Below are positions 1-41,633 of a stretch of 41,633 nucleotides of DNA, one piece after another. This DNA is from a virus. Position 1 is the first letter of the stretch; each line of letters begins with the position of its first letter. The stretch is from the IMG/VR virus record IMGVR_UViG_3300009285_003210, positions 1-41,633 of that record, one strand, 5' to 3'. A program made the translations under genes and the position numbers. The notes under the pieces are model-generated. The model did not search any database, was not told the origin of the DNA, and saw nothing but the letters and a program-made list of their open reading frames with translations.

Positions 1-2
1 GC

Positions 3-155
3 CGCGTCATTGATATGCGTAAGAGCCTTGGCAGCGCAGGCCGCGTAACGTATACTCCTAAGTTAGCGAGCCGTGTGCTACAGGTTCCGGGCCGGGGAAC
101 GGGCAGAACACTCCGCCAGCTTCCTCCGGGTAGAACAGAAGGCCGCGATTACTGA
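3..155 (+). CDS. C-terminal end of a gene cut by the left window edge
   Basis: Only the last 50 codons are visible, in the frame opening at base 3 and ending with TGA at 153-155. The visible tail is basic and rich in Gly and Arg (for example GRGTGRTLRQLPPG). The stop overlaps the ATG of the next gene as TGATG, an arrangement typical of translationally coupled phage genes, which is the main reason to accept the frame. Its place just before a portal gene would suit a terminase or another packaging gene, but no diagnostic motif is in view, so no function is assigned. Confidence 0.4.
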   Translation, partial: RVIDMRKSLGSAGRVTYTPKLASRVLQVPGRGTGRTLRQLPPGRTEGRDY

Positions 156-373
156 TGCGCCCGCATACGCAAATCCACGATAGAATACGATATGTTAGGG
201 TTGCCCAGCGGAGCGGTCTGTTGCAGCAACGTGGCGCGAAGGCAGAGCTTGCGCGTATCCTTGGGGTAAGCACGCAGTATATATCATATCTGCTGCGAAG
301 GATTGCGGAGGAAGGAGCCTCCGAAAATGGCGTGACAGGCGCTGACGGATTGAGAGGCGAACATGGTAGCTGA
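155..373 (+). CDS. Small helix-turn-helix protein before the portal gene
   Basis: A 72-residue basic protein. Residues about 30-50 (AELARILGVSTQYISYLLRRI) fit a helix-turn-helix: a short helix, the turn GVS, and a recognition helix. Its ATG overlaps the preceding stop (TGATG) and its last codons overlap the portal start by 11 bases, so it belongs to the packaging operon. Position and HTH together would suit a small terminase-like DNA-recognition subunit or a small regulator. It is shorter than typical small terminases, and the tail after residue 52 (rich in Gly and Glu) has no recognisable domain. The DNA-binding fold is reasonably supported; the specific role is inference. Confidence 0.55.
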   Translation: MRPHTQIHDRIRYVRVAQRSGLLQQRGAKAELARILGVSTQYISYLLRRIAEEGASENGVTGADGLRGEHGS

Positions 374-1991
374 AATAAAGCAAGAAGAGCCGACTTCAAT
401 CAACAAGCGGAAGCCGCGCCACATGCAGCCGGAGGTTGGCACATCCGGCCTTCGTCGCTTTGGCGGGTACGTCAATGATGACTTTGATCCACAGTTAAAC
501 GGGTTCAAGGCGGCGGCGGCGTACGACGAAATGCGGCGTAATGACCCGGACGTTGCGGCGGTCCTGAGCGCCATCGAATATCTCATCCATAGCGTCGACT
601 GGACGGTTGTACCCGGCGGCAATACGCAGGCAGATATCGACGCCGCTAACTTCCTGCGCGAATGCATGGAAGATATGGACATGAGCTGGCACGATTTGAT
701 CAGTGATGTCTGTTCCATGTTTCCTTTTGGATGGGCATATTTTGAGATCATCTGGAAGCAGCGTAATGGTCTCTCGCCGCATGCCGATGAGATGGAAAGT
801 CAGTATGACGATGGGCGTATTGGCTGGGGTAAGGTTGCTCTACGCGGCCAAGAGAGTCTTGATCGCTGGGAATTCGCGGACAATGGCGACATCAAAGGCA
901 TGTACCAGCGCGTACTCTGGTCGCCGGTTACGCCACAGCAATCTATCCCCAAACTGATCCCTATCGAAAAGTGTGCGCTATTCCGTGTCAAGCGTGAGAA
1001 GAACAACCCGGAAGGTTGGAGTATCCTGCGCCCGGCGTATCGCCCGTACTTCATCAAGAAGAATATAGAAGAGATTGAAGTGCAGGGCGCTGAGAAGGAT
1101 ATGGTCGGCACACTCGTGATCCGGATGCCTGCAAATGGCACGTCTGATGATCGCGAAGTGGCGCTTACGATGCTGGAAGATTATCACAGCGGCGATCAGA
1201 CTGGGCTTCTCCTGCCACGTACTGTCAATGACCCCACCCTCCTTGAACTGGACTGGTCGGCGGAGCTCATGAAGAGCCCCGGCAGCAAGATGGTCGATAC
1301 AGACAAGATCATCAACAGGTGCAGTGTTATGATCACGCGTACCAGCCTTGCGCAGTTCCTGACGCTTGGTCAGAACCGCGCCGGAGGTAGCCGTGCGCTG
1401 GGCGAGAGTATGATGGATTTATTCCAAGTGAGTGTGAACGGACACTTGGATAACATCGAAGGAACGATTAACCGTTCCATGGTGCGCCCGTTGTTCAAAC
1501 TGAACGCCTTCTCCGGCATGACCAAATTGCCGCAACTACAGCACGCCAACACGGGCGAAATGACCATGAAGGACTTCTTCGACAGCATCACCAAGCTACA
1601 CGACACGGGCTTCCCGCTGAACGACCCGGACGCGATCAATGTCGTGCGCAAGAAGCTCGGATTGCCGCAGCTTGACCAGGATTACCTCCAGCAGCGCCAA
1701 GAGATTGAAGAGCAGGCCGCGCTCGCCATCAATACCCCTGATTGGGAAGACAGCAATGAATTCCCGAAGGAGCGATACCCGGTTAAGATTGATGAACGTG
1801 TTCCGGCTCGGGGCACCAAATCTGTGAAGCAGGAAGCCCCATTGCAGCCGAAGGGTGATCCGGCCAACCCACTGAACAAGCTCAAGGTCGATCGTAAGCC
1901 GCCGCCGCCTGCACAACAGTCTATCCACGCTCCGGCTCGTAAGACGGCACGCGAATGGAGGGAATGGCTAGAACAGAATTCGGAAGAGTAG
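363..1991 (+). CDS. Phage portal protein (Mu gp29 / DUF935-like)
   Basis: A 542-residue protein of the usual portal length. It should form the dodecameric ring at the capsid vertex through which DNA is packaged and to which the tail connects. Sequence signs: an N-terminal segment with NDPDVAAVLSAIEYLIHSVDW (residues about 58-78), followed by WHDLISDVCSMFPFGWAYFE and the IIWK segment. These match the conserved 'DP.i...l...k..i..W' and 'ml.yGf...EivW' blocks of Mu gp29-like portals. The middle carries the FRVKREKNNPEGWSILRPAY block, and the C-terminus is Pro-, Lys- and Arg-rich. The start overlaps the preceding HTH gene. It is the first confident structural gene of the window. Confidence 0.85.
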   Translation: MVAEIKQEEPTSINKRKPRHMQPEVGTSGLRRFGGYVNDDFDPQLNGFKAAAAYDEMRRNDPDVAAVLSAIEYLIHSVDWTVVPGGNTQADIDAANFLRECMEDMDMSWHDLISDVCSMFPFGWAYFEIIWKQRNGLSPHADEMESQYDDGRIGWGKVALRGQESLDRWEFADNGDIKGMYQRVLWSPVTPQQSIPKLIPIEKCALFRVKREKNNPEGWSILRPAYRPYFIKKNIEEIEVQGAEKDMVGTLVIRMPANGTSDDREVALTMLEDYHSGDQTGLLLPRTVNDPTLLELDWSAELMKSPGSKMVDTDKIINRCSVMITRTSLAQFLTLGQNRAGGSRALGESMMDLFQVSVNGHLDNIEGTINRSMVRPLFKLNAFSGMTKLPQLQHANTGEMTMKDFFDSITKLHDTGFPLNDPDAINVVRKKLGLPQLDQDYLQQRQEIEEQAALAINTPDWEDSNEFPKERYPVKIDERVPARGTKSVKQEAPLQPKGDPANPLNKLKVDRKPPPPAQQSIHAPARKTAREWREWLEQNSEE

Positions 1992-2003
1992 AAGGGAGTC
2001 TCA

Positions 2004-3224
2004 ATGGCAGTCGCAGATCGGTGTATGAAGCACGAAGTCTGCCGCATCGGTGGCGGGAAGCTCATTGATGTTCTTGACCTTGGGGATATCTATCTAAATG
2101 ACTTTCTAGCCCCCGGCGATTCACCCCCCGAGGCGTACCCCCTGACGCTGTGCTATAGCCCGGAGAGCGAATTAGTACAGCTCCGCCATACGGTTGACCC
2201 AGAGTTGATGTATCGGAGATATTGGTATAACAGCGGCACCAACGAAAGTATGGTTCGGCATCTCAGGGAAATCGTAAGCCGCATCCTTGAGAACGTCTCT
2301 CTGAAGCATGGCGATATCGTTGTTGATATCGGATGCAATGATGGGACACTTCTCGCGGCGTATCCTAAGGGGCTGGGATTGCAAACATTCGGATTTGACC
2401 CAGCCGAAAATCTCTCTCCGCATGCTACTTGGTTCGTGAACGATTTCTTTACGTCCCGTGCGTATAATCTAGCCTCGTTGCCGCGTACCAAGGTCGTAAC
2501 TAGTATCGCGATGTTCTATGACATCGAGAAGCCGGTTGAGTTCGCATGTGATGTAAATCAAATTCTTCATGATGAAGGGCTCTGGGTCTTGGAGATGCAC
2601 TATCTCCCGAAGATGCTAGAACACGCGGAAGTAGACGCGATCTGCCACGAACACCTGATGTACTACAGCCTGAAGAGCCTGAGCTACGTGCTGCATCAGG
2701 CGGGGTTTGAAGTCGTAGACGTAGAATTGAACAATACGAACGGCGGGAGCATGTTGGTGCTTGCTAAGAAGAAGCATCGCGCTAGTTCCGTTTCGCCGCG
2801 CGTGCGGGAGCTTCTTGATCGCGAGGCCGCAACGCCAATTCGAGAAAGACTAGAGATTTTCTCTAAGCAGGTGAAAGAGAATAAGACAGATTTGCGCATT
2901 CTTCTTGAATCTAAGTATTCCTTCGGCTATAGTGTTCTGGGGTACGGCGCAAGCACGAAGGGGAATACGCTGCTGCAATACTGCGAAATTGGTCCGGATC
3001 TATTACCGTATATCGCAGATCGTAATCCCGCCAAGTGGGGGCGCAAGACAGTGGGCAGTAATATTCCCATCATTAGCGAAGAAGAAGCGCGCAGTATGCT
3101 CCCTGACTATTTCTTCGCGCTGCCGTATCACTTCATCGATTCATTTATGAAGCGTGAATCGGATTTTCTGAACCAAGGCGGCAGGTTCATCGTTCCTGTT
3201 CCGACGCCGAGGGTGTTTGTATGA
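2004..3224 (+). CDS. SAM-dependent sugar C-methyltransferase family protein
   Basis: 406 residues, the length and three-part layout of NovU/TylC3-type C-methyltransferases: an N-terminal 'zinc' domain with the LDLGDIYLNDF block, a Rossmann SAM-binding core with motif I VVDIGCNDGTLL (residues about 106-117), and a C-terminal domain with GYGASTKGNTLLQY and the P.I.D..P.K.G block. Known family members methylate nucleotide-linked keto-sugars. The zinc site looks degraded: the usual paired cysteines appear only singly (CRIGGG; CYSPESELVQL). The stop overlaps the next gene by four bases (ATGA), starting a three-gene cassette with a glycosyltransferase-like protein and a second methyltransferase. 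The family is clear; the substrate is unknown. Confidence 0.75.
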   Translation: MAVADRCMKHEVCRIGGGKLIDVLDLGDIYLNDFLAPGDSPPEAYPLTLCYSPESELVQLRHTVDPELMYRRYWYNSGTNESMVRHLREIVSRILENVSLKHGDIVVDIGCNDGTLLAAYPKGLGLQTFGFDPAENLSPHATWFVNDFFTSRAYNLASLPRTKVVTSIAMFYDIEKPVEFACDVNQILHDEGLWVLEMHYLPKMLEHAEVDAICHEHLMYYSLKSLSYVLHQAGFEVVDVELNNTNGGSMLVLAKKKHRASSVSPRVRELLDREAATPIRERLEIFSKQVKENKTDLRILLESKYSFGYSVLGYGASTKGNTLLQYCEIGPDLLPYIADRNPAKWGRKTVGSNIPIISEEEARSMLPDYFFALPYHFIDSFMKRESDFLNQGGRFIVPVPTPRVFV

Positions 3225-4168
3225 GGAAGATCCTCTTCATCAACAGCGACAGCGCCAAGCCGCGCTGTGCCATATTTCAGGCCGGTAAGATCTATGCCGA
3301 TGCGATGCGACTCTGCAAAGAGTTTGAGCTAACATACACGGAAGTCTATACTGGCGGCGAGACACCTGACCTGGAAGGCTACGACGCCGTCATTTTCAAC
3401 TATCAGCATGTCAGTATGCAGATCATGCCCCCGGCGTACTTCAGTTATTGTCCGGTAGCGATCGGATTCCTATATGAAGCGCGGCTTGACCCTGCTGATA
3501 GCCCTGTGCATTTTGGCGGCCTTAAAGCTGGTGAGCTTTTTGACATCCTGATATCGCCTGATCCTACGCTTGTGAGCATGTCGAAGGTATGGGCCGTGCC
3601 GCGCGTCATCCAACGCTGGCGCGGTGAGCGAATTCCACAAGATATTACAACTATCAGCACGTTTGGTTTCCCTTCGCCATGGAAGGATCTTAAACGTGTT
3701 GTTGAAATGATGAATGAGGAATTCACAGAAGGTATATTCCGCCTGAATTTCTCGTCAGCCAGCCATCAGGTAGATACTGATCTACAGAATATGATGATTG
3801 CAATAGCGAATGAGCTTGTCTTTCTGGCCAAGCCGCGCATTAAGATTTTGTTCACGCAGGAATATATGACAGATGTTGGCCTAGTGCGCTGGCTTTCCGA
3901 TAGCGATTTGAACGTCTTCCTTGCGAAAGAAGAACGCGGGATCCAAACGGGCGGCGCGCTGTTGGCCAGTGCAGATATGGCGATCGCCGCGCAAGCGCCC
4001 CTGTTGGTGAGTGATAATATAGAAGCGCGGCATCTAAAAGGGTGTAAGTGGAAATCCTTAAAAGAAGCGATCATGTATGGTGCAGGCGCGACTAAGTATC
4101 TATATGATATTTGGTCGCCGGAGAACTTTGCATCTAAGATGGATGAGTTTGTGAGGGAATACCTATGA
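3221..4168 (+). CDS. Glycosyltransferase-like protein (GT-B fold suspected)
   Basis: 315 residues starting with a Rossmann-like strand (MRKILFINSDSAKPRC). The C-terminal half has segments resembling the GT4 donor-binding domain: TFGFPSPWKDLKRVVEMM, then LRWLSDSDLNVFLAKEER-like wording around residues 220-245, and GALLASADMAIAAQAPLLVSD, where family 4 enzymes typically have '..s.adv.l.ps..E..'. No textbook catalytic EX7E motif is obvious, so a specific reaction is not claimed. It overlaps both neighbours by four bases and lies between two methyltransferases, which suggests the three act together on a glycan carried by the virion, or on modified DNA. Moderate confidence in the fold, low in the activity. 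Confidence 0.5.
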   Translation: MRKILFINSDSAKPRCAIFQAGKIYADAMRLCKEFELTYTEVYTGGETPDLEGYDAVIFNYQHVSMQIMPPAYFSYCPVAIGFLYEARLDPADSPVHFGGLKAGELFDILISPDPTLVSMSKVWAVPRVIQRWRGERIPQDITTISTFGFPSPWKDLKRVVEMMNEEFTEGIFRLNFSSASHQVDTDLQNMMIAIANELVFLAKPRIKILFTQEYMTDVGLVRWLSDSDLNVFLAKEERGIQTGGALLASADMAIAAQAPLLVSDNIEARHLKGCKWKSLKEAIMYGAGATKYLYDIWSPENFASKMDEFVREYL

Positions 4169-4869
4169 AGACTTTCAATAAATGTCTGGAGCCGTCTGAC
4201 TACGGCGAAGGCAAGATGGGACTCTGGACTTATGCTTATGACTTCTCTGTAGAATCCAGAATGATCCCTTTCATGCCAAACCCGCATCTGCATCGCCGGT
4301 GGGAATACGGAATGGCGATGGAATTTCTCGGCCAGCTTGGTGACCCCGAAAAGATTAAGCGCATCCTAGATGTTGGCGGCGCGGGTAGTCTTTTTGCTCC
4401 TATCGCGATGGCCTATGGATATCATGTGACAGTTGTTGATCCTGACCCGTGCGTGTTTATGCTGGCCGGGCAGGCGCGCGCAACGGGGGGCGGAGGCGGC
4501 GAAGCAATCTGCGCTGATTTCATGGAATGGGGGGTTTCGAAAGAGGATGGCAAGCATGGAACCGAAGTATTTGATGCCGTCGTATCCCTGAGTACGATTG
4601 AACATATCGGAGATGATGTGGCATTCATCAAGAAGCTCGCGGCGCATGCTGAGCGCGGTCTGTTCCTGACGACTGACTTCAGTATGGATGGCGGCCAATA
4701 CAGCACGGCGCATCTCCGAACATATACCCCAAAGACCATGAAGAATAAGCTATTGGCGGCGCTTGGGCAGGAGTGGAACTTGCTAGGCGAGATAGATTGG
4801 AAGCATACTGGGCTCTGGGTAGACGGTTACAATTTTGCCAGTCTGGGGGTGGTCTGTGAAAAGGCTTAG
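4165..4869 (+). CDS. Class I SAM-dependent methyltransferase
   Basis: 234 residues. Motif I is RILDVGGAGSLFAPIAMAYG (residues about 69-88), followed by the acidic motif II strand VTVVDPDP, and motif IV/post-I FDAVVSLSTIEHIGDD (about residues 140-155), the pattern of small-molecule methyltransferases of the Methyltransf_11/FkbM-like type. The acceptor could be a sugar, a peptide or a nucleotide; the sequence does not decide. The ATG overlaps the preceding stop (ATGA), placing it in the same cassette as the C-methyltransferase and the glycosyltransferase-like gene. The very end overlaps a possible 45-residue gene in another frame. Confidence 0.75.
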   Translation: MKTFNKCLEPSDYGEGKMGLWTYAYDFSVESRMIPFMPNPHLHRRWEYGMAMEFLGQLGDPEKIKRILDVGGAGSLFAPIAMAYGYHVTVVDPDPCVFMLAGQARATGGGGGEAICADFMEWGVSKEDGKHGTEVFDAVVSLSTIEHIGDDVAFIKKLAAHAERGLFLTTDFSMDGGQYSTAHLRTYTPKTMKNKLLAALGQEWNLLGEIDWKHTGLWVDGYNFASLGVVCEKA

Positions 4870-4993
4870 GCTGTGGTTGGCTAAGAAGCTTCTTCCCGAA
4901 CATTATATGGTTGTCAAGGGCATACGCCATCCAGATATACAATTTGGCGATAGAACTGGCCCCGCAATGCCATTTAGGCAGAAGCTGGATTAA
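4856..4993 (+). CDS. Possible 45-residue basic protein
   Basis: A GTG start at 4856, preceded by a G-rich stretch (GGGGGTGG), opens a 45-codon frame beginning MKRLRLWLAKKLLPEHY and ending at TAA 4991-4993, three bases before the fibre gene. It overlaps the methyltransferase end by 14 bases and fills an otherwise empty gap, consistent with the close packing of this genome. The N-terminus looks like a short amphipathic basic helix. No homologous family is recognised. The main alternative is that the gap is simply leader for the fibre gene. Confidence 0.4.
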   Translation: MKRLRLWLAKKLLPEHYMVVKGIRHPDIQFGDRTGPAMPFRQKLD

Positions 4994-4996
4994 GAC

Positions 4997-7516
4997 ATGC
5001 CTTGGGCGATTCGTTCTTCGGGTGGCAAGTTTCAGGTCGTAAATGCCCAGACGGGTGATGTTAAGGGCACGCATGATACGCTCGAAGAAGCCAAAGCCCA
5101 GATGCGCGCGCTTTATGCCAATGTCAAGACAAGCGAAGAGATTACATTCGAAGAATATTCTATCATTGCCGGCGAAGAGCCGAAGATCACACAGGAACAA
5201 TACGCCGCGACGGCGGAGCCGCTGCTGACAGAAGAGGAATATAGGCGGGCGTCAGAACCGAAGATTACTGCCGAAGAGTTTCTTAAATCTCTCATCCCGC
5301 CAACGGTTCCTGGTCCAGCCGGTAAAATGGGCGCTACGGGGCCAATGGGGCCACAAGGCCCCCAAGGCCCGGCTGGCCCCCTAGGGCCGCGTGGCGAGGC
5401 CGGAGAGCCCGGCACAGCGGGTCCGCAAGGCAGTAAAGGAGACAAGGGTGACACTGGAGAACGAGGTGAGACGGGTGATCCCGGGGACAGAGGTCCGCAG
5501 GGCGATAAGGGTGATCCCGGATCGAAGGGCGATACCGGGGAGCGAGGCCCACGAGGATATCAAGGAATCCCTGGAAGAACTGGACCAAAGGGCGAAGTCG
5601 GAGAACGAGGGCCAGAAGGAAAGTCGGGGCCAGAAGGCCCGACGGGAAAGCCCGGTGCCCCCGGCATCAGCCCTACCATCGCAATCAATAGCGATCCACA
5701 AACGCCTTCTCTCAGATCGCTAGGATTTAGCGCAAACGAAGCTGCCCCTGGAAATCACTGGCATCACATGCCAGAGAGCAAGCACGCGCGTCGCCACAAC
5801 ATGCGGCTGAATATTGATCCTATCTTCCCTGCGAGTGGGACGGTTCAGGATTATGTGTTGGCCTTTGACGCGACAGCGCCTCTACTGATGAAGTGGATGG
5901 CGCAGTCTGGCGGAACAGGCGGCGGCACGCTAACGCTTAGCGATGTGATTCCGCAGGCCATAGGAACGGCAGGCAGCGCGGGCGATGGCGGCAGCGCGGC
6001 TCGTAGTAATCATGGGCATGCACACGGAACGATAGCCAGCGGGAACCATCACCCCGAATACAGCGGTTCGGCGCATAGTCATACAATTGCACATACTGAT
6101 CTTAGCGGCGTTACTTCTGACCAACACCACGCGCAAGCACATGCAATTGACGGCGCAGATCACAGCGGGACGCTGGCGTTCAGTGCGCTCAGCGGCACGG
6201 CCCATACACATTCTCCAGATCATGCAGCGGTTACGCTTGCGGCCAGTGCTGCCGGAATACTTGATCTTGCAGCACAGGCTTTAGGGTTTGATTCTCAGTC
6301 GGCAAACCAAGTTCTTGCTTCTCCTAATGGATCTTCTGGCACTCCGCAATTCCGTTCTCTCGGAACTGCTGACTTGCCATCGATCCCGCACTCATTCCTA
6401 TCGAGCGTAGGGGCGAACGACCACCACGCGCAGAGCCATGCTTTGACAAGCGGAGATCATACCGGCCAGCTTCCGTTCGGGTCTATTAGTGGTAGCGTTA
6501 CGGCAGCACAGCATGGCACGTTCTTAGCAGACAACCTGCACCCAGAATACTCTGGTTCTGCCCATACACATGCAGGCGGTGGGACGCACGCGCTGCTCGA
6601 TGGATCGACGCACTCCGATACACTTGTCGATACCGTAACGGACGGCGGCGTGATCATTGGCAACGTGACGCCGAAGTGGTCGAGCCTTGCAATCTCTATC
6701 CCGGCTGCGAACGTCCGCAACGTGCTGGGCGTAGATAACGGGGAACTACGGCCATCGTGGAAGGCCATCCTCGACGGCACGACCCCGGCGGCCATCGGCA
6801 CAGCAGTGGCAGGCACGGCACTGACCGCCTCCCACCGCGATCACGTCCACGCGACGGGTGCGGGGACACCCAGCACGCAAGCGTTCGGCGATGCGGCGGC
6901 GACGGGATCGGGGCCAGCGGCGTCGATGACCGACCACAAGCACGCGATGCCCGCAAACCCGGTGACGGCACACGAGTCCGCGTACGCCCATACGGACATC
7001 GCCGGGCATATCGCGGATGCTTCAGACGCTCACGGCGCTTCGGCCATCTCCATCCTCGACACGGCAGGCGACTTCACGGCGACGGACGTGGAGGGCGCGC
7101 TCGCCGAGCTGCAAACGGATGCCGAAGCGGCAGCGCACAGCCATGAGATTCCCGTGGTCGTGGACGGGGCGACCGCATCCACCACGGCTCCGTACGCGAT
7201 GGTGCGTATCCCGAACGCATGCACGATCGTCAGCGTCCACGTCAAGACGGCCGAGAACATCACCATCGGCGCGACGGCATGGATCGGCGACATCCACAAG
7301 ATCCTCGCCGCGAACGTCAATACGGACGGGCAGGGCACAACGATCTACGCCACACAGGGAAACCGCCCGACGATCACGAACGGCAACATGGGCAATCAGG
7401 CAACGACTCCCGACGTGACGGCGCTGGCGGACGGGGACTACCTCGCCTTCTACACCGATCAGGTTGGAACTAACGCGACATTCATTGCGATGGCGGTGGA
7501 GGTGAGTGCCCCATGA
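4997..7516 (+). CDS. Collagen-like, His-rich tail fibre / virion surface protein
   Basis: 839 residues in modules. Residues 1-43 are a small globular head (KFQVVNAQTGDVKGTHDT), of a kind seen at the ends of various phage virion proteins. Residues about 50-100 hold short acidic repeats (ITFEEYSI, ITQEQYAA, LTEEEYRR, ITAEEFLK). Residues about 106-223 are nearly perfect Gly-X-Y triplets, so a collagen-like trimeric rod. Next come His-rich repeats (NHGHAHG, GNHHPEYSGSAHSH, DQHHAQAHA), typical of metal-binding trimeric fibre shafts, then a C-terminal tip. Base composition shifts to high GC from about 6.6 kb, inside the gene, suggesting the tip was exchanged. The likely role is host binding or a head/tail surface fibre. 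Confidence 0.75.
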   Translation: MPWAIRSSGGKFQVVNAQTGDVKGTHDTLEEAKAQMRALYANVKTSEEITFEEYSIIAGEEPKITQEQYAATAEPLLTEEEYRRASEPKITAEEFLKSLIPPTVPGPAGKMGATGPMGPQGPQGPAGPLGPRGEAGEPGTAGPQGSKGDKGDTGERGETGDPGDRGPQGDKGDPGSKGDTGERGPRGYQGIPGRTGPKGEVGERGPEGKSGPEGPTGKPGAPGISPTIAINSDPQTPSLRSLGFSANEAAPGNHWHHMPESKHARRHNMRLNIDPIFPASGTVQDYVLAFDATAPLLMKWMAQSGGTGGGTLTLSDVIPQAIGTAGSAGDGGSAARSNHGHAHGTIASGNHHPEYSGSAHSHTIAHTDLSGVTSDQHHAQAHAIDGADHSGTLAFSALSGTAHTHSPDHAAVTLAASAAGILDLAAQALGFDSQSANQVLASPNGSSGTPQFRSLGTADLPSIPHSFLSSVGANDHHAQSHALTSGDHTGQLPFGSISGSVTAAQHGTFLADNLHPEYSGSAHTHAGGGTHALLDGSTHSDTLVDTVTDGGVIIGNVTPKWSSLAISIPAANVRNVLGVDNGELRPSWKAILDGTTPAAIGTAVAGTALTASHRDHVHATGAGTPSTQAFGDAAATGSGPAASMTDHKHAMPANPVTAHESAYAHTDIAGHIADASDAHGASAISILDTAGDFTATDVEGALAELQTDAEAAAHSHEIPVVVDGATASTTAPYAMVRIPNACTIVSVHVKTAENITIGATAWIGDIHKILAANVNTDGQGTTIYATQGNRPTITNGNMGNQATTPDVTALADGDYLAFYTDQVGTNATFIAMAVEVSAP

Positions 7517-7983
7517 CCGTACACCTCGCCACGCTCGCCGATGTCACCGCGCTCCGCAACCTCGCCTCGTCCGTCCGCAGCGATCTGGACGCCGACTGGC
7601 CGGGGGAGGACAACGCCTACCCCTTGCAGCGGCTCCGCGACTACGTGTCGAGCGGGCGGGCGATCGTGCTGGTGGACATCGTAGGTGGGGGGCTGGCGGG
7701 GGCGTCGATCTGGATACGACGCTCGGGCGCGTGGTGGATGCGGCTATTCATCACTGACCCGGCCATCAGCGCGTTGCAGCGCGGGCGCTCCATGCAGCGG
7801 ATGTTCCGGTTCGCGGCCGAGCATGTGCCACCTGACACGAAGCTGTGCGGGATCGGCAGGGCGGGCAGCGGGGCGGAAGCGTATCTCGCTGCCCGGTTGC
7901 CCTCGGTAGACAACCGGCAGGTCCGTGACGGATACGTGCTGTACTCGGGCACGGCAGCCGATCTGCTGGCGGCGGTCACATGA
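7513..7983 (+). CDS. GNAT-like N-acetyltransferase fold protein
   Basis: 156 residues beginning VHLATLADVTALRNLASSV, the usual first strand and helix of GNAT proteins. A central stretch (ALQRGRSMQRMFRFAAEH) sits where the acetyl-CoA pyrophosphate loop (R/Q-x-x-G-x-G/A) is expected, with RGRS as a weak match. The gene overlaps both neighbours by four bases (ATGA), between the fibre and a large surface-type protein, in the GC-rich island. Small GNAT-like proteins are often found beside fibre genes; whether this one modifies a virion protein or acts as an assembly factor cannot be told. Confidence 0.5.
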   Translation: MTVHLATLADVTALRNLASSVRSDLDADWPGEDNAYPLQRLRDYVSSGRAIVLVDIVGGGLAGASIWIRRSGAWWMRLFITDPAISALQRGRSMQRMFRFAAEHVPPDTKLCGIGRAGSGAEAYLAARLPSVDNRQVRDGYVLYSGTAADLLAAVT

Positions 7984-9527
7984 GTTTCGCCAACTTCTCT
8001 TGCGATCTGGTGTTCAGCGGTGAGACGCGCGATAGCGAGTGCGAGCGGGCGACTGGTTCGATTGCCACCACGGGGGACGCGACGGGGATCACGCTGGATG
8101 AAACCTCGCCAATCGCCGGGACGGGGATGCTCAACGTCGCGTTCAGCATCGCAAGCGCCCTGCTCCAGCAGAAGGCGCACATCCGGGCTCTCACCGGGAT
8201 AAACGTCTACGGCTACCACTTCCGCATGCGGCGGACGGGTTCGTTCACGGCGGATGTGCCGCTGCTGCTCAAGCAGAGCGCCGGGTACACGGTGCTGTAT
8301 ATCGACGACGCGGACAATCTGATCAAGGCGCAGAACTCCTCGGGCGTCGTAACGATGCAATCCACGACGGCCGTGCCGACGGCGGGCAGCATCGAAGTCT
8401 GGTTCATCATCGAGGTCGCCGGGAACAACGCATGGTTGTTCATCGACGGCGTGCAGGAGGCGTACGGGTACGTCAGCAACCAGCCTGACTATTTCTTCAA
8501 GAACAACGGCGGGTCGGGGCTAGGGGCCGACCTCAAGGTCGATGACATGTGCATGGTGTTCAGCAGCTCAGCGAACGATACGCCGGACAAGGTGCAATGG
8601 CCCCGGCTGAAGACGCTGGCGGCGTTTCCGATCCCATCAACCGACGGCGACTACACCGCCCCCTCGACGGCTACGGATACAGTGACGGCAGATACGGGTG
8701 GGGCGCACGACATCTCGAACGCTACCGGTGGGACGACACCGTGGGCCACAAATACGTGGGCCGGGCACACCGTCACGGTCACTATTGCCACGGTGACGTA
8801 TGAGTTGTACGTCGAGGCGAATGGCACGGACTGGCTGGACGGCAGGTGGTCTGACTATTACGGCACGGAGACGGTACCGATCAATGGGGGGGGGCGTACG
8901 GTCAACATCTACAGTGAGGACGGCTGGACGGGCGTAGGCGACGTGACGAACAAGGCGGACAACTGGGACGAGGACGAGTTGCCGGCCCACGACGGCGACA
9001 CATCGTATAACGGTCAGGGGGGCGGCGTGCTCGGCCGCCAGCTCTCGGAAGGCGAAACGCGAGCCGAGATCGGGCTTGCTACCGACGACGTGCTGTTCCG
9101 CGTCTTCGGGCGCGGGGTGTCGCGCTACGGTTCAGCGCCCAAGACGCCTGATTACGCCACGCAGCCGCACGTCATCCTCAAGGGGGCGTCGAACAACAAC
9201 AAGGTCGGCATGCCAAACTCGCAGGTCGGGCATAGCATCACGGCCACCTACGGCGGGTTCACCAGCGCCGCCATCAAGTACCCCGGCAATCCCGGCACGG
9301 ACGAAAACGGCTGGAACTCGTCCGGCAGTCCGGCCGACTTCAATGCGTGCTGGTTCGGCATGGTGAGCGGCCCCTCCAGTTGGACCGGCTCGAACGGCTT
9401 CCGGGCGACGATGCTCTGTCTCGTCATCCTGTTTTACCCAGCGTCCAGCGGGCTACTGCCGCTGGCAACGCGCGAGTCGCTGGTCATGCCCCGCCGTACT
9501 ATCCATAATTTCCTAGTCACGAGGTAA
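7980..9527 (+). CDS. Virion-surface-type protein with a LamG/concanavalin-like N-terminal part
   Basis: 515 residues, not recognised as a named family. The first about 195 residues read like a concanavalin/LamG jelly roll: alternating strands, VEVWF-like and AWLFIDGVQEAYGY segments (compare 'v.iYvDG..v.'), and a DDMCMVF strand where LamG domains have 'iDdi.v'. The second part is rich in Gly, Thr, Asp and Asn (TADTGGAHDISNATGGTTPW; GDVTNKADNWDEDELPAHDG), as in secreted or virion adhesins. Overlap with the GNAT gene and position in the GC-rich fibre island suggest a receptor-binding or capsid/tail decoration protein. The domain call is by eye. Confidence 0.5.
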   Translation: MSFANFSCDLVFSGETRDSECERATGSIATTGDATGITLDETSPIAGTGMLNVAFSIASALLQQKAHIRALTGINVYGYHFRMRRTGSFTADVPLLLKQSAGYTVLYIDDADNLIKAQNSSGVVTMQSTTAVPTAGSIEVWFIIEVAGNNAWLFIDGVQEAYGYVSNQPDYFFKNNGGSGLGADLKVDDMCMVFSSSANDTPDKVQWPRLKTLAAFPIPSTDGDYTAPSTATDTVTADTGGAHDISNATGGTTPWATNTWAGHTVTVTIATVTYELYVEANGTDWLDGRWSDYYGTETVPINGGGRTVNIYSEDGWTGVGDVTNKADNWDEDELPAHDGDTSYNGQGGGVLGRQLSEGETRAEIGLATDDVLFRVFGRGVSRYGSAPKTPDYATQPHVILKGASNNNKVGMPNSQVGHSITATYGGFTSAAIKYPGNPGTDENGWNSSGSPADFNACWFGMVSGPSSWTGSNGFRATMLCLVILFYPASSGLLPLATRESLVMPRRTIHNFLVTR

Positions 9528-9531
9528 CGCC

Positions 9532-10008
9532 ATGCCAAGAATGTACGCCAGCATCTTCCGAGCCGTTGCGGTGACGGCGGTACAGGACTTCTTCGAGATC
9601 AGCCCGGCGGCGAATAAGCCGATCCGGCTGGTGCGGCTCAAACTCTCGCAGTACACCGACGTAGGCGATGCGGCGGAGGAGATCCTAAGCTATTCGATCT
9701 TCCGCGTGCCGGTGACGGCGACAAGCGGAACGGGCGGATCGACGCCTGCGGTCAGCGCGGTGAACCCGACCGATGCGGCAGCGGGAGCCGTCGTGGAGGC
9801 GAACAACACCACCGTCGCCACGACAATCGGTACGCTAGTTGAGTTGATGGCGGATACGTTCAACATCCGTACGGGCCTCGACTTGCCGTTTGAGCCGGAG
9901 TGCCGGTTCGGCGCGGTCAACGCCACGTTGCTCGTTGTGCGGCTCAACGCTGCGCCGTCCGACTCGCTGACGATGAACGGCACCATCTGGGTTGAGGAAG
10001 AAGGATAA
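9532..10008 (+). CDS. Hypothetical virion-associated protein
   Basis: 158 residues, probably one beta-rich domain: an N-terminal strand run (MYASIFRAVAVTAVQDFFEI), the PIRLVRLKLSQ strand, an Ala/Thr/Gly-rich middle, and a C-terminal MNGTIWVEEEG. It begins four bases after the previous stop and belongs to the GC-rich island. The wording resembles small structural proteins found next to fibre or surface genes, but no family name can be given. It probably works with the preceding large protein. Confidence 0.55.
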   Translation: MPRMYASIFRAVAVTAVQDFFEISPAANKPIRLVRLKLSQYTDVGDAAEEILSYSIFRVPVTATSGTGGSTPAVSAVNPTDAAAGAVVEANNTTVATTIGTLVELMADTFNIRTGLDLPFEPECRFGAVNATLLVVRLNAAPSDSLTMNGTIWVEEEG

Positions 10009-10155
10009 ATGCGAGCGTATGCGCGGCGGCCAACGAGGGCGAAGCCCATCTTTCGGCGAGTCTACCGTCGGCCGCCGCCGAGGAAATGGATCGGCACGGC
10101 AGCCGCGGCACCGCCAGCGGGGCCGATCAGGCGGCGTTGGGCCGCGTACATCTAA
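10009..10155 (+). CDS. Small Arg/Pro-rich protein (48 residues)
   Basis: An ATG at 10009-10011 starts right after the previous stop and opens a 48-residue frame (MRAYARRPTRAKPIF, RRVYRRPPPRKWIGTAAA), ending with TAA at 10153-10155. It is strongly basic with a PPPRKW block, the composition of small nucleic-acid-binding or assembly peptides. A GAGGAAG stretch just before the stop of the preceding gene is a good ribosome-binding site. High GC makes chance frames common here, so support comes mainly from the start context and coupling. Confidence 0.45.
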   Translation: MRAYARRPTRAKPIFRRVYRRPPPRKWIGTAAAAPPAGPIRRRWAAYI

Positions 10156-10174
10156 GGCAGAACGCGGGGGCAGC

Positions 10175-10273
10175 GTGAGTAGACGTAGATACACTCGGAC
10201 AGGTAGCCGTTCAAGTGCCCGCGCTGATCTGGGATTATTTATTGGTATAATCTATGTTAAGATTCAATGTTAG
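10175..10273 (+). CDS. Possible 32-residue peptide
   Basis: A GTG at 10175 preceded by GGGGG opens a frame reading MSRRRYTRTGSRSSARAD, then a hydrophobic stretch LGLFIGIIYV, ending at TAG 10271-10273. It overlaps the start of the following gp10-like gene by 20 bases and might couple its translation, because that ATG has no clear ribosome-binding site of its own. Basic N-terminus plus short hydrophobic segment could be a mini membrane peptide. Weakly supported. Confidence 0.25.
   Translation: MSRRRYTRTGSRSSARADLGLFIGIIYVKIQC
10243..10251 (+). promoter_or_regulatory. Possible extended -10 promoter element
   Basis: The sequence TGGTATAAT (TG-N-TATAAT) is a perfect extended -10 motif at the point where the GC-rich island gives way to AT-richer DNA. 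The hexamer 17 bases upstream (GCTGAT) is a poor -35. It would start transcription a few bases inside the gp10-like gene, so it could serve only genes further downstream or a later start codon. It may be chance. Confidence 0.3.
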
Positions 10274-10967
10274 TTTTCCTATACCGCAACCCCATCATGA
10301 TCCTGGGCTAATTCGACTCGCCGTTGGTCGGGGAGCCCAGAAGGTCGTGGATGCAGTTATTCTGCTAAGCCCCGGCAGAGCCAAATTAGGGTGGAAGATT
10401 CGTTTCCTAGGGAATGAATCTGCACAAGTTTATGCTGACCAGAACCCGCCGCTTTCTCTCTGGCTTGAATATGGAACTGGAAAATTCGGCACTAGGGGCG
10501 GGATAGGCAGAGAGTATTTCATTACGCGGCACGGAGCAGTCATCGGTAAGGGTCTAGTTGCTCCCGGAAGAGAGCTCTACGGACCTGGGAGTGGCAGGGC
10601 GCGCGGTTCTATGATGGTTACACGGCGTTCTGCCGGGTGGGTTCCAAGAAAGTTCCGTGGAAAAGTAGTCGGTTTCAGAACTGGCCGCCCGATGCTGCGC
10701 TTTGAAACAGATAAGTCCCTTGACCCATCAAGCGGCTTAATGATGGGCGATGTGCATTTCGCTCCTCAAGTCAAGCATCCCGGCATTAAGCCTAGATATT
10801 ATCTGCGCGAAGCATGGCAGACAAATCAGGCTGGTATTATCAATGACATCCGTATAACGGCCAGGAATAAGATATCTGGCGAGCTAGGTATCTATCCCGG
10901 CGCTGGCGGCACAGGGAGCGGCAGATATGGCATTCGGGTAGGCACAAAGTTCGCCAAGCTGCGATAG
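10254..10967 (+). CDS. HK97 gp10-like tail completion / minor tail protein
   Basis: 237 residues. The HK97-gp10 family signature is visible: a strand followed by LWLEYGTGKFG (compare 'y..vEfGT...'), and towards the end HPGIKPRYYLREAW (compare 'HPGtkaqPFlrpAl'). These proteins sit at the head-tail junction and help join head and tail. It lies upstream of the protease and capsid genes instead of beside the tail terminator, an unusual order. A Gly/Arg-rich insertion fills the region between the two motifs. The start lacks a clear ribosome-binding site; translation may be coupled to the preceding small frame. Family fairly sure, exact start uncertain. Confidence 0.6.
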   Translation: MLRFNVSFPIPQPHHDPGLIRLAVGRGAQKVVDAVILLSPGRAKLGWKIRFLGNESAQVYADQNPPLSLWLEYGTGKFGTRGGIGREYFITRHGAVIGKGLVAPGRELYGPGSGRARGSMMVTRRSAGWVPRKFRGKVVGFRTGRPMLRFETDKSLDPSSGLMMGDVHFAPQVKHPGIKPRYYLREAWQTNQAGIINDIRITARNKISGELGIYPGAGGTGSGRYGIRVGTKFAKLR

Positions 10968-11025
10968 GCTGGTTATTTTGCATCCGCGTATTGCCATTCA
11001 TTGTCCAATTGGCGCTATCATAGGT

Positions 11026-11058
11026 GGGAATGATGCCCTCTTCGGAGGGCTACTTCCC
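11026..11058 (+). other. Strong RNA hairpin with a UUCG tetraloop
   Basis: GCCCTC-TTCG-GAGGGC (11035-11050) is a perfect 6-bp stem closed by C-G on a UUCG loop, an exceptionally stable RNA hairpin. A second stem, GGGAA (11026-11030) with TTCCC (11054-11058), encloses it across a small internal loop. No T-run follows, so it is not a standard intrinsic terminator. It lies in the only sizeable gap of the plus arm (10968-11118), between the gp10-like gene and the homing endonuclease, and may insulate the endonuclease message or stabilise transcript ends. Confidence 0.55.
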
Positions 11059-11118
11059 TACCAACACGCTAAGGGAGCGATATGAATACACATTTCTTAA
11101 GAAAAAGGTAAACTGGAT

Positions 11119-11703
11119 ATGGTGCGCAGAGGAGAAATCCCCTGGAATAAGGGTAAGCCTTGGCCGGATGAAGTTAAGGCTAAGATTAGTATTGGTAATC
11201 GCAAGCCTAAGCCAAGATTACGTCCATTGTCTAAAGAGTTCTACGAGAACGTATCCAGGAAATTAACAGGCATTATTCGTTCCCCTGAAACGAGAGAGAA
11301 GATAGCGAGAGCTAGGCGAGGTACGCACCCATCAGAGGCAACTAGAAAAAAGTTAGCTCTGGCGGGCAAACGGAGAGTGATTTCGCCGGAACATTCAGAA
11401 AAGATGAAGGCTGGTTGGCGAGAATGGGCGGGAAAATGGCCTAAGCCTGAAACTAAGCTAGAGACTCGTCTATATGCACTTCTTAACAGATCCGGGTATG
11501 CGTACCAGAAGCAGAAGCAGTTTGGATCAAGAATCGTGGATGCTTATGTGCCTGAACTCAATTTAGCTTTTGAGGCAGATGGTGCCTATTGGCATAAAGA
11601 TAAGAAGGCGCAACTTATTCGTGATGAGTATTTGATTTCAAAGGGGATTGAAGCGGTCGTACACCTTACTGAAATTGACTTAAAGGGCGTGACGCTTGAC
11701 TAA
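11119..11703 (+). CDS. Free-standing homing endonuclease (NUMOD3 repeats + Vsr-like nuclease)
   Basis: 194 residues. The N-terminal half holds NUMOD3-type DNA-binding repeats (GKPWPDEVKAKIS; SPETREKIARARRG; SEATRKKLALAGKRR; SPEHSEKMKAGWREW). The C-terminal domain is Vsr/EDxHD-like: ETRLYALLNRSGYAYQKQ supplies the first acidic residue, then VDAYVPELNLAFEADGAYWH carries the D...E.DG..WH core. Such enzymes cut a specific site and spread their own gene by recombination. It lies between two virion genes, its end overlaps the next start, and it is more AT-rich than its neighbours, all fitting a mobile insertion. A stable hairpin precedes it. Confidence 0.8.
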   Translation: MVRRGEIPWNKGKPWPDEVKAKISIGNRKPKPRLRPLSKEFYENVSRKLTGIIRSPETREKIARARRGTHPSEATRKKLALAGKRRVISPEHSEKMKAGWREWAGKWPKPETKLETRLYALLNRSGYAYQKQKQFGSRIVDAYVPELNLAFEADGAYWHKDKKAQLIRDEYLISKGIEAVVHLTEIDLKGVTLD

Positions 11704-13147
11704 TCTTCATTTCCTTGCAAAACTTGGCGAGTTTTTTCGATCAAACAAGGAAGCGATTGAAGCTGGGGAGTTAACTCCGGAAGAAGTGACGGAAGCGTTC
11801 AAGCAGGCACGTTCTTCTTCTGGCGGAAAGGCAAAGGCCGAGCGAATGATGATGTCAGAAGCGTTCGCTCGCAATGGCGAATATAAACTCTTCTTCGAGC
11901 AGAAGTTTGCCGAACCGCCCAGCACGATTCAAGTCCTCCCAAAGCCCGGCCAGTACAGTCACCCTCGTTATGGAAAGTTCCGGATGACGCCGGAAAATAT
12001 CGCCGCGTTCGTGAGTAATCATAATCAGCATGTGTATCAGGAACAGGTTCCGATTGATGCCGAACATGAGAGTAAGCTGAGTGGAGCCGTCGGGTATTTC
12101 AAGGAGATGCGTCTGATTGATGAAGGCCGAGGAGGCGCGGAAGCAGATGTAGAATGGACTGATCGCGGGCGCGAGATGATTGCAAGCGATCGGTTCCGGT
12201 ACTTCAGTCCCGAATGGTTTGATGAATGGACTGATCCTGTCAATGGCAAGAAGATTGCAAATATCCTTGTTGGCGGCGCGATTACCACGCGGCCATTCTT
12301 CAAGGATAAGGTGCTTGCCCCGCTCGTGGCGAGCGAAGATGGTTCATATACATCGTATCCTACGGCCGAGATCGACGGGAAGGTCGTAGGGCTGGCGCTG
12401 GGCGTGACAGAAACATTCACGTTTTCTGAGTCGGATGACGAGGGTTCGTCTGATGACGAAAAGGAGGACAAAGAAGAGAAAACAAACAAGGCCAACTTGG
12501 ATACGGGAGATGTCCACGTTGATGTCCCACGTAAGAAAATGGGCGAAGAACCAGGAGGTACACGAATGGCAGAAGACCCGAAGAAGGATGAGGGCGAGCC
12601 CGTCAACAAGGCATTCGTCGAAGAGCAGGCGAAGCAGCTTACGGAGAAGCTCGACGAAGAGAGGGGTTTGCGCAAGGCCGCAGAAGACCGGCTGGCTAAG
12701 CTGGAAGGCGAAGCCCAGACGCGAAGGTTCACTGACGTCATCATGGGCCGCGATTCGGCTGGCGATGGCAGTCCACCGTTCGCGGGCAAGCACGAAATGC
12801 ACAACCGAACGCTTGCGATGATCGCCAAGGAGCACGGCGAGGACGGCGAGCAGTTCAAGGAGTACGTCGAAGAGCAGCGCGCGGTTGCGAAGCAGATGCG
12901 CGAAGCAGGGCTGTTCAAGGAAATCGGTGCTGGCAGCGGGCCTGACCAGATCGCCAACAGCGCCGTGAGGCGGTTTGACGATGCAGTCGATGCGTTTATC
13001 AAGACGAACCCGGATAAGGCTCGTGGTGATGCAATTCAGGCAGTGGCAAAGGCGCAGCCGAAGCTCTACACGGAATCCGTGAGAGAAAAGGATCGCATTG
13101 CCAAGACGGCTCCTACGAGCTATGGGTATGAGGAAGGTGGCGAATAA
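11696..13147 (+). CDS. Capsid maturation protease fused to scaffold (Mu gpI-like)
   Basis: 483 residues. Residues about 80-215 match Mu-I-like proteases: VLPKPGQYSHPRYGKF, PIDAEHESKLSGAVGYF (the ID..H core), ADVEWTDRGREMI, RFRYFSPEWFDEW and GGAITTRPFFK. The later half is acidic and charged (about residues 240-410), typical of scaffold, with a second start inside. It should cleave scaffold and capsid proteins during head maturation. The TTG start at 11696 is the first possible one after an in-frame TGA (11690-11692) and overlaps the endonuclease stop, so the original start may have been displaced by that insertion; ATG codons near 11846 are the alternative. Confidence 0.8.
   Translation: MTNLHFLAKLGEFFRSNKEAIEAGELTPEEVTEAFKQARSSSGGKAKAERMMMSEAFARNGEYKLFFEQKFAEPPSTIQVLPKPGQYSHPRYGKFRMTPENIAAFVSNHNQHVYQEQVPIDAEHESKLSGAVGYFKEMRLIDEGRGGAEADVEWTDRGREMIASDRFRYFSPEWFDEWTDPVNGKKIANILVGGAITTRPFFKDKVLAPLVASEDGSYTSYPTAEIDGKVVGLALGVTETFTFSESDDEGSSDDEKEDKEEKTNKANLDTGDVHVDVPRKKMGEEPGGTRMAEDPKKDEGEPVNKAFVEEQAKQLTEKLDEERGLRKAAEDRLAKLEGEAQTRRFTDVIMGRDSAGDGSPPFAGKHEMHNRTLAMIAKEHGEDGEQFKEYVEEQRAVAKQMREAGLFKEIGAGSGPDQIANSAVRRFDDAVDAFIKTNPDKARGDAIQAVAKAQPKLYTESVREKDRIAKTAPTSYGYEEGGE
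12566..13147 (+). CDS. Nested in-frame scaffold protein
   Basis: Inside the protease gene, codon 291 is an ATG preceded at the ideal distance by AGGAGGT (12553-12559), one of the best ribosome-binding sites in the window. Starting there gives a 193-residue protein (MAEDPKKDEGEPVNKAF...) made mostly of charged helices (EEQAKQLTEKLDEERGLRKA), the expected scaffold part without the protease. Lambda (C/Nu3) and Mu (I/Z) use the same nested design so that scaffold is made in excess over protease. The site is seen directly; its use is inference. Confidence 0.7.
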   Translation: MAEDPKKDEGEPVNKAFVEEQAKQLTEKLDEERGLRKAAEDRLAKLEGEAQTRRFTDVIMGRDSAGDGSPPFAGKHEMHNRTLAMIAKEHGEDGEQFKEYVEEQRAVAKQMREAGLFKEIGAGSGPDQIANSAVRRFDDAVDAFIKTNPDKARGDAIQAVAKAQPKLYTESVREKDRIAKTAPTSYGYEEGGE

Positions 13148-13566
13148 TGGCAGGTGAGAACAGTGTAGTGGAAATTACTGTCCCGGCTGGTCTCGATATG
13201 AGCGGCCATCAGTATCGAGCCGTTCAGATGCTGGCCACTGGTTCGGCAGGGACGATGTCTACCTTGATGTCTGTTGGGCATGGCAAGGGAACGCCTCCGA
13301 TTGGCATTTTGACTAATAAGCCAGCCGCCGCAGGTCGTGGCGCGCGTATTGCCGTTGCTGGCGTTGCCAAGATGGTATGCGGTGCGGCTAGTATCGCAGC
13401 GGGTGCTCTTGTGACTGCCCCCGGCATGGGGGGACAGGGTAGTAGCATCGTGACAACTGATTCTGGCACGACATGGGTGCTTGGAATCGCAAAGACGCGA
13501 GCGGCTGCAAGCGGCGATATCTTCGAGGTCATCTTGGCCCCGCATTATCACAGCAACCAGTCGTAG
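13147..13566 (+). CDS. Capsid decoration protein-like (DUF2190 type)
   Basis: 139 residues, Gly/Ala-rich. The middle reads GARIAVAGVAKMVCGAASIAAGALVTAPG, and the end WVLGIAKTRAAASGDIFEVIL. This is the pattern of small beta-rich capsid decoration proteins ('...G.a.v.aGaaitaGa.v...' and 'G.AlesaaaGd.v.V.l'). Its ATG shares a base with the scaffold stop and it lies just before the major capsid gene, the usual place. It probably caps or stabilises the expanded capsid lattice. Confidence 0.6.
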   Translation: MAGENSVVEITVPAGLDMSGHQYRAVQMLATGSAGTMSTLMSVGHGKGTPPIGILTNKPAAAGRGARIAVAGVAKMVCGAASIAAGALVTAPGMGGQGSSIVTTDSGTTWVLGIAKTRAAASGDIFEVILAPHYHSNQS

Positions 13567-13576
13567 GAAAAGTAAT

Positions 13577-13675
13577 TTGGCTGGCAAGATCTGGAAGTGG
13601 CACAGCACACTAGATTCCGGACTTGTCAATAAGGCCTCCAATCGTCACTTCGCTGTGGTGGCTCCGGCTAGATAG
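13577..13675 (+). CDS. Small 32-residue protein before the capsid gene
   Basis: A TTG at 13577, preceded by AGGAAAA, opens MAGKIWKWHSTLDSGLVNK, ending at TAG 13673-13675. It fills the gap between the decoration and capsid genes. Its first codons (K-W-K-W-H) recall the starts of the two tail-tube genes (AKFHGK and SKWHGK), which also use non-ATG starts, but the likeness is short and may be chance. No function proposed. Confidence 0.35.
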   Translation: MAGKIWKWHSTLDSGLVNKASNRHFAVVAPAR

Positions 13676-13692
13676 CATTGGAGGTTTAACGC

Positions 13693-14718
13693 ATGAATAA
13701 CCCAGACGTTGGCGATGTGCATGTGAATGCACCGCTCACCGATATCAGTATCGGGTTTATGAACGACCCGAACTTCTATATCGCTGACAAGGTGTTCCCG
13801 CAGGCAGCATCGGATAAGCAAAGCAACATCTATGTGAAGTACAACCGGGGCGACTTCTTCCAGGGTTCAGAAGATGTTGCTATTACGGCTGGCACGGGTG
13901 GCGGATTGGTCCGAGCTCCTGGAGCCGAAGCGTCTAAAGTCGGCTACCGCGTCGACATGACGAACACATTCTTCTGCATCAACTACGCCATCGGCGTAGA
14001 CATTCCGGACGAGCTCCGGAGCAATGCAGACAGCGTGTTCCAGCTTGATATGGAAGCCGTGCGGCTTGCCACGGAGATTCTTACTATCCGCCGAGAGATC
14101 GAATGGGTGGGTAAGGCATTCCGGACAACCATCTGGGGGTCTGACCACACTGGCGGCACGGACTTCACGAAGTTCAACGACTATGGTGGCAGTGATCCGT
14201 TCACCGAGTTCGAGGATGACCTTGACGCCGTTGAACTAGCTACGGGCAAGCGGCCGAACAAGCTGGTGATGGGTCCGACGGTCTGGCGGCGACTGAAGCA
14301 CCACCCGGACTTCATTGACCGAATCAAGGGCGGCGCAACGGTTGGCGCTCCTGCGCTGCTGACGCAGCAACAGCTCGCAGCGATGCTCGGTATTGACGAA
14401 GTGCTCGTCGGCCGTGGCATCTACAGGTCTTCGATTGAAGCCAACACGGCAGGCACGGCAGTCGGCGATGCCGGTACGCTGGCCCGACTGTTCGGCGACA
14501 ACGCTCTCCTGCTTTACTCCCCTCCAGGAGCATCGCGGTTCAACCCGTCCGCTGGCTTGAACTTCTTCTGGCAGCCACTCACGGGGGGCGGGATGCAGTT
14601 TATCCGGCGTTACCGGGAAGACAAGCGTCGTAAGGACGTCGTTGAGGCACATGGCTACTGGGCAGTGACGGTGACAGAAACACAGTCTGGTCTCTTCCTG
14701 TCTGATGCGGCCGACTAG
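13693..14718 (+). CDS. Major capsid protein
   Basis: 341 residues, the size of a mature HK97-fold capsid protein without its own scaffold domain. Preceded by a strong ribosome-binding site (TTGGAGGTT). Recognisable parts: N-terminal LTDISIGFMNDPNFYIADKV and FPQAASDKQSNIYVKYNRGD, YAIGVDIPDELRSNADS, a long helix EAVRLATEILTIRREIEWV (spine-helix-like), and the KRPNKLVMGPTVWRRLKHHP and TGGGMQFIRRYREDKRRKDV segments typical of phage major capsid proteins of this type. Its position after protease/scaffold and decoration genes supports the call. Confidence 0.85.
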   Translation: MNNPDVGDVHVNAPLTDISIGFMNDPNFYIADKVFPQAASDKQSNIYVKYNRGDFFQGSEDVAITAGTGGGLVRAPGAEASKVGYRVDMTNTFFCINYAIGVDIPDELRSNADSVFQLDMEAVRLATEILTIRREIEWVGKAFRTTIWGSDHTGGTDFTKFNDYGGSDPFTEFEDDLDAVELATGKRPNKLVMGPTVWRRLKHHPDFIDRIKGGATVGAPALLTQQQLAAMLGIDEVLVGRGIYRSSIEANTAGTAVGDAGTLARLFGDNALLLYSPPGASRFNPSAGLNFFWQPLTGGGMQFIRRYREDKRRKDVVEAHGYWAVTVTETQSGLFLSDAAD

Positions 14719-14727
14719 GGAATTGGA

Positions 14728-14742
14728 GGAACAGGGATGTCC
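14728..14742 (+). promoter_or_regulatory. CsrA-type hairpin covering a start codon
   Basis: GGAACAGGGATGTCC can fold as GGA(A)CA-GGGA-TGTCC: a 5-bp stem with one bulged A and GGA in the loop. The bases GAACAGGGATGT match the known CsrA SELEX consensus RUACARGGAUGU at 11 of 12 positions. The ATG (14737-14739) of the next gene lies in the 3' arm, and a GGAGG Shine-Dalgarno (14725-14729) overlaps the 5' arm. Binding of a CsrA protein here would block initiation. The window encodes a CsrA homologue at 33148-33327. Confidence 0.5.
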
Positions 14743-15177
14743 AGGAAGCGAGTAGTGGTGGTCAGCGACCATCTAAAGCAATACGCAGATCTGAGACTTG
14801 AGCGCGGGCAGATCTTTGAGCTCCAGGACAAATTGAATGACTTGAAGCTCATGGGCTGGAACTATATCCGCGAACTTGAGCCGAAGGAAGAGACGTATAG
14901 CTGCAAGTGTGGGCGCGAGTTCATTGGCGGCGTGACCGATCCGTGGGCACGCGAACATACGCGCAAGTGGCAGGGCGATTGTTCGCCGAAGATTGATGTT
15001 GATGGGGTAAATCTGAAGGGGAAGCCGCCAATCTTGAAGGGCGGTGGCAACCCGGATGCTGAAGGTCCAGGTTGGGATTTGGGCGTGGGTGGCAAGGGAG
15101 GGCCGCCGGTAGACCCCTATGCAGGAGAGCGGGTTGGGGCGAAGGAACGCCCGCGCCGCGTTTCACTCGGGGGATAG
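14737..15177 (+). CDS. Hypothetical protein with a putative zinc-binding centre
   Basis: 146 residues, unrecognised. The N-terminal half (MSRKRVVVVSDHLKQYADLR...) looks helical. A possible metal site follows: YSCKCGREF (C-x-C), then EHTRKWQGDC (His and Cys), residues about 53-85. The C-terminal third is Gly/Pro-rich and probably disordered. It directly follows the major capsid gene, suggesting a head-associated or connector role. A CsrA-consensus hairpin overlaps its start codon, so its translation may be controlled. Confidence 0.55.
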   Translation: MSRKRVVVVSDHLKQYADLRLERGQIFELQDKLNDLKLMGWNYIRELEPKEETYSCKCGREFIGGVTDPWAREHTRKWQGDCSPKIDVDGVNLKGKPPILKGGGNPDAEGPGWDLGVGGKGGPPVDPYAGERVGAKERPRRVSLGG

Positions 15178-15188
15178 GAGCTTAGATC

Positions 15189-15632
15189 ATGGCAGGTACA
15201 GTGGAAAAGTGGCGTAAGCGTGGCGTATTCGCCACAAGTGTAACGATCAAGAATAAGGGTTCTTCGGCCGGTGTCAAATCGCTTCAAGGATTTATCAATA
15301 ACTCTAATGGCGGGACGTTCACCTCTGGCGTAGCGGCGGGTACGCTGGCGATGACACTCAACGGTACTTCCGTTGCCGGTACACAGGCACTTCTTGATCT
15401 GACAGCACACCGCCTGCGTATCCCTTCGGCCGGACGTGCTGTTGGGGGCGATACTGTGGGCTTCGGCACGAATTGTGGAGCCGGTAATGGCAGTGCTGGA
15501 GATATCGTTACCGGGTTCACTGCCGGAAGCGGGGAGATCGCAGTGAATATCAATGGAACTGTATTCGTACTTGAATGGCCGACGGGTGGCGGCGCCGTTG
15601 TGTGTGTTCCATATGCGGCAGGAGTAGCATAA
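15189..15632 (+). CDS. Hypothetical head- or tail-associated protein
   Basis: 147 residues, Gly/Ala/Thr-rich and mostly predicted beta (VNSLQ... not evident; instead AAGTLAMTLNGTSVAGTQALL and GSGEIAVNINGTVFVLEWPT strands). A good ribosome-binding site (ATAGGAG) precedes the ATG. No named family is recognised. It lies between the capsid and tail modules with a similar-sized partner downstream, and may be a virion decoration or head-completion protein. Confidence 0.5.
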   Translation: MAGTVEKWRKRGVFATSVTIKNKGSSAGVKSLQGFINNSNGGTFTSGVAAGTLAMTLNGTSVAGTQALLDLTAHRLRIPSAGRAVGGDTVGFGTNCGAGNGSAGDIVTGFTAGSGEIAVNINGTVFVLEWPTGGGAVVCVPYAAGVA

Positions 15633-16061
15633 ATGGCAGCCGTAAGGCGACAGACAGCGTATCTCGTTCCCACCGTCATTGGCGGCGGATCAGCGCAGGT
15701 CTGCGCCCAGCCAGGAACGGCAACCGCAGGCTCTCATACGGCAGGGGGCGTTGCTCCGTATTTTCTTCTCCAGAAAGGGTTCATCGGGTGGCAGCATCAT
15801 GCCGGTTCGGCGAATGGCTCCGCGCTATCGCTCGCCCTTCTTGATGGAAGCGCCGTGGCGGCTGGCACGATTGCAATTATCATTTGCCAACCAAATTCTA
15901 TGACACCGTTTGACTTCACGGTCGGTGCGGATCGCTATGAAGGCGTTGCCGTGAAGGAGCCGGGTGGCCTATGGATTCACCCGACTACAGAACTAGCTAA
16001 TCATGGAACAGTTAGCGGCACAGTAAGTATGACAGTAAAGATAAAAGATGTATTGCAATAA
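15633..16061 (+). CDS. Hypothetical virion-associated protein
   Basis: 142 residues, starting directly after the stop of the preceding gene with GGCAGGAG upstream. It contains VAPYFLLQKGFIGWQHHAG and a beta-rich end (HGTVSGTVSMTVKIKDVLQ). Like its upstream neighbour it is a small beta-rich protein in the head-tail interval. No family recognised; a small decoration protein or head-tail joining protein are both possible. Confidence 0.5.
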   Translation: MAAVRRQTAYLVPTVIGGGSAQVCAQPGTATAGSHTAGGVAPYFLLQKGFIGWQHHAGSANGSALSLALLDGSAVAAGTIAIIICQPNSMTPFDFTVGADRYEGVAVKEPGGLWIHPTTELANHGTVSGTVSMTVKIKDVLQ

Positions 16062-16070
16062 TCAGGGAGG
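16059..16070 (+). promoter_or_regulatory. Shared leader motif TAATCAGGGAGG
   Basis: The leader of the gene at 16076 contains TAATCAGGGAGG, closely similar to the one at 20843-20854 and sharing TAATCAGGGA with the leader of the CsrA-like gene at 33120-33129. AGGGAGG acts as Shine-Dalgarno; the repeated upstream bases suggest a common regulatory element or common ancestry. Confidence 0.45.
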
Positions 16071-16075
16071 ATTAT

Positions 16076-16927
16076 ATGCGTGTCGGGGTAATGAAGGACT
16101 TCTCCATAGAGGAGCGTGCGGGTGGCGCTCAACGCGCCATGCAGCTCTTCGAACGCGGCGTTCCGAGTGGGATCGAGATTGTGCGGCTCCCCGCTGGTTC
16201 CGAACACCTTGATCCCACTTGCGACGCTTACTTCACGGGGCTCGTGAAGACGTTCCCAGATCATCTTCTACAAGAGCTTGTAGACAGCGGCAAGCCGCAT
16301 GTGCGTTACCAGTTTGATCTTTGGGATGATTCGCCGAATGCCGTGACGTGGGCGCGCAGATTGTGTGAACAAGCAAATGTCACGATGTTCCCGTCTCCTA
16401 TGTATATGCAGATGTTCCTGAACGGGTGGCATCTTGACCCGCGTGATACGTATATCGCGCTGGCCCCGCCGATGGATCTTGCGGAGCTAAAGCCGCACCG
16501 CGAAAAGTGGGACGAAAAGGGCCGCAACGGTATCTGTTACTTTGGCGAAGTCCACCCCTTGAAGGGCGTTGACATCGCGATTCGTTGGGCCGCGAACGAA
16601 GGCCAAGTCCTGGATATTTACGGCCCGCTGAGCTATAACTTTCCGGCGCATTCATTCGCCCGATATAATGGCTGTCCGGATCAGTACACGCTCTACGACG
16701 CCGTGGCCAGCCACGAATGGCTGATCCACATGCCGCGCAAGGCCGATGGCTTCAGCTATTCAATTCTGGAGGCGCAGCTCTTGGGCCTGCGCGTGTACGC
16801 GACGGGGAAGCTTGGGATCGAGAGCTGGCTAGAAGTCTGCAAGGAAGGCGGCTTCGATCAGCTCGTGGAAAAGTGCGCACTTGCGCCTAGCGAATTCTGG
16901 CGGGTATTCACAGGGAGAGTGAATTAG
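16076..16927 (+). CDS. Glycosyltransferase, GT4-like (GT-B fold)
   Basis: 283 residues. The N-terminus (MRVGVMKDFSIEERAGGAQRAM) corresponds to the glycine-rich first loop of GT-B enzymes. The C-terminal donor domain shows ICYFGEVHPLKGVDIAIRWA (compare 'fvGrl...KG.d.li.A') and MPRKADGFSYSILEAQLLGLRV, matching the family 4 block 'ps..EgfglvilEAma.G.PV' with its E-x7-E-like acidic pair partly replaced by D...E. It should transfer a sugar from an activated donor; the acceptor is unknown. It starts a second glycosylation cassette inserted between head and tail genes. Confidence 0.7.
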   Translation: MRVGVMKDFSIEERAGGAQRAMQLFERGVPSGIEIVRLPAGSEHLDPTCDAYFTGLVKTFPDHLLQELVDSGKPHVRYQFDLWDDSPNAVTWARRLCEQANVTMFPSPMYMQMFLNGWHLDPRDTYIALAPPMDLAELKPHREKWDEKGRNGICYFGEVHPLKGVDIAIRWAANEGQVLDIYGPLSYNFPAHSFARYNGCPDQYTLYDAVASHEWLIHMPRKADGFSYSILEAQLLGLRVYATGKLGIESWLEVCKEGGFDQLVEKCALAPSEFWRVFTGRVN

Positions 16928-17206
16928 ATGGCCACTATTCGACCATTCGTACAAGGGGTAGGAGCTTCTCAGGAAATTGGAACTGAAATTGCTAAGATGT
17001 TCGGCCTAGATCCAAGGCGCGTTTCGGCAGTGCATATTAATTTGACGGCCGGAGAAGTTGCCAAAATCACAGTGGAATGTAATGCTCAGCTTGAAGAGAT
17101 TACTTCTATCGTCGAAAAAATGCGGCGCTATCGCTGGGTAGAGCATAACGGCACAATGGATTTCCGAGAAAATGGCCTTATCATGGAGGAGAAGGCAAAT
17201 GCCTAG
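16928..17206 (+). CDS. Hypothetical 92-residue protein
   Basis: Starts directly after the preceding stop and ends overlapping the next start by eight bases. It reads FGLDPRRVSAVHINLTAGEVAKITVEC, a strand pair with turn, then a helix (EEITSIVEKMRRYRW). Small proteins with this 'DP.rv..v.i....ge...v.v' wording occur in phage structural regions, but no function is known to me. It sits between two glycosyltransferases and may be an unrelated structural gene around which the cassette was inserted. Confidence 0.5.
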   Translation: MATIRPFVQGVGASQEIGTEIAKMFGLDPRRVSAVHINLTAGEVAKITVECNAQLEEITSIVEKMRRYRWVEHNGTMDFRENGLIMEEKANA

Positions 17207-18596
17207 TTTTATTCCGCGAGAGAAGACCGGGCTCAATATTCTTTATCACGCGAACGCCCCGTGGGCGAAAACCGGATATGGCGTTCAGTCCAATAGTCTG
17301 TTGCCCCGCCTCGCCAAGCTTCCCGGAATTAACGAAATCGCACTCCTCGCGTACTACGGCATCGCGGGTGGAGTGAGCGAACAGGAAATTGGCCTCGACG
17401 TGCCGGTTGAACACATCAAAGTCAAGTGTTACCCGGCGCGAAGCGACCCGTGGGGCAATGACGTCATTGCCGATCACACGATGGCCTTCAATGCTGATAT
17501 GGTCATCACGCTGTTTGATCTGTGGCCGCTGGCCGCCGAATTCGGCTGGACTGGGGCGCGCTGGACTCCTTGGTTTCCGATCGACCACGAGCCTGTTCCG
17601 CCCGGCGTGCTTGAACGGAGCATGTCGACATACGAGAATCTTGTTTACAGCAAGAGCGCCGTAGAAGAACTCGCTCGGAACAACGTCAAGCACACGTATA
17701 TCCCGCACGGGGTTGAGACGACACTCTATAGGCCGCTTGATGATGAAGCGCGGAAAGATGCGAAGGAATGGCTGGGCTTTCCGCGCGATTGCTTCCTGAT
17801 CGGAACGGTAGGCGCGAACAAGGGCTACCCACCGCGCAAGGGCTGGAACGAGATGTACACGGCCATTGCGGAATTCATGCGCACTGCGCCGGAAGCCGAG
17901 AATGTCTACTTCTATCAGCACAGCCTGCTGACGGGCGAACACGGCGGTCCGGATTTGCAGCAGATGGCGACAGACTTTGGGCTTTCTGATAAGATCCGGT
18001 TCGCGAACCCGTATCGGCTCCAAAGCGACGGTATGACAAACGAAGAGATGAACCGCGTATATAATGCAATGGACGTGTTCATCCTGCTGAGCCGGGGTGA
18101 AGGGTTTGGCCTGCCGATTCTTGAGGCGCAATCCTGTGGTACGCCGGTGATCGTTACCGATTGGACGGCATGCCGTGAATTGGGCGAAGTGGGGTACAAA
18201 ATCCCGATATTGCACCGTGAATGGACGCCGCAACGCAGTTTTTGGGGCATTGCCGACCCCGTGAAGGCCGCACAGGCGCTCCACGACGTCCACCACGCTT
18301 GGCTGGCCAATAAGCAGGGCTGGGGCACCACCTATAAGAACCTGCGAGCCGCTGCGAGGCAATTTGCACTGCCGTATGACTGGCAAACGCTTGTTGATAC
18401 GTACTGGGCTCCCTTCATCCAGCGCATGTGGGATGAAACGCGCCCGAGCATCTGGGGGCCGATGCAGAAGGTCTGGGAGAACAAAGACTTCGGCATTCCA
18501 GATGTAGAGGAAGCACCAGAGCGTCAGGTGATTGAAGTTGATCAATCTTCTTCTGTCAATGGGGCAAGCCCGGTAGAGGAGCCAGTAAAGGTTTAG
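17199..18596 (+). CDS. Glycosyltransferase family 4 protein
   Basis: 465 residues from the ATG at 17199, chosen because GGAGGAG lies just upstream; an ATG nine codons earlier lacks a proper site. GT-B fold: NILYHANAPWAKTGYGVQS in the acceptor domain; in the donor domain FLIGTVGANKGYPPRKGW, the FILLSRGEGFGLPILEAQSC block (E-x7-E with both acids present) and GTPVIVTDWTACRELGEVG. These are classic GT4 motifs. The acceptor may be a virion protein or a modified DNA base. It is the strongest of the three glycosyltransferase candidates. A 454-codon frame runs antisense to it and is judged a shadow. Confidence 0.85.
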   Translation: MPSFIPREKTGLNILYHANAPWAKTGYGVQSNSLLPRLAKLPGINEIALLAYYGIAGGVSEQEIGLDVPVEHIKVKCYPARSDPWGNDVIADHTMAFNADMVITLFDLWPLAAEFGWTGARWTPWFPIDHEPVPPGVLERSMSTYENLVYSKSAVEELARNNVKHTYIPHGVETTLYRPLDDEARKDAKEWLGFPRDCFLIGTVGANKGYPPRKGWNEMYTAIAEFMRTAPEAENVYFYQHSLLTGEHGGPDLQQMATDFGLSDKIRFANPYRLQSDGMTNEEMNRVYNAMDVFILLSRGEGFGLPILEAQSCGTPVIVTDWTACRELGEVGYKIPILHREWTPQRSFWGIADPVKAAQALHDVHHAWLANKQGWGTTYKNLRAAARQFALPYDWQTLVDTYWAPFIQRMWDETRPSIWGPMQKVWENKDFGIPDVEEAPERQVIEVDQSSSVNGASPVEEPVKV

Positions 18597-18599
18597 AAA

Positions 18600-19151
18600 A
18601 TGCCGTACGAACGCAGCTCAGGAACTGCACTTGCCACCTGTCAAAACTGGTGCCGCCATCTGACAGATGCTGGCACCTTCAGCACGGCGACCGCTCCCAC
18701 GCTGGCGCAAGTGCTTGACTGGCTCGCGTTCGGTCAGGCTGATGTGATGGCGCAGCTTGTGCGATACGGCTACGGTACGGCTGCTCCCACGAACACAAAC
18801 GGCCTTGCGTGGCTCGAGAAGATGAATTGCCTGCGCGCTTGCATGAATGTCGAGATGACATATCCCATCACGGAATGGGGACAACCGAACGAACGTATGG
18901 CGATGTTCGAATCGCAATGGGATGAGGGCATTGACCTTCTTAAGAGCGGCCAGCTTGTCAGTATCGGCATTGAAGGCAGCGCCCAGACGAGCCTGAGCAG
19001 CAATCTTGTCATGACCGGCTTGAGCCGGAGCAGGAAACTAACGCGGGAGGCAGAGACAGACCGGGTGGCCGGGAAGTTCACAAGGGGGTTCGGGCAGAGT
19101 ACGCGGGATATTGCGTCAACCCCGCGCACGACGTATGACCCGAATGCGTAG
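18600..19151 (+). CDS. Putative head-tail connector / adaptor protein
   Basis: 183 residues, no certain family. It opens with a helical region (TLAQVLDWLAFGQADVMAQL) and ends in a basic, polar tail (SRKLTREAETDRVAGKF). Its position between the capsid/glycosyltransferase block and the tail-terminator candidate is where gp6/gp15-like adaptors are normally encoded, and 'NGLAWLEKMNCLRACMNVEM' resembles their helical bundle wording. The function is inferred from order. Confidence 0.45.
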   Translation: MPYERSSGTALATCQNWCRHLTDAGTFSTATAPTLAQVLDWLAFGQADVMAQLVRYGYGTAAPTNTNGLAWLEKMNCLRACMNVEMTYPITEWGQPNERMAMFESQWDEGIDLLKSGQLVSIGIEGSAQTSLSSNLVMTGLSRSRKLTREAETDRVAGKFTRGFGQSTRDIASTPRTTYDPNA

Positions 19152-19610
19152 ATGAGCTTTCAAACTATGATTAATCAACTTCAGGCGTGTTTGGGAAGCG
19201 CATCCGTGTTCCCCGGAGGTACGGCGCACATCAGCATATCTGACGACAAGGTCTATACGCTGGGCAAGACGCCGGTTGCTGTGATCGAAGTGAATCCCGC
19301 GCTGCGACATGCGCGCGAGACATTTGGCGGGGGGCATCTGCATGTCTGGAATGTTGGCGTTACCGTCGGGGCCAAGTGGACGGGGATCCAGGCTGGACCA
19401 ACGGCAATCAATGCCGCGTGGCAAGGGGTGTTAGACCAGATCTGTAAGTATCCCAATCTTGGCCTTGGGGGAGGAGGTGCTGTTCGCGAAGCACATGTTG
19501 AAGGCGCGCGACTGGAGCCAATCGTCGAAGAGTACGGAACAGTGAAGTTCGCAAACGTACAATTGACCGTGACAATCACGGAGGATGTCACAGTCGCAGA
19601 GCAAGAATAA
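19152..19610 (+). CDS. Putative tail terminator / tail completion protein
   Basis: 152 residues beginning directly after the previous stop. It has an N-terminal helix (FQTMINQLQACLG), a beta strand with a conserved-looking THAETFGGGHLHVW region, and a C-terminal strand pair FANVQLTVTITEDV, as in small tail-terminator proteins (gpU-like: 'i...l...l.......' followed by strands ending in '...l.v.i....'). It lies directly before the tail-tube gene, the standard site. Identity by position and general pattern only. Confidence 0.5.
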   Translation: MSFQTMINQLQACLGSASVFPGGTAHISISDDKVYTLGKTPVAVIEVNPALRHARETFGGGHLHVWNVGVTVGAKWTGIQAGPTAINAAWQGVLDQICKYPNLGLGGGGAVREAHVEGARLEPIVEEYGTVKFANVQLTVTITEDVTVAEQE

Positions 19611-19628
19611 ATAGAAAGGAGGTAGCGA

Positions 19629-20369
19629 TTGGCTAAGTTTCACGGAAAGCATGTTCGCGTGTACGTTGATGGATACGATATCAGCGGCTATACGAACAGC
19701 CTTGAAGTCGAGCAGGGCGCTGACGTTGTTGACGTTGCGGCATTCTCAAGCGCCAGCAAAGAATATGTTGTCGGTCTGTTTGACAGTATGGTCAATCACG
19801 GTGGGTTCTTTGATGACACCGCTAACGAAGGCGGCCATGCGGTTTTGAGCGCGCGGCTTGGCAGTGCTACGAATTTCATGGCTCTTATCGGTACTTCGCC
19901 CGGCGGGCATGGGTTCGCTGGAAGTGCCGAACTTGAGGCGGTGTATAGCGTTGAGGCGAGCATTGCGGGCGCGATTACGCACAAGTCTAAGCTAACGAAT
20001 AGCGGCACGCAGGGTATCGACAATACGATTACGATCGTAGGTAGAGGGACGCTGGCCGCCGCAGGAACTTCTACCGCCGTTGCGACTACACCGTCTTCCG
20101 TAGCCGGAGGCAGGGCATATATCCAGAACTTTGGTTCATATGGACTTGCATCTCCAGGATCGGCAGATGGGCTTGGAACAGTGTTCCTTATCGGAGCAGC
20201 CGATGCGGCCTTTACGTCGGGCACGGCGGTTATTGCTTCGTTCGGCTCACAAGGCACGGCCCCAAGCGCATCCGGCTTGGCCTTTACAGGTACGGCGCAG
20301 TTCATGAAGATTCTCCAAGGAGGCGGACTGGGACGGCCTCAGGTTGCAGTAGCGGTAGATCTGAACTAG
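19629..20369 (+). CDS. Tail tube protein A (with extra C-terminal domain)
   Basis: 246 residues from a TTG start behind AAAGGAGGT. Residues 1-130 form a tail-tube-like domain: AKFHGKHVRVYVDGYDISGY, VVDVAAFSSASKEYVVGLFDS, HGGFFDDTANEGGHAVLSARL and a closing strand. The same blocks occur in the next gene, so they are tandem paralogues. The last about 110 residues (TAAAGTSTAVATTPSSVAGGRAYI...) are a Thr/Ser/Ala-rich addition absent from the partner, perhaps an Ig-like or surface domain. It should polymerise into, or decorate, the non-contractile tail tube. Confidence 0.7.
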   Translation: MAKFHGKHVRVYVDGYDISGYTNSLEVEQGADVVDVAAFSSASKEYVVGLFDSMVNHGGFFDDTANEGGHAVLSARLGSATNFMALIGTSPGGHGFAGSAELEAVYSVEASIAGAITHKSKLTNSGTQGIDNTITIVGRGTLAAAGTSTAVATTPSSVAGGRAYIQNFGSYGLASPGSADGLGTVFLIGAADAAFTSGTAVIASFGSQGTAPSASGLAFTGTAQFMKILQGGGLGRPQVAVAVDLN

Positions 20370-20399
20370 GTATAAGGGCAAAGGCCCGGGAGGTGTGAC

Positions 20400-20831
20400 A
20401 TTTCGAAGTGGCACGGAAAGAATGTGACAATCATTGTTGCTGATAGCGCGGGAGCCCACCGCAATATCAGCGTCGGGGTCAACAGCGTTGATCTTCCGAG
20501 CGACCAGGACGTGGTGGATGTGTCCGGGTTCGGCGATGCGAAGAAGAACTATGTGACCGGGCTTGCGGACAGCAAGGTTGCGGTCAAGGGACACTTTGAC
20601 GACACGGCAAGCACGGGCAGCCATGTCGTTCTAAGCGGCCTGATCGGCGGCACAACAGGATACCGCTTTGTGGCCATGCCCAAGGGCAGCGTCAGCGGCT
20701 ATCCGGCGTTCTCCGGTTCGTTCCTGCTGAGCAAGTACAACCTGAGCGCAGCCATCAACGGGGCTATCTCATATGACGCCGAATTCGTTCCGTTCGGAAC
20801 GCAGGGCGGGACGTGGGGAACAGTAGCGTAA
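20400..20831 (+). CDS. Tail tube protein B, apparently from an AUU start
   Basis: 143 residues if started at ATT 20400, behind the ribosome-binding site GGGAGGTG (20388-20395). Alignment with the preceding paralogue sets the start: (I/M)SKWHGKNV here equals MAKFHGKHV there. Between the in-frame TAA at 20373 and the GTG at 20424 there is no NTG codon, so starting at GTG would lose the conserved SKWHGKN. Other shared blocks: VVDVSGFGDAKKNYVTGLADS, GHFDDTASTGSHVVLSGL. It should build the tail tube. No extra C-terminal domain. Confidence 0.7.
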   Translation: MSKWHGKNVTIIVADSAGAHRNISVGVNSVDLPSDQDVVDVSGFGDAKKNYVTGLADSKVAVKGHFDDTASTGSHVVLSGLIGGTTGYRFVAMPKGSVSGYPAFSGSFLLSKYNLSAAINGAISYDAEFVPFGTQGGTWGTVA

Positions 20832-20842
20832 GAAGCGATTCA

Positions 20843-20854
20843 TAATCAGGGAGG
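20843..20854 (+). promoter_or_regulatory. Shared leader motif TAATCAGGGAGG
   Basis: Second copy of the leader motif seen at 16059-16070, here directly before the ATGCG start of the tail assembly chaperone gene. Both copies end in a near-identical Shine-Dalgarno and start (AGGGAGGA, then ATGCG). Confidence 0.45.
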
Positions 20855-20858
20855 AATA

Positions 20859-21215
20859 ATGCGTAAGCTAGTTTGGGATGACGACGTTGAGGAAGTGGAT
20901 CTGGGCGATGGCGATTTTATCTCGATAGGGACTTCCCTGTCGATCCGAGATATGACGGCGGTGGGCGCTGGGGAAAACCAAGTTGAAATCAGCTTGGCTC
21001 TTCTCCAGCGCCTTATCCGTAGCTGGCGTGGGCCGAGCTTTGAACGCGATGGAGAGCCCGTTCCCGTTACGGCAGAAAACGTCGGTCGTCTGGATATGGC
21101 AACGGCGTCGCTGCTTTCTGAACGCTTGGCATCCCGCGTGACTCGTGATCGGATGGATGAGGAGACAAAAAAAGAGTCTATCGAGACCTCATTACCCACC
21201 TCAACGATCCCTTAA
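20859..21215 (+). CDS. Tail assembly chaperone, short form (G-like)
   Basis: 118 residues between tail tube and tape measure genes, the constant place of lambda G-like chaperones. The sequence is acidic with strands then helices (FISIGTSLSIRDMTAVGAGE; ISLALLQRLIRSW; ATASLLSERLASRV). It should bind the tape measure protein during tail assembly. An A7 run near the 3' end lets a fraction of ribosomes make the longer GT product. Normal termination is TAA at 21213-21215. Confidence 0.7.
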   Translation: MRKLVWDDDVEEVDLGDGDFISIGTSLSIRDMTAVGAGENQVEISLALLQRLIRSWRGPSFERDGEPVPVTAENVGRLDMATASLLSERLASRVTRDRMDEETKKESIETSLPTSTIP

Positions 21216-21403
21216 CGGATGAGAATAAAGAAGGGGAGCCGATCCCGGAAGAAATATATCTTCAGCTCCAGATGCAGGCGCTTGAATTGAAGATTACTGA
21301 TTTTTGGTTGTTCGCGACAATACCGGCCAAGTTCTTAGATGGCTGGTTTCTCGTGCGTTCTGCAATAAACGATTATCAGGAAAGTCTCAGAAGCGAGAGT
21401 TGA
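20859..21403 (+). CDS. Tail assembly chaperone, -1 frameshift long form (GT-like)
   Basis: Slipping back one base at the A7 run joins codon 105 of the short form to a 76-codon -1 frame (RVYRDLITHLNDPL ... FWLFATIPAKFLDGWF ... SLRSES) ending with TGA at 21401-21403, giving 181 residues. This frame has no proper start of its own, has good protein character, and explains the otherwise empty stretch 21216-21412 before the tape measure gene. G/GT frameshifting is conserved in long-tailed phages; the GT form bridges tape measure and tube subunits. The site and frame are seen; the frameshift itself is inferred. Confidence 0.75.
21167..21173 (+). other. Programmed -1 frameshift site (A AAA AAA)
   Basis: Seven consecutive A bases lie in the exact phase for a -1 slip: the zero frame reads ACA AAA AAA GAG, so the heptamer is A AAA AAA (X XXY YYZ form). 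After the slip the reading continues AGA GTC TAT and stays open for 76 codons. No downstream pseudoknot was worked out. Confidence 0.75.
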
Positions 21404-21412
21404 TCTGCGCAG

Positions 21413-24400
21413 ATGGTTAACGAGAATCTCAATTTCCTCATTAGCGCTCAAGATACGGCTTCATATGTCGTTAACACGCTGAGAGGAGAGCTAACTGCCC
21501 TTGGGGCAGCCGGTAAGGCGACATTCGCTTCGCTTAGCCTAGAAGCACAGGCGGCGCAGCTTTCGTTCGCTAAATTATCGCTGGCGGCTGATGCTTTAGC
21601 TAAATCATTGCCGGTTGTGAAATATCGCACCCAGGAACAGAATCTTGCTCAGGCGCAACTTAATGCTCAATTGGCGCTCGCCGCTCAGAGAGCGCATGCG
21701 CTAACTGCCGCGAACTTAGAACTTGCGGCAAGCCAGAAAATCGCTGCTTCTCAGGCATCGCTCCGTGGTCTATCTACTGGCATCAACGAGATGCAAGCGA
21801 TCCAATGGGCTGCCATGCAGAAGCCATTTGTTCCGACTTCTCCTAATTCTCTCATCAATGCTGGGAATGCGCTGAAGGCGGCCGGAGAGCATGCGGCGAA
21901 GTTCGGTACGGTTGTCCGCCAGACCGGAATGAACATTACGATGGGCCTCACGCTCCCGCTGACGCTTGTTGGCGGGGCAGCGGTTGGCATGTCGGCAAGA
22001 TTTGAAACTGCCATGATGCAGCTTTATTCTCAGGCTGGCGAGGCTCGGAGTGAAATCGAACACCTGACAGAAGGCGTTCTGGAACTGTCGAAAACAACAC
22101 AGCAAGGGCCGGGTGAACTGGCCGAATCGCTGTTCCAGCTTGAATCGATTGGTATCCGAGGCGATGCCTCTCTCAAGGCGCTAAGGATTTCTGCTATCGG
22201 CGCAACGACTGGACAGGCTGATCTAATCGAGGTAACACGCGCTCTTGGCGCGGTCCTTGTATCTGGGGTCCTTGGTCCAGCACAAAACGCGGCGGCGGCG
22301 ATGGCTCAGATGAACGCCATCGTTGGTTCTGGCCGCCTGGATATGGATGATTTCGCAGCCGCAATGAATTCTGGAGTGCTGCCAGCCGCAAAGAATTATG
22401 GAATAACTCTTATCGATACTGGCGCGGCGCTTGCCGTCCTAACGGATTCTGGCTTGAGCGCTGAGACGGCAGCGACACGATTGCGGTACGCATTCTCATT
22501 GCTTGGCGCTCCAACCGATAAGGCGCGCGAAATTCTCAAGGCACTAGGCTTGGAAGGTCTTGAGCTCGGGCGTATCATTCGCGAGAAGGGGTTGCTCGAA
22601 GGCATTCGCATTCTTAAGGAACGCCTCGATGCGTATAGCACCGACCCGACGGTGCGAGCAGGAATGATCAACGCAGCCTTCGGCGGCGGGCGTAGTAGTA
22701 CGACGGTCATTACGCTAATTGACCAGTATGATGAACTGGTGAAGAAGCAGCGTCAGGTCGGCGATCTGAATGCTGAATTCTGGAATCAGTACATCGCCAT
22801 GACAGAGACGTTTGGGTACAAATGGGGCGTCTTTCGTTCGCGGCTTGAGCGCGATATGATCCTTCTTGGCAAGGCTGTATTGCCGCTCGCCGAAGCGTTC
22901 TTAAACAAGCTGGAGCCGGCGATCTCCCATCTTGTCGGCTGGTTCACAGGCCTTGACCCTACTGTGCAGAAGATCATTCTGGGATTTGCTGGCCTGCTCG
23001 TGGTGCTTGGGCCAGTTCTTATCATCTTCGGCGCGCTTGCATCTGCGTTTGGCGTATTCGTAACCGGGGCAGGGTTTGTTCTTGCTTCGCTGGGGCTTAT
23101 TTCTGCGGGCTGGCTGGGCGTGGCCGGAGCCGCAACGGCGGCGTTCATTGCCGAGAACCTCGCGCTGTTTGGTATCCCGATTCTTGTTGCCGGTGCGGTT
23201 GCCGCCCTGTATTTATTGATTAAGCATTGGGGCGCCGTTAAGGGAAAGATGAGTTCAGCCCTTCCCGGGGTTGGCAAGAGCTTTGCTTCCGGGGGCATGG
23301 CTGCCTCTGTAGCCGCGATCGCGGTTCCTACAATGGCCCCATTCATCGCGCTGTATCAGCTCCTTACCGGGAGGACGATCTACTTCAAGCAAGTCTGGGA
23401 TGCGGTCTGGCGTTCGCTGCCGCTTAGCGTACAGCAGGCGATTGCAACTATTGTCAACCCGTTCATCGATGGGATGAACAAAGTCATTGATGTGATGAAT
23501 GTTGTCATCCACATCGGGGCAATAGTTTTCTGGCCGATAACCCTTGGAATTATGGCTCTGGTCCTCTCGATTCGTGGGCTGCAAAGCGTATGGGGATCTG
23601 TCATTGGCGCTCTTGGAACGACGGTTTCTTCTGTTTGGTCGTTCATCTCGGCCGTCTTCCGCGCGGCAATTCAGGGCATCCTAAATCAATTCCCGTTTAT
23701 CCCCGCCCTTTGGAACGCCGCAGTAAATCTTCTCCCGACAGCCATGCAGCGAGTCATGGATGCAGTGAAGAACTTCTTCCGAACCGCGCTTCAAGAGATG
23801 CTTGATTTGCTGCCCGGCTGGGTGAAGAAAATTGGCGATGCGTTCGGATGGGTTGCCAAGGGAATTGGAGCCGTTGTCGGCGCGATGAACCCGCCTGATA
23901 TTGGCCACATCGGCGGACTTACTCCCGGAGGCGGCGGGGAGATCAATATCGATCAAGCATTTGCCGAATCTGGCAGAAAGGTTCTTGAGCAACGCCAAGA
24001 AGAATGGCGCGCTGCAATGATTTTCCTGTCGCAGTTCCAAATGCCTGAATTGCCCGGAGGTGGCGGGCCGTACACGGGGGCTGAGGATATCCCTGAACTT
24101 GGCGGCGGCGACAAACTCAACAAAACAGAGTTTGGGCTTCTCAAGCTGGCCGAGGCCTTTAAGATCTTCGGCGAAATCACAAACAGCGATAGTATTCCGG
24201 CCTTCAAGGAATGGCTGGATATGCAGAAGAAGTTCGTCGAAGCACAGGAAGCAATGGCCGTTCGTATTGAGCAGGCGCGCAACCCCCTTCTGTCAATGCA
24301 GATGGCGCTTCTGGCGATTCGCACGCGCATCCTAGAAACTAATGGCACAATCGCCACGTTCCTGAGGAACGACGTGTTCATGCCAGCGCTGAATGCATTC

Positions 24401-25102
24401 AAGTCGGCGCTAAGTGATCTGTTCAGCGAACCCTCGCGTGAAGTCCAGGAACTTCAGCTGAAGAAGGCGCAGCTTGAACTGGATCGCCTGTATCGCAAGC
24501 GCGGCGGGGCCAGCGACAAGGATCTGAAGGCGCTGGACAGGGAAATTGCTTCTATCGATGAACAGATTGCCATCATCGAAAAGCGTACGGAGATCTACAA
24601 GCGATTCGCAGAGCTCCAGGATCAGACAATTCGTACCGAACAGGAGATACTTGATCAGTCCCGTATCCTTGGCGAGCTGATCAATAAGTCTTCTGCGCAG
24701 GTTCAGATTCTGAATTCTGCTACGTGGTTCGCCGCGCTTACACTGATCAACTTCGCGAATGCGACGAATGAAGTAACAGCGGGCATCCGTGCCGGGGCAG
24801 GTTCAGTATCTGGAGCCGCAGTCGGCGGGCCGGTAGGCGGCTGGTCGTGGATGAACGAAGGGGCTTCTGGTACGTCTGAGCTCGTGAAGCTCCCTTCTGG
24901 CAGCTACGTCTTCAGCGCCGCGCAGACGCGCGCGATGATTGGCGGCGGCCGAGGCGGCGACATTACGATCAATCTGACTCTACAGGGGCAAAGCCGGGAT
25001 CAGGTTAAGCGCGATGTAATGGATGCGCTGGATAAGGCTCTGGTTGGAGCATCGTTTGGCGGTGGGTATATTGGGAGCGGGAGTTACGTCCCGAGCGGAT
25101 AA
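21413..25102 (+). CDS. Tail tape measure protein
   Basis: 1229 residues, by far the longest protein of the tail-assembly segment. It opens with a TP901-type start (NFLISAQDTASYVVNTL) and an Ala/Leu/Gln-rich helical stretch. Residues about 180-420 resemble the TP901 core domain (MSARFETAMMQLYSQAGEA, LVSGVLGPAQNAAAAMAQMN, ETAATRLRYAFSLLGAPTDK). Hydrophobic segments lie at about 519-606 and 680-710. A coiled coil occurs at about 1005-1090 (EVQELQLKKAQLELDRLYRK). By the usual 0.15 nm per residue this suggests a tail near 180 nm. It sets tail length and enters the host envelope during DNA ejection. The stop overlaps the next ATG. Confidence 0.9.
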   Translation: MVNENLNFLISAQDTASYVVNTLRGELTALGAAGKATFASLSLEAQAAQLSFAKLSLAADALAKSLPVVKYRTQEQNLAQAQLNAQLALAAQRAHALTAANLELAASQKIAASQASLRGLSTGINEMQAIQWAAMQKPFVPTSPNSLINAGNALKAAGEHAAKFGTVVRQTGMNITMGLTLPLTLVGGAAVGMSARFETAMMQLYSQAGEARSEIEHLTEGVLELSKTTQQGPGELAESLFQLESIGIRGDASLKALRISAIGATTGQADLIEVTRALGAVLVSGVLGPAQNAAAAMAQMNAIVGSGRLDMDDFAAAMNSGVLPAAKNYGITLIDTGAALAVLTDSGLSAETAATRLRYAFSLLGAPTDKAREILKALGLEGLELGRIIREKGLLEGIRILKERLDAYSTDPTVRAGMINAAFGGGRSSTTVITLIDQYDELVKKQRQVGDLNAEFWNQYIAMTETFGYKWGVFRSRLERDMILLGKAVLPLAEAFLNKLEPAISHLVGWFTGLDPTVQKIILGFAGLLVVLGPVLIIFGALASAFGVFVTGAGFVLASLGLISAGWLGVAGAATAAFIAENLALFGIPILVAGAVAALYLLIKHWGAVKGKMSSALPGVGKSFASGGMAASVAAIAVPTMAPFIALYQLLTGRTIYFKQVWDAVWRSLPLSVQQAIATIVNPFIDGMNKVIDVMNVVIHIGAIVFWPITLGIMALVLSIRGLQSVWGSVIGALGTTVSSVWSFISAVFRAAIQGILNQFPFIPALWNAAVNLLPTAMQRVMDAVKNFFRTALQEMLDLLPGWVKKIGDAFGWVAKGIGAVVGAMNPPDIGHIGGLTPGGGGEINIDQAFAESGRKVLEQRQEEWRAAMIFLSQFQMPELPGGGGPYTGAEDIPELGGGDKLNKTEFGLLKLAEAFKIFGEITNSDSIPAFKEWLDMQKKFVEAQEAMAVRIEQARNPLLSMQMALLAIRTRILETNGTIATFLRNDVFMPALNAFKSALSDLFSEPSREVQELQLKKAQLELDRLYRKRGGASDKDLKALDREIASIDEQIAIIEKRTEIYKRFAELQDQTIRTEQEILDQSRILGELINKSSAQVQILNSATWFAALTLINFANATNEVTAGIRAGAGSVSGAAVGGPVGGWSWMNEGASGTSELVKLPSGSYVFSAAQTRAMIGGGRGGDITINLTLQGQSRDQVKRDVMDALDKALVGASFGGGYIGSGSYVPSG

Positions 25103-25470
25103 TGGCAGCAGTCTTTGCGCTAGGTTCTCTCACATTCCCAGCTGGGGAAATGCCCACTGAGGGCGACCTTCATCATGTGCAGCCGCAGCGGTGGGTTGAG
25201 TTTGAGCCGATTGGAGCCAGCAGCCCCGGCACCCTCTTGACGTATCTCGGCAGCCCCAGCATCAAGCATGAACTGACGGCATATGTCAAGGACGCGACGC
25301 GCGATACGCTGACGACGATCTATAACGCCCGCGCCACAGTGCTTTGGACAACGCCGTGGGATGGCACGGGCTACCTCGTTCAGATGACAAATCTGAAGAT
25401 CACGAAGGATCGGGCAACACGCGGCATCAACCGTTGGAAGGCGACGTTCACTCTCGTAAAGGCGGCTTAG
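25102..25470 (+). CDS. Distal tail / baseplate-associated protein
   Basis: 122 residues, start overlapping the tape measure stop (TAATG). Beta-rich: RWVEFEPIGASSPGTLLTYL, KHELTAYVKDATRDTL, and WKATFTLVKAA. Small proteins in this place between tape measure and hub usually belong to the distal tail or initiator complex. The wording around 'W...tLtLv.a' resembles such ring-forming proteins, but a specific family is not claimed. Confidence 0.5.
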   Translation: MAAVFALGSLTFPAGEMPTEGDLHHVQPQRWVEFEPIGASSPGTLLTYLGSPSIKHELTAYVKDATRDTLTTIYNARATVLWTTPWDGTGYLVQMTNLKITKDRATRGINRWKATFTLVKAA

Positions 25471-25473
25471 GGA

Positions 25474-28400
25474 ATGGCCACGCTCGATACGCTTGTCTAC
25501 CAGTTCAACCGCGAGCTTCTGCTTGTCGTCAAAATCAATGGGGTTAATCTTCAGCCGGTTACGAGCAGCGCGCTGACTGATACGGGTGTGCCGGGCGTCA
25601 GCAGCATCCGCACCAGCAAGGCGCTAGACAGCCCGGTGCCGGTATGCGATATAGAGTTGAGCCATCTCGCTACGTGGATCCGCCGTGGCCACAGTGTTAC
25701 GGTTGATATGGGCTACGTGGGCGCACCAGCGCAGCGCGTCTTCACGGGCTACGTACAGAGCCGTGAGCGCAAGGTGGCGGGCGCAACGCTGCGCTGTCTT
25801 GGCAAATCCTACTCGCTCTTCCGTACGATCCAGATTGGCGATGTAAATGTCAGCGGCAAGACGGTAAAGAATGCCATCAAAGACATTCTGACAGATGTTG
25901 GTATTACTGATCGTAATGTCAACGTCGGCAGCTTTACCCTGAATACGAGCGGGCAGGACAGCATGAAGCTGGAGCGCATGCCTGCGAGCCAGATGGTGCA
26001 GATGCTCGCCGACATCGATGGCAGCCGTACCTATGAAACGAATATGGGAACGGTGGTCATCGGGCCGCTGGAAGAAGTGCCTGCGCCGACAGCGGCCTAC
26101 ACGTATACGACCAGTACGCAGGCAACGGCGATCGTGCTAAACGGCAGCGATCGCGAAGACCCCGACTACTTTAGGAATCAGGTCATCGTAACCGGCGCGA
26201 CGCTACAGTCTGATGGCGATACGGAAGCCGTAACGCTGTCGGCGACGGCGCAGCTTGTAGATGCCGGAAGCCTGATCCAGCCGCCCATGCCGTCGGGCAC
26301 GTATATCGGCACAGAATACAGCAATCAACTGATTGATACGCAGGCGCAATGCGACGCGCTGGCGCTGGTTCTGCTCTCGCGATTCGCGCGCATCCCGCGT
26401 TATCTAACGCTGGAAATCGCGGGAGACCCGCGCGTTGACATTGGCATGACCATCAGCCTTGAATTCACCCACATGGGCATCAGTTCAAGCCGGTGGTTCG
26501 TGCATGGCATAAGCCATTCGGTTGATAATAGCGGCGGCTACCGCACGACGCTACAGCTACGCGGCGGCGATCTGCTTGGCGGCACCCTGACGCTTGCGCC
26601 CGTTGCCACGTTCTCGGCCATGTCTGAAGTTGAGAACATGGGCGGCAGAATGCTGACGGTCATCTATCTTGATGCCACCGCCAGCTATGACCCTGATGGG
26701 ACGATTACTGATCCAACCGGCTATGTATGGACGGCGAACCAGCCGATTACGATGGGCACGGGCAAGCGCCTGACCGTGAACGCCGATACGACGGGCTGGG
26801 TCGGCGATCTTGAAATTACCCTGACGCTGACAGACGATGACGGCGCAACGGCGACCAGCGTACAGGTTGTGCCGTATGGCGGGGCGGCTGATGTCATCAT
26901 TCCCGCACTGTATGCCGCGATCAATAACAATGCCACGGCCACGTTGGACGGCGGCCAGACATGGAATAACCAGTCTGGATCAACATGCATCAGCGTAGGG
27001 GCGCGCCCCGCAGACGGTGTGAATATTGGCCATGCCTGTTTTGGGTATTCGAACGGCGTGATCAAGCGTACGACAGATGGCTGCGCGAGTGCGCTGACGA
27101 CTGTGTATACGCTGGCCAGCGGAGCGGCCATCAATGATATCCAGTGGGACTGGCGCAACGGGAACGTTGTCTGGGCCATCAGCGAAGACGCGCAGGTTCT
27201 GATCTCGCTCGATGCCGGGGTAACGTGGTCTGTCTACTCGGCGCTGCGGAGCATTACATATGTTTCGGGCACGGCTACGGCTGCCGCTCTTGGGAATAGT
27301 ATCGGTCTCCCCGGAGCCGGTGGCGTCTATGTCTTTGGCGGAACAGGCGGTGGCTATCCGCTGATTGCTTATGACCCCGTTGTTGGCTCGAAAGAATGGG
27401 TACATGTTGCATTTACTGGAGAAATAGCCGAAGACATGCCTGCCGATGCTACGATGAGAATTGTAGATTATGCTGCCGAAGGTAGCGGGCTTGAAGCTAT
27501 GATCTTGTCGTGGTCAAGTGGCGGCGGGTTGCCAATCATATTTGTACAGGGTAGGACGAGAGACCTCATTGCGAGCGCGTCTATTGGGGGCACTACATGG
27601 TCCAGTGTAAGAGATTCTGGGACGGAAGACTTTTCTGGTTTGCGCCACTATGGGGGTTATTTATTCCGCATTGAGTTAACTGCAGACGCGAATGGGCAAT
27701 TACAACGCTCTTCAGATAATGGCATTACATGGGAAGATATTGGACCAACGCCGTTCCTTGGTTCTGAAGGGGATTGGTGGGGATGCCGTGATTTCGATTT
27801 TGCCATTGATGGGAAAATGTATGCTCTTTATGGTGTCGCAAACGGCCTTTCAGATAATGATGATGATTCTGGCACAGATGTTTATCGTGTTTCGCAGCCT
27901 ACTATCGGTTCTCCACCGAGTTTCGTACTTATCCACGAAGATAACGAACGCACATTCAGCAGCGATCTTAATGTGCCAATTGCGGTTAGTTGTCACCCAG
28001 ATAATGCGGATTGGCTCGTTATCCAACTAGATGCCGCGAGCGGCAATGACCGATTTACGACTTGCGAGAACCTGAATGATGTTTCGCCCACATTCACAAA
28101 GATTACTGGTGATGCAAACAATATGGGGCCAGTTCGCATCCTATCTTCTGGCCGCTATGTGGCGGCCAATAGCTCTAGCATTGAATATAGTGATGATAAG
28201 GGAGCGACGTTCAGCACTGCGCAGGCAATGGGGAATTCTAGTACGCTAAATATTTCTCGGGCAAATGGTGCTGGGCCAATATTTGTCAAAGTGGGATCTG
28301 GCGGATTCGCTCTAGAAATCTGGCGTTCAACAGACGGCGCAACTTGGACACGGATTATAACCGGCACTACCGATAATCCAACCAGTATGGTTTATGATTC

Positions 28401-30147
28401 AGTAAATGATGCCTTGTATCTCGCCACTGGCAGTACGGGGGCGGCCGATCGTATTGGTCGGATTGATAATGCATCGACATTAGGGGCAGATGCCGGGGCG
28501 TTAACAGATATTACTGGTAATCTAGACAGTTTAACTAATTGGGGGAGTGTCGATATTGGCGATGGCGGCATTGCCATTGCTGCATCGACAGGCGTCACCG
28601 CCGTCTATTATACAAATGCTGCGATAAGCCCGCCGGGGGCATCACGTGCTTTCTGGCGCGCCACAACGACATTCGGCGGCCTGAAGACCGGGCGCTTCAT
28701 GGTAGGGGATACAACGCAGTTCCATTGTGCATTCGCGAATAGAAGTGTCTGGCACAGCACAGATGGCGCGACATGGACAGAGACCACGAACGTCTTCCCA
28801 GCCAATACCGTTCCATGGCATGCGATCTGGCTTGGACGGAATCAAGGGCCGCTGGGCGGAGCCATCTTCGCTGCCGCGCTTGAAGATACGGTAACGCCGA
28901 ATAACGGCTATCTGGTGAAGAGCGTTGATGGATTCGTTACAGCGCCGATTATGCGTCCAACGACAGGCAGCGTTGCCGTGACGTGGCCCGCGAGCGCGAA
29001 GGGGAAGAAGATCGCCATCGGGGCGGCGGCGAGCACCCCCAGTGGCGGACAGATCCTCATAGTTGGCGAGGACGATGACGACATCGCCGTCATGGACGGA
29101 CAACTGAGCAGTTCTTGGAGCGTACGTAGAAATACGGGAACCACCGAACATTATATGCAGTTGCGCTATGGAGCTGGCGCACTTTGGCGCATCCAGATCC
29201 AGGGCATCTGCCCGGAATGCACCGACGCGGTTGGCACGCTGGAACGATCACTAGATCGCGGGGCGACATGGGCAGCCGTTGGCCCCTCGCATTATCTGGA
29301 TACTGATCCATTCGACGAGTGGGTCGGCGTGAAGCGTTACGATTTTGCGGCAAACGGCTGGCTATGGGTCCTGATCACGCCATTTAGCAACAACGAAACG
29401 TCCAAGCCGCAACTCTATCGCGTTCAGAACCCGTTAGATGCAAATCCGACGTTTGAACTCATGTACACCGAGGAGCACACTGGCATCTTCGGTGATTTCC
29501 TGCGCGGCGTGACTGTTACCTGCCATCCGACGAACCCTAACGTCGTGCTGTTCCAAGCGGATTATTCAAACACGGATATGCATTTCATTCACACAACGAA
29601 CGCCACCGCAGGAGTTCCAACATTCTCCTGCACAGGCGACGTTGCGGCGGCTAACACGCTCGACAGCGTCACGATGCTCGGGAACGGCGTCATCTTTGGG
29701 TACCGCAGTTCGACAATCAGGTATAGCGAAGACTACGGGGCCACATGGCCCACTGGCCAAGATCAAGACATTGGCGGGAATGTCGCTATCACTTACGGAG
29801 CGCTCCGACACTATACGCAGCGCGATCGTAGCGTAGCGGGGGCATTCCGAGGATTTCTGCGAACGTTTACGGGGCCAGGCAGTGAAATGTGGATGACGGT
29901 CGATGGGGGCAAGAAATGGCGCCGCGTCTGGATTACCACCGCGAGTCTCGGGTCGAGCGTATGGCAGGACGTTTACGACAACGTGCGTGATGTTTTGTGG
30001 ATGGCGGCTGAAAGCTATGGGGCATGGTCGATCAGCGGGATCGCGGCCCTTGGACGCGACGAAGGCGTAGCAGTAGCGCAGACACATAATCTCGATGCTC
30101 TAGCTTGGGGCAGCCAAGACTGGGGTGGCATCGCGGTGATCCCATGA
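25474..30147 (+). CDS. Giant baseplate hub with PKD-like domain and two propeller repeats
   Basis: 1557 residues. Residues 1 to about 370 look like a gpD/gp27-like hub (RRGHSVTVDMGYVGAPAQRV, FTGYVQSRERKVAGATLRCL, VFDGISHS-like FVHGISHSVDNSGGYRTTL). About 376-470 is PKD-like (LDATASYDPDGTITD ... LTLTDDDGATATS). The rest contains repeated Asp-box/BNR motifs (SLDAGVTW, SSDNGITW, RSTDGATW, HSTDGATW, SLDRGATW, SEDYGATW), typical of sialidase-type beta-propellers. It falls into two homologous halves, about 472-1035 and 1036-1557. The first half's core (about 27.4-28.6 kb) is AT-richer than the flanks. The likely role is the tail tip, with propellers binding or cutting host glycans. Confidence 0.75.
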   Translation: MATLDTLVYQFNRELLLVVKINGVNLQPVTSSALTDTGVPGVSSIRTSKALDSPVPVCDIELSHLATWIRRGHSVTVDMGYVGAPAQRVFTGYVQSRERKVAGATLRCLGKSYSLFRTIQIGDVNVSGKTVKNAIKDILTDVGITDRNVNVGSFTLNTSGQDSMKLERMPASQMVQMLADIDGSRTYETNMGTVVIGPLEEVPAPTAAYTYTTSTQATAIVLNGSDREDPDYFRNQVIVTGATLQSDGDTEAVTLSATAQLVDAGSLIQPPMPSGTYIGTEYSNQLIDTQAQCDALALVLLSRFARIPRYLTLEIAGDPRVDIGMTISLEFTHMGISSSRWFVHGISHSVDNSGGYRTTLQLRGGDLLGGTLTLAPVATFSAMSEVENMGGRMLTVIYLDATASYDPDGTITDPTGYVWTANQPITMGTGKRLTVNADTTGWVGDLEITLTLTDDDGATATSVQVVPYGGAADVIIPALYAAINNNATATLDGGQTWNNQSGSTCISVGARPADGVNIGHACFGYSNGVIKRTTDGCASALTTVYTLASGAAINDIQWDWRNGNVVWAISEDAQVLISLDAGVTWSVYSALRSITYVSGTATAAALGNSIGLPGAGGVYVFGGTGGGYPLIAYDPVVGSKEWVHVAFTGEIAEDMPADATMRIVDYAAEGSGLEAMILSWSSGGGLPIIFVQGRTRDLIASASIGGTTWSSVRDSGTEDFSGLRHYGGYLFRIELTADANGQLQRSSDNGITWEDIGPTPFLGSEGDWWGCRDFDFAIDGKMYALYGVANGLSDNDDDSGTDVYRVSQPTIGSPPSFVLIHEDNERTFSSDLNVPIAVSCHPDNADWLVIQLDAASGNDRFTTCENLNDVSPTFTKITGDANNMGPVRILSSGRYVAANSSSIEYSDDKGATFSTAQAMGNSSTLNISRANGAGPIFVKVGSGGFALEIWRSTDGATWTRIITGTTDNPTSMVYDSVNDALYLATGSTGAADRIGRIDNASTLGADAGALTDITGNLDSLTNWGSVDIGDGGIAIAASTGVTAVYYTNAAISPPGASRAFWRATTTFGGLKTGRFMVGDTTQFHCAFANRSVWHSTDGATWTETTNVFPANTVPWHAIWLGRNQGPLGGAIFAAALEDTVTPNNGYLVKSVDGFVTAPIMRPTTGSVAVTWPASAKGKKIAIGAAASTPSGGQILIVGEDDDDIAVMDGQLSSSWSVRRNTGTTEHYMQLRYGAGALWRIQIQGICPECTDAVGTLERSLDRGATWAAVGPSHYLDTDPFDEWVGVKRYDFAANGWLWVLITPFSNNETSKPQLYRVQNPLDANPTFELMYTEEHTGIFGDFLRGVTVTCHPTNPNVVLFQADYSNTDMHFIHTTNATAGVPTFSCTGDVAAANTLDSVTMLGNGVIFGYRSSTIRYSEDYGATWPTGQDQDIGGNVAITYGALRHYTQRDRSVAGAFRGFLRTFTGPGSEMWMTVDGGKKWRRVWITTASLGSSVWQDVYDNVRDVLWMAAESYGAWSISGIAALGRDEGVAVAQTHNLDALAWGSQDWGGIAVIP

Positions 30148-30185
30148 ACCAGAACCCGATGGAGCTGGTGGCGGTGGTGCGATGA
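30144..30185 (+). CDS. Possible 13-codon coupling peptide
   Basis: The ATG at 30144 overlaps the hub stop (ATGA) and the frame MNQNPMELVAVVR ends with a TGA that overlaps the ATG of the next gene. It contains a GGAGCTGGTGG stretch that could serve as Shine-Dalgarno for that gene. It may only relay ribosomes from one gene to the next; a functional peptide is doubtful. Confidence 0.2.
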   Translation: MNQNPMELVAVVR

Positions 30186-30532
30186 GCAGATTCCAGAGCC
30201 AGCATCAGGCCATCGCCCATCTGTTCGCGCAGATAGAGAACATCAAGGCGCGGCTGTCTAGGATCTCAACGCCCGGCGGACAGCTTCGTATTGAAAGCAC
30301 GACGATTCAGGGCGGCGTGTGGCCGCATGATCATGCTGATGCGGAAGGGGCCGGGCAGATAGAATATGAACCTGCCATTGCCAGCAATTGGAATGGAAAC
30401 CAGGACCCGGGGAATCTCTGGCAGGCACTTGATCAGCTTGCCAGTAGAATTAAGGCGATTGAAGCGGCTCTTATTGGCATACCCCCAATTGTGTATCCTG
30501 CAAATACGATGCTCTTCAATGGAATGGAGTAA
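30182..30532 (+). CDS. Small trimeric-coiled-coil-type tail protein
   Basis: 116 residues. An N-terminal heptad-like helix (HLFAQIENIKARLSRI), a strand-rich middle with WPHDHADAEG, and LWQALDQLASRIKAIEAALIG, closely resembling the 'vq.aldeL..ri..le' trimerisation helix common in tail fibres. It follows the hub and probably forms a tail-tip or fibre adaptor. The four-base overlap upstream indicates coupling. Confidence 0.55.
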   Translation: MSRFQSQHQAIAHLFAQIENIKARLSRISTPGGQLRIESTTIQGGVWPHDHADAEGAGQIEYEPAIASNWNGNQDPGNLWQALDQLASRIKAIEAALIGIPPIVYPANTMLFNGME

Positions 30533-30535
30533 CCA

Positions 30536-31210
30536 ATGGCGAAACCAACCGCAGTAACCGAAGCAGGGACGGCAAAGGTTCTCCTCCTTGCGGATAGCAC
30601 CGCAACCACGCCGGGCGCTAATACGCCCGCCGCCGTAACCGCTGGGACGTCCGGAGAGTCCACCTACCCCGTTGGGTGGCTTGGGGTAGCCACACACCGC
30701 GTAGGCGACGCTAGGGGTAGCCCTGGAGGCTTTACGGTGGGCACGCCCATAGCCGTTGGAGGCGGGTTTGATAACAGCGCCGCCGGTACAGCCCGCGCCT
30801 TCGCCGTTGACGAGAACGGCGTGCAGCTTGTCAAGGATGTGGGGGCGCTGAATCTACCGCTTCAACAGCCAACGGCGGGAGTAAGCCTAAGCGCCGCCAG
30901 TGAAGCCGGGATTACGCTGGCAGATGCTACACGCTTTCAGTATCTACAACGCCTTCAGCTTATTTGCGTGGGGACTGTACTGGGAGGAACAGGGGCCGGG
31001 AGCTGGTCGTTGAAGAATGGCGCAGCGGGCACAGTCCTTCAGTGGCTTCCTGGAAAAATGGGCACGCCTAATATCTTGGATAGTTATCTATTTGAATTCC
31101 CTACGCCGCACAAGACAAACGTAGCGGGAGGTTCATTTGTTCTGACTCCAAGCAGTACATTCCTTGGGACATGGCAGGTGATCGCGAATGGGTTTAGGAG
31201 CGTATTGTAA
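30536..31210 (+). CDS. Hypothetical tail-tip / virion protein
   Basis: 224 residues, rich in Ala, Gly and Thr. Starts three bases after the preceding stop. Early part: GTAKVLLLADSTATTPG and AVTAGTSGESTYPVGW; later part with strands QYLQRLQLICVGTVLG, GSWSLKNGAAGTVLQW and FLGTWQVIANGFRSVL. It reads like a small receptor-binding or decoration protein, beta-rich with few charged residues. No family recognised. Confidence 0.5.
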   Translation: MAKPTAVTEAGTAKVLLLADSTATTPGANTPAAVTAGTSGESTYPVGWLGVATHRVGDARGSPGGFTVGTPIAVGGGFDNSAAGTARAFAVDENGVQLVKDVGALNLPLQQPTAGVSLSAASEAGITLADATRFQYLQRLQLICVGTVLGGTGAGSWSLKNGAAGTVLQWLPGKMGTPNILDSYLFEFPTPHKTNVAGGSFVLTPSSTFLGTWQVIANGFRSVL

Positions 31211-31499
31211 AGTGTCCGGTTATGACGTGCAGCATGCAAGTTTTGAGGAACAGCAAGCATTCCTAATCTTGTCGCCCGCGAAACAGAATCTTAAGATCTA
31301 TCTAAATGGAAAGGAGACAAATGGCTCAGTAGCAGAAGCGTTACGGCGAATCGCGAAACTTGAAGGAGGGCAAGTTGCGCATGATGACCGACTAAAGAAG
31401 CTAGAGCACTGGCAGATTGCCGCCGCATCAATCATTGGAGCAGCAATTATTCTAGGTCCGGCATTCTTCTGGAAGCTCGGGCAATGGATAGGAGGATAA
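31188..31499 (+). CDS. XhlA-like holin-associated membrane protein, start uncertain
   Basis: 103 residues from ATG 31188 (GTG 31212 is an alternative). The C-terminal part is typical of XhlA-type lysis proteins: a charged helix (VAEALRRIAKLEGGQVAHDD, RLKKLEHWQ) followed by one membrane segment (IAAASIIGAAIILGPAFFW) and a short basic tail. A strong ribosome-binding site (AAAGGAG) and an ATG at 31321 lie inside, but that ATG is in another frame and meets TAG after three codons; one extra base would give MAQVAEALRR, a natural start. So this could be a fused/extended gene or a gene with a one-base lesion. Next gene is a holin. Confidence 0.5.
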   Translation: MGLGAYCKVSGYDVQHASFEEQQAFLILSPAKQNLKIYLNGKETNGSVAEALRRIAKLEGGQVAHDDRLKKLEHWQIAAASIIGAAIILGPAFFWKLGQWIGG

Positions 31500-31501
31500 A
31501 C

Positions 31502-31708
31502 ATGAATGTTAATCCCAATATCAATGCGGCAACACACCGCGGGGGAGTGGCATTACTGCCGCTCGTCACAGGGCTTTTTGCCGTCATCATCAAGGCGCTG
31601 AACGATCAGGAGTTCAATGAGACAACGTGGTGGCTGCTCGGTTCAGCGGCGGCAACGAACGCGCTGACGGTGTATCTGAACTGGATCAGGGGCACGAGCC
31701 CGCAATGA
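31502..31708 (+). CDS. Small holin-like membrane protein
   Basis: 68 residues from ATG 31502, chosen because AGGAGG lies directly upstream; an ATG six codons earlier would place the site inside the gene. Two hydrophobic segments are visible (GVALLPLVTGLFAVIIKAL and TWWLLGSAAATNALTVYLNW), separated by a short charged loop, as in class II holins. Holins make the membrane lesion that lets the endolysin reach the wall. Position between an XhlA-like protein and an amidase supports this. Confidence 0.65.
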   Translation: MNVNPNINAATHRGGVALLPLVTGLFAVIIKALNDQEFNETTWWLLGSAAATNALTVYLNWIRGTSPQ

Positions 31709-31950
31709 GTCCGTGCCCGCGATGCGGCCGTGCCAACGCCCTCGTCCGCGAGACGGATCGCTGGGGGTCGTATCTCAACTGCTGGACGTGCGGCTTCAAC
31801 AAGGAGGAGATCGACGGCGAGCCGTTTGCGTGGTCGCCGCACAATCCGCACAGGGAGTATCTTGATCCTGTCGTGACGGCGGGCGAGATAGAGCGGGCGA
31901 AGCGGGAGTATCAGCGGGCGTACAGGGCGCGGAAGCGTGCTACCGCTTGA
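31705..31950 (+). CDS. Zinc-ribbon protein in the lysis module
   Basis: 81 residues from ATG 31705, overlapping the holin stop by four bases (ATGA). Two cysteine pairs (CPRC at residues 4-7 and CWTC at 26-29) form a zinc ribbon. The C-terminal half is a basic helix (EIERAKREYQRAYRARKR). This could bind nucleic acid. Its last 14 bases overlap the amidase start. It belongs to a second GC-rich patch. Confidence 0.6.
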   Translation: MSPCPRCGRANALVRETDRWGSYLNCWTCGFNKEEIDGEPFAWSPHNPHREYLDPVVTAGEIERAKREYQRAYRARKRATA

Positions 31951-32686
31951 CCGGCAAGCGGCGCTCGAAAGGATTATCGGCATGACGTTCGCGGCAGCGT
32001 ACCCCGGCGCCATCGTCGTACCGGCCGACCCGCGCAACTACTACGGGCCAGACTCCGGCCGGCGCAAGTGCTGGCCGCTGGCCATCGTCTACCACACGCC
32101 CCAGGAGCCCGCTGACAACTACGAATCCACGCCGGCCTATTTCTCGACCTTCCGCCCGTACGATCCGGCGACCGGCCTCGGCGGCCCCGCATCGACCCGC
32201 TACTACCTCGACAACGACGGCGACCTGTATCAGATGGTGCCGGAGGACTGGGGCGCCATCGCCAACGGGCTCGACGGCAAGCCGAAGCCCTATTGGGCCT
32301 TGCCGGACTCACTCAACCTTCAGACGGACAACATCGAGATCGAGGGCTACGCCCATTCGTTGAAGGACACGATGACGAATGCCCAGTGGAGGACGCTCGT
32401 GGACTGGTCGACGTGGTCGATGATCCGGTATTCGATCTCCCGCGAGGAGGGCCGGATGATGGGGCACTATGAGCTGAGCGTGCAGCGGTCAGATCCGGGA
32501 CCGTGGCTGATGGGCAGCGGAATCAAGCAGGAGGTGTTGGCGAGAGTGAATCAATACGAGCGTGACGTGAAGATGCTTCAGGCCGAGAACGAGGTGCGGA
32601 AGGGCGAGATCCAGGCGCTGTTCAAGGCGCTGTTCGTGCCGCCACTGGGGCTGCGGCCGAGAGTCGAAACGCTGGAGCAGAAATGA
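31937..32686 (+). CDS. Endolysin: N-acetylmuramoyl-L-alanine amidase (Amidase_2/PGRP type)
   Basis: 249 residues from a GTG start. Amidase_2 signs: VYHTPQ with zinc ligand H53; STRYYLDNDGDLYQMV; NIEIEGYA; second ligand H177 in MGHYEL; and D186 in RSDPGPW at the third-ligand place. It should cut the amide bond between N-acetylmuramic acid and L-alanine in peptidoglycan, releasing phage at the end of infection. After about residue 190 a coiled-coil-like tail follows (VNQYERDVKMLQAENEVRKG). No signal peptide, so it needs the nearby holin. GC-rich relative to surroundings. Confidence 0.8.
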   Translation: MLPLDRQAALERIIGMTFAAAYPGAIVVPADPRNYYGPDSGRRKCWPLAIVYHTPQEPADNYESTPAYFSTFRPYDPATGLGGPASTRYYLDNDGDLYQMVPEDWGAIANGLDGKPKPYWALPDSLNLQTDNIEIEGYAHSLKDTMTNAQWRTLVDWSTWSMIRYSISREEGRMMGHYELSVQRSDPGPWLMGSGIKQEVLARVNQYERDVKMLQAENEVRKGEIQALFKALFVPPLGLRPRVETLEQK

Positions 32687-32710
32687 GCTATCCGGGATTT
32701 CCGGATAGCT
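32686..32710 (+). other. Perfect 10-bp inverted repeat after the endolysin gene
   Basis: AGCTATCCGG, a 5-base loop GATTT, and CCGGATAGCT form a perfect 10-bp stem starting on the last base of the endolysin gene. No T-run follows, so a classical intrinsic terminator is unlikely; an attenuator, an mRNA stabiliser or a processing site are possible. A 23-codon frame (32683-32754, overlapping the endolysin stop) runs through it. Confidence 0.6.
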
Positions 32711-32754
32711 GCGCGGCCGAGCTGGTGCGCGCCGGGAAGGCGCTGGAGGGATAG

Positions 32755-33042
32755 ATGGCGAAGTTTCGAAAGAAGCCCGTTGTGATCGAAGCAATCACGT
32801 TCAACGAGTTGGTTGAATATGGCATCACATCTGGCGCAGTCACGCACAAGGGGATGCCGTGGTCGTTTGACTACGCGGGGCACCCCATCACGCACGAAAA
32901 CGATGACTGTTACCTGATCCCGACGCTGGAAGGGACGATGAAGCTGCTGCGCGGCGACATGTTGATCACGGGCGTGGCAGGCGAAATCTACCCATGCAGG
33001 CCGGACATCTTCGAGGCAACGTACGAGTCGGTCGCCGAATGA
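32755..33042 (+). CDS. Conserved phage hypothetical protein (PGDYG-like wording)
   Basis: 95 residues with well-spaced ribosome-binding site (TGGAGG). It starts MAKFRKKPVVIEAITF and has YLIPTLEGTMKLLRGDMLIT and GEIYPCRPDIFEATYE. This is the pattern of a very widespread small phage and prophage protein ('...v.iPTleG.m.a..GDwii.GvkGE.YpckpdiF..tYe'). Its function is not established. High confidence that it is a real gene; none for a role. Confidence 0.75.
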   Translation: MAKFRKKPVVIEAITFNELVEYGITSGAVTHKGMPWSFDYAGHPITHENDDCYLIPTLEGTMKLLRGDMLITGVAGEIYPCRPDIFEATYESVAE

Positions 33043-33116
33043 ACCCGCTCGTGCTGTGGCACCTGTCGATGGCGGCGCGGGCGAAACGGCTGGCCAAAGA
33101 AGCGGCGGAGATGTGA
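33039..33116 (+). CDS. Possible 25-residue peptide
   Basis: ATG at 33039 overlaps the preceding stop (ATGA) and the frame reads MNPLVLWHLSMAARAKRLAK, ending with TGA 33114-33116. It would be a short amphipathic basic helix. Coupling by overlap is the only support. Confidence 0.3.
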   Translation: MNPLVLWHLSMAARAKRLAKEAAEM

Positions 33117-33119
33117 ACC

Positions 33120-33131
33120 TAATCAGGGATG
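33120..33131 (+). promoter_or_regulatory. CsrA-like core site in the leader of the CsrA-like gene
   Basis: TAATCAGGGATG contains CAGGGATG, the core of the known CsrA consensus (RUACARGGAUGU), with a second GGA in GATTGGAGGGAG, the Shine-Dalgarno of the gene at 33148. Two GGA sites spaced about ten bases apart upstream of a csrA gene are the usual layout for autoregulation. Confidence 0.4.
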
Positions 33132-33147
33132 ATTGGAGGGAGCCTAG

Positions 33148-33327
33148 ATGCTGGTAATAAATCGCAAGACGGAAGAATCGATTATCATCGATGTGCAGGG
33201 AACGCCCATCTACGTGTATATTCTTCGTACGTCGCGCGGGCTTGCTAGCGTTGGGATCGAAGCGCCGAAGGAGTTTCACGTCTTACGAAGTGAACTTCCT
33301 AGGCACTTGCGGAGCGGAAGCTGCTAG
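33148..33327 (+). CDS. csrA: CsrA-like carbon storage / translational regulator
   Basis: 59 residues: MLVINRKTEESIIIDV... then GIEAPKEFHVLRSELPRH. It matches CsrA/RsmA in length and in its two best-conserved regions: the N-terminal 'MLvLtRkvgEsi.I' and the C-terminal 'vGIeAPkev.VhReEi'. The RNA-contact residues L2/I4/R6 and the arginine equal to E. coli R44 (here R47) are kept. CsrA dimers bind GGA motifs near ribosome-binding sites and change translation. The leader itself has GGA sites. It is the last plus-strand gene and its end overlaps the end of the convergent TSCPD gene by 45 bases. GGAGG lies at proper distance before the ATG. Confidence 0.85.
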   Translation: MLVINRKTEESIIIDVQGTPIYVYILRTSRGLASVGIEAPKEFHVLRSELPRHLRSGSC

Positions 33328-33675
33328 TTCTTTCTCAAGCACCTGTGCTACGAGATCAAGAAGGCTGCTGCACTTGGCGATTCCAAGACCCTTTACCGGG
33401 CCTGCGGGAGGGAAGGACTGCCCCTTAAACTTGTCAATAATAACTTGGACGGGGACGCCATATTGGAGCGCGATGCTTGTCTGGGTTGCCCAGCCGTCCA
33501 GCATACCCTGAAGCGTCGTTCCTTGCTTGCCGATCCCTACGAATATTTCCGCGATTTCGTGTCCGCCTTCGTAGAAATTCACGCGCACGTATAGATCAAT
33601 ATCGCCCTGTTCTGAGTAGACGACAAGATGATGTATGCGCCCGCCACGGGTATCGGGGAGCTTATTCCTTACCAT
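33283..33675 (-). CDS. Stand-alone TSCPD-domain protein (class II ribonucleotide reductase-related)
   Basis: 130 residues. It follows the C-terminal region of NrdJ-type ribonucleotide reductases: KLPDTR at the start, YVRVNFYEGGHEIAEIFVGI, GKQGTTLQGMLDGWATQTS, IALQYGVPVQVIIDKFKGQ and PAGPVKGLGIAKCSSLLD. In NrdJ this region lies C-terminal to the catalytic barrel and is often followed by a redox Cys pair, which is missing here. No reductase catalytic domain is in the window. It might modulate the host or phage reductase or act in nucleotide binding. It is the last gene of the minus operon, overlapping the upstream GNAT gene by 14 bases. Confidence 0.75.
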   Translation of the reverse strand: MVRNKLPDTRGGRIHHLVVYSEQGDIDLYVRVNFYEGGHEIAEIFVGIGKQGTTLQGMLDGWATQTSIALQYGVPVQVIIDKFKGQSFPPAGPVKGLGIAKCSSLLDLVAQVLEKELAASAPQVPRKFTS

Positions 33676-33961
33676 CTTTCTTTATCCATTTCTCGAATTT
33701 GAGTAAACCCCCTTCAAATTGTAGTTTCTTCCATAAATGAATACTGGCAGTATTATCCACTCTTACCGTAGCCCAGACGCGCGGGATTCCCAAAGACTTA
33801 GCGGCTTCTTCTAGAGCGCGAATAAGGGCAGTAGCTATTCCTTTTTGTCGCCAATCAGGATCAACAACTACATCTACTATTTCGTGATCATGCAGATGCA
33901 GGGTTGCCCGCCCTATTTCTTTCCCGCCTAGAATATGTACTATCTTAATTTCTTCATTCAT
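33662..33961 (-). CDS. GNAT family N-acetyltransferase (RimI-like)
   Basis: 99 residues from the ATG at 33961, chosen because GGAGAGAAAG precedes it; an ATG seven codons earlier exists. The acetyl-CoA site is clear: VDVVVDPDWRQKGIATALIRAL (the R/Q-x-x-G-x-A loop is RQKGIA), followed by a helix, the VWATVRVDNTASIHLWKKL segment typical of RimI proteins and the F-E-Kxxx end. It should acetylate an amine on a protein or small molecule. Overlap with both neighbours shows operon membership. Confidence 0.8.
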   Translation of the reverse strand: MNEEIKIVHILGGKEIGRATLHLHDHEIVDVVVDPDWRQKGIATALIRALEEAAKSLGIPRVWATVRVDNTASIHLWKKLQFEGGLLKFEKWIKKDGKE

Positions 33962-34379
33962 CTTTCTCTCCATATAGTGCAAGGCAGATTGCGTCTGCCG
34001 TATTATCGTCTACCTCTACGCCGCATCGCTCTTTGACATATGTGATGGCCATTTCCTTCGCCACTTTCGTCGTATATTTCCCTTTCCCAAAGAGCTTGCT
34101 GCGCCAAGTAGCGATGGAGACCCAGTGTGTTTCGTAGCTCTTCTGGGTTGCCACGACGTCTATGATCGTTGCGATGCGCTGCATCTGCATGCCCGTGTAT
34201 GGGTTATAACGTGACCACGGGCGCTCAAGATATAGGTGAGCGCCTTCAGGCAGGGCATGATTGATGTTGAAGAGGAATTCGCCAAGGTCTTCTTCGACGG
34301 GGATGCGCGGGTAGTTCCAACCACCGCAGTTCCACCCGAAATGAACATACTTAGTAGAATAGTCGCAGCCTACGATCAT
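33954..34379 (-). CDS. RuvC-like Holliday junction resolvase (RNase H fold)
   Basis: 141 residues. Acidic residues in RuvC order: D6 in MIVGCDYSTK, E52 in LYLERPWSRY, and D124/D125 plus D129 in VDDNTADAICLALYG. A basic stretch (KLFGKGKYTTKVAKE) lies between, as in RuvC. It should cut branched DNA formed during phage recombination and packaging. It overlaps the Zn-protein start by four bases. RecA and a Cas4-like nuclease lie in the same operon, a full recombination set. Confidence 0.8.
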   Translation of the reverse strand: MIVGCDYSTKYVHFGWNCGGWNYPRIPVEEDLGEFLFNINHALPEGAHLYLERPWSRYNPYTGMQMQRIATIIDVVATQKSYETHWVSIATWRSKLFGKGKYTTKVAKEMAITYVKERCGVEVDDNTADAICLALYGEKDE

Positions 34380-34642
34380 GCCAATTCTTCCCTTTTACGT
34401 CTTCGGTATTCTTTGTGATATTCTCTCCGATCTCGAGACTTACGCTTAGTCTGTTCCCACTTGCGCTTCTTGGCGCGAATCTTTTCTTCCTTCAAGTTTT
34501 CGCACGGAATACAGTGGCGATAATTACTGGCCGGGTCTGTATAAAATTCATCCGAACCGCATTTAGGGCAGACATATGATCTTCCGTTGTTTCGATTCGG
34601 CGTTTGATTGGCGTAAATCATGGGCATAACACGTTTGACCAC
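34376..34642 (-). CDS. Small zinc-ribbon, basic-tail protein
   Basis: 88 residues from a GTG start (ATG at 34627 is an alternative). CPKC and CIPC pairs (about residues 25-28 and 47-50) form a zinc ribbon, followed by a long Lys/Arg-rich helix (KKRKWEQTKRKSRDRREYHK). This layout is common for phage recombination-endonuclease-like and DNA-binding small proteins, but no HNH residues are visible. Its stop overlaps the resolvase ATG. Probably nucleic-acid binding. Confidence 0.6.
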   Translation of the reverse strand: MVKRVMPMIYANQTPNRNNGRSYVCPKCGSDEFYTDPASNYRHCIPCENLKEEKIRAKKRKWEQTKRKSRDRREYHKEYRRRKREELA

Positions 34643-34682
34643 GAAATAGGACCTTTCTATTCGCCTTCATAGCGACAATCTC

Positions 34683-35291
34683 CTATGTAGCCCTCCGTGG
34701 CATCGTACTGCTTTCGATCCCCTGTAGTGTAATCAGGCGGCTGGCGGTCTCCCATGCGCGCTGGTAGCTGGCGCACATACCCTTTGCCGTCTCATGGATC
34801 ATATCGGCTTCGATATACATGCGCCGGGCTTGTCGCATCGTTTCACTATCGGCAAGCACCTGCGCTTCCTTTGACTTCTCGCTCCCATCTAGCGAAGCGG
34901 TGCGCACAGCCATGCCCGCCTCGTAGGCATTCTTCAGCGCGTTGCGCCTGCCCGAGATCAAGCCAATCTGCGCTTCCAGAAATGAGACATAGCCGCCGAA
35001 TCGTTGGAGCAGTTCATAGAGATTGCTCGTGTCGTTCAATAAATCATGGCCGGGGACGGGGATGCCTACCTGGCGAATCCAATCATCCTGTGTCTTAAAG
35101 CATGACCACCACCCCCACCCGCGTTTATTGATGATGACACTGATAGGCAGCACGGCATCCTGCGCGCCGTCTTTGGTCAGCGTGCGCACTTCTTCCCACA
35201 GGTCATCTTGAGAATCCACATCCCAGATCTGGCCTAGTTCATCGTGGATTTGGATTTTGGTAGGAGGCGGAGCAGGCTTAGCTTTAGGCAT
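34683..35291 (-). CDS. Hypothetical 202-residue protein
   Basis: A Pro-rich start (MPKAKPAPPPTKI), a mixed domain with GLKTQ-like and WGWWSCFKTQDDWIRQVG wording, then long helices (NLYELLQRFGGYVSFLEAQI; MRQARRMYIEADMIHETAKG). The helical half could oligomerise. Placed between a zinc-ribbon protein and a small Cys-pair protein in the recombination operon; a role as recombination mediator or annealing factor is possible but has no direct support. Confidence 0.55.
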   Translation of the reverse strand: MPKAKPAPPPTKIQIHDELGQIWDVDSQDDLWEEVRTLTKDGAQDAVLPISVIINKRGWGWWSCFKTQDDWIRQVGIPVPGHDLLNDTSNLYELLQRFGGYVSFLEAQIGLISGRRNALKNAYEAGMAVRTASLDGSEKSKEAQVLADSETMRQARRMYIEADMIHETAKGMCASYQRAWETASRLITLQGIESSTMPRRAT

Positions 35292-35523
35292 CTTTCCCCT
35301 CAGTTAATGGGCCAATCGTTCCCATTGGGTATGGGCGTAATTCATTCCTGCGCTTACATTCTGGTTCTGTTTGGCCGCACACGCCGCAACGCCATCCTCG
35401 AATAAGATAATTCTTCACTTCTTCTTCTGTAAGATATTTTGAATATGGCCCGGTGGCCAGTTCTTCTCCGCTGCGAAACACATGTTTTGCATAGAGCCTA
35501 TTTGCGGGTTCTATTTCTAACAT
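35284..35523 (-). CDS. Hypothetical small Cys-rich protein
   Basis: 79 residues: a short N-terminal region, LTEEEVKNYLIRGWRCGVCG, and ECKRRNELRPYPMG. CGVC plus a later Cys could bind metal. The ATG shares a base with the stop of the Cas4-like gene upstream, and the end overlaps the next gene by eight bases. No family recognised. Confidence 0.5.
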   Translation of the reverse strand: MLEIEPANRLYAKHVFRSGEELATGPYSKYLTEEEVKNYLIRGWRCGVCGQTEPECKRRNELRPYPMGTIGPLTEGKDA

Positions 35524-36281
35524 TATTCTTCCCCGAATTCAAACCCACCGCACATGTGGAAAAAGGAGCATTGTTTATCGTTTAGCATAGGCGTTCTCCA
35601 CGGCAACTGTCGCGATTCTACAAGTTGAACGATGTTCAGCAACCGCGTTTCGATGCTGCGCCACAGGTCACCATCAAATTTCTTGATGTAAGACTTTGGC
35701 ATTTGGTCATTCTTATTCTCATACACGATCTGCGCCTGTAGCACGCCTTTTGCGAACATGTATGGGTGTACCTGGATTACGTGCTCGGGCTTAGGGGCGC
35801 GCAGTTTGTCCCACTCGTCTGTATTCATGGTCTTAAACTCAAACACCGCAATTTCATTCGTGGTGGGGTTGCGGATAAGATCATCCATCTCGCCGCGAAT
35901 GTGCAGATGAGGGATTTCTATGTAGCGTTCAGCACTGGCCAATTTTCGTTCCTTCGGGCTGCCGCCCCAATGTTGAAACAGGCTCAGCCCGGCCTCATGC
36001 AGATACCGCTTCCAGTCTTCATCGCGGCTTGTGCCGTTATCAAAGATGCGCTGTAGCCGAGCCCTGACGGTAGATTTGCCCGTTTGCCCCATGTACTGGA
36101 ACGCGAGCAGTGCATCACATGGATTACCGAGCGCGCTCGGGTGAAACCAGCCGGGGTCGTAGCGCAGTTCTTTACTGCTCTCTAGGTGATCATCTACATG
36201 TGCTAGGAGCCATCCGCCTGTGCGCTGTGCGACGACACGGCTAAGTGGCGAATCTTTAGGAATTGTCTGTTTCTTTGCCAT
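35523..36281 (-). CDS. Cas4/RecB-like PD-(D/E)XK nuclease
   Basis: 252 residues. The nuclease core is clear: FHPSALGNPCDALLAF near residue 46, IRGEMDDLI with the catalytic Asp (about 133-134), VFEFKTM with E148 and K150, and QVHPYMFA (motif IV). A Cas4-type C-terminal Cys region is present (QCSFFHMC), but only three cysteines are seen (C55, C238, C244), whereas a 4Fe-4S cluster needs four. It should process DNA ends during recombination. Cas4-like genes are common in phages and do not imply a CRISPR system; none is present. Start overlaps the upstream zinc-ribbon gene by 26 bases. Confidence 0.75.
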   Translation of the reverse strand: MAKKQTIPKDSPLSRVVAQRTGGWLLAHVDDHLESSKELRYDPGWFHPSALGNPCDALLAFQYMGQTGKSTVRARLQRIFDNGTSRDEDWKRYLHEAGLSLFQHWGGSPKERKLASAERYIEIPHLHIRGEMDDLIRNPTTNEIAVFEFKTMNTDEWDKLRAPKPEHVIQVHPYMFAKGVLQAQIVYENKNDQMPKSYIKKFDGDLWRSIETRLLNIVQLVESRQLPWRTPMLNDKQCSFFHMCGGFEFGEE

Positions 36282-36462
36282 GTCCCGTTTCTTCAGAGCC
36301 TTTACCCTGCCTTATGCCAACGAGGGGTTCTGGTGTCTTGAATGCGCCTTTGGGGAATACAGGGTGTTGAGCCTTATTACACCCGCGACAGCGTTTTGGG
36401 CCTAATCGTAAGATAGAATTGACTAATGTCGTTTTGCAGCCGCAGCGGCATTTACATTTCAT
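36256..36462 (-). CDS. Small Cys-rich zinc-binding-like protein
   Basis: 68 residues starting MKCKCRCGCKTTLV with KRCRGCN about 15 residues later, a dense set of cysteines suited to one zinc site. The rest (HPVFPKGAFKTPEPLVG..., KGSEETGHGKE) looks disordered. It overlaps neighbours on both sides (4 and 26 bases). Function unknown; small zinc-binding proteins of this kind often bind nucleic acid. Confidence 0.5.
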   Translation of the reverse strand: MKCKCRCGCKTTLVNSILRLGPKRCRGCNKAQHPVFPKGAFKTPEPLVGIRQGKGSEETGHGKETDNS

Positions 36463-36710
36463 TCTTCTTTGCCAAGTGCCTTACCAATCGCGCTAAGTTT
36501 CCCCGCCATATCTATCCCTTGACTGACCCGAATTGTCAGCCCGGCAAGGTCTTCGACGTCCAGTTCGGCGGCCTGTTCTACGGTAAGGTTTGTTCTATCA
36601 ACGATGAAGAGCAGCGTTGCTTCCAGATCGCCATTGGTGGCACGCTGCAAGAGGATTGCCTGTTTGAGCGTGAACGGCTTGGTGCTGATCTCGATATCTT
36701 CAACGTTCAT
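36459..36710 (-). CDS. Hypothetical 83-residue protein
   Basis: A beta start (NVEDIEISTKPFTLKQAI), helix (QRATNGDLEATLLFIVDRT), and VEQAAELDVEDLAGLTIRVS. It vaguely resembles small tail-assembly-type chaperone folds, with an N-terminal strand and an acidic helical rest, but it lies in the recombination operon. Overlaps the Vsr-like gene by 11 bases. Not assigned. Confidence 0.5.
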   Translation of the reverse strand: MNVEDIEISTKPFTLKQAILLQRATNGDLEATLLFIVDRTNLTVEQAAELDVEDLAGLTIRVSQGIDMAGKLSAIGKALGKEE

Positions 36711-37047
36711 TGAATGCCTTCCTCCGTTCTGCCGCTGACCCAGCTACCGCTTCAAGAAATGAGATAACAGATGCTTCGATATCTGAGCGTACCAGTTCGG
36801 CCGGAATGTGCATGATTGGGAGGAAGTATTCATTCAGCAGCCTTGCATCCCGCGCCGCATCCTTCTTCGGGCTATGGCTTGGCCCATCTATCTCCAACCC
36901 GGCATGAAACTCGCCCAGATAGATGTCAATGCTAAATGGGTGGAATGCCACTTCGCTTTCATAGCTAATCTGCATCTGGTCTAAGATGCGTTCGACGCGA
37001 CGATGAGGGGCGCTTCTTGTCGTCTCGTCTTGGCTATGAATCGCCAT
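36700..37047 (-). CDS. Vsr/DUF559-like endonuclease
   Basis: 115 residues. A PD-(D/E)XK core of the Vsr/DUF559 type: RVERILDQMQISYESEVAF, then SIDIYLGEFHAGLEIDGPSH with D41, E52, D54 and H58, and a DAARDARLLNEYFLPIMHI strand. Such proteins nick or cut double-stranded DNA; in phages they are recombination nucleases or homing enzymes without a separate DNA-binding domain. It overlaps recA by 14 bases, which favours a stable role in the operon over a recent mobile insertion. Confidence 0.7.
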   Translation of the reverse strand: MAIHSQDETTRSAPHRRVERILDQMQISYESEVAFHPFSIDIYLGEFHAGLEIDGPSHSPKKDAARDARLLNEYFLPIMHIPAELVRSDIEASVISFLEAVAGSAAERRKAFNER

Positions 37048-37987
37048 TTGTCAGTTCATTCTTCAGGCGCTCAAACTCTTCTGGATTTTCGATAAGATGC
37101 TGGCGCATGGCTGCCTTCCCGAGTTTCTTCACCTCGCCATATACATAATACGGCAGCCGCGCAATGATGATTTTGCGCTCCAGCGCCTCATCAATGAAGG
37201 ATTGCACCATGTCGATCTGGCCCTTGAAGTGGAAGGGGATCTGAACGCTGGCACTCTGAATCCCTCCAACCTTATTCTTTTTCGCAATAATCTCCATGAT
37301 GAACCCGACGCGCTCTTCCTTCTCCTTCAGCCAGCCCTCGCGCCGGGTTCGTAGCGTCACGTGATTACTATGGCGCATAGCCCAGCCGCCGGGGTAGTTC
37401 TCTTCATACCCGCCGATGTTGGCGCGCATCTGGTTCAGAAGAATAAAGACGATATCGTCCATCTGGGGTGTAACCGCTGCGAAGAAGTGCGCGATCAGCT
37501 TGGCATGGGTGCCGACGAAGTGCTGTTCGCTTCCCTTTTCCGGTTCGACCATCGCGCGCGGCATCATAGCGGCAATACTATCAATCCCGACAAGGCCGAG
37601 TTCGGGTTCGGCGTTGATGACGGCGAGGATCACATCAATACCTTCTTCGCCATACATCGGCTGCGCCACCATGAGCTCATCTACATCTACGCCGCTGGCG
37701 GCCCACCATCGCGCGTCATACCCGCGCTCGTGGTCCAGGATCAGACACTTTGGCCTGTGTTCACTCCGCTGTTGACTGGCGACGGCGTATTGGAGCAGCA
37801 CGGTCTTGCCGGTGCTTTCTGGCCCTACGATCTGTGTATAACGCCCGGCAGGCCAGCCGCCCCCTAACAGTTCATCAAACCCAGGAATATCGGAAGGCAG
37901 CCGCCTGATGACAAGCCTTGGATCATTCCCCTTCATGATCAGGCCTTCGGCCAGAAGGCCATCAATCGTTGTCGGAATCTTTGTCAT
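37034..37987 (-). CDS. recA: RecA-family recombinase
   Basis: 317 residues, slightly shorter than bacterial RecA. Walker A GPESTGKT at 55-62; Walker B region LGLVGIDSIAAM at about 130-141; the L1/L2-like parts PRAMVEPEKGSEQ and NQMRANIGGYEENYPGG; and GWAMRHSNHVTLRTRR, matching 'ggkALkfy.s.Rl..rr'. It should form filaments on single-stranded DNA and catalyse strand exchange in phage replication and repair. The upstream gene ends 12 bases before, the downstream one overlaps, so it is within the operon. Confidence 0.85.
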   Translation of the reverse strand: MTKIPTTIDGLLAEGLIMKGNDPRLVIRRLPSDIPGFDELLGGGWPAGRYTQIVGPESTGKTVLLQYAVASQQRSEHRPKCLILDHERGYDARWWAASGVDVDELMVAQPMYGEEGIDVILAVINAEPELGLVGIDSIAAMMPRAMVEPEKGSEQHFVGTHAKLIAHFFAAVTPQMDDIVFILLNQMRANIGGYEENYPGGWAMRHSNHVTLRTRREGWLKEKEERVGFIMEIIAKKNKVGGIQSASVQIPFHFKGQIDMVQSFIDEALERKIIIARLPYYVYGEVKKLGKAAMRQHLIENPEEFERLKNELTNGDS

Positions 37988-37999
37988 GTCTTGATCTGC

Positions 38000-38191
38000 C
38001 TAGTTCGTCTGTCTTTTGCTCCATCCGTGCAGCCGCAACATAGTCGCATCATCCTGTTCAACCCTCGTGAACGTTCTTACTTCATCTCCCCAAACTGTTA
38101 TCTCTGTTCCAATCTCTATCACTTCAATGTCTTCATAGCCATCATAATGTTCAAAGAGCCGGTTGCATTCATCGCATCTACTAATCTTCAC
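38000..38191 (-). CDS. Small hypothetical protein with a Cys pair
   Basis: 63 residues from GTG 38191, preceded by AGAGG. It begins MKISRCDECNRLFEHYDGYE; CDEC could bind metal with another subunit. The remainder is a beta-rich small domain (VIEIGTEITVWGDEVRTF). The start overlaps the preceding stop by four bases. No family recognised. Confidence 0.45.
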   Translation of the reverse strand: MKISRCDECNRLFEHYDGYEDIEVIEIGTEITVWGDEVRTFTRVEQDDATMLRLHGWSKRQTN

Positions 38192-38508
38192 AGTGCCTCT
38201 ACGATAATTCCTAAGTCATGTGGATACGAATTAAACGCTTCTGCCGCCCGGTGTACGGCTGCATAGGCTTCCGGGACCGTCAGCGCGGCGCGCAGGGAGT
38301 CGCTGGCAAGGCTTAACCGCCACACTGCGGCATGGGTGCCCCCGCTGCCCCTAACCCAGCCTACGGGGCCGTGAGGGTCTTTAGCGCCCAGTTCCATTCG
38401 CATGCGTGTCTGGAATGGCCTGTACCACGCGGCATTCGGGTCATACTCGCCCGCGAATTCAATGCAGAGCGTATCGTTGTGTTCAAACCAGATGTTGAGT
38501 TTCTTCAT
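38188..38508 (-). CDS. Hypothetical 106-residue protein
   Basis: Starts MKKLNIWFEHNDTLCIEFAG at the ATG at 38508, chosen because AGAGGATT lies just before it; the same frame is open upstream to 38757, but that part looks like a separate, broken element. Contains YRPFQTRMRMELGAKDPHG and a helical end (VPEAYAAVHRAAEAFNSYP). Acidic-aromatic start and beta wording suggest a small single domain. Function unknown. It overlaps the next gene by four bases. Confidence 0.55.
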   Translation of the reverse strand: MKKLNIWFEHNDTLCIEFAGEYDPNAAWYRPFQTRMRMELGAKDPHGPVGWVRGSGGTHAAVWRLSLASDSLRAALTVPEAYAAVHRAAEAFNSYPHDLGIIVEAL

Positions 38509-38757
38509 TCTAAATCCTCTATGTTCCTTTCCTGTTGGCGGTCTGCCATGAATCTTCCTAAAATCATGACAGATTTCGCATACCATCGCGACTTCTACTT
38601 TCTTGTGATGAAGATAATATGATTCATCTGCGCGGATCTGTGTATTTCGTTGTCGGAACTTAGTCTCTGCAGAAACTATCTTATCGCCCCTATAGGAATT
38701 TGAATCCCCTTCGTCTGCAAAGACTCTTATATGGCGCGTACTAAGTCTTCGCGGCAT
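38509..38757 (-). pseudogene. Likely remnant of an HNH-type homing endonuclease
   Basis: An 83-codon open stretch joined in frame, without a stop, to the next gene. It carries DKIVSAETKFRQRN, nearly the same as GKIVSIETRLRQR in the neighbouring HNH gene; the DNA match spans about 33 bases. The first HNH half is absent, while CEICHDFRKIHGR could be the leftover of a zinc centre. The best reading is a decayed copy or fragment of a homing endonuclease. An alternative is a real N-terminal extension of the following gene. Confidence 0.4.
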
Positions 38758-38918
38758 AACGATATCTCCTCATGGTGCCCTGACCATTCTTAATACGCAG
38801 ATTATATCCCCATCGGCCCTTGCGTGCGATATTGGCTCTACGCCTTCGTTCTTCTTCACCTATAGAGGCCCACCAAGCTCGTTGCCGGAGCCTAGTCTCT
38901 ATAGAAACTATCTTACCG
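38654..38918. repeat. Pair of about 33-bp direct repeats with a quasi-palindromic core
   Basis: Copies at about 38654-38686 and 38886-38918 share CGGA-C-TAGTCTCT-AGAAACTATCTTA with few differences. The cores TAGTCTCTGCAGAAACTA and TAGTCTCTATAGAAACTA pair with their own reverse complement at 16 of 18 positions, and the central two bases change from GC to AT without breaking the symmetry. Both encode K-I-V-S-x-E-T on the minus strand. Confidence 0.55.
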
Positions 38919-39178
38919 GCATGGTGGTGATTGGCATGTTCGCCACGAGTCATAATCTTCAAGTTTCTAAGCCGATTGTCATGCTTATTGTGGTTGAGAT
39001 GATGAACTGTCTCGGATTTTAGAAGTACGCGGCCAAGGTGTTCCGCCATAATGAGTCTATGTTTGTTCACGTGCTTTAGGCCAGGAAACAAGGGATGATT
39101 ATAGAGCATCATTCTAATATACCCGAAGGTATTGTCCTCGTATTCACCGCCCTTGTAAGCCGCGTACTTATCTACCAT
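38741..39178 (-). CDS. HNH homing endonuclease
   Basis: 145 residues. HNH core: KHRLIMAEHLGRVLLKSETV, then VHHLNHNKHDNRLRNLKIM and EHANHHH, the classical HNH_3 pattern with the paired His, the Asn and the last His. After it, a basic tail. It lies between the hypermodification-type gene and a truncated relative and is AT-richer than the flanks, so it is likely a mobile gene. It overlaps the upstream gene by 11 bases and the fragment downstream by 17. Confidence 0.8.
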   Translation of the reverse strand: MVDKYAAYKGGEYEDNTFGYIRMMLYNHPLFPGLKHVNKHRLIMAEHLGRVLLKSETVHHLNHNKHDNRLRNLKIMTRGEHANHHHAGKIVSIETRLRQRAWWASIGEEERRRRANIARKGRWGYNLRIKNGQGTMRRYRYAAKT

Positions 39179-40034
39179 ATCTGTATTTTCTTAATCCTAC
39201 TACCGGTCGCCCTTCCTCAATATACTGTTCCGCACGCAATTTCTTATCGTATTCACACAGTGTCATCTCAATATCGCGCATCTCTAATTCAAGGTCTGTG
39301 AAATGATGAGCGTTACACAGAAGAATATGCATCATGGCAATAGCGGCATCCCTGCCGCGTATCGCATCCGTGCCGTGGATTCGTTGCAGCCCTCGGATTG
39401 CTCCGGGGCCGGGGTTCGCCCATGTCATGATATCCGGCGCATCCTGCAAGAGAGACGTATGCCGCAGGTCAGTTACGATCTCATAGGCAACAAACGGACC
39501 GATACCCGGCATGCGCTGTAGATGCAGCCATACGTTTTCTAATGTCCAGCGTGAAATCCTGCGGATGAATTCCTTGCGGTGTTCCCAGAAGTAATCAAGG
39601 CGATCACAAACACCTTCAAGCTTATTCTTGCCCTTAAGGTCTGTTCCGGCTATCAGGTAGGCGTTGTTGAATATCTTATGCCCCATCTGTTGGTCGACAA
39701 TGAGGCCGCTGGCGACGCCGCCGTTGCGATGAATTGTCCAATCGCGCGACCAGCCGATAGTCTTCAACGTAGGCGGCCAGTTGAAGAACCGGGCTACGGC
39801 CATGTTGAAGATCAATACTTCGGGTGGCGCTTTGCGATTGCGCCAGTTCTGCGCGATCCATTTTGTGACTGTATCCTGCTCGCGGTACACGTTGCAGAAG
39901 TAATAATCGCGCAAGATTGGGTCTTTCGTCCACGGCCACGGCGCTCCGGCTTCTTTCTTGAGATAGATAGCCTGCCGCTCTTCCATGAAGCGGAAGAACC
40001 CCTCAACGCTGCCGTTTCGCGTAACTGTACTCAT
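39168..40034 (-). CDS. DNA base hypermodification protein (5-hmdU DNA kinase / thymine pyrophosphorylase family)
   Basis: 288 residues. It matches the family first described as alpha-glutamyl/putrescinyl thymine pyrophosphorylase and later shown to include 5-hydroxymethyluridine DNA kinases: FFRFMEERQAIYLKKEAG, PWPWTKDPILRDYYFCNVYR with the following DTVTKWI, a helix-hairpin-helix (MPGIGPFVAYEIVTDL, about 175-190), and WANPGPGAIRGLQRIHG. In phages of the SP10 or ViI kind these proteins activate 5-hydroxymethyluracil in DNA for further substitution. Here it follows a thymidylate synthase-like gene, fitting thymine hypermodification. The family is well supported; kinase activity is inferred. 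Confidence 0.75.
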   Translation of the reverse strand: MSTVTRNGSVEGFFRFMEERQAIYLKKEAGAPWPWTKDPILRDYYFCNVYREQDTVTKWIAQNWRNRKAPPEVLIFNMAVARFFNWPPTLKTIGWSRDWTIHRNGGVASGLIVDQQMGHKIFNNAYLIAGTDLKGKNKLEGVCDRLDYFWEHRKEFIRRISRWTLENVWLHLQRMPGIGPFVAYEIVTDLRHTSLLQDAPDIMTWANPGPGAIRGLQRIHGTDAIRGRDAAIAMMHILLCNAHHFTDLELEMRDIEMTLCEYDKKLRAEQYIEEGRPVVGLRKYRYGR

Positions 40035-40297
40035 TTCATGTCTTCAATCCACCTATGTAGTACGCGAAGCTCTTGTTGTAAATACGCTTCCGGCGCTGTT
40101 TCGGCACGAAACCATAATCCTTCATCTTTAGCCTGTTCGTCGGCTAAGCCCCACAGTGGGCGGAGTTTCTCTTCAATAAAATCCTTCTCGTACTGATCAA
40201 GAATCTTTAACGTAGCTATCGAATCCTGCGGTAAGACTTTTGGTTTTAATGGGTCATACCAGCCAAATGCTCTCAGGAGATCTTCTCGTGTCATCAT
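40031..40297 (-). CDS. Hypothetical 88-residue protein
   Basis: Starts MMTREDLLRAFGWYDPLKPK, then helices (LKILDQYEKDFIEEKLRPLW; YLQQELRVLHRWIEDMK). It is acidic-helical and overlaps both neighbours by four bases: the thymidylate synthase-like gene upstream and the hypermodification-type gene downstream. It may assist that pathway, but no family is recognised. Confidence 0.55.
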   Translation of the reverse strand: MMTREDLLRAFGWYDPLKPKVLPQDSIATLKILDQYEKDFIEEKLRPLWGLADEQAKDEGLWFRAETAPEAYLQQELRVLHRWIEDMK

Positions 40298-41633
40298 GGT
40301 TTTTCATCTATCCAAATCTGTGCCGCCTTGAGCCAGTCAGAATAACTATCGACATGGCGGCAGTCATCCCAGATTGTTTCTAGCCGCCCAAGCCGATACC
40401 CGCGCAAGAAGTCATTCGCGAACATTAGGAACGGGATTGGCCCTTCGTAGTCGTCGCCGCTTTCCAGAGCCGCGTTACATGCTTCTACTAAAGTATCAAG
40501 CGGAATGGCCTCTGTAAACGCCAGCCTATGCACTGGCATTTCTGGCAGCGGCTCAAAGCCGTGCGCCAGCATGTTCTTCGTAATATCCCAGTTTGGTCCC
40601 ATGCCTTCGCCGCCCGTATAGACATGCAGACTGTTTGAAAGGTGTGTCTGTGTCCCCATCTCTACACCAAGCCGCGCAGCCAGCCAATCTAGCAAGATGC
40701 CAAACGTAGGGATATTGACGGCGTAGAGCCCCCAGTGCAGGTCGTTAGACCTATTGATGACGGTCATATGCAGCTTGCCATCGCGAAGCTTGAACATGAT
40801 CATGTCATTGCAGTTATGTACTAAGACCCCGGAGCCAACAAAGAAATTGTGGTTATCTTCTACAATTAGATCGTATACCGGCTCCGCGACAGTCAATGTC
40901 TTTATACTGACAACCTTATGATTATTTTCAACGGCAGATACATAATTTGACCAACTCCCCCATCGCACTTGAATAGTGCTGGGGCTGAATGTGCCACGGT
41001 ACTTCTCCCAGAAGTTCCTATATGTGATCTTTCCTTCTTCTTCAAGGAGGCGGCGGCCCATACGCACCAATTCAAATTCAGTTAGCTTTTTACTCGAATG
41101 ATATGAAGAAGGGATAGAGAATTCATGCCCTTGGTTAGTAGAGCGATGGTACTTAGCGTGTTTACCATGCTCAATCAGAACTAAATTATCTTTGTGATTG
41201 TCCATGCCATTGTGATTATCATGATGAACATCATGACCTGCCGGAAGCGGCCCGTTTAGGAATTCATAGTATTCACGGTGAACTGCCCGGCGATTTTTCC
41301 CTGCCCAATTCTTTGTAATGTTTTTGATGAATGCTTCGCGCCCTTTGTAACTAAATAGTCGGATAGGAATTAGGCTATTGCCCTCGTTTAGTTCATCGGC
41401 CCGCACCCAAGAATATGTTGTGGTAGAAGCGTGCTTCGCTTCATGCCCAAGTCGTTGGCGATTCTTGATAAGAACCTTGTGATCGGGAGTCAGCTTGATC
41501 GTAGAGCCATCATCGAGTGTAAGTAGAATAAGTTGCTTGCAGCCAGATTCTTTGCCAACGGCCCATTTGATTTCAATTTCGTCTGTATCTTCGTTAAGAG
41601 TGTAGACGGGGTATGTTCTTCCAACAAGCTTGC
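40294..41633 (-). CDS. Thymidylate synthase-like protein interrupted by an intein (5' end outside window)
   Basis: The frame is open to the right window edge. After the intein, the C-terminal extein (40294-40812) is thymidylate synthase-like: CNDMIMFKLRDGKLHMTVI begins with the catalytic Cys; RSNDLHWGLYAVN keeps the RS.D...G....N block, the Asn that favours uracil over cytosine substrates; SLHVY keeps the His and Tyr of D.H.Y, with Ser in place of the Asp. So it may make dTMP or, as in hypermodifying phages, 5-hydroxymethyl-dUMP. After about 40660 the rest differs from typical enzymes (FANDFLRGYRLGRLETIWDD). The N-extein is not visible. Confidence 0.75.
   Translation of the reverse strand, partial: KLVGRTYPVYTLNEDTDEIEIKWAVGKESGCKQLILLTLDDGSTIKLTPDHKVLIKNRQRLGHEAKHASTTTYSWVRADELNEGNSLIPIRLFSYKGREAFIKNITKNWAGKNRRAVHREYYEFLNGPLPAGHDVHHDNHNGMDNHKDNLVLIEHGKHAKYHRSTNQGHEFSIPSSYHSSKKLTEFELVRMGRRLLEEEGKITYRNFWEKYRGTFSPSTIQVRWGSWSNYVSAVENNHKVVSIKTLTVAEPVYDLIVEDNHNFFVGSGVLVHNCNDMIMFKLRDGKLHMTVINRSNDLHWGLYAVNIPTFGILLDWLAARLGVEMGTQTHLSNSLHVYTGGEGMGPNWDITKNMLAHGFEPLPEMPVHRLAFTEAIPLDTLVEACNAALESGDDYEGPIPFLMFANDFLRGYRLGRLETIWDDCRHVDSYSDWLKAAQIWIDEKP
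40813..41633 (-). other. HNH-containing intein, N-terminus outside window
   Basis: Block B is seen near 41500 (LTPDHKVLI, T-x-x-H form). The middle holds an HNH endonuclease domain (HREYYEFLNGPLPAGHDVHH, then DNHNGMDNHKDNLVLIEHG). The end is a classical intein C-terminus: VYDLIVEDNHNFFVGSG followed by VLVHN, with the next residue Cys. Splicing would join the exteins at that Cys, which is also the catalytic residue of the thymidylate synthase-like host protein. Block A with the first Cys lies beyond the edge. Confidence 0.85.

What the first reader, a model, noticed from the sequence alone, without database searches (positions are those of the whole stretch)
33148..33327. A phage-encoded CsrA homologue
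A 59-codon gene at the end of the late arm reads as a complete CsrA/RsmA protein with the conserved N-terminal and GIEAPKE regions and the RNA-binding arginines kept. Phages with their own CsrA could retune host carbon metabolism and motility or time their own late translation. The gene is small and easily missed by automatic annotation.
Basis: partly seen in the sequence, partly recalled or inferred. Interest (0 to 1): 0.85.

Follow-up and report, generated by a model that had tools for sequence, protein, structure and literature searches.

The report
Phage CsrA with self-targeting mRNA hairpins
This virus of bacteria carries its own small copy of CsrA, a bacterial protein that switches mRNAs off, and its own late mRNAs, including the one that makes this protein, carry the hairpins such proteins bind; phage CsrA genes are already known, but this offers concrete targets to test.

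Summary
Window 33148-33327 (+) encodes a 59-aa CsrA-family protein (PF02599, E 2.3e-12, 47 bits over a cut-off of 27). A 64%-identical copy sits at the same late/early junction in a second metagenomic phage, under purifying selection. A more distant kin phage carries csrA among its tail genes.

Phage-encoded CsrA is already known: 30 of 2517 phages (PMC7366521), 85 records in the collection searched here, and one case where knockdown shrinks plaques (PMC11879866). So this is a new, divergent member of a known kind. It lies in the late arm; the known phage copies inspected lie in early or regulatory regions.

New here: the published high-affinity CsrA/RsmE site, an ANGGAX hexaloop on a stem, occurs 8 times on this phage's late strand. 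That is 4.8% of ANGGA motifs, against 0.8% for other loops and 0.9% in 78 portal-related loci. Six of the eight lie within 70 nt upstream of late genes: portal (two), 15189, 16076, 30536 and csrA itself. I propose that the protein represses its own and other late mRNAs.

Sister phages carry an unusual 103-aa CsrA-like protein after the portal, perhaps a single-chain pseudo-dimer.

The parts
33148..33327 (+). csrA-like gene, 59 aa, last gene of the rightward late arm
   Evidence: PF02599 E 2.3e-12; purifying selection against L002
33119..33136 (+). leader hairpin CUAAUC-AGGGAU-GAUUGG with an ANGGAX hexaloop; contains UCAGGGAUGA, a full match to the pattern WCANGGANGW
   Evidence: hexaloop ANGGAX on a stem is the high-affinity RsmE consensus of PMC4005645
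33137..33141 (+). second ANGGA (AGGGA) overlapping the Shine-Dalgarno sequence of csrA; its GGA lies 12 nt after the first
   Evidence: sequence; bridging range 10-63 nt from PMC7652899
293..323 (+). two overlapping (mutually exclusive) ANGGAX hexaloop hairpins upstream of the portal gene at 363
15137..15152 (+). ANGGAX hexaloop hairpin GGGCG-AAGGAA-CGCCC upstream of gene 15189
   Evidence: also in the minimum-energy fold
16058..16075 (+). ANGGAX hexaloop hairpin AUAAUC-AGGGAG-GAUUAU holding the Shine-Dalgarno of gene 16076
30514..30529 (+). ANGGAX hexaloop hairpin CUUCA-AUGGAA-UGGAG upstream of gene 30536
   Evidence: not in the minimum-energy fold
363..1991 (+). portal protein
   Evidence: phrog_113 E 2.9e-81
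31937..32686 (+). endolysin, amidase (start may be internal)
   Evidence: PF01510 E 2.1e-10, phrog_1493
32755..33042 (+). small phage protein of unknown function upstream of csrA
   Evidence: phrog_419 E 2.9e-30
33283..33675 (-). TSCPD-domain protein, convergent with csrA and overlapping its 3' end; conserved beside csrA in L002
   Evidence: PF12637 E 5e-13

Best explanation
The gene encodes a divergent but complete CsrA/RsmA-family RNA-binding protein, placed to be made late in infection from the end of the structural and lysis transcript. Inferred: as a dimer it binds ANGGAX hairpins in the leaders of its own mRNA and of some other late phage mRNAs (portal, and the genes at 15189, 16076 and 30536), where it competes with ribosomes. 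It would thereby limit its own level by feedback and adjust late translation. Shown here: family membership, selection on the protein, its location, and the enrichment of published-type high-affinity sites in late leaders. Not shown: late expression, dimerisation, RNA binding, repression.
For: PF02599 match over the curated cut-off. dN/dS below 1 and the same junction in L002. The csrA leader has the only sense-strand site in the late arm that combines WCANGGANGW with a GGA hairpin of -5 kcal/mol or better; it is an ANGGAX hexaloop 12 nt before a second ANGGA at the Shine-Dalgarno. On the late strand, ANGGAX hexaloops with stems of 5 bp or more are 8 of 166 against 62 of 7509 for other loops; p 8e-5, 5e-4 without the csrA site, 0.003 after also merging the overlapping pair. 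GGA ranks first of the 64 triplets at that loop position. The excess is at the hexaloop register and not at most other loop sizes. Portal-related control loci: 10 of 1148, Fisher p 8e-4; leader 6 of 34 against elsewhere 2 of 132, p 0.001. Autorepression is known for E. coli csrA (PMC7652899).
Against: The closest csrA-bearing relative (L002, late strand of G001) has no such hairpins; its csrA has only a WCANGGANGW in codons 5-8, where coding for (S/T)RK can produce that motif. Three csrA-positive isolate phages show no enrichment. The numbers are small, the hexaloop test was prompted by first seeing the csrA leader, stems of 6 bp or more alone do not differ significantly from the control (p 0.12), and one of the hairpins is not in the minimum-energy fold of its leader. 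Some protein contacts differ from E. coli CsrA (H43 to L, Q29 to L, R31 to S).
Confidence: 0.48

Rival explanations
1. Host-directed regulator: the phage CsrA binds host mRNAs or host Csr small RNAs and shifts host metabolism, motility or defence gene expression; the GGA hairpins in phage leaders are incidental.
For: CsrA is a global regulator; Rsm/Csr controls CRISPR-Cas systems in Serratia (PMC8450108, abstract). [quoted passage not shown]
Against: A gene at the end of the late arm would act when little time is left for host reprogramming. The inspected known phage csrA genes lie in early or regulatory regions instead. The enrichment of sites in the phage's own late leaders is unexplained by this reading.
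Confidence: 0.27
2. The leader hairpins are read by the host's own CsrA, or act as decoys for it, and the phage protein is a late replacement or competitor for host CsrA.
For: The hairpins match the generic RsmE/CsrA site, which any CsrA would be expected to bind.
Against: The host is unknown and may lack csrA; no prophage or close cellular relative was found in 84,980 genomes.
Confidence: 0.17
3. A passenger gene with no present function.
For: It is present in L002 and, elsewhere in the genome, in G004, but absent from most portal relatives scanned.
Against: Purifying selection at 64% identity and retention at the same junction.
Confidence: 0.06

Closest known systems
Bacterial CsrA/RsmA/RsmE (PF02599)
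   Same: N-terminal MLV..R(K/R), the GI.APK motif, V45-R47-E49 equivalent to V42-R44-E46, small size; published ANGGAX hairpin sites in its own leader
   Different: 3-residue insert between the first two strands, L for H43, L for Q29, S for R31, fails the NCBIfam csrA equivalog cut-off, best PDB chain E only 0.004
Phage-encoded CsrA of isolates (Pseudomonas F116 type/RsmM, Vibrio VvAW1 and D279, Providencia PSTCR8lys, Xanthomonas PhiXhv-12)
   Same: CsrA-family gene in a tailed phage; some (VvAW1, PhiXhv-12) also have extra residues in the same loop
   Different: They lie in early, regulatory or recombination regions where the map shows it; they are closer to host CsrA; no ANGGAX hairpin enrichment in the three genomes tested; no tblastn match to the window protein in 50,697 phage records
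PTXU04 gp28 (CsrA homologue tested by CRISPRi-ART, PMC11879866)
   Same: phage CsrA homologue; knockdown reduces plaque size, so such genes can matter to the phage
   Different: sequence and targets were not compared here

Membership tests
CsrA family (PF02599) | Profile match over Pfam's gathering score across the whole domain | tested here: met
   47.1 bits against 27, profile positions 1-48 of 53
CsrA family (PF02599) | Critical residues: R44 of E. coli conserved, L4 or similar | tested here: met
   R47 aligns with R44; position 4 is I (V in L002); criticality of L4 and R44 from PMC7652899
CsrA family (PF02599) | Intertwined dimer with beta1 of one chain beside beta5 of the other | tested here: inconclusive
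   only a single chain could be predicted; strands at 2-7, 11-16, 19-28, 31-38 but pLDDT 67; no informative PDB match
CsrA family (PF02599) | Sequence-specific binding of GGA hairpin RNA | not testable with these tools
   candidate sites listed; needs a gel shift
CsrA orthologue as named by NCBI (TIGR00202) | Score over the curated equivalog cut-off | tested here: not met
   37.9 bits against 70.1
CsrA-controlled mRNA (the csrA leader) | A(N)GGA at or near the Shine-Dalgarno plus further site(s) within 10-60 nt | tested here: met
   AGGGA in the hexaloop and AGGGA at the Shine-Dalgarno, 12 nt apart. The stricter rule of at least three sites (PMC4066749) was not scored with its list of secondary sites

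The most novel reading that the evidence does not exclude
This phage lineage has made CsrA part of its own late gene control. The window phage has a late CsrA with a regulon of hairpins in its own late leaders, and sister phages carry beside the portal gene a 103-aa CsrA derivative that is a single-chain pseudo-dimer keeping only one of the two RNA-binding faces.
Probability: 0.22. Interest if true: 0.72.

Novelty: new member of a known kind. Interest (0 to 1): 0.42.

Why it matters
I know of no published direct RNA target for a phage CsrA. If this one acts on its own late leaders, it would be a small, portable translational regulator of virion-gene expression with autogenous feedback. It would also help explain why csrA recurs on phages without invoking host metabolism, and it gives a short list of RNAs for binding tests.

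Tried and rejected
Chance ORF: rejected by the Pfam score and the codon-position pattern. Reading on the other strand (ORF 32578-33279, -): stops in the other frames of both homologues. Conserved RNA element in the identical 23-nt run inside csrA (about 33189-33211): no stable fold beyond shuffles, dropped. Conserved leader hairpin between window and L002: not found. A CsrA hairpin as a general feature of phage csrA leaders: not seen in 10 other phage csrA loci, apart from a weak 4-bp one in VvAW1. GGA enrichment in F116, VvAW1 and PSTCR8lys: none. Looser motifs (ANGGA or WCANGGA in leaders) are confounded with the Shine-Dalgarno sequence, so I relied on hairpin geometry and non-GGA controls. 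Host identification by a prophage in named genomes: none. Structure of the 59-aa chain: uninformative. Rfam and tRNA scans of the window: nothing. Chain-wise fold searches with the sister phages' 103-aa model gave no CsrA match and no standout match; an intertwined dimer cannot be expected to match chain by chain.

Full report
What is there. The 59-codon frame at 33148-33327 (+) is complete and is the only CsrA match in the record. It passes the curated cut-off of Pfam CsrA (47.1 against 27 bits, E 2.3e-12) and matches PHROG 9500 'CsrA-like regulator', but it stays below NCBI's csrA equivalog cut-offs. It is therefore a divergent family member. Aligned with E. coli CsrA it keeps M1, L2, R6, E10, G36 (E. 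coli G33), A39-P40-K41, V45, R47 (R44) and E49, has I at position 4 and K at 7, and has three extra residues between the first two strands.

It is a real, selected gene. The nearest relative found (64% identity) is in IMGVR_UViG_3300020195_000150, at the same place: the last gene of the rightward late arm, convergent with and overlapping a TSCPD-domain gene that is also conserved (63% identity). Codon-position differences are 22/12/31, pS 0.65, pN 0.29, and other frames are interrupted. A kin phage with 53% portal identity (G004) carries a third copy of 61 aa between homologues of the window genes 18600 and 19152, that is among tail genes. Among 38 further portal relatives none passes the CsrA cut-off, though many are fragments.

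Phage CsrA is known. Sobrero and Valverde reported csrA alleles in 30 of 2517 phage genomes (PMC7366521). A tblastn with E. coli CsrA finds 85 phage-collection records, although a few of these (a Salmonella contig, an Acinetobacter contig with alaS) look like bacterial sequence deposited as phage. Knockdown of a CsrA homologue in phage PTXU04 reduces plaque size (PMC11879866). The window protein has no tblastn match in that collection and none in 84,980 genomes by this method. In the known phages whose maps I inspected, csrA lies among early, regulatory or recombination genes; here it is in the late arm.

Possible targets. The published high-affinity geometry is a hexaloop ANGGAX directly on a stem (PMC4005645); E. 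coli SELEX likewise favours six-nucleotide GGA loops, and one dimer can bridge sites 10-63 nt apart (PMC7652899). The csrA leader holds exactly this: CUAAUC-AGGGAU-GAUUGG at 33119-33136, followed by AGGGA at the Shine-Dalgarno, GGA to GGA 12 nt. Scanning the late strand (1-33350), 8 of 166 ANGGA motifs sit in such hexaloops with stems of 5 bp or more, against 62 of 7509 other loops; GGA ranks first of 64 triplets and the antisense strand has 0 of 71. The binomial p is 8e-5, 5e-4 without the csrA site, and 0.003 after also merging the overlapping portal pair. The excess is seen in the hexaloop register and not in 5- or 7-base loops; one 8-base register has 4. Control loci around 78 related portals give 10 of 1148, the same as background. 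Six of the eight lie within 70 nt upstream of a start: portal twice, 15189, 16076, 30536 and csrA; in leaders 6 of 34 GGA loops qualify against 6 of 642 non-GGA loops. Most are also in the local minimum-energy folds, except the one before 30536.

Limits. The hexaloop test was prompted by the csrA leader, the numbers are small, and a stem cut-off of 6 bp alone is not significant against the control (p 0.12). L002 lacks these hairpins, so the idea lacks conservation support. Three csrA-positive isolate phages show no enrichment. Host CsrA could read the same sites. The host is unknown. Late expression is inferred from gene position. Dimer structure and RNA binding are untested; the single-chain model is poor.

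Sister phages. Five of the next-closest portal relatives (41-46% portal identity: G005-G009) and one more record carry a 103-aa protein, just after the portal in the loci where this was checked. Its start (MYVLRRTVGT.ITI) and end (FGI.AP..I...R.E) align with the start and end of CsrA (hhalign P 7e-4 for the N-terminal part and 1.7e-6 for the C-terminal part), with about 45 extra residues between. Pfam gives 25.1 and 18.6 bits, under the cut-off of 27. AlphaFold with four sequences gives pLDDT 86 and nine strands, which fits two CsrA-like halves in one chain. If so, only the face made by the first strand of half one and the last strand of half two would remain. This is inference: no dimer template could be compared, and chain-wise searches neither support nor exclude it.

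Verdict. A genuine phage CsrA, a new divergent member of a known kind.

Noticed in passing
L115:2998-3309, L114:2998-3306, L112:2998-3306, L110:1260-1571 (also L111, L113): A 103-104 aa CsrA-like protein family, next to the portal gene in sister phages, with CsrA-like first and last strands and about 45 extra residues between; predicted nine-stranded (pLDDT 86). Possible single-chain CsrA pseudo-dimer; below Pfam's cut-off and no match in the phage collection.
   Followed up: partly
window 20846-20859 and L002/G001 homologue: UCANGGAGGA overlapping the Shine-Dalgarno of the gene two before the tape measure is the one WCANGGANGW seen in both window and L002 leaders (UCAGGGAGGA and UCAUGGAGGA); may be only a strong Shine-Dalgarno.
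   Followed up: no
window 40294-41406 (-): 370-aa frame matches HNH endonuclease families at residues 36-107 and thymidylate synthase families at 199-268, suggesting an HNH element joined to or inserted in a thymidylate synthase gene near the record's end.
   Followed up: no
window 16076-18596: A glycosyltransferase (17172-18596) and the neighbouring gene 16076 lie inside the structural module between head and tail genes, conserved in order in G001 and G004.
   Followed up: no
window 19629-20369 and 20424-20831: Two adjacent related major tail proteins (phrog_9522/10528), paralogues cross-matching in G001 and G004 too.
   Followed up: no
G001 (L014) and G003 (L015, L016): Two fragments from the same metagenome (3300020195) that match complementary parts of the window genome; perhaps one phage in two contigs.
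   Followed up: no
phage collection hit H2 (CAKLQH020000034.1): Record named Acinetobacter phage carries alaS, thrA, csrA and rnhB: apparently a bacterial chromosome contig labelled as phage.
   Followed up: no

Follow-up and report, generated by a model that had tools for sequence, protein, structure and literature searches.

A putative dUMP hydroxymethylase with an intein inserted at its catalytic cysteine, encoded with an HMUDK_hel protein at the edge of an uncultured virus contig

The window analysed here is the entire 41,633-nt record of an uncultured virus (IMGVR_UViG_3300009285_003210), a contig that is itself a fragment. Its modification genes lie at the right end on the minus strand, the first of them running off the contig edge, and are transcribed in the order thymidylate synthase (TS)-type gene, 88-aa ORF, 288-aa ORF and HNH endonuclease. 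The features are the following:

40813..41633, minus strand: C-terminal part of an intein, with block B (TPDH) and the C-terminal block ...VYDLIVEDNHNFFVGSGVLVHN (PF14890 match to the open frame, 56.8 bits)
41158..41289, minus strand: HNH homing-endonuclease domain within the intein (PF13392 HNH_3, 28.9-29.5 bits, over the cut-off)
40294..40812, minus strand: C-extein, a TS homologue of the dUMP-hydroxymethylase type (PF00303, phrog_5131, PDB alignments, residue table)
40031..40297, minus strand: 88-aa ORF from the ORF list, with an ATGA 4-nt overlap with both neighbours
39168..40034, minus strand: 288-aa protein of the HMUDK_hel/aGPT-Pplase1 family, helical, without a P-loop, with an HhH-like motif (MPGIGPFVAYEIV) (PF18723, 152 bits)
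38741..39178, minus strand: free-standing HNH endonuclease (PF13392, 34.6 bits; phrog_7545, E 9e-16)

The first three genes overlap by 4 nt at each joint, while the HNH gene and the 288-aa ORF share 11 nt. The original prediction described the TS-like gene and the 288-aa ORF as an adjacent, overlapping pair; the pair is real, but the two do not overlap directly, the 88-aa ORF (no match in Pfam and PHROG searches) standing between them and sharing 4 nt with each. The HNH endonuclease is probably a mobile neighbour, outside the pathway discussed below. On the same strand as the modification genes, the region 34683-37987 contains genes encoding a UvsX-like RecA (37034-37987) and a Cas4-like exonuclease (35523-36281).

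The frame of the TS gene is open to the contig end over 445 codons and holds intein, HNH and TS domains together. Residues 1-273 of the open frame match PF14890 (intein splicing domain, 56.8 bits), inside which HNH_3 is nested, and the homology to TS starts only past the sequence ...GVLVHN/CND (the slash marks the junction), leaving 172 residues of TS as the C-extein. An ORF at 40294-41406 (GTG start, 370 aa) was considered as the TS gene and rejected, since the frame continues to the contig end and the intein lies upstream of TS; the 370-residue enzyme assumed in the original prediction, which missed the intein, is in fact the 3' part of the intein plus the 172-residue C-extein. The alignment and the PF14890 match (56.8 bits) reveal block B, block F/G, the terminal HN and a Cys at position +1. 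In PDB alignments residue 1 of the C-extein falls on Cys146 of the E. coli enzyme and Cys198 of the L. casei enzyme, i.e. the nucleophile. Uninterrupted homologues mostly read KD[LTIV]PCN (D-x-P-C-N) at this site, which places the insertion between the Pro and the catalytic Cys; consequently, the Cys that ends splicing is the same Cys that attacks dUMP. In the window phage the N-extein and the first splicing block (block A, with Cys1 of the intein) lie beyond the contig end. The residues T..H and H-N/C are invariant between the window intein and three inteins inserted at the same site, and the window intein is predicted to splice. With the 5' half of TS off the contig, one could also imagine a dead gene, i.e. 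a decaying intein or a pseudogene at the contig edge; however, the 445 codons are open, and block B, the terminal HN, the HNH residues and the active-site residues of the C-extein are all intact, which makes this alternative highly improbable.

The same insertion site was found elsewhere. A DNA pattern for HN/CN ... ND..WG, run over the IMG/VR collection as an exact-pattern search that misses variants, returned seven matches, six of which represent TS genes interrupted by an intein at this very residue (contigs labelled L098, L100, L101, L102, L103 and L104). L098, L100 and L102 are near-identical, so that together with L101, L103, L104 and the window about five lineages are represented. Complete N-exteins ending in KDLP/C are present in L100, L101 and L102, with the same N-junction in the truncated L104, and block A with Cys1 occurs in all four; the inteins comprise 291 aa in L100 (and in the near-identical L102) and 325 aa in L101. 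The window intein has the splicing residues and the HNH insert in common with the same-site inteins, at 28-34% identity. An exact-pattern search for an intein in canonical ThyA (Cys-His) gave no match in viral or GTDB contigs, and the six matches of the hydroxymethylase intein pattern in GTDB contigs were discarded as chance, all lacking TS. Among 77 TS genes located beside hel (the HMUDK_hel gene) in a further contig set none is clearly intein-sized. Three apparent matches to the intein-TS junction were obtained in annotated phages; Rhodoferax phage P26218 and phage Simon were examined and their TS is uninterrupted. An exact 20-mer of the C-extein, used to seek an overlapping contig in IMG/VR, found no match. 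As judged from these pattern searches, the catalytic-Cys intein site is rare and recurrent, a small number of other uncultured phages sharing it. The inteins of mycobacteriophage ThyX, a flavin-dependent TS (PMC5050341), and phage ribonucleotide reductase (RNR) inteins likewise occupy active-site motifs of nucleotide-metabolism enzymes, but the host protein in the window is a predicted pyrimidine hydroxymethylase of the ThyA fold, whose catalytic nucleophile doubles as the +1 Cys. In L101 the region 4466-9213, upstream of hel and the intein-containing TS gene, encodes UDP-galactopyranose mutase (PF03275), a sulfotransferase (PF03567), a GT1-like protein, a weak match to TAGT and an APS-kinase-like P-loop protein, a gene set that may point to DNA or virions decorated with a sulfated or otherwise unusual sugar.

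The TS-type sequence matches PF00303 with 27.8 bits and phrog_5131 with an E-value of 7e-24. Compared with E. coli ThyA, T4 gp42 and SPO1 gp29, the window extein exhibits Cys-Asn instead of Cys-His and RSND instead of RSCD, retains Asn177 (absent from T4 dCMP hydroxymethylase) and lacks the C-terminal tail of ThyA. The expectation that the uracil-selecting Asn is kept was thus correct, the residue being aligned with E. coli Asn177, and all the residues by which we recognise a dUMP hydroxymethylase on the C-extein (the catalytic Cys, Asn177, Cys-Asn and RSND) are present. The match to gp29 of Bacillus phage SPO1, annotated as dUMP hydroxymethylase (46.8% identity across 79 aa that surround the catalytic Cys), is among the strongest in annotated phages, and the two share the signature RSNDLHWG...N; the D-x-P-C-N signature was read in SPO1 gp29 and in the relatives of the window, whose own D-x-P is off the contig. 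SPO1 differs in that its TS is uninterrupted; no TAGT was detected in its record. In T4 dCMP hydroxymethylase Asp145 activates water for hydroxymethylation (PMC6400193). The equivalent Asp would stand at -3 from the Cys (E. coli position 143), a position that lies off the contig in the window. In an alignment of 14 full or near-full environmental and M6-type homologues 13 have this Asp, the exception being L010, and SPO1 gp29 and the ViI-like TS have it as well. Taken together, Cys-Asn, RSND, Asn177, the Asp at -3 of the relatives and the SPO1 pattern point to dUMP hydroxymethylation as the best reading of the residues, and to an enzyme other than the housekeeping ThyA.

The 288-aa ORF (39168-40034, minus strand) was confidently identified as a member of PF18723 (HMUDK_hel; 152.2 bits against a cut-off of 25, E 2.5e-44, profile positions 4-274 of 281) and of phrog_2396 (E 3.6e-53); a profile search, named in the original prediction as able to put the protein outside its family, therefore puts it inside. 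The invariant residues R20, W35, N48, R51, E52, D54, D189, D201, R214, C260, E261 and K264 are all kept. The AF2 model is all-helical (pLDDT 87.6), and a Foldseek search of BFVD with this model reported members of the same family (E 1e-13 to 3e-5), among them an SP10 protein named 5-hmdU DNA kinase. The best fold matches in the PDB are weak (E 0.2-1, the best 0.21) and include a 5-PmdU glycinyltransferase (8z2m), HhH DNA glycosylases and a queuine salvage enzyme; a sequence search against the PDB gave no match and a profile search only one chance match, to a globin. hel may be a glycosylase-like, base-flipping protein.

The original prediction regarded this protein as the kinase that activates the base. 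The Pfam name of PF18723 is indeed "5-hmdU DNA kinase, helical domain", and the SP10 protein, 637 aa in length, contains the hel fold, so that hel can be fused to a kinase. The 288-aa protein, however, has no Walker A motif (G-x4-GK[ST]), and the P-loop 5-hmdU DNA kinase PF18748 is a different gene in M6-like and ViI-like phages: PF18723 stands beside a separate PF18748 kinase in MP1412, Sonora, Ab18 and M6, and in a ViI-like phage hel and the kinase are 50 kb apart. Moreover, a comparison of the hel and kinase profiles was not significant (P 0.75), and 41 of 44 relatives contain hel without detectable PF18748. It is therefore very hard to credit that the protein is itself the kinase; by sequence it is a PF18723 member and not itself a P-loop kinase. 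Searches of the contig for PF18748 and of the window for PF18724 (ADDT, aGPT-Pplase2) gave no match, and a comparison of the hel and ADDT profiles was not significant.

Phage M6 and the phages of the ViI group are experimentally known for thymidine hypermodification, with a dUMP-hydroxymethylase-type TS and HMUDK_hel at the core of the pathway. The hydroxymethylase-type residues and HMUDK_hel of the window belong to this core, and TS and hel were both found in nearly every relative examined, which supports the thymine-hypermodification pathway proposed from the outset. The cassette of Pseudomonas phages M6 and MP1412 (Yuavirus) resembles the window in combining a TS with Cys-Asn, RSND and Asn177 and HMUDK_hel in one operon; unlike the window, M6 lacks an intein and encodes Nmad5, a P-loop kinase, a radical SAM protein, a PLP enzyme and ADDT close by, whereas the window contains only hel and TS on the contig, in reversed gene order, with the intein at the catalytic Cys. 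The genes of the M6-like cassette are named Nmad5, aGPT-Pplase1, nucleotide kinase, rSAM, PLP and aGPT-Pplase2, aGPT-Pplase1 and the nucleotide kinase being distinct genes (PMC9476957). From the gene order given there, PF18723 corresponds by position to aGPT-Pplase1, and our searches confirmed the PF18724 amino-acid:DNA transferase in MP1412, Sonora and Ab18.

We collected 44 further hel-bearing relatives, picked by similarity to the family of the window and comprising fragments and near-copies; TS was detected in 43 of these 44, TAGT (PF20691, 34-95 bits) in 36 and the kinase in three, one record having both TAGT and the kinase. Among the first ten hel contigs the kinase was matched in three and TAGT in five. 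The usual gene order in the relatives is primase-helicase-hel-(small genes)-TAGT-TS. In the hel tree most TAGT-type sequences form one well-supported group and the M6-type kinase-associated sequences another, while the window hel is on a long branch within a mixed group, not firmly in either. Since TAGT accompanies hel in 36 of the 44 and the kinase in three, hel probably serves as a common partner for 5-hydroxymethyluracil (5-hmU) DNA, irrespective of the second enzyme. As a separate observation, an operon of the type primase (AEP-TOTE)-UvrD helicase-hel-TAGT-dUMP hydroxymethylase is widespread in uncultured phages (L002, L005, L006, L009 and L120-L199, e.g. L123), suggesting sugar-bearing 5-hmU in these phages, and in L006 (6865-9373) genes for an FkbM-type methyltransferase, a radical SAM/SPASM protein and TAGT lie between hel and TS, for which a multi-step sugar base is possible.

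The glycosyltransferases of the window had been proposed to finish the modified base. The sole Pfam-supported glycosyltransferase of the window (17172-18596, plus strand) is of the GT4 type, not a DNA-base glycosyltransferase family, and is located among late structural genes; a PF20691 search found no TAGT in the window. The proposal finds no support in these particular genes but is reasonable at the level of the family, TAGT being present in the operons of most relatives. The interval 2004-4869 (plus strand), flanked by the portal gene and the gene for a collagen-like tail fibre, contains a sugar C-methyltransferase-like gene (PF08484/PF13489), a family-less 315-aa ORF and a second methyltransferase gene; the sugar-methyltransferase-like genes belong to no known DNA-base family. 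Other genes of the window include a DUF559/Vsr-like endonuclease, which also matches NUMOD3 weakly, directly ahead of the gene for a Mu-like protease (11119-11703, plus strand), probably a homing endonuclease, a weak match below the cut-off to the restriction-alleviation protein Lar (31627-31950, plus strand) and a stand-alone TSCPD-domain protein (33283-33675, minus strand; PF12637, 49.6 bits).

With no gene for the second-step enzyme (kinase, ADDT or TAGT) on the contig, a fragment, several final bases have to be weighed. It is quite possible, if somewhat short of an even chance, that 5-hmU is glycosylated to a base-J-like sugar base by hel and a TAGT whose gene would lie on the missing genome part. 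T-even phages use TAGT to transfer sugar to DNA bases (PMC13216743); among the 44 relatives, TAGT accompanies hel in 36, usually in the order hel-TAGT-TS, and the window hel is closest in identity (46%) to a TAGT-type sequence, that of L120. These operons share hel and TS with the window, but the latter is without TAGT, and the substrate of the T-even TAGT is glucosylated hmC; furthermore, the relatives are a sample picked by similarity, the long branch of the window hel is in a mixed group, and the order with TS upstream of hel resembles that of the kinase-bearing L014. An amino-acid-type hypermodified thymidine as in M6 or PaMx11, with the kinase and an amino-acid:DNA transferase encoded on the missing part, is also a possibility that we entertain tentatively: hel is the aGPT-Pplase1 of the M6-type cassette, and in the group L012-L014, whose TS is ~55% identical to that of the window over 66 residues, TS and hel are found in L012 and L014 and the P-loop kinase in L013 and L014. 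Against it, the kinase, ADDT, PLP and radical-SAM genes are all absent from the contig. The original prediction had suggested a search for PLP and amino-acid transfer genes; on the contig neither was found. Finally, the similarity to gp29 agrees with a phage like SPO1, whose DNA contains 5-hmU without further modification (PMC6449724), or the enzyme could be an ordinary TS, hel in either case being a leftover. This is improbable, considering the kept invariant residues of hel and the kinase or TAGT that most relatives pair with it, and an ordinary TS is opposed by Cys-Asn, RSND and the absent ThyA tail.

Our preferred explanation, to which we assign a probability of roughly 0.7, is that the locus represents one end, cut off by the contig edge, of a phage operon for making 5-hmU DNA and modifying it further, and that it encodes an intein-split dUMP hydroxymethylase together with hel. 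The first gene would be translated into a hydroxymethylase precursor in which the HNH-bearing intein separates the conserved Pro from the catalytic Cys. This intein would have to splice out with the catalytic Cys as its +1 nucleophile before any attack of this residue on dUMP, so that the unspliced precursor would be catalytically dead. The mature enzyme is predicted to convert dUMP and methylene-THF to 5-hm-dUMP, to be incorporated instead of thymidine. The role envisaged for hel comes next: to bind 5-hmU in the DNA, or to flip it, together with a second enzyme acting on the hydroxyl. This enzyme would be either a P-loop 5-hmdU DNA kinase, leading to amino-acid hypermodification of the M6 kind, or a TAGT glycosyltransferase, adding a sugar.

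The thymine-modification gene pair itself is of a known kind; the new elements are an intein that recurs at the catalytic Cys and the association of hel, TAGT and TS. We speculate that splicing at the recurrent site gates the onset of DNA modification, that hel is no part of a kinase but a general recognition or base-flipping protein for 5-hmU DNA, pairing with a kinase or with TAGT, and that the product of the hel-TAGT-TS operons is 5-hmU bearing a sugar, which would be the phage equivalent of base J, although we consider it rather doubtful that all three hold jointly. Sugar-bearing 5-hmU in phage DNA was unreported as of 2019 (PMC6449724), and for TAGT homologues without alpha- or beta-glucosyltransferase a 2026 paper lists the function as unknown (PMC13216743). 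If true, the proposal would correct the role implied by the much-used name HMUDK_hel, which would not be the kinase, and suggest 5-hmU as the substrate of these TAGT homologues. It would also offer a system in which the control of DNA modification by splicing can be tested, one and the same cysteine being the +1 residue of the intein and the nucleophile of the host enzyme.
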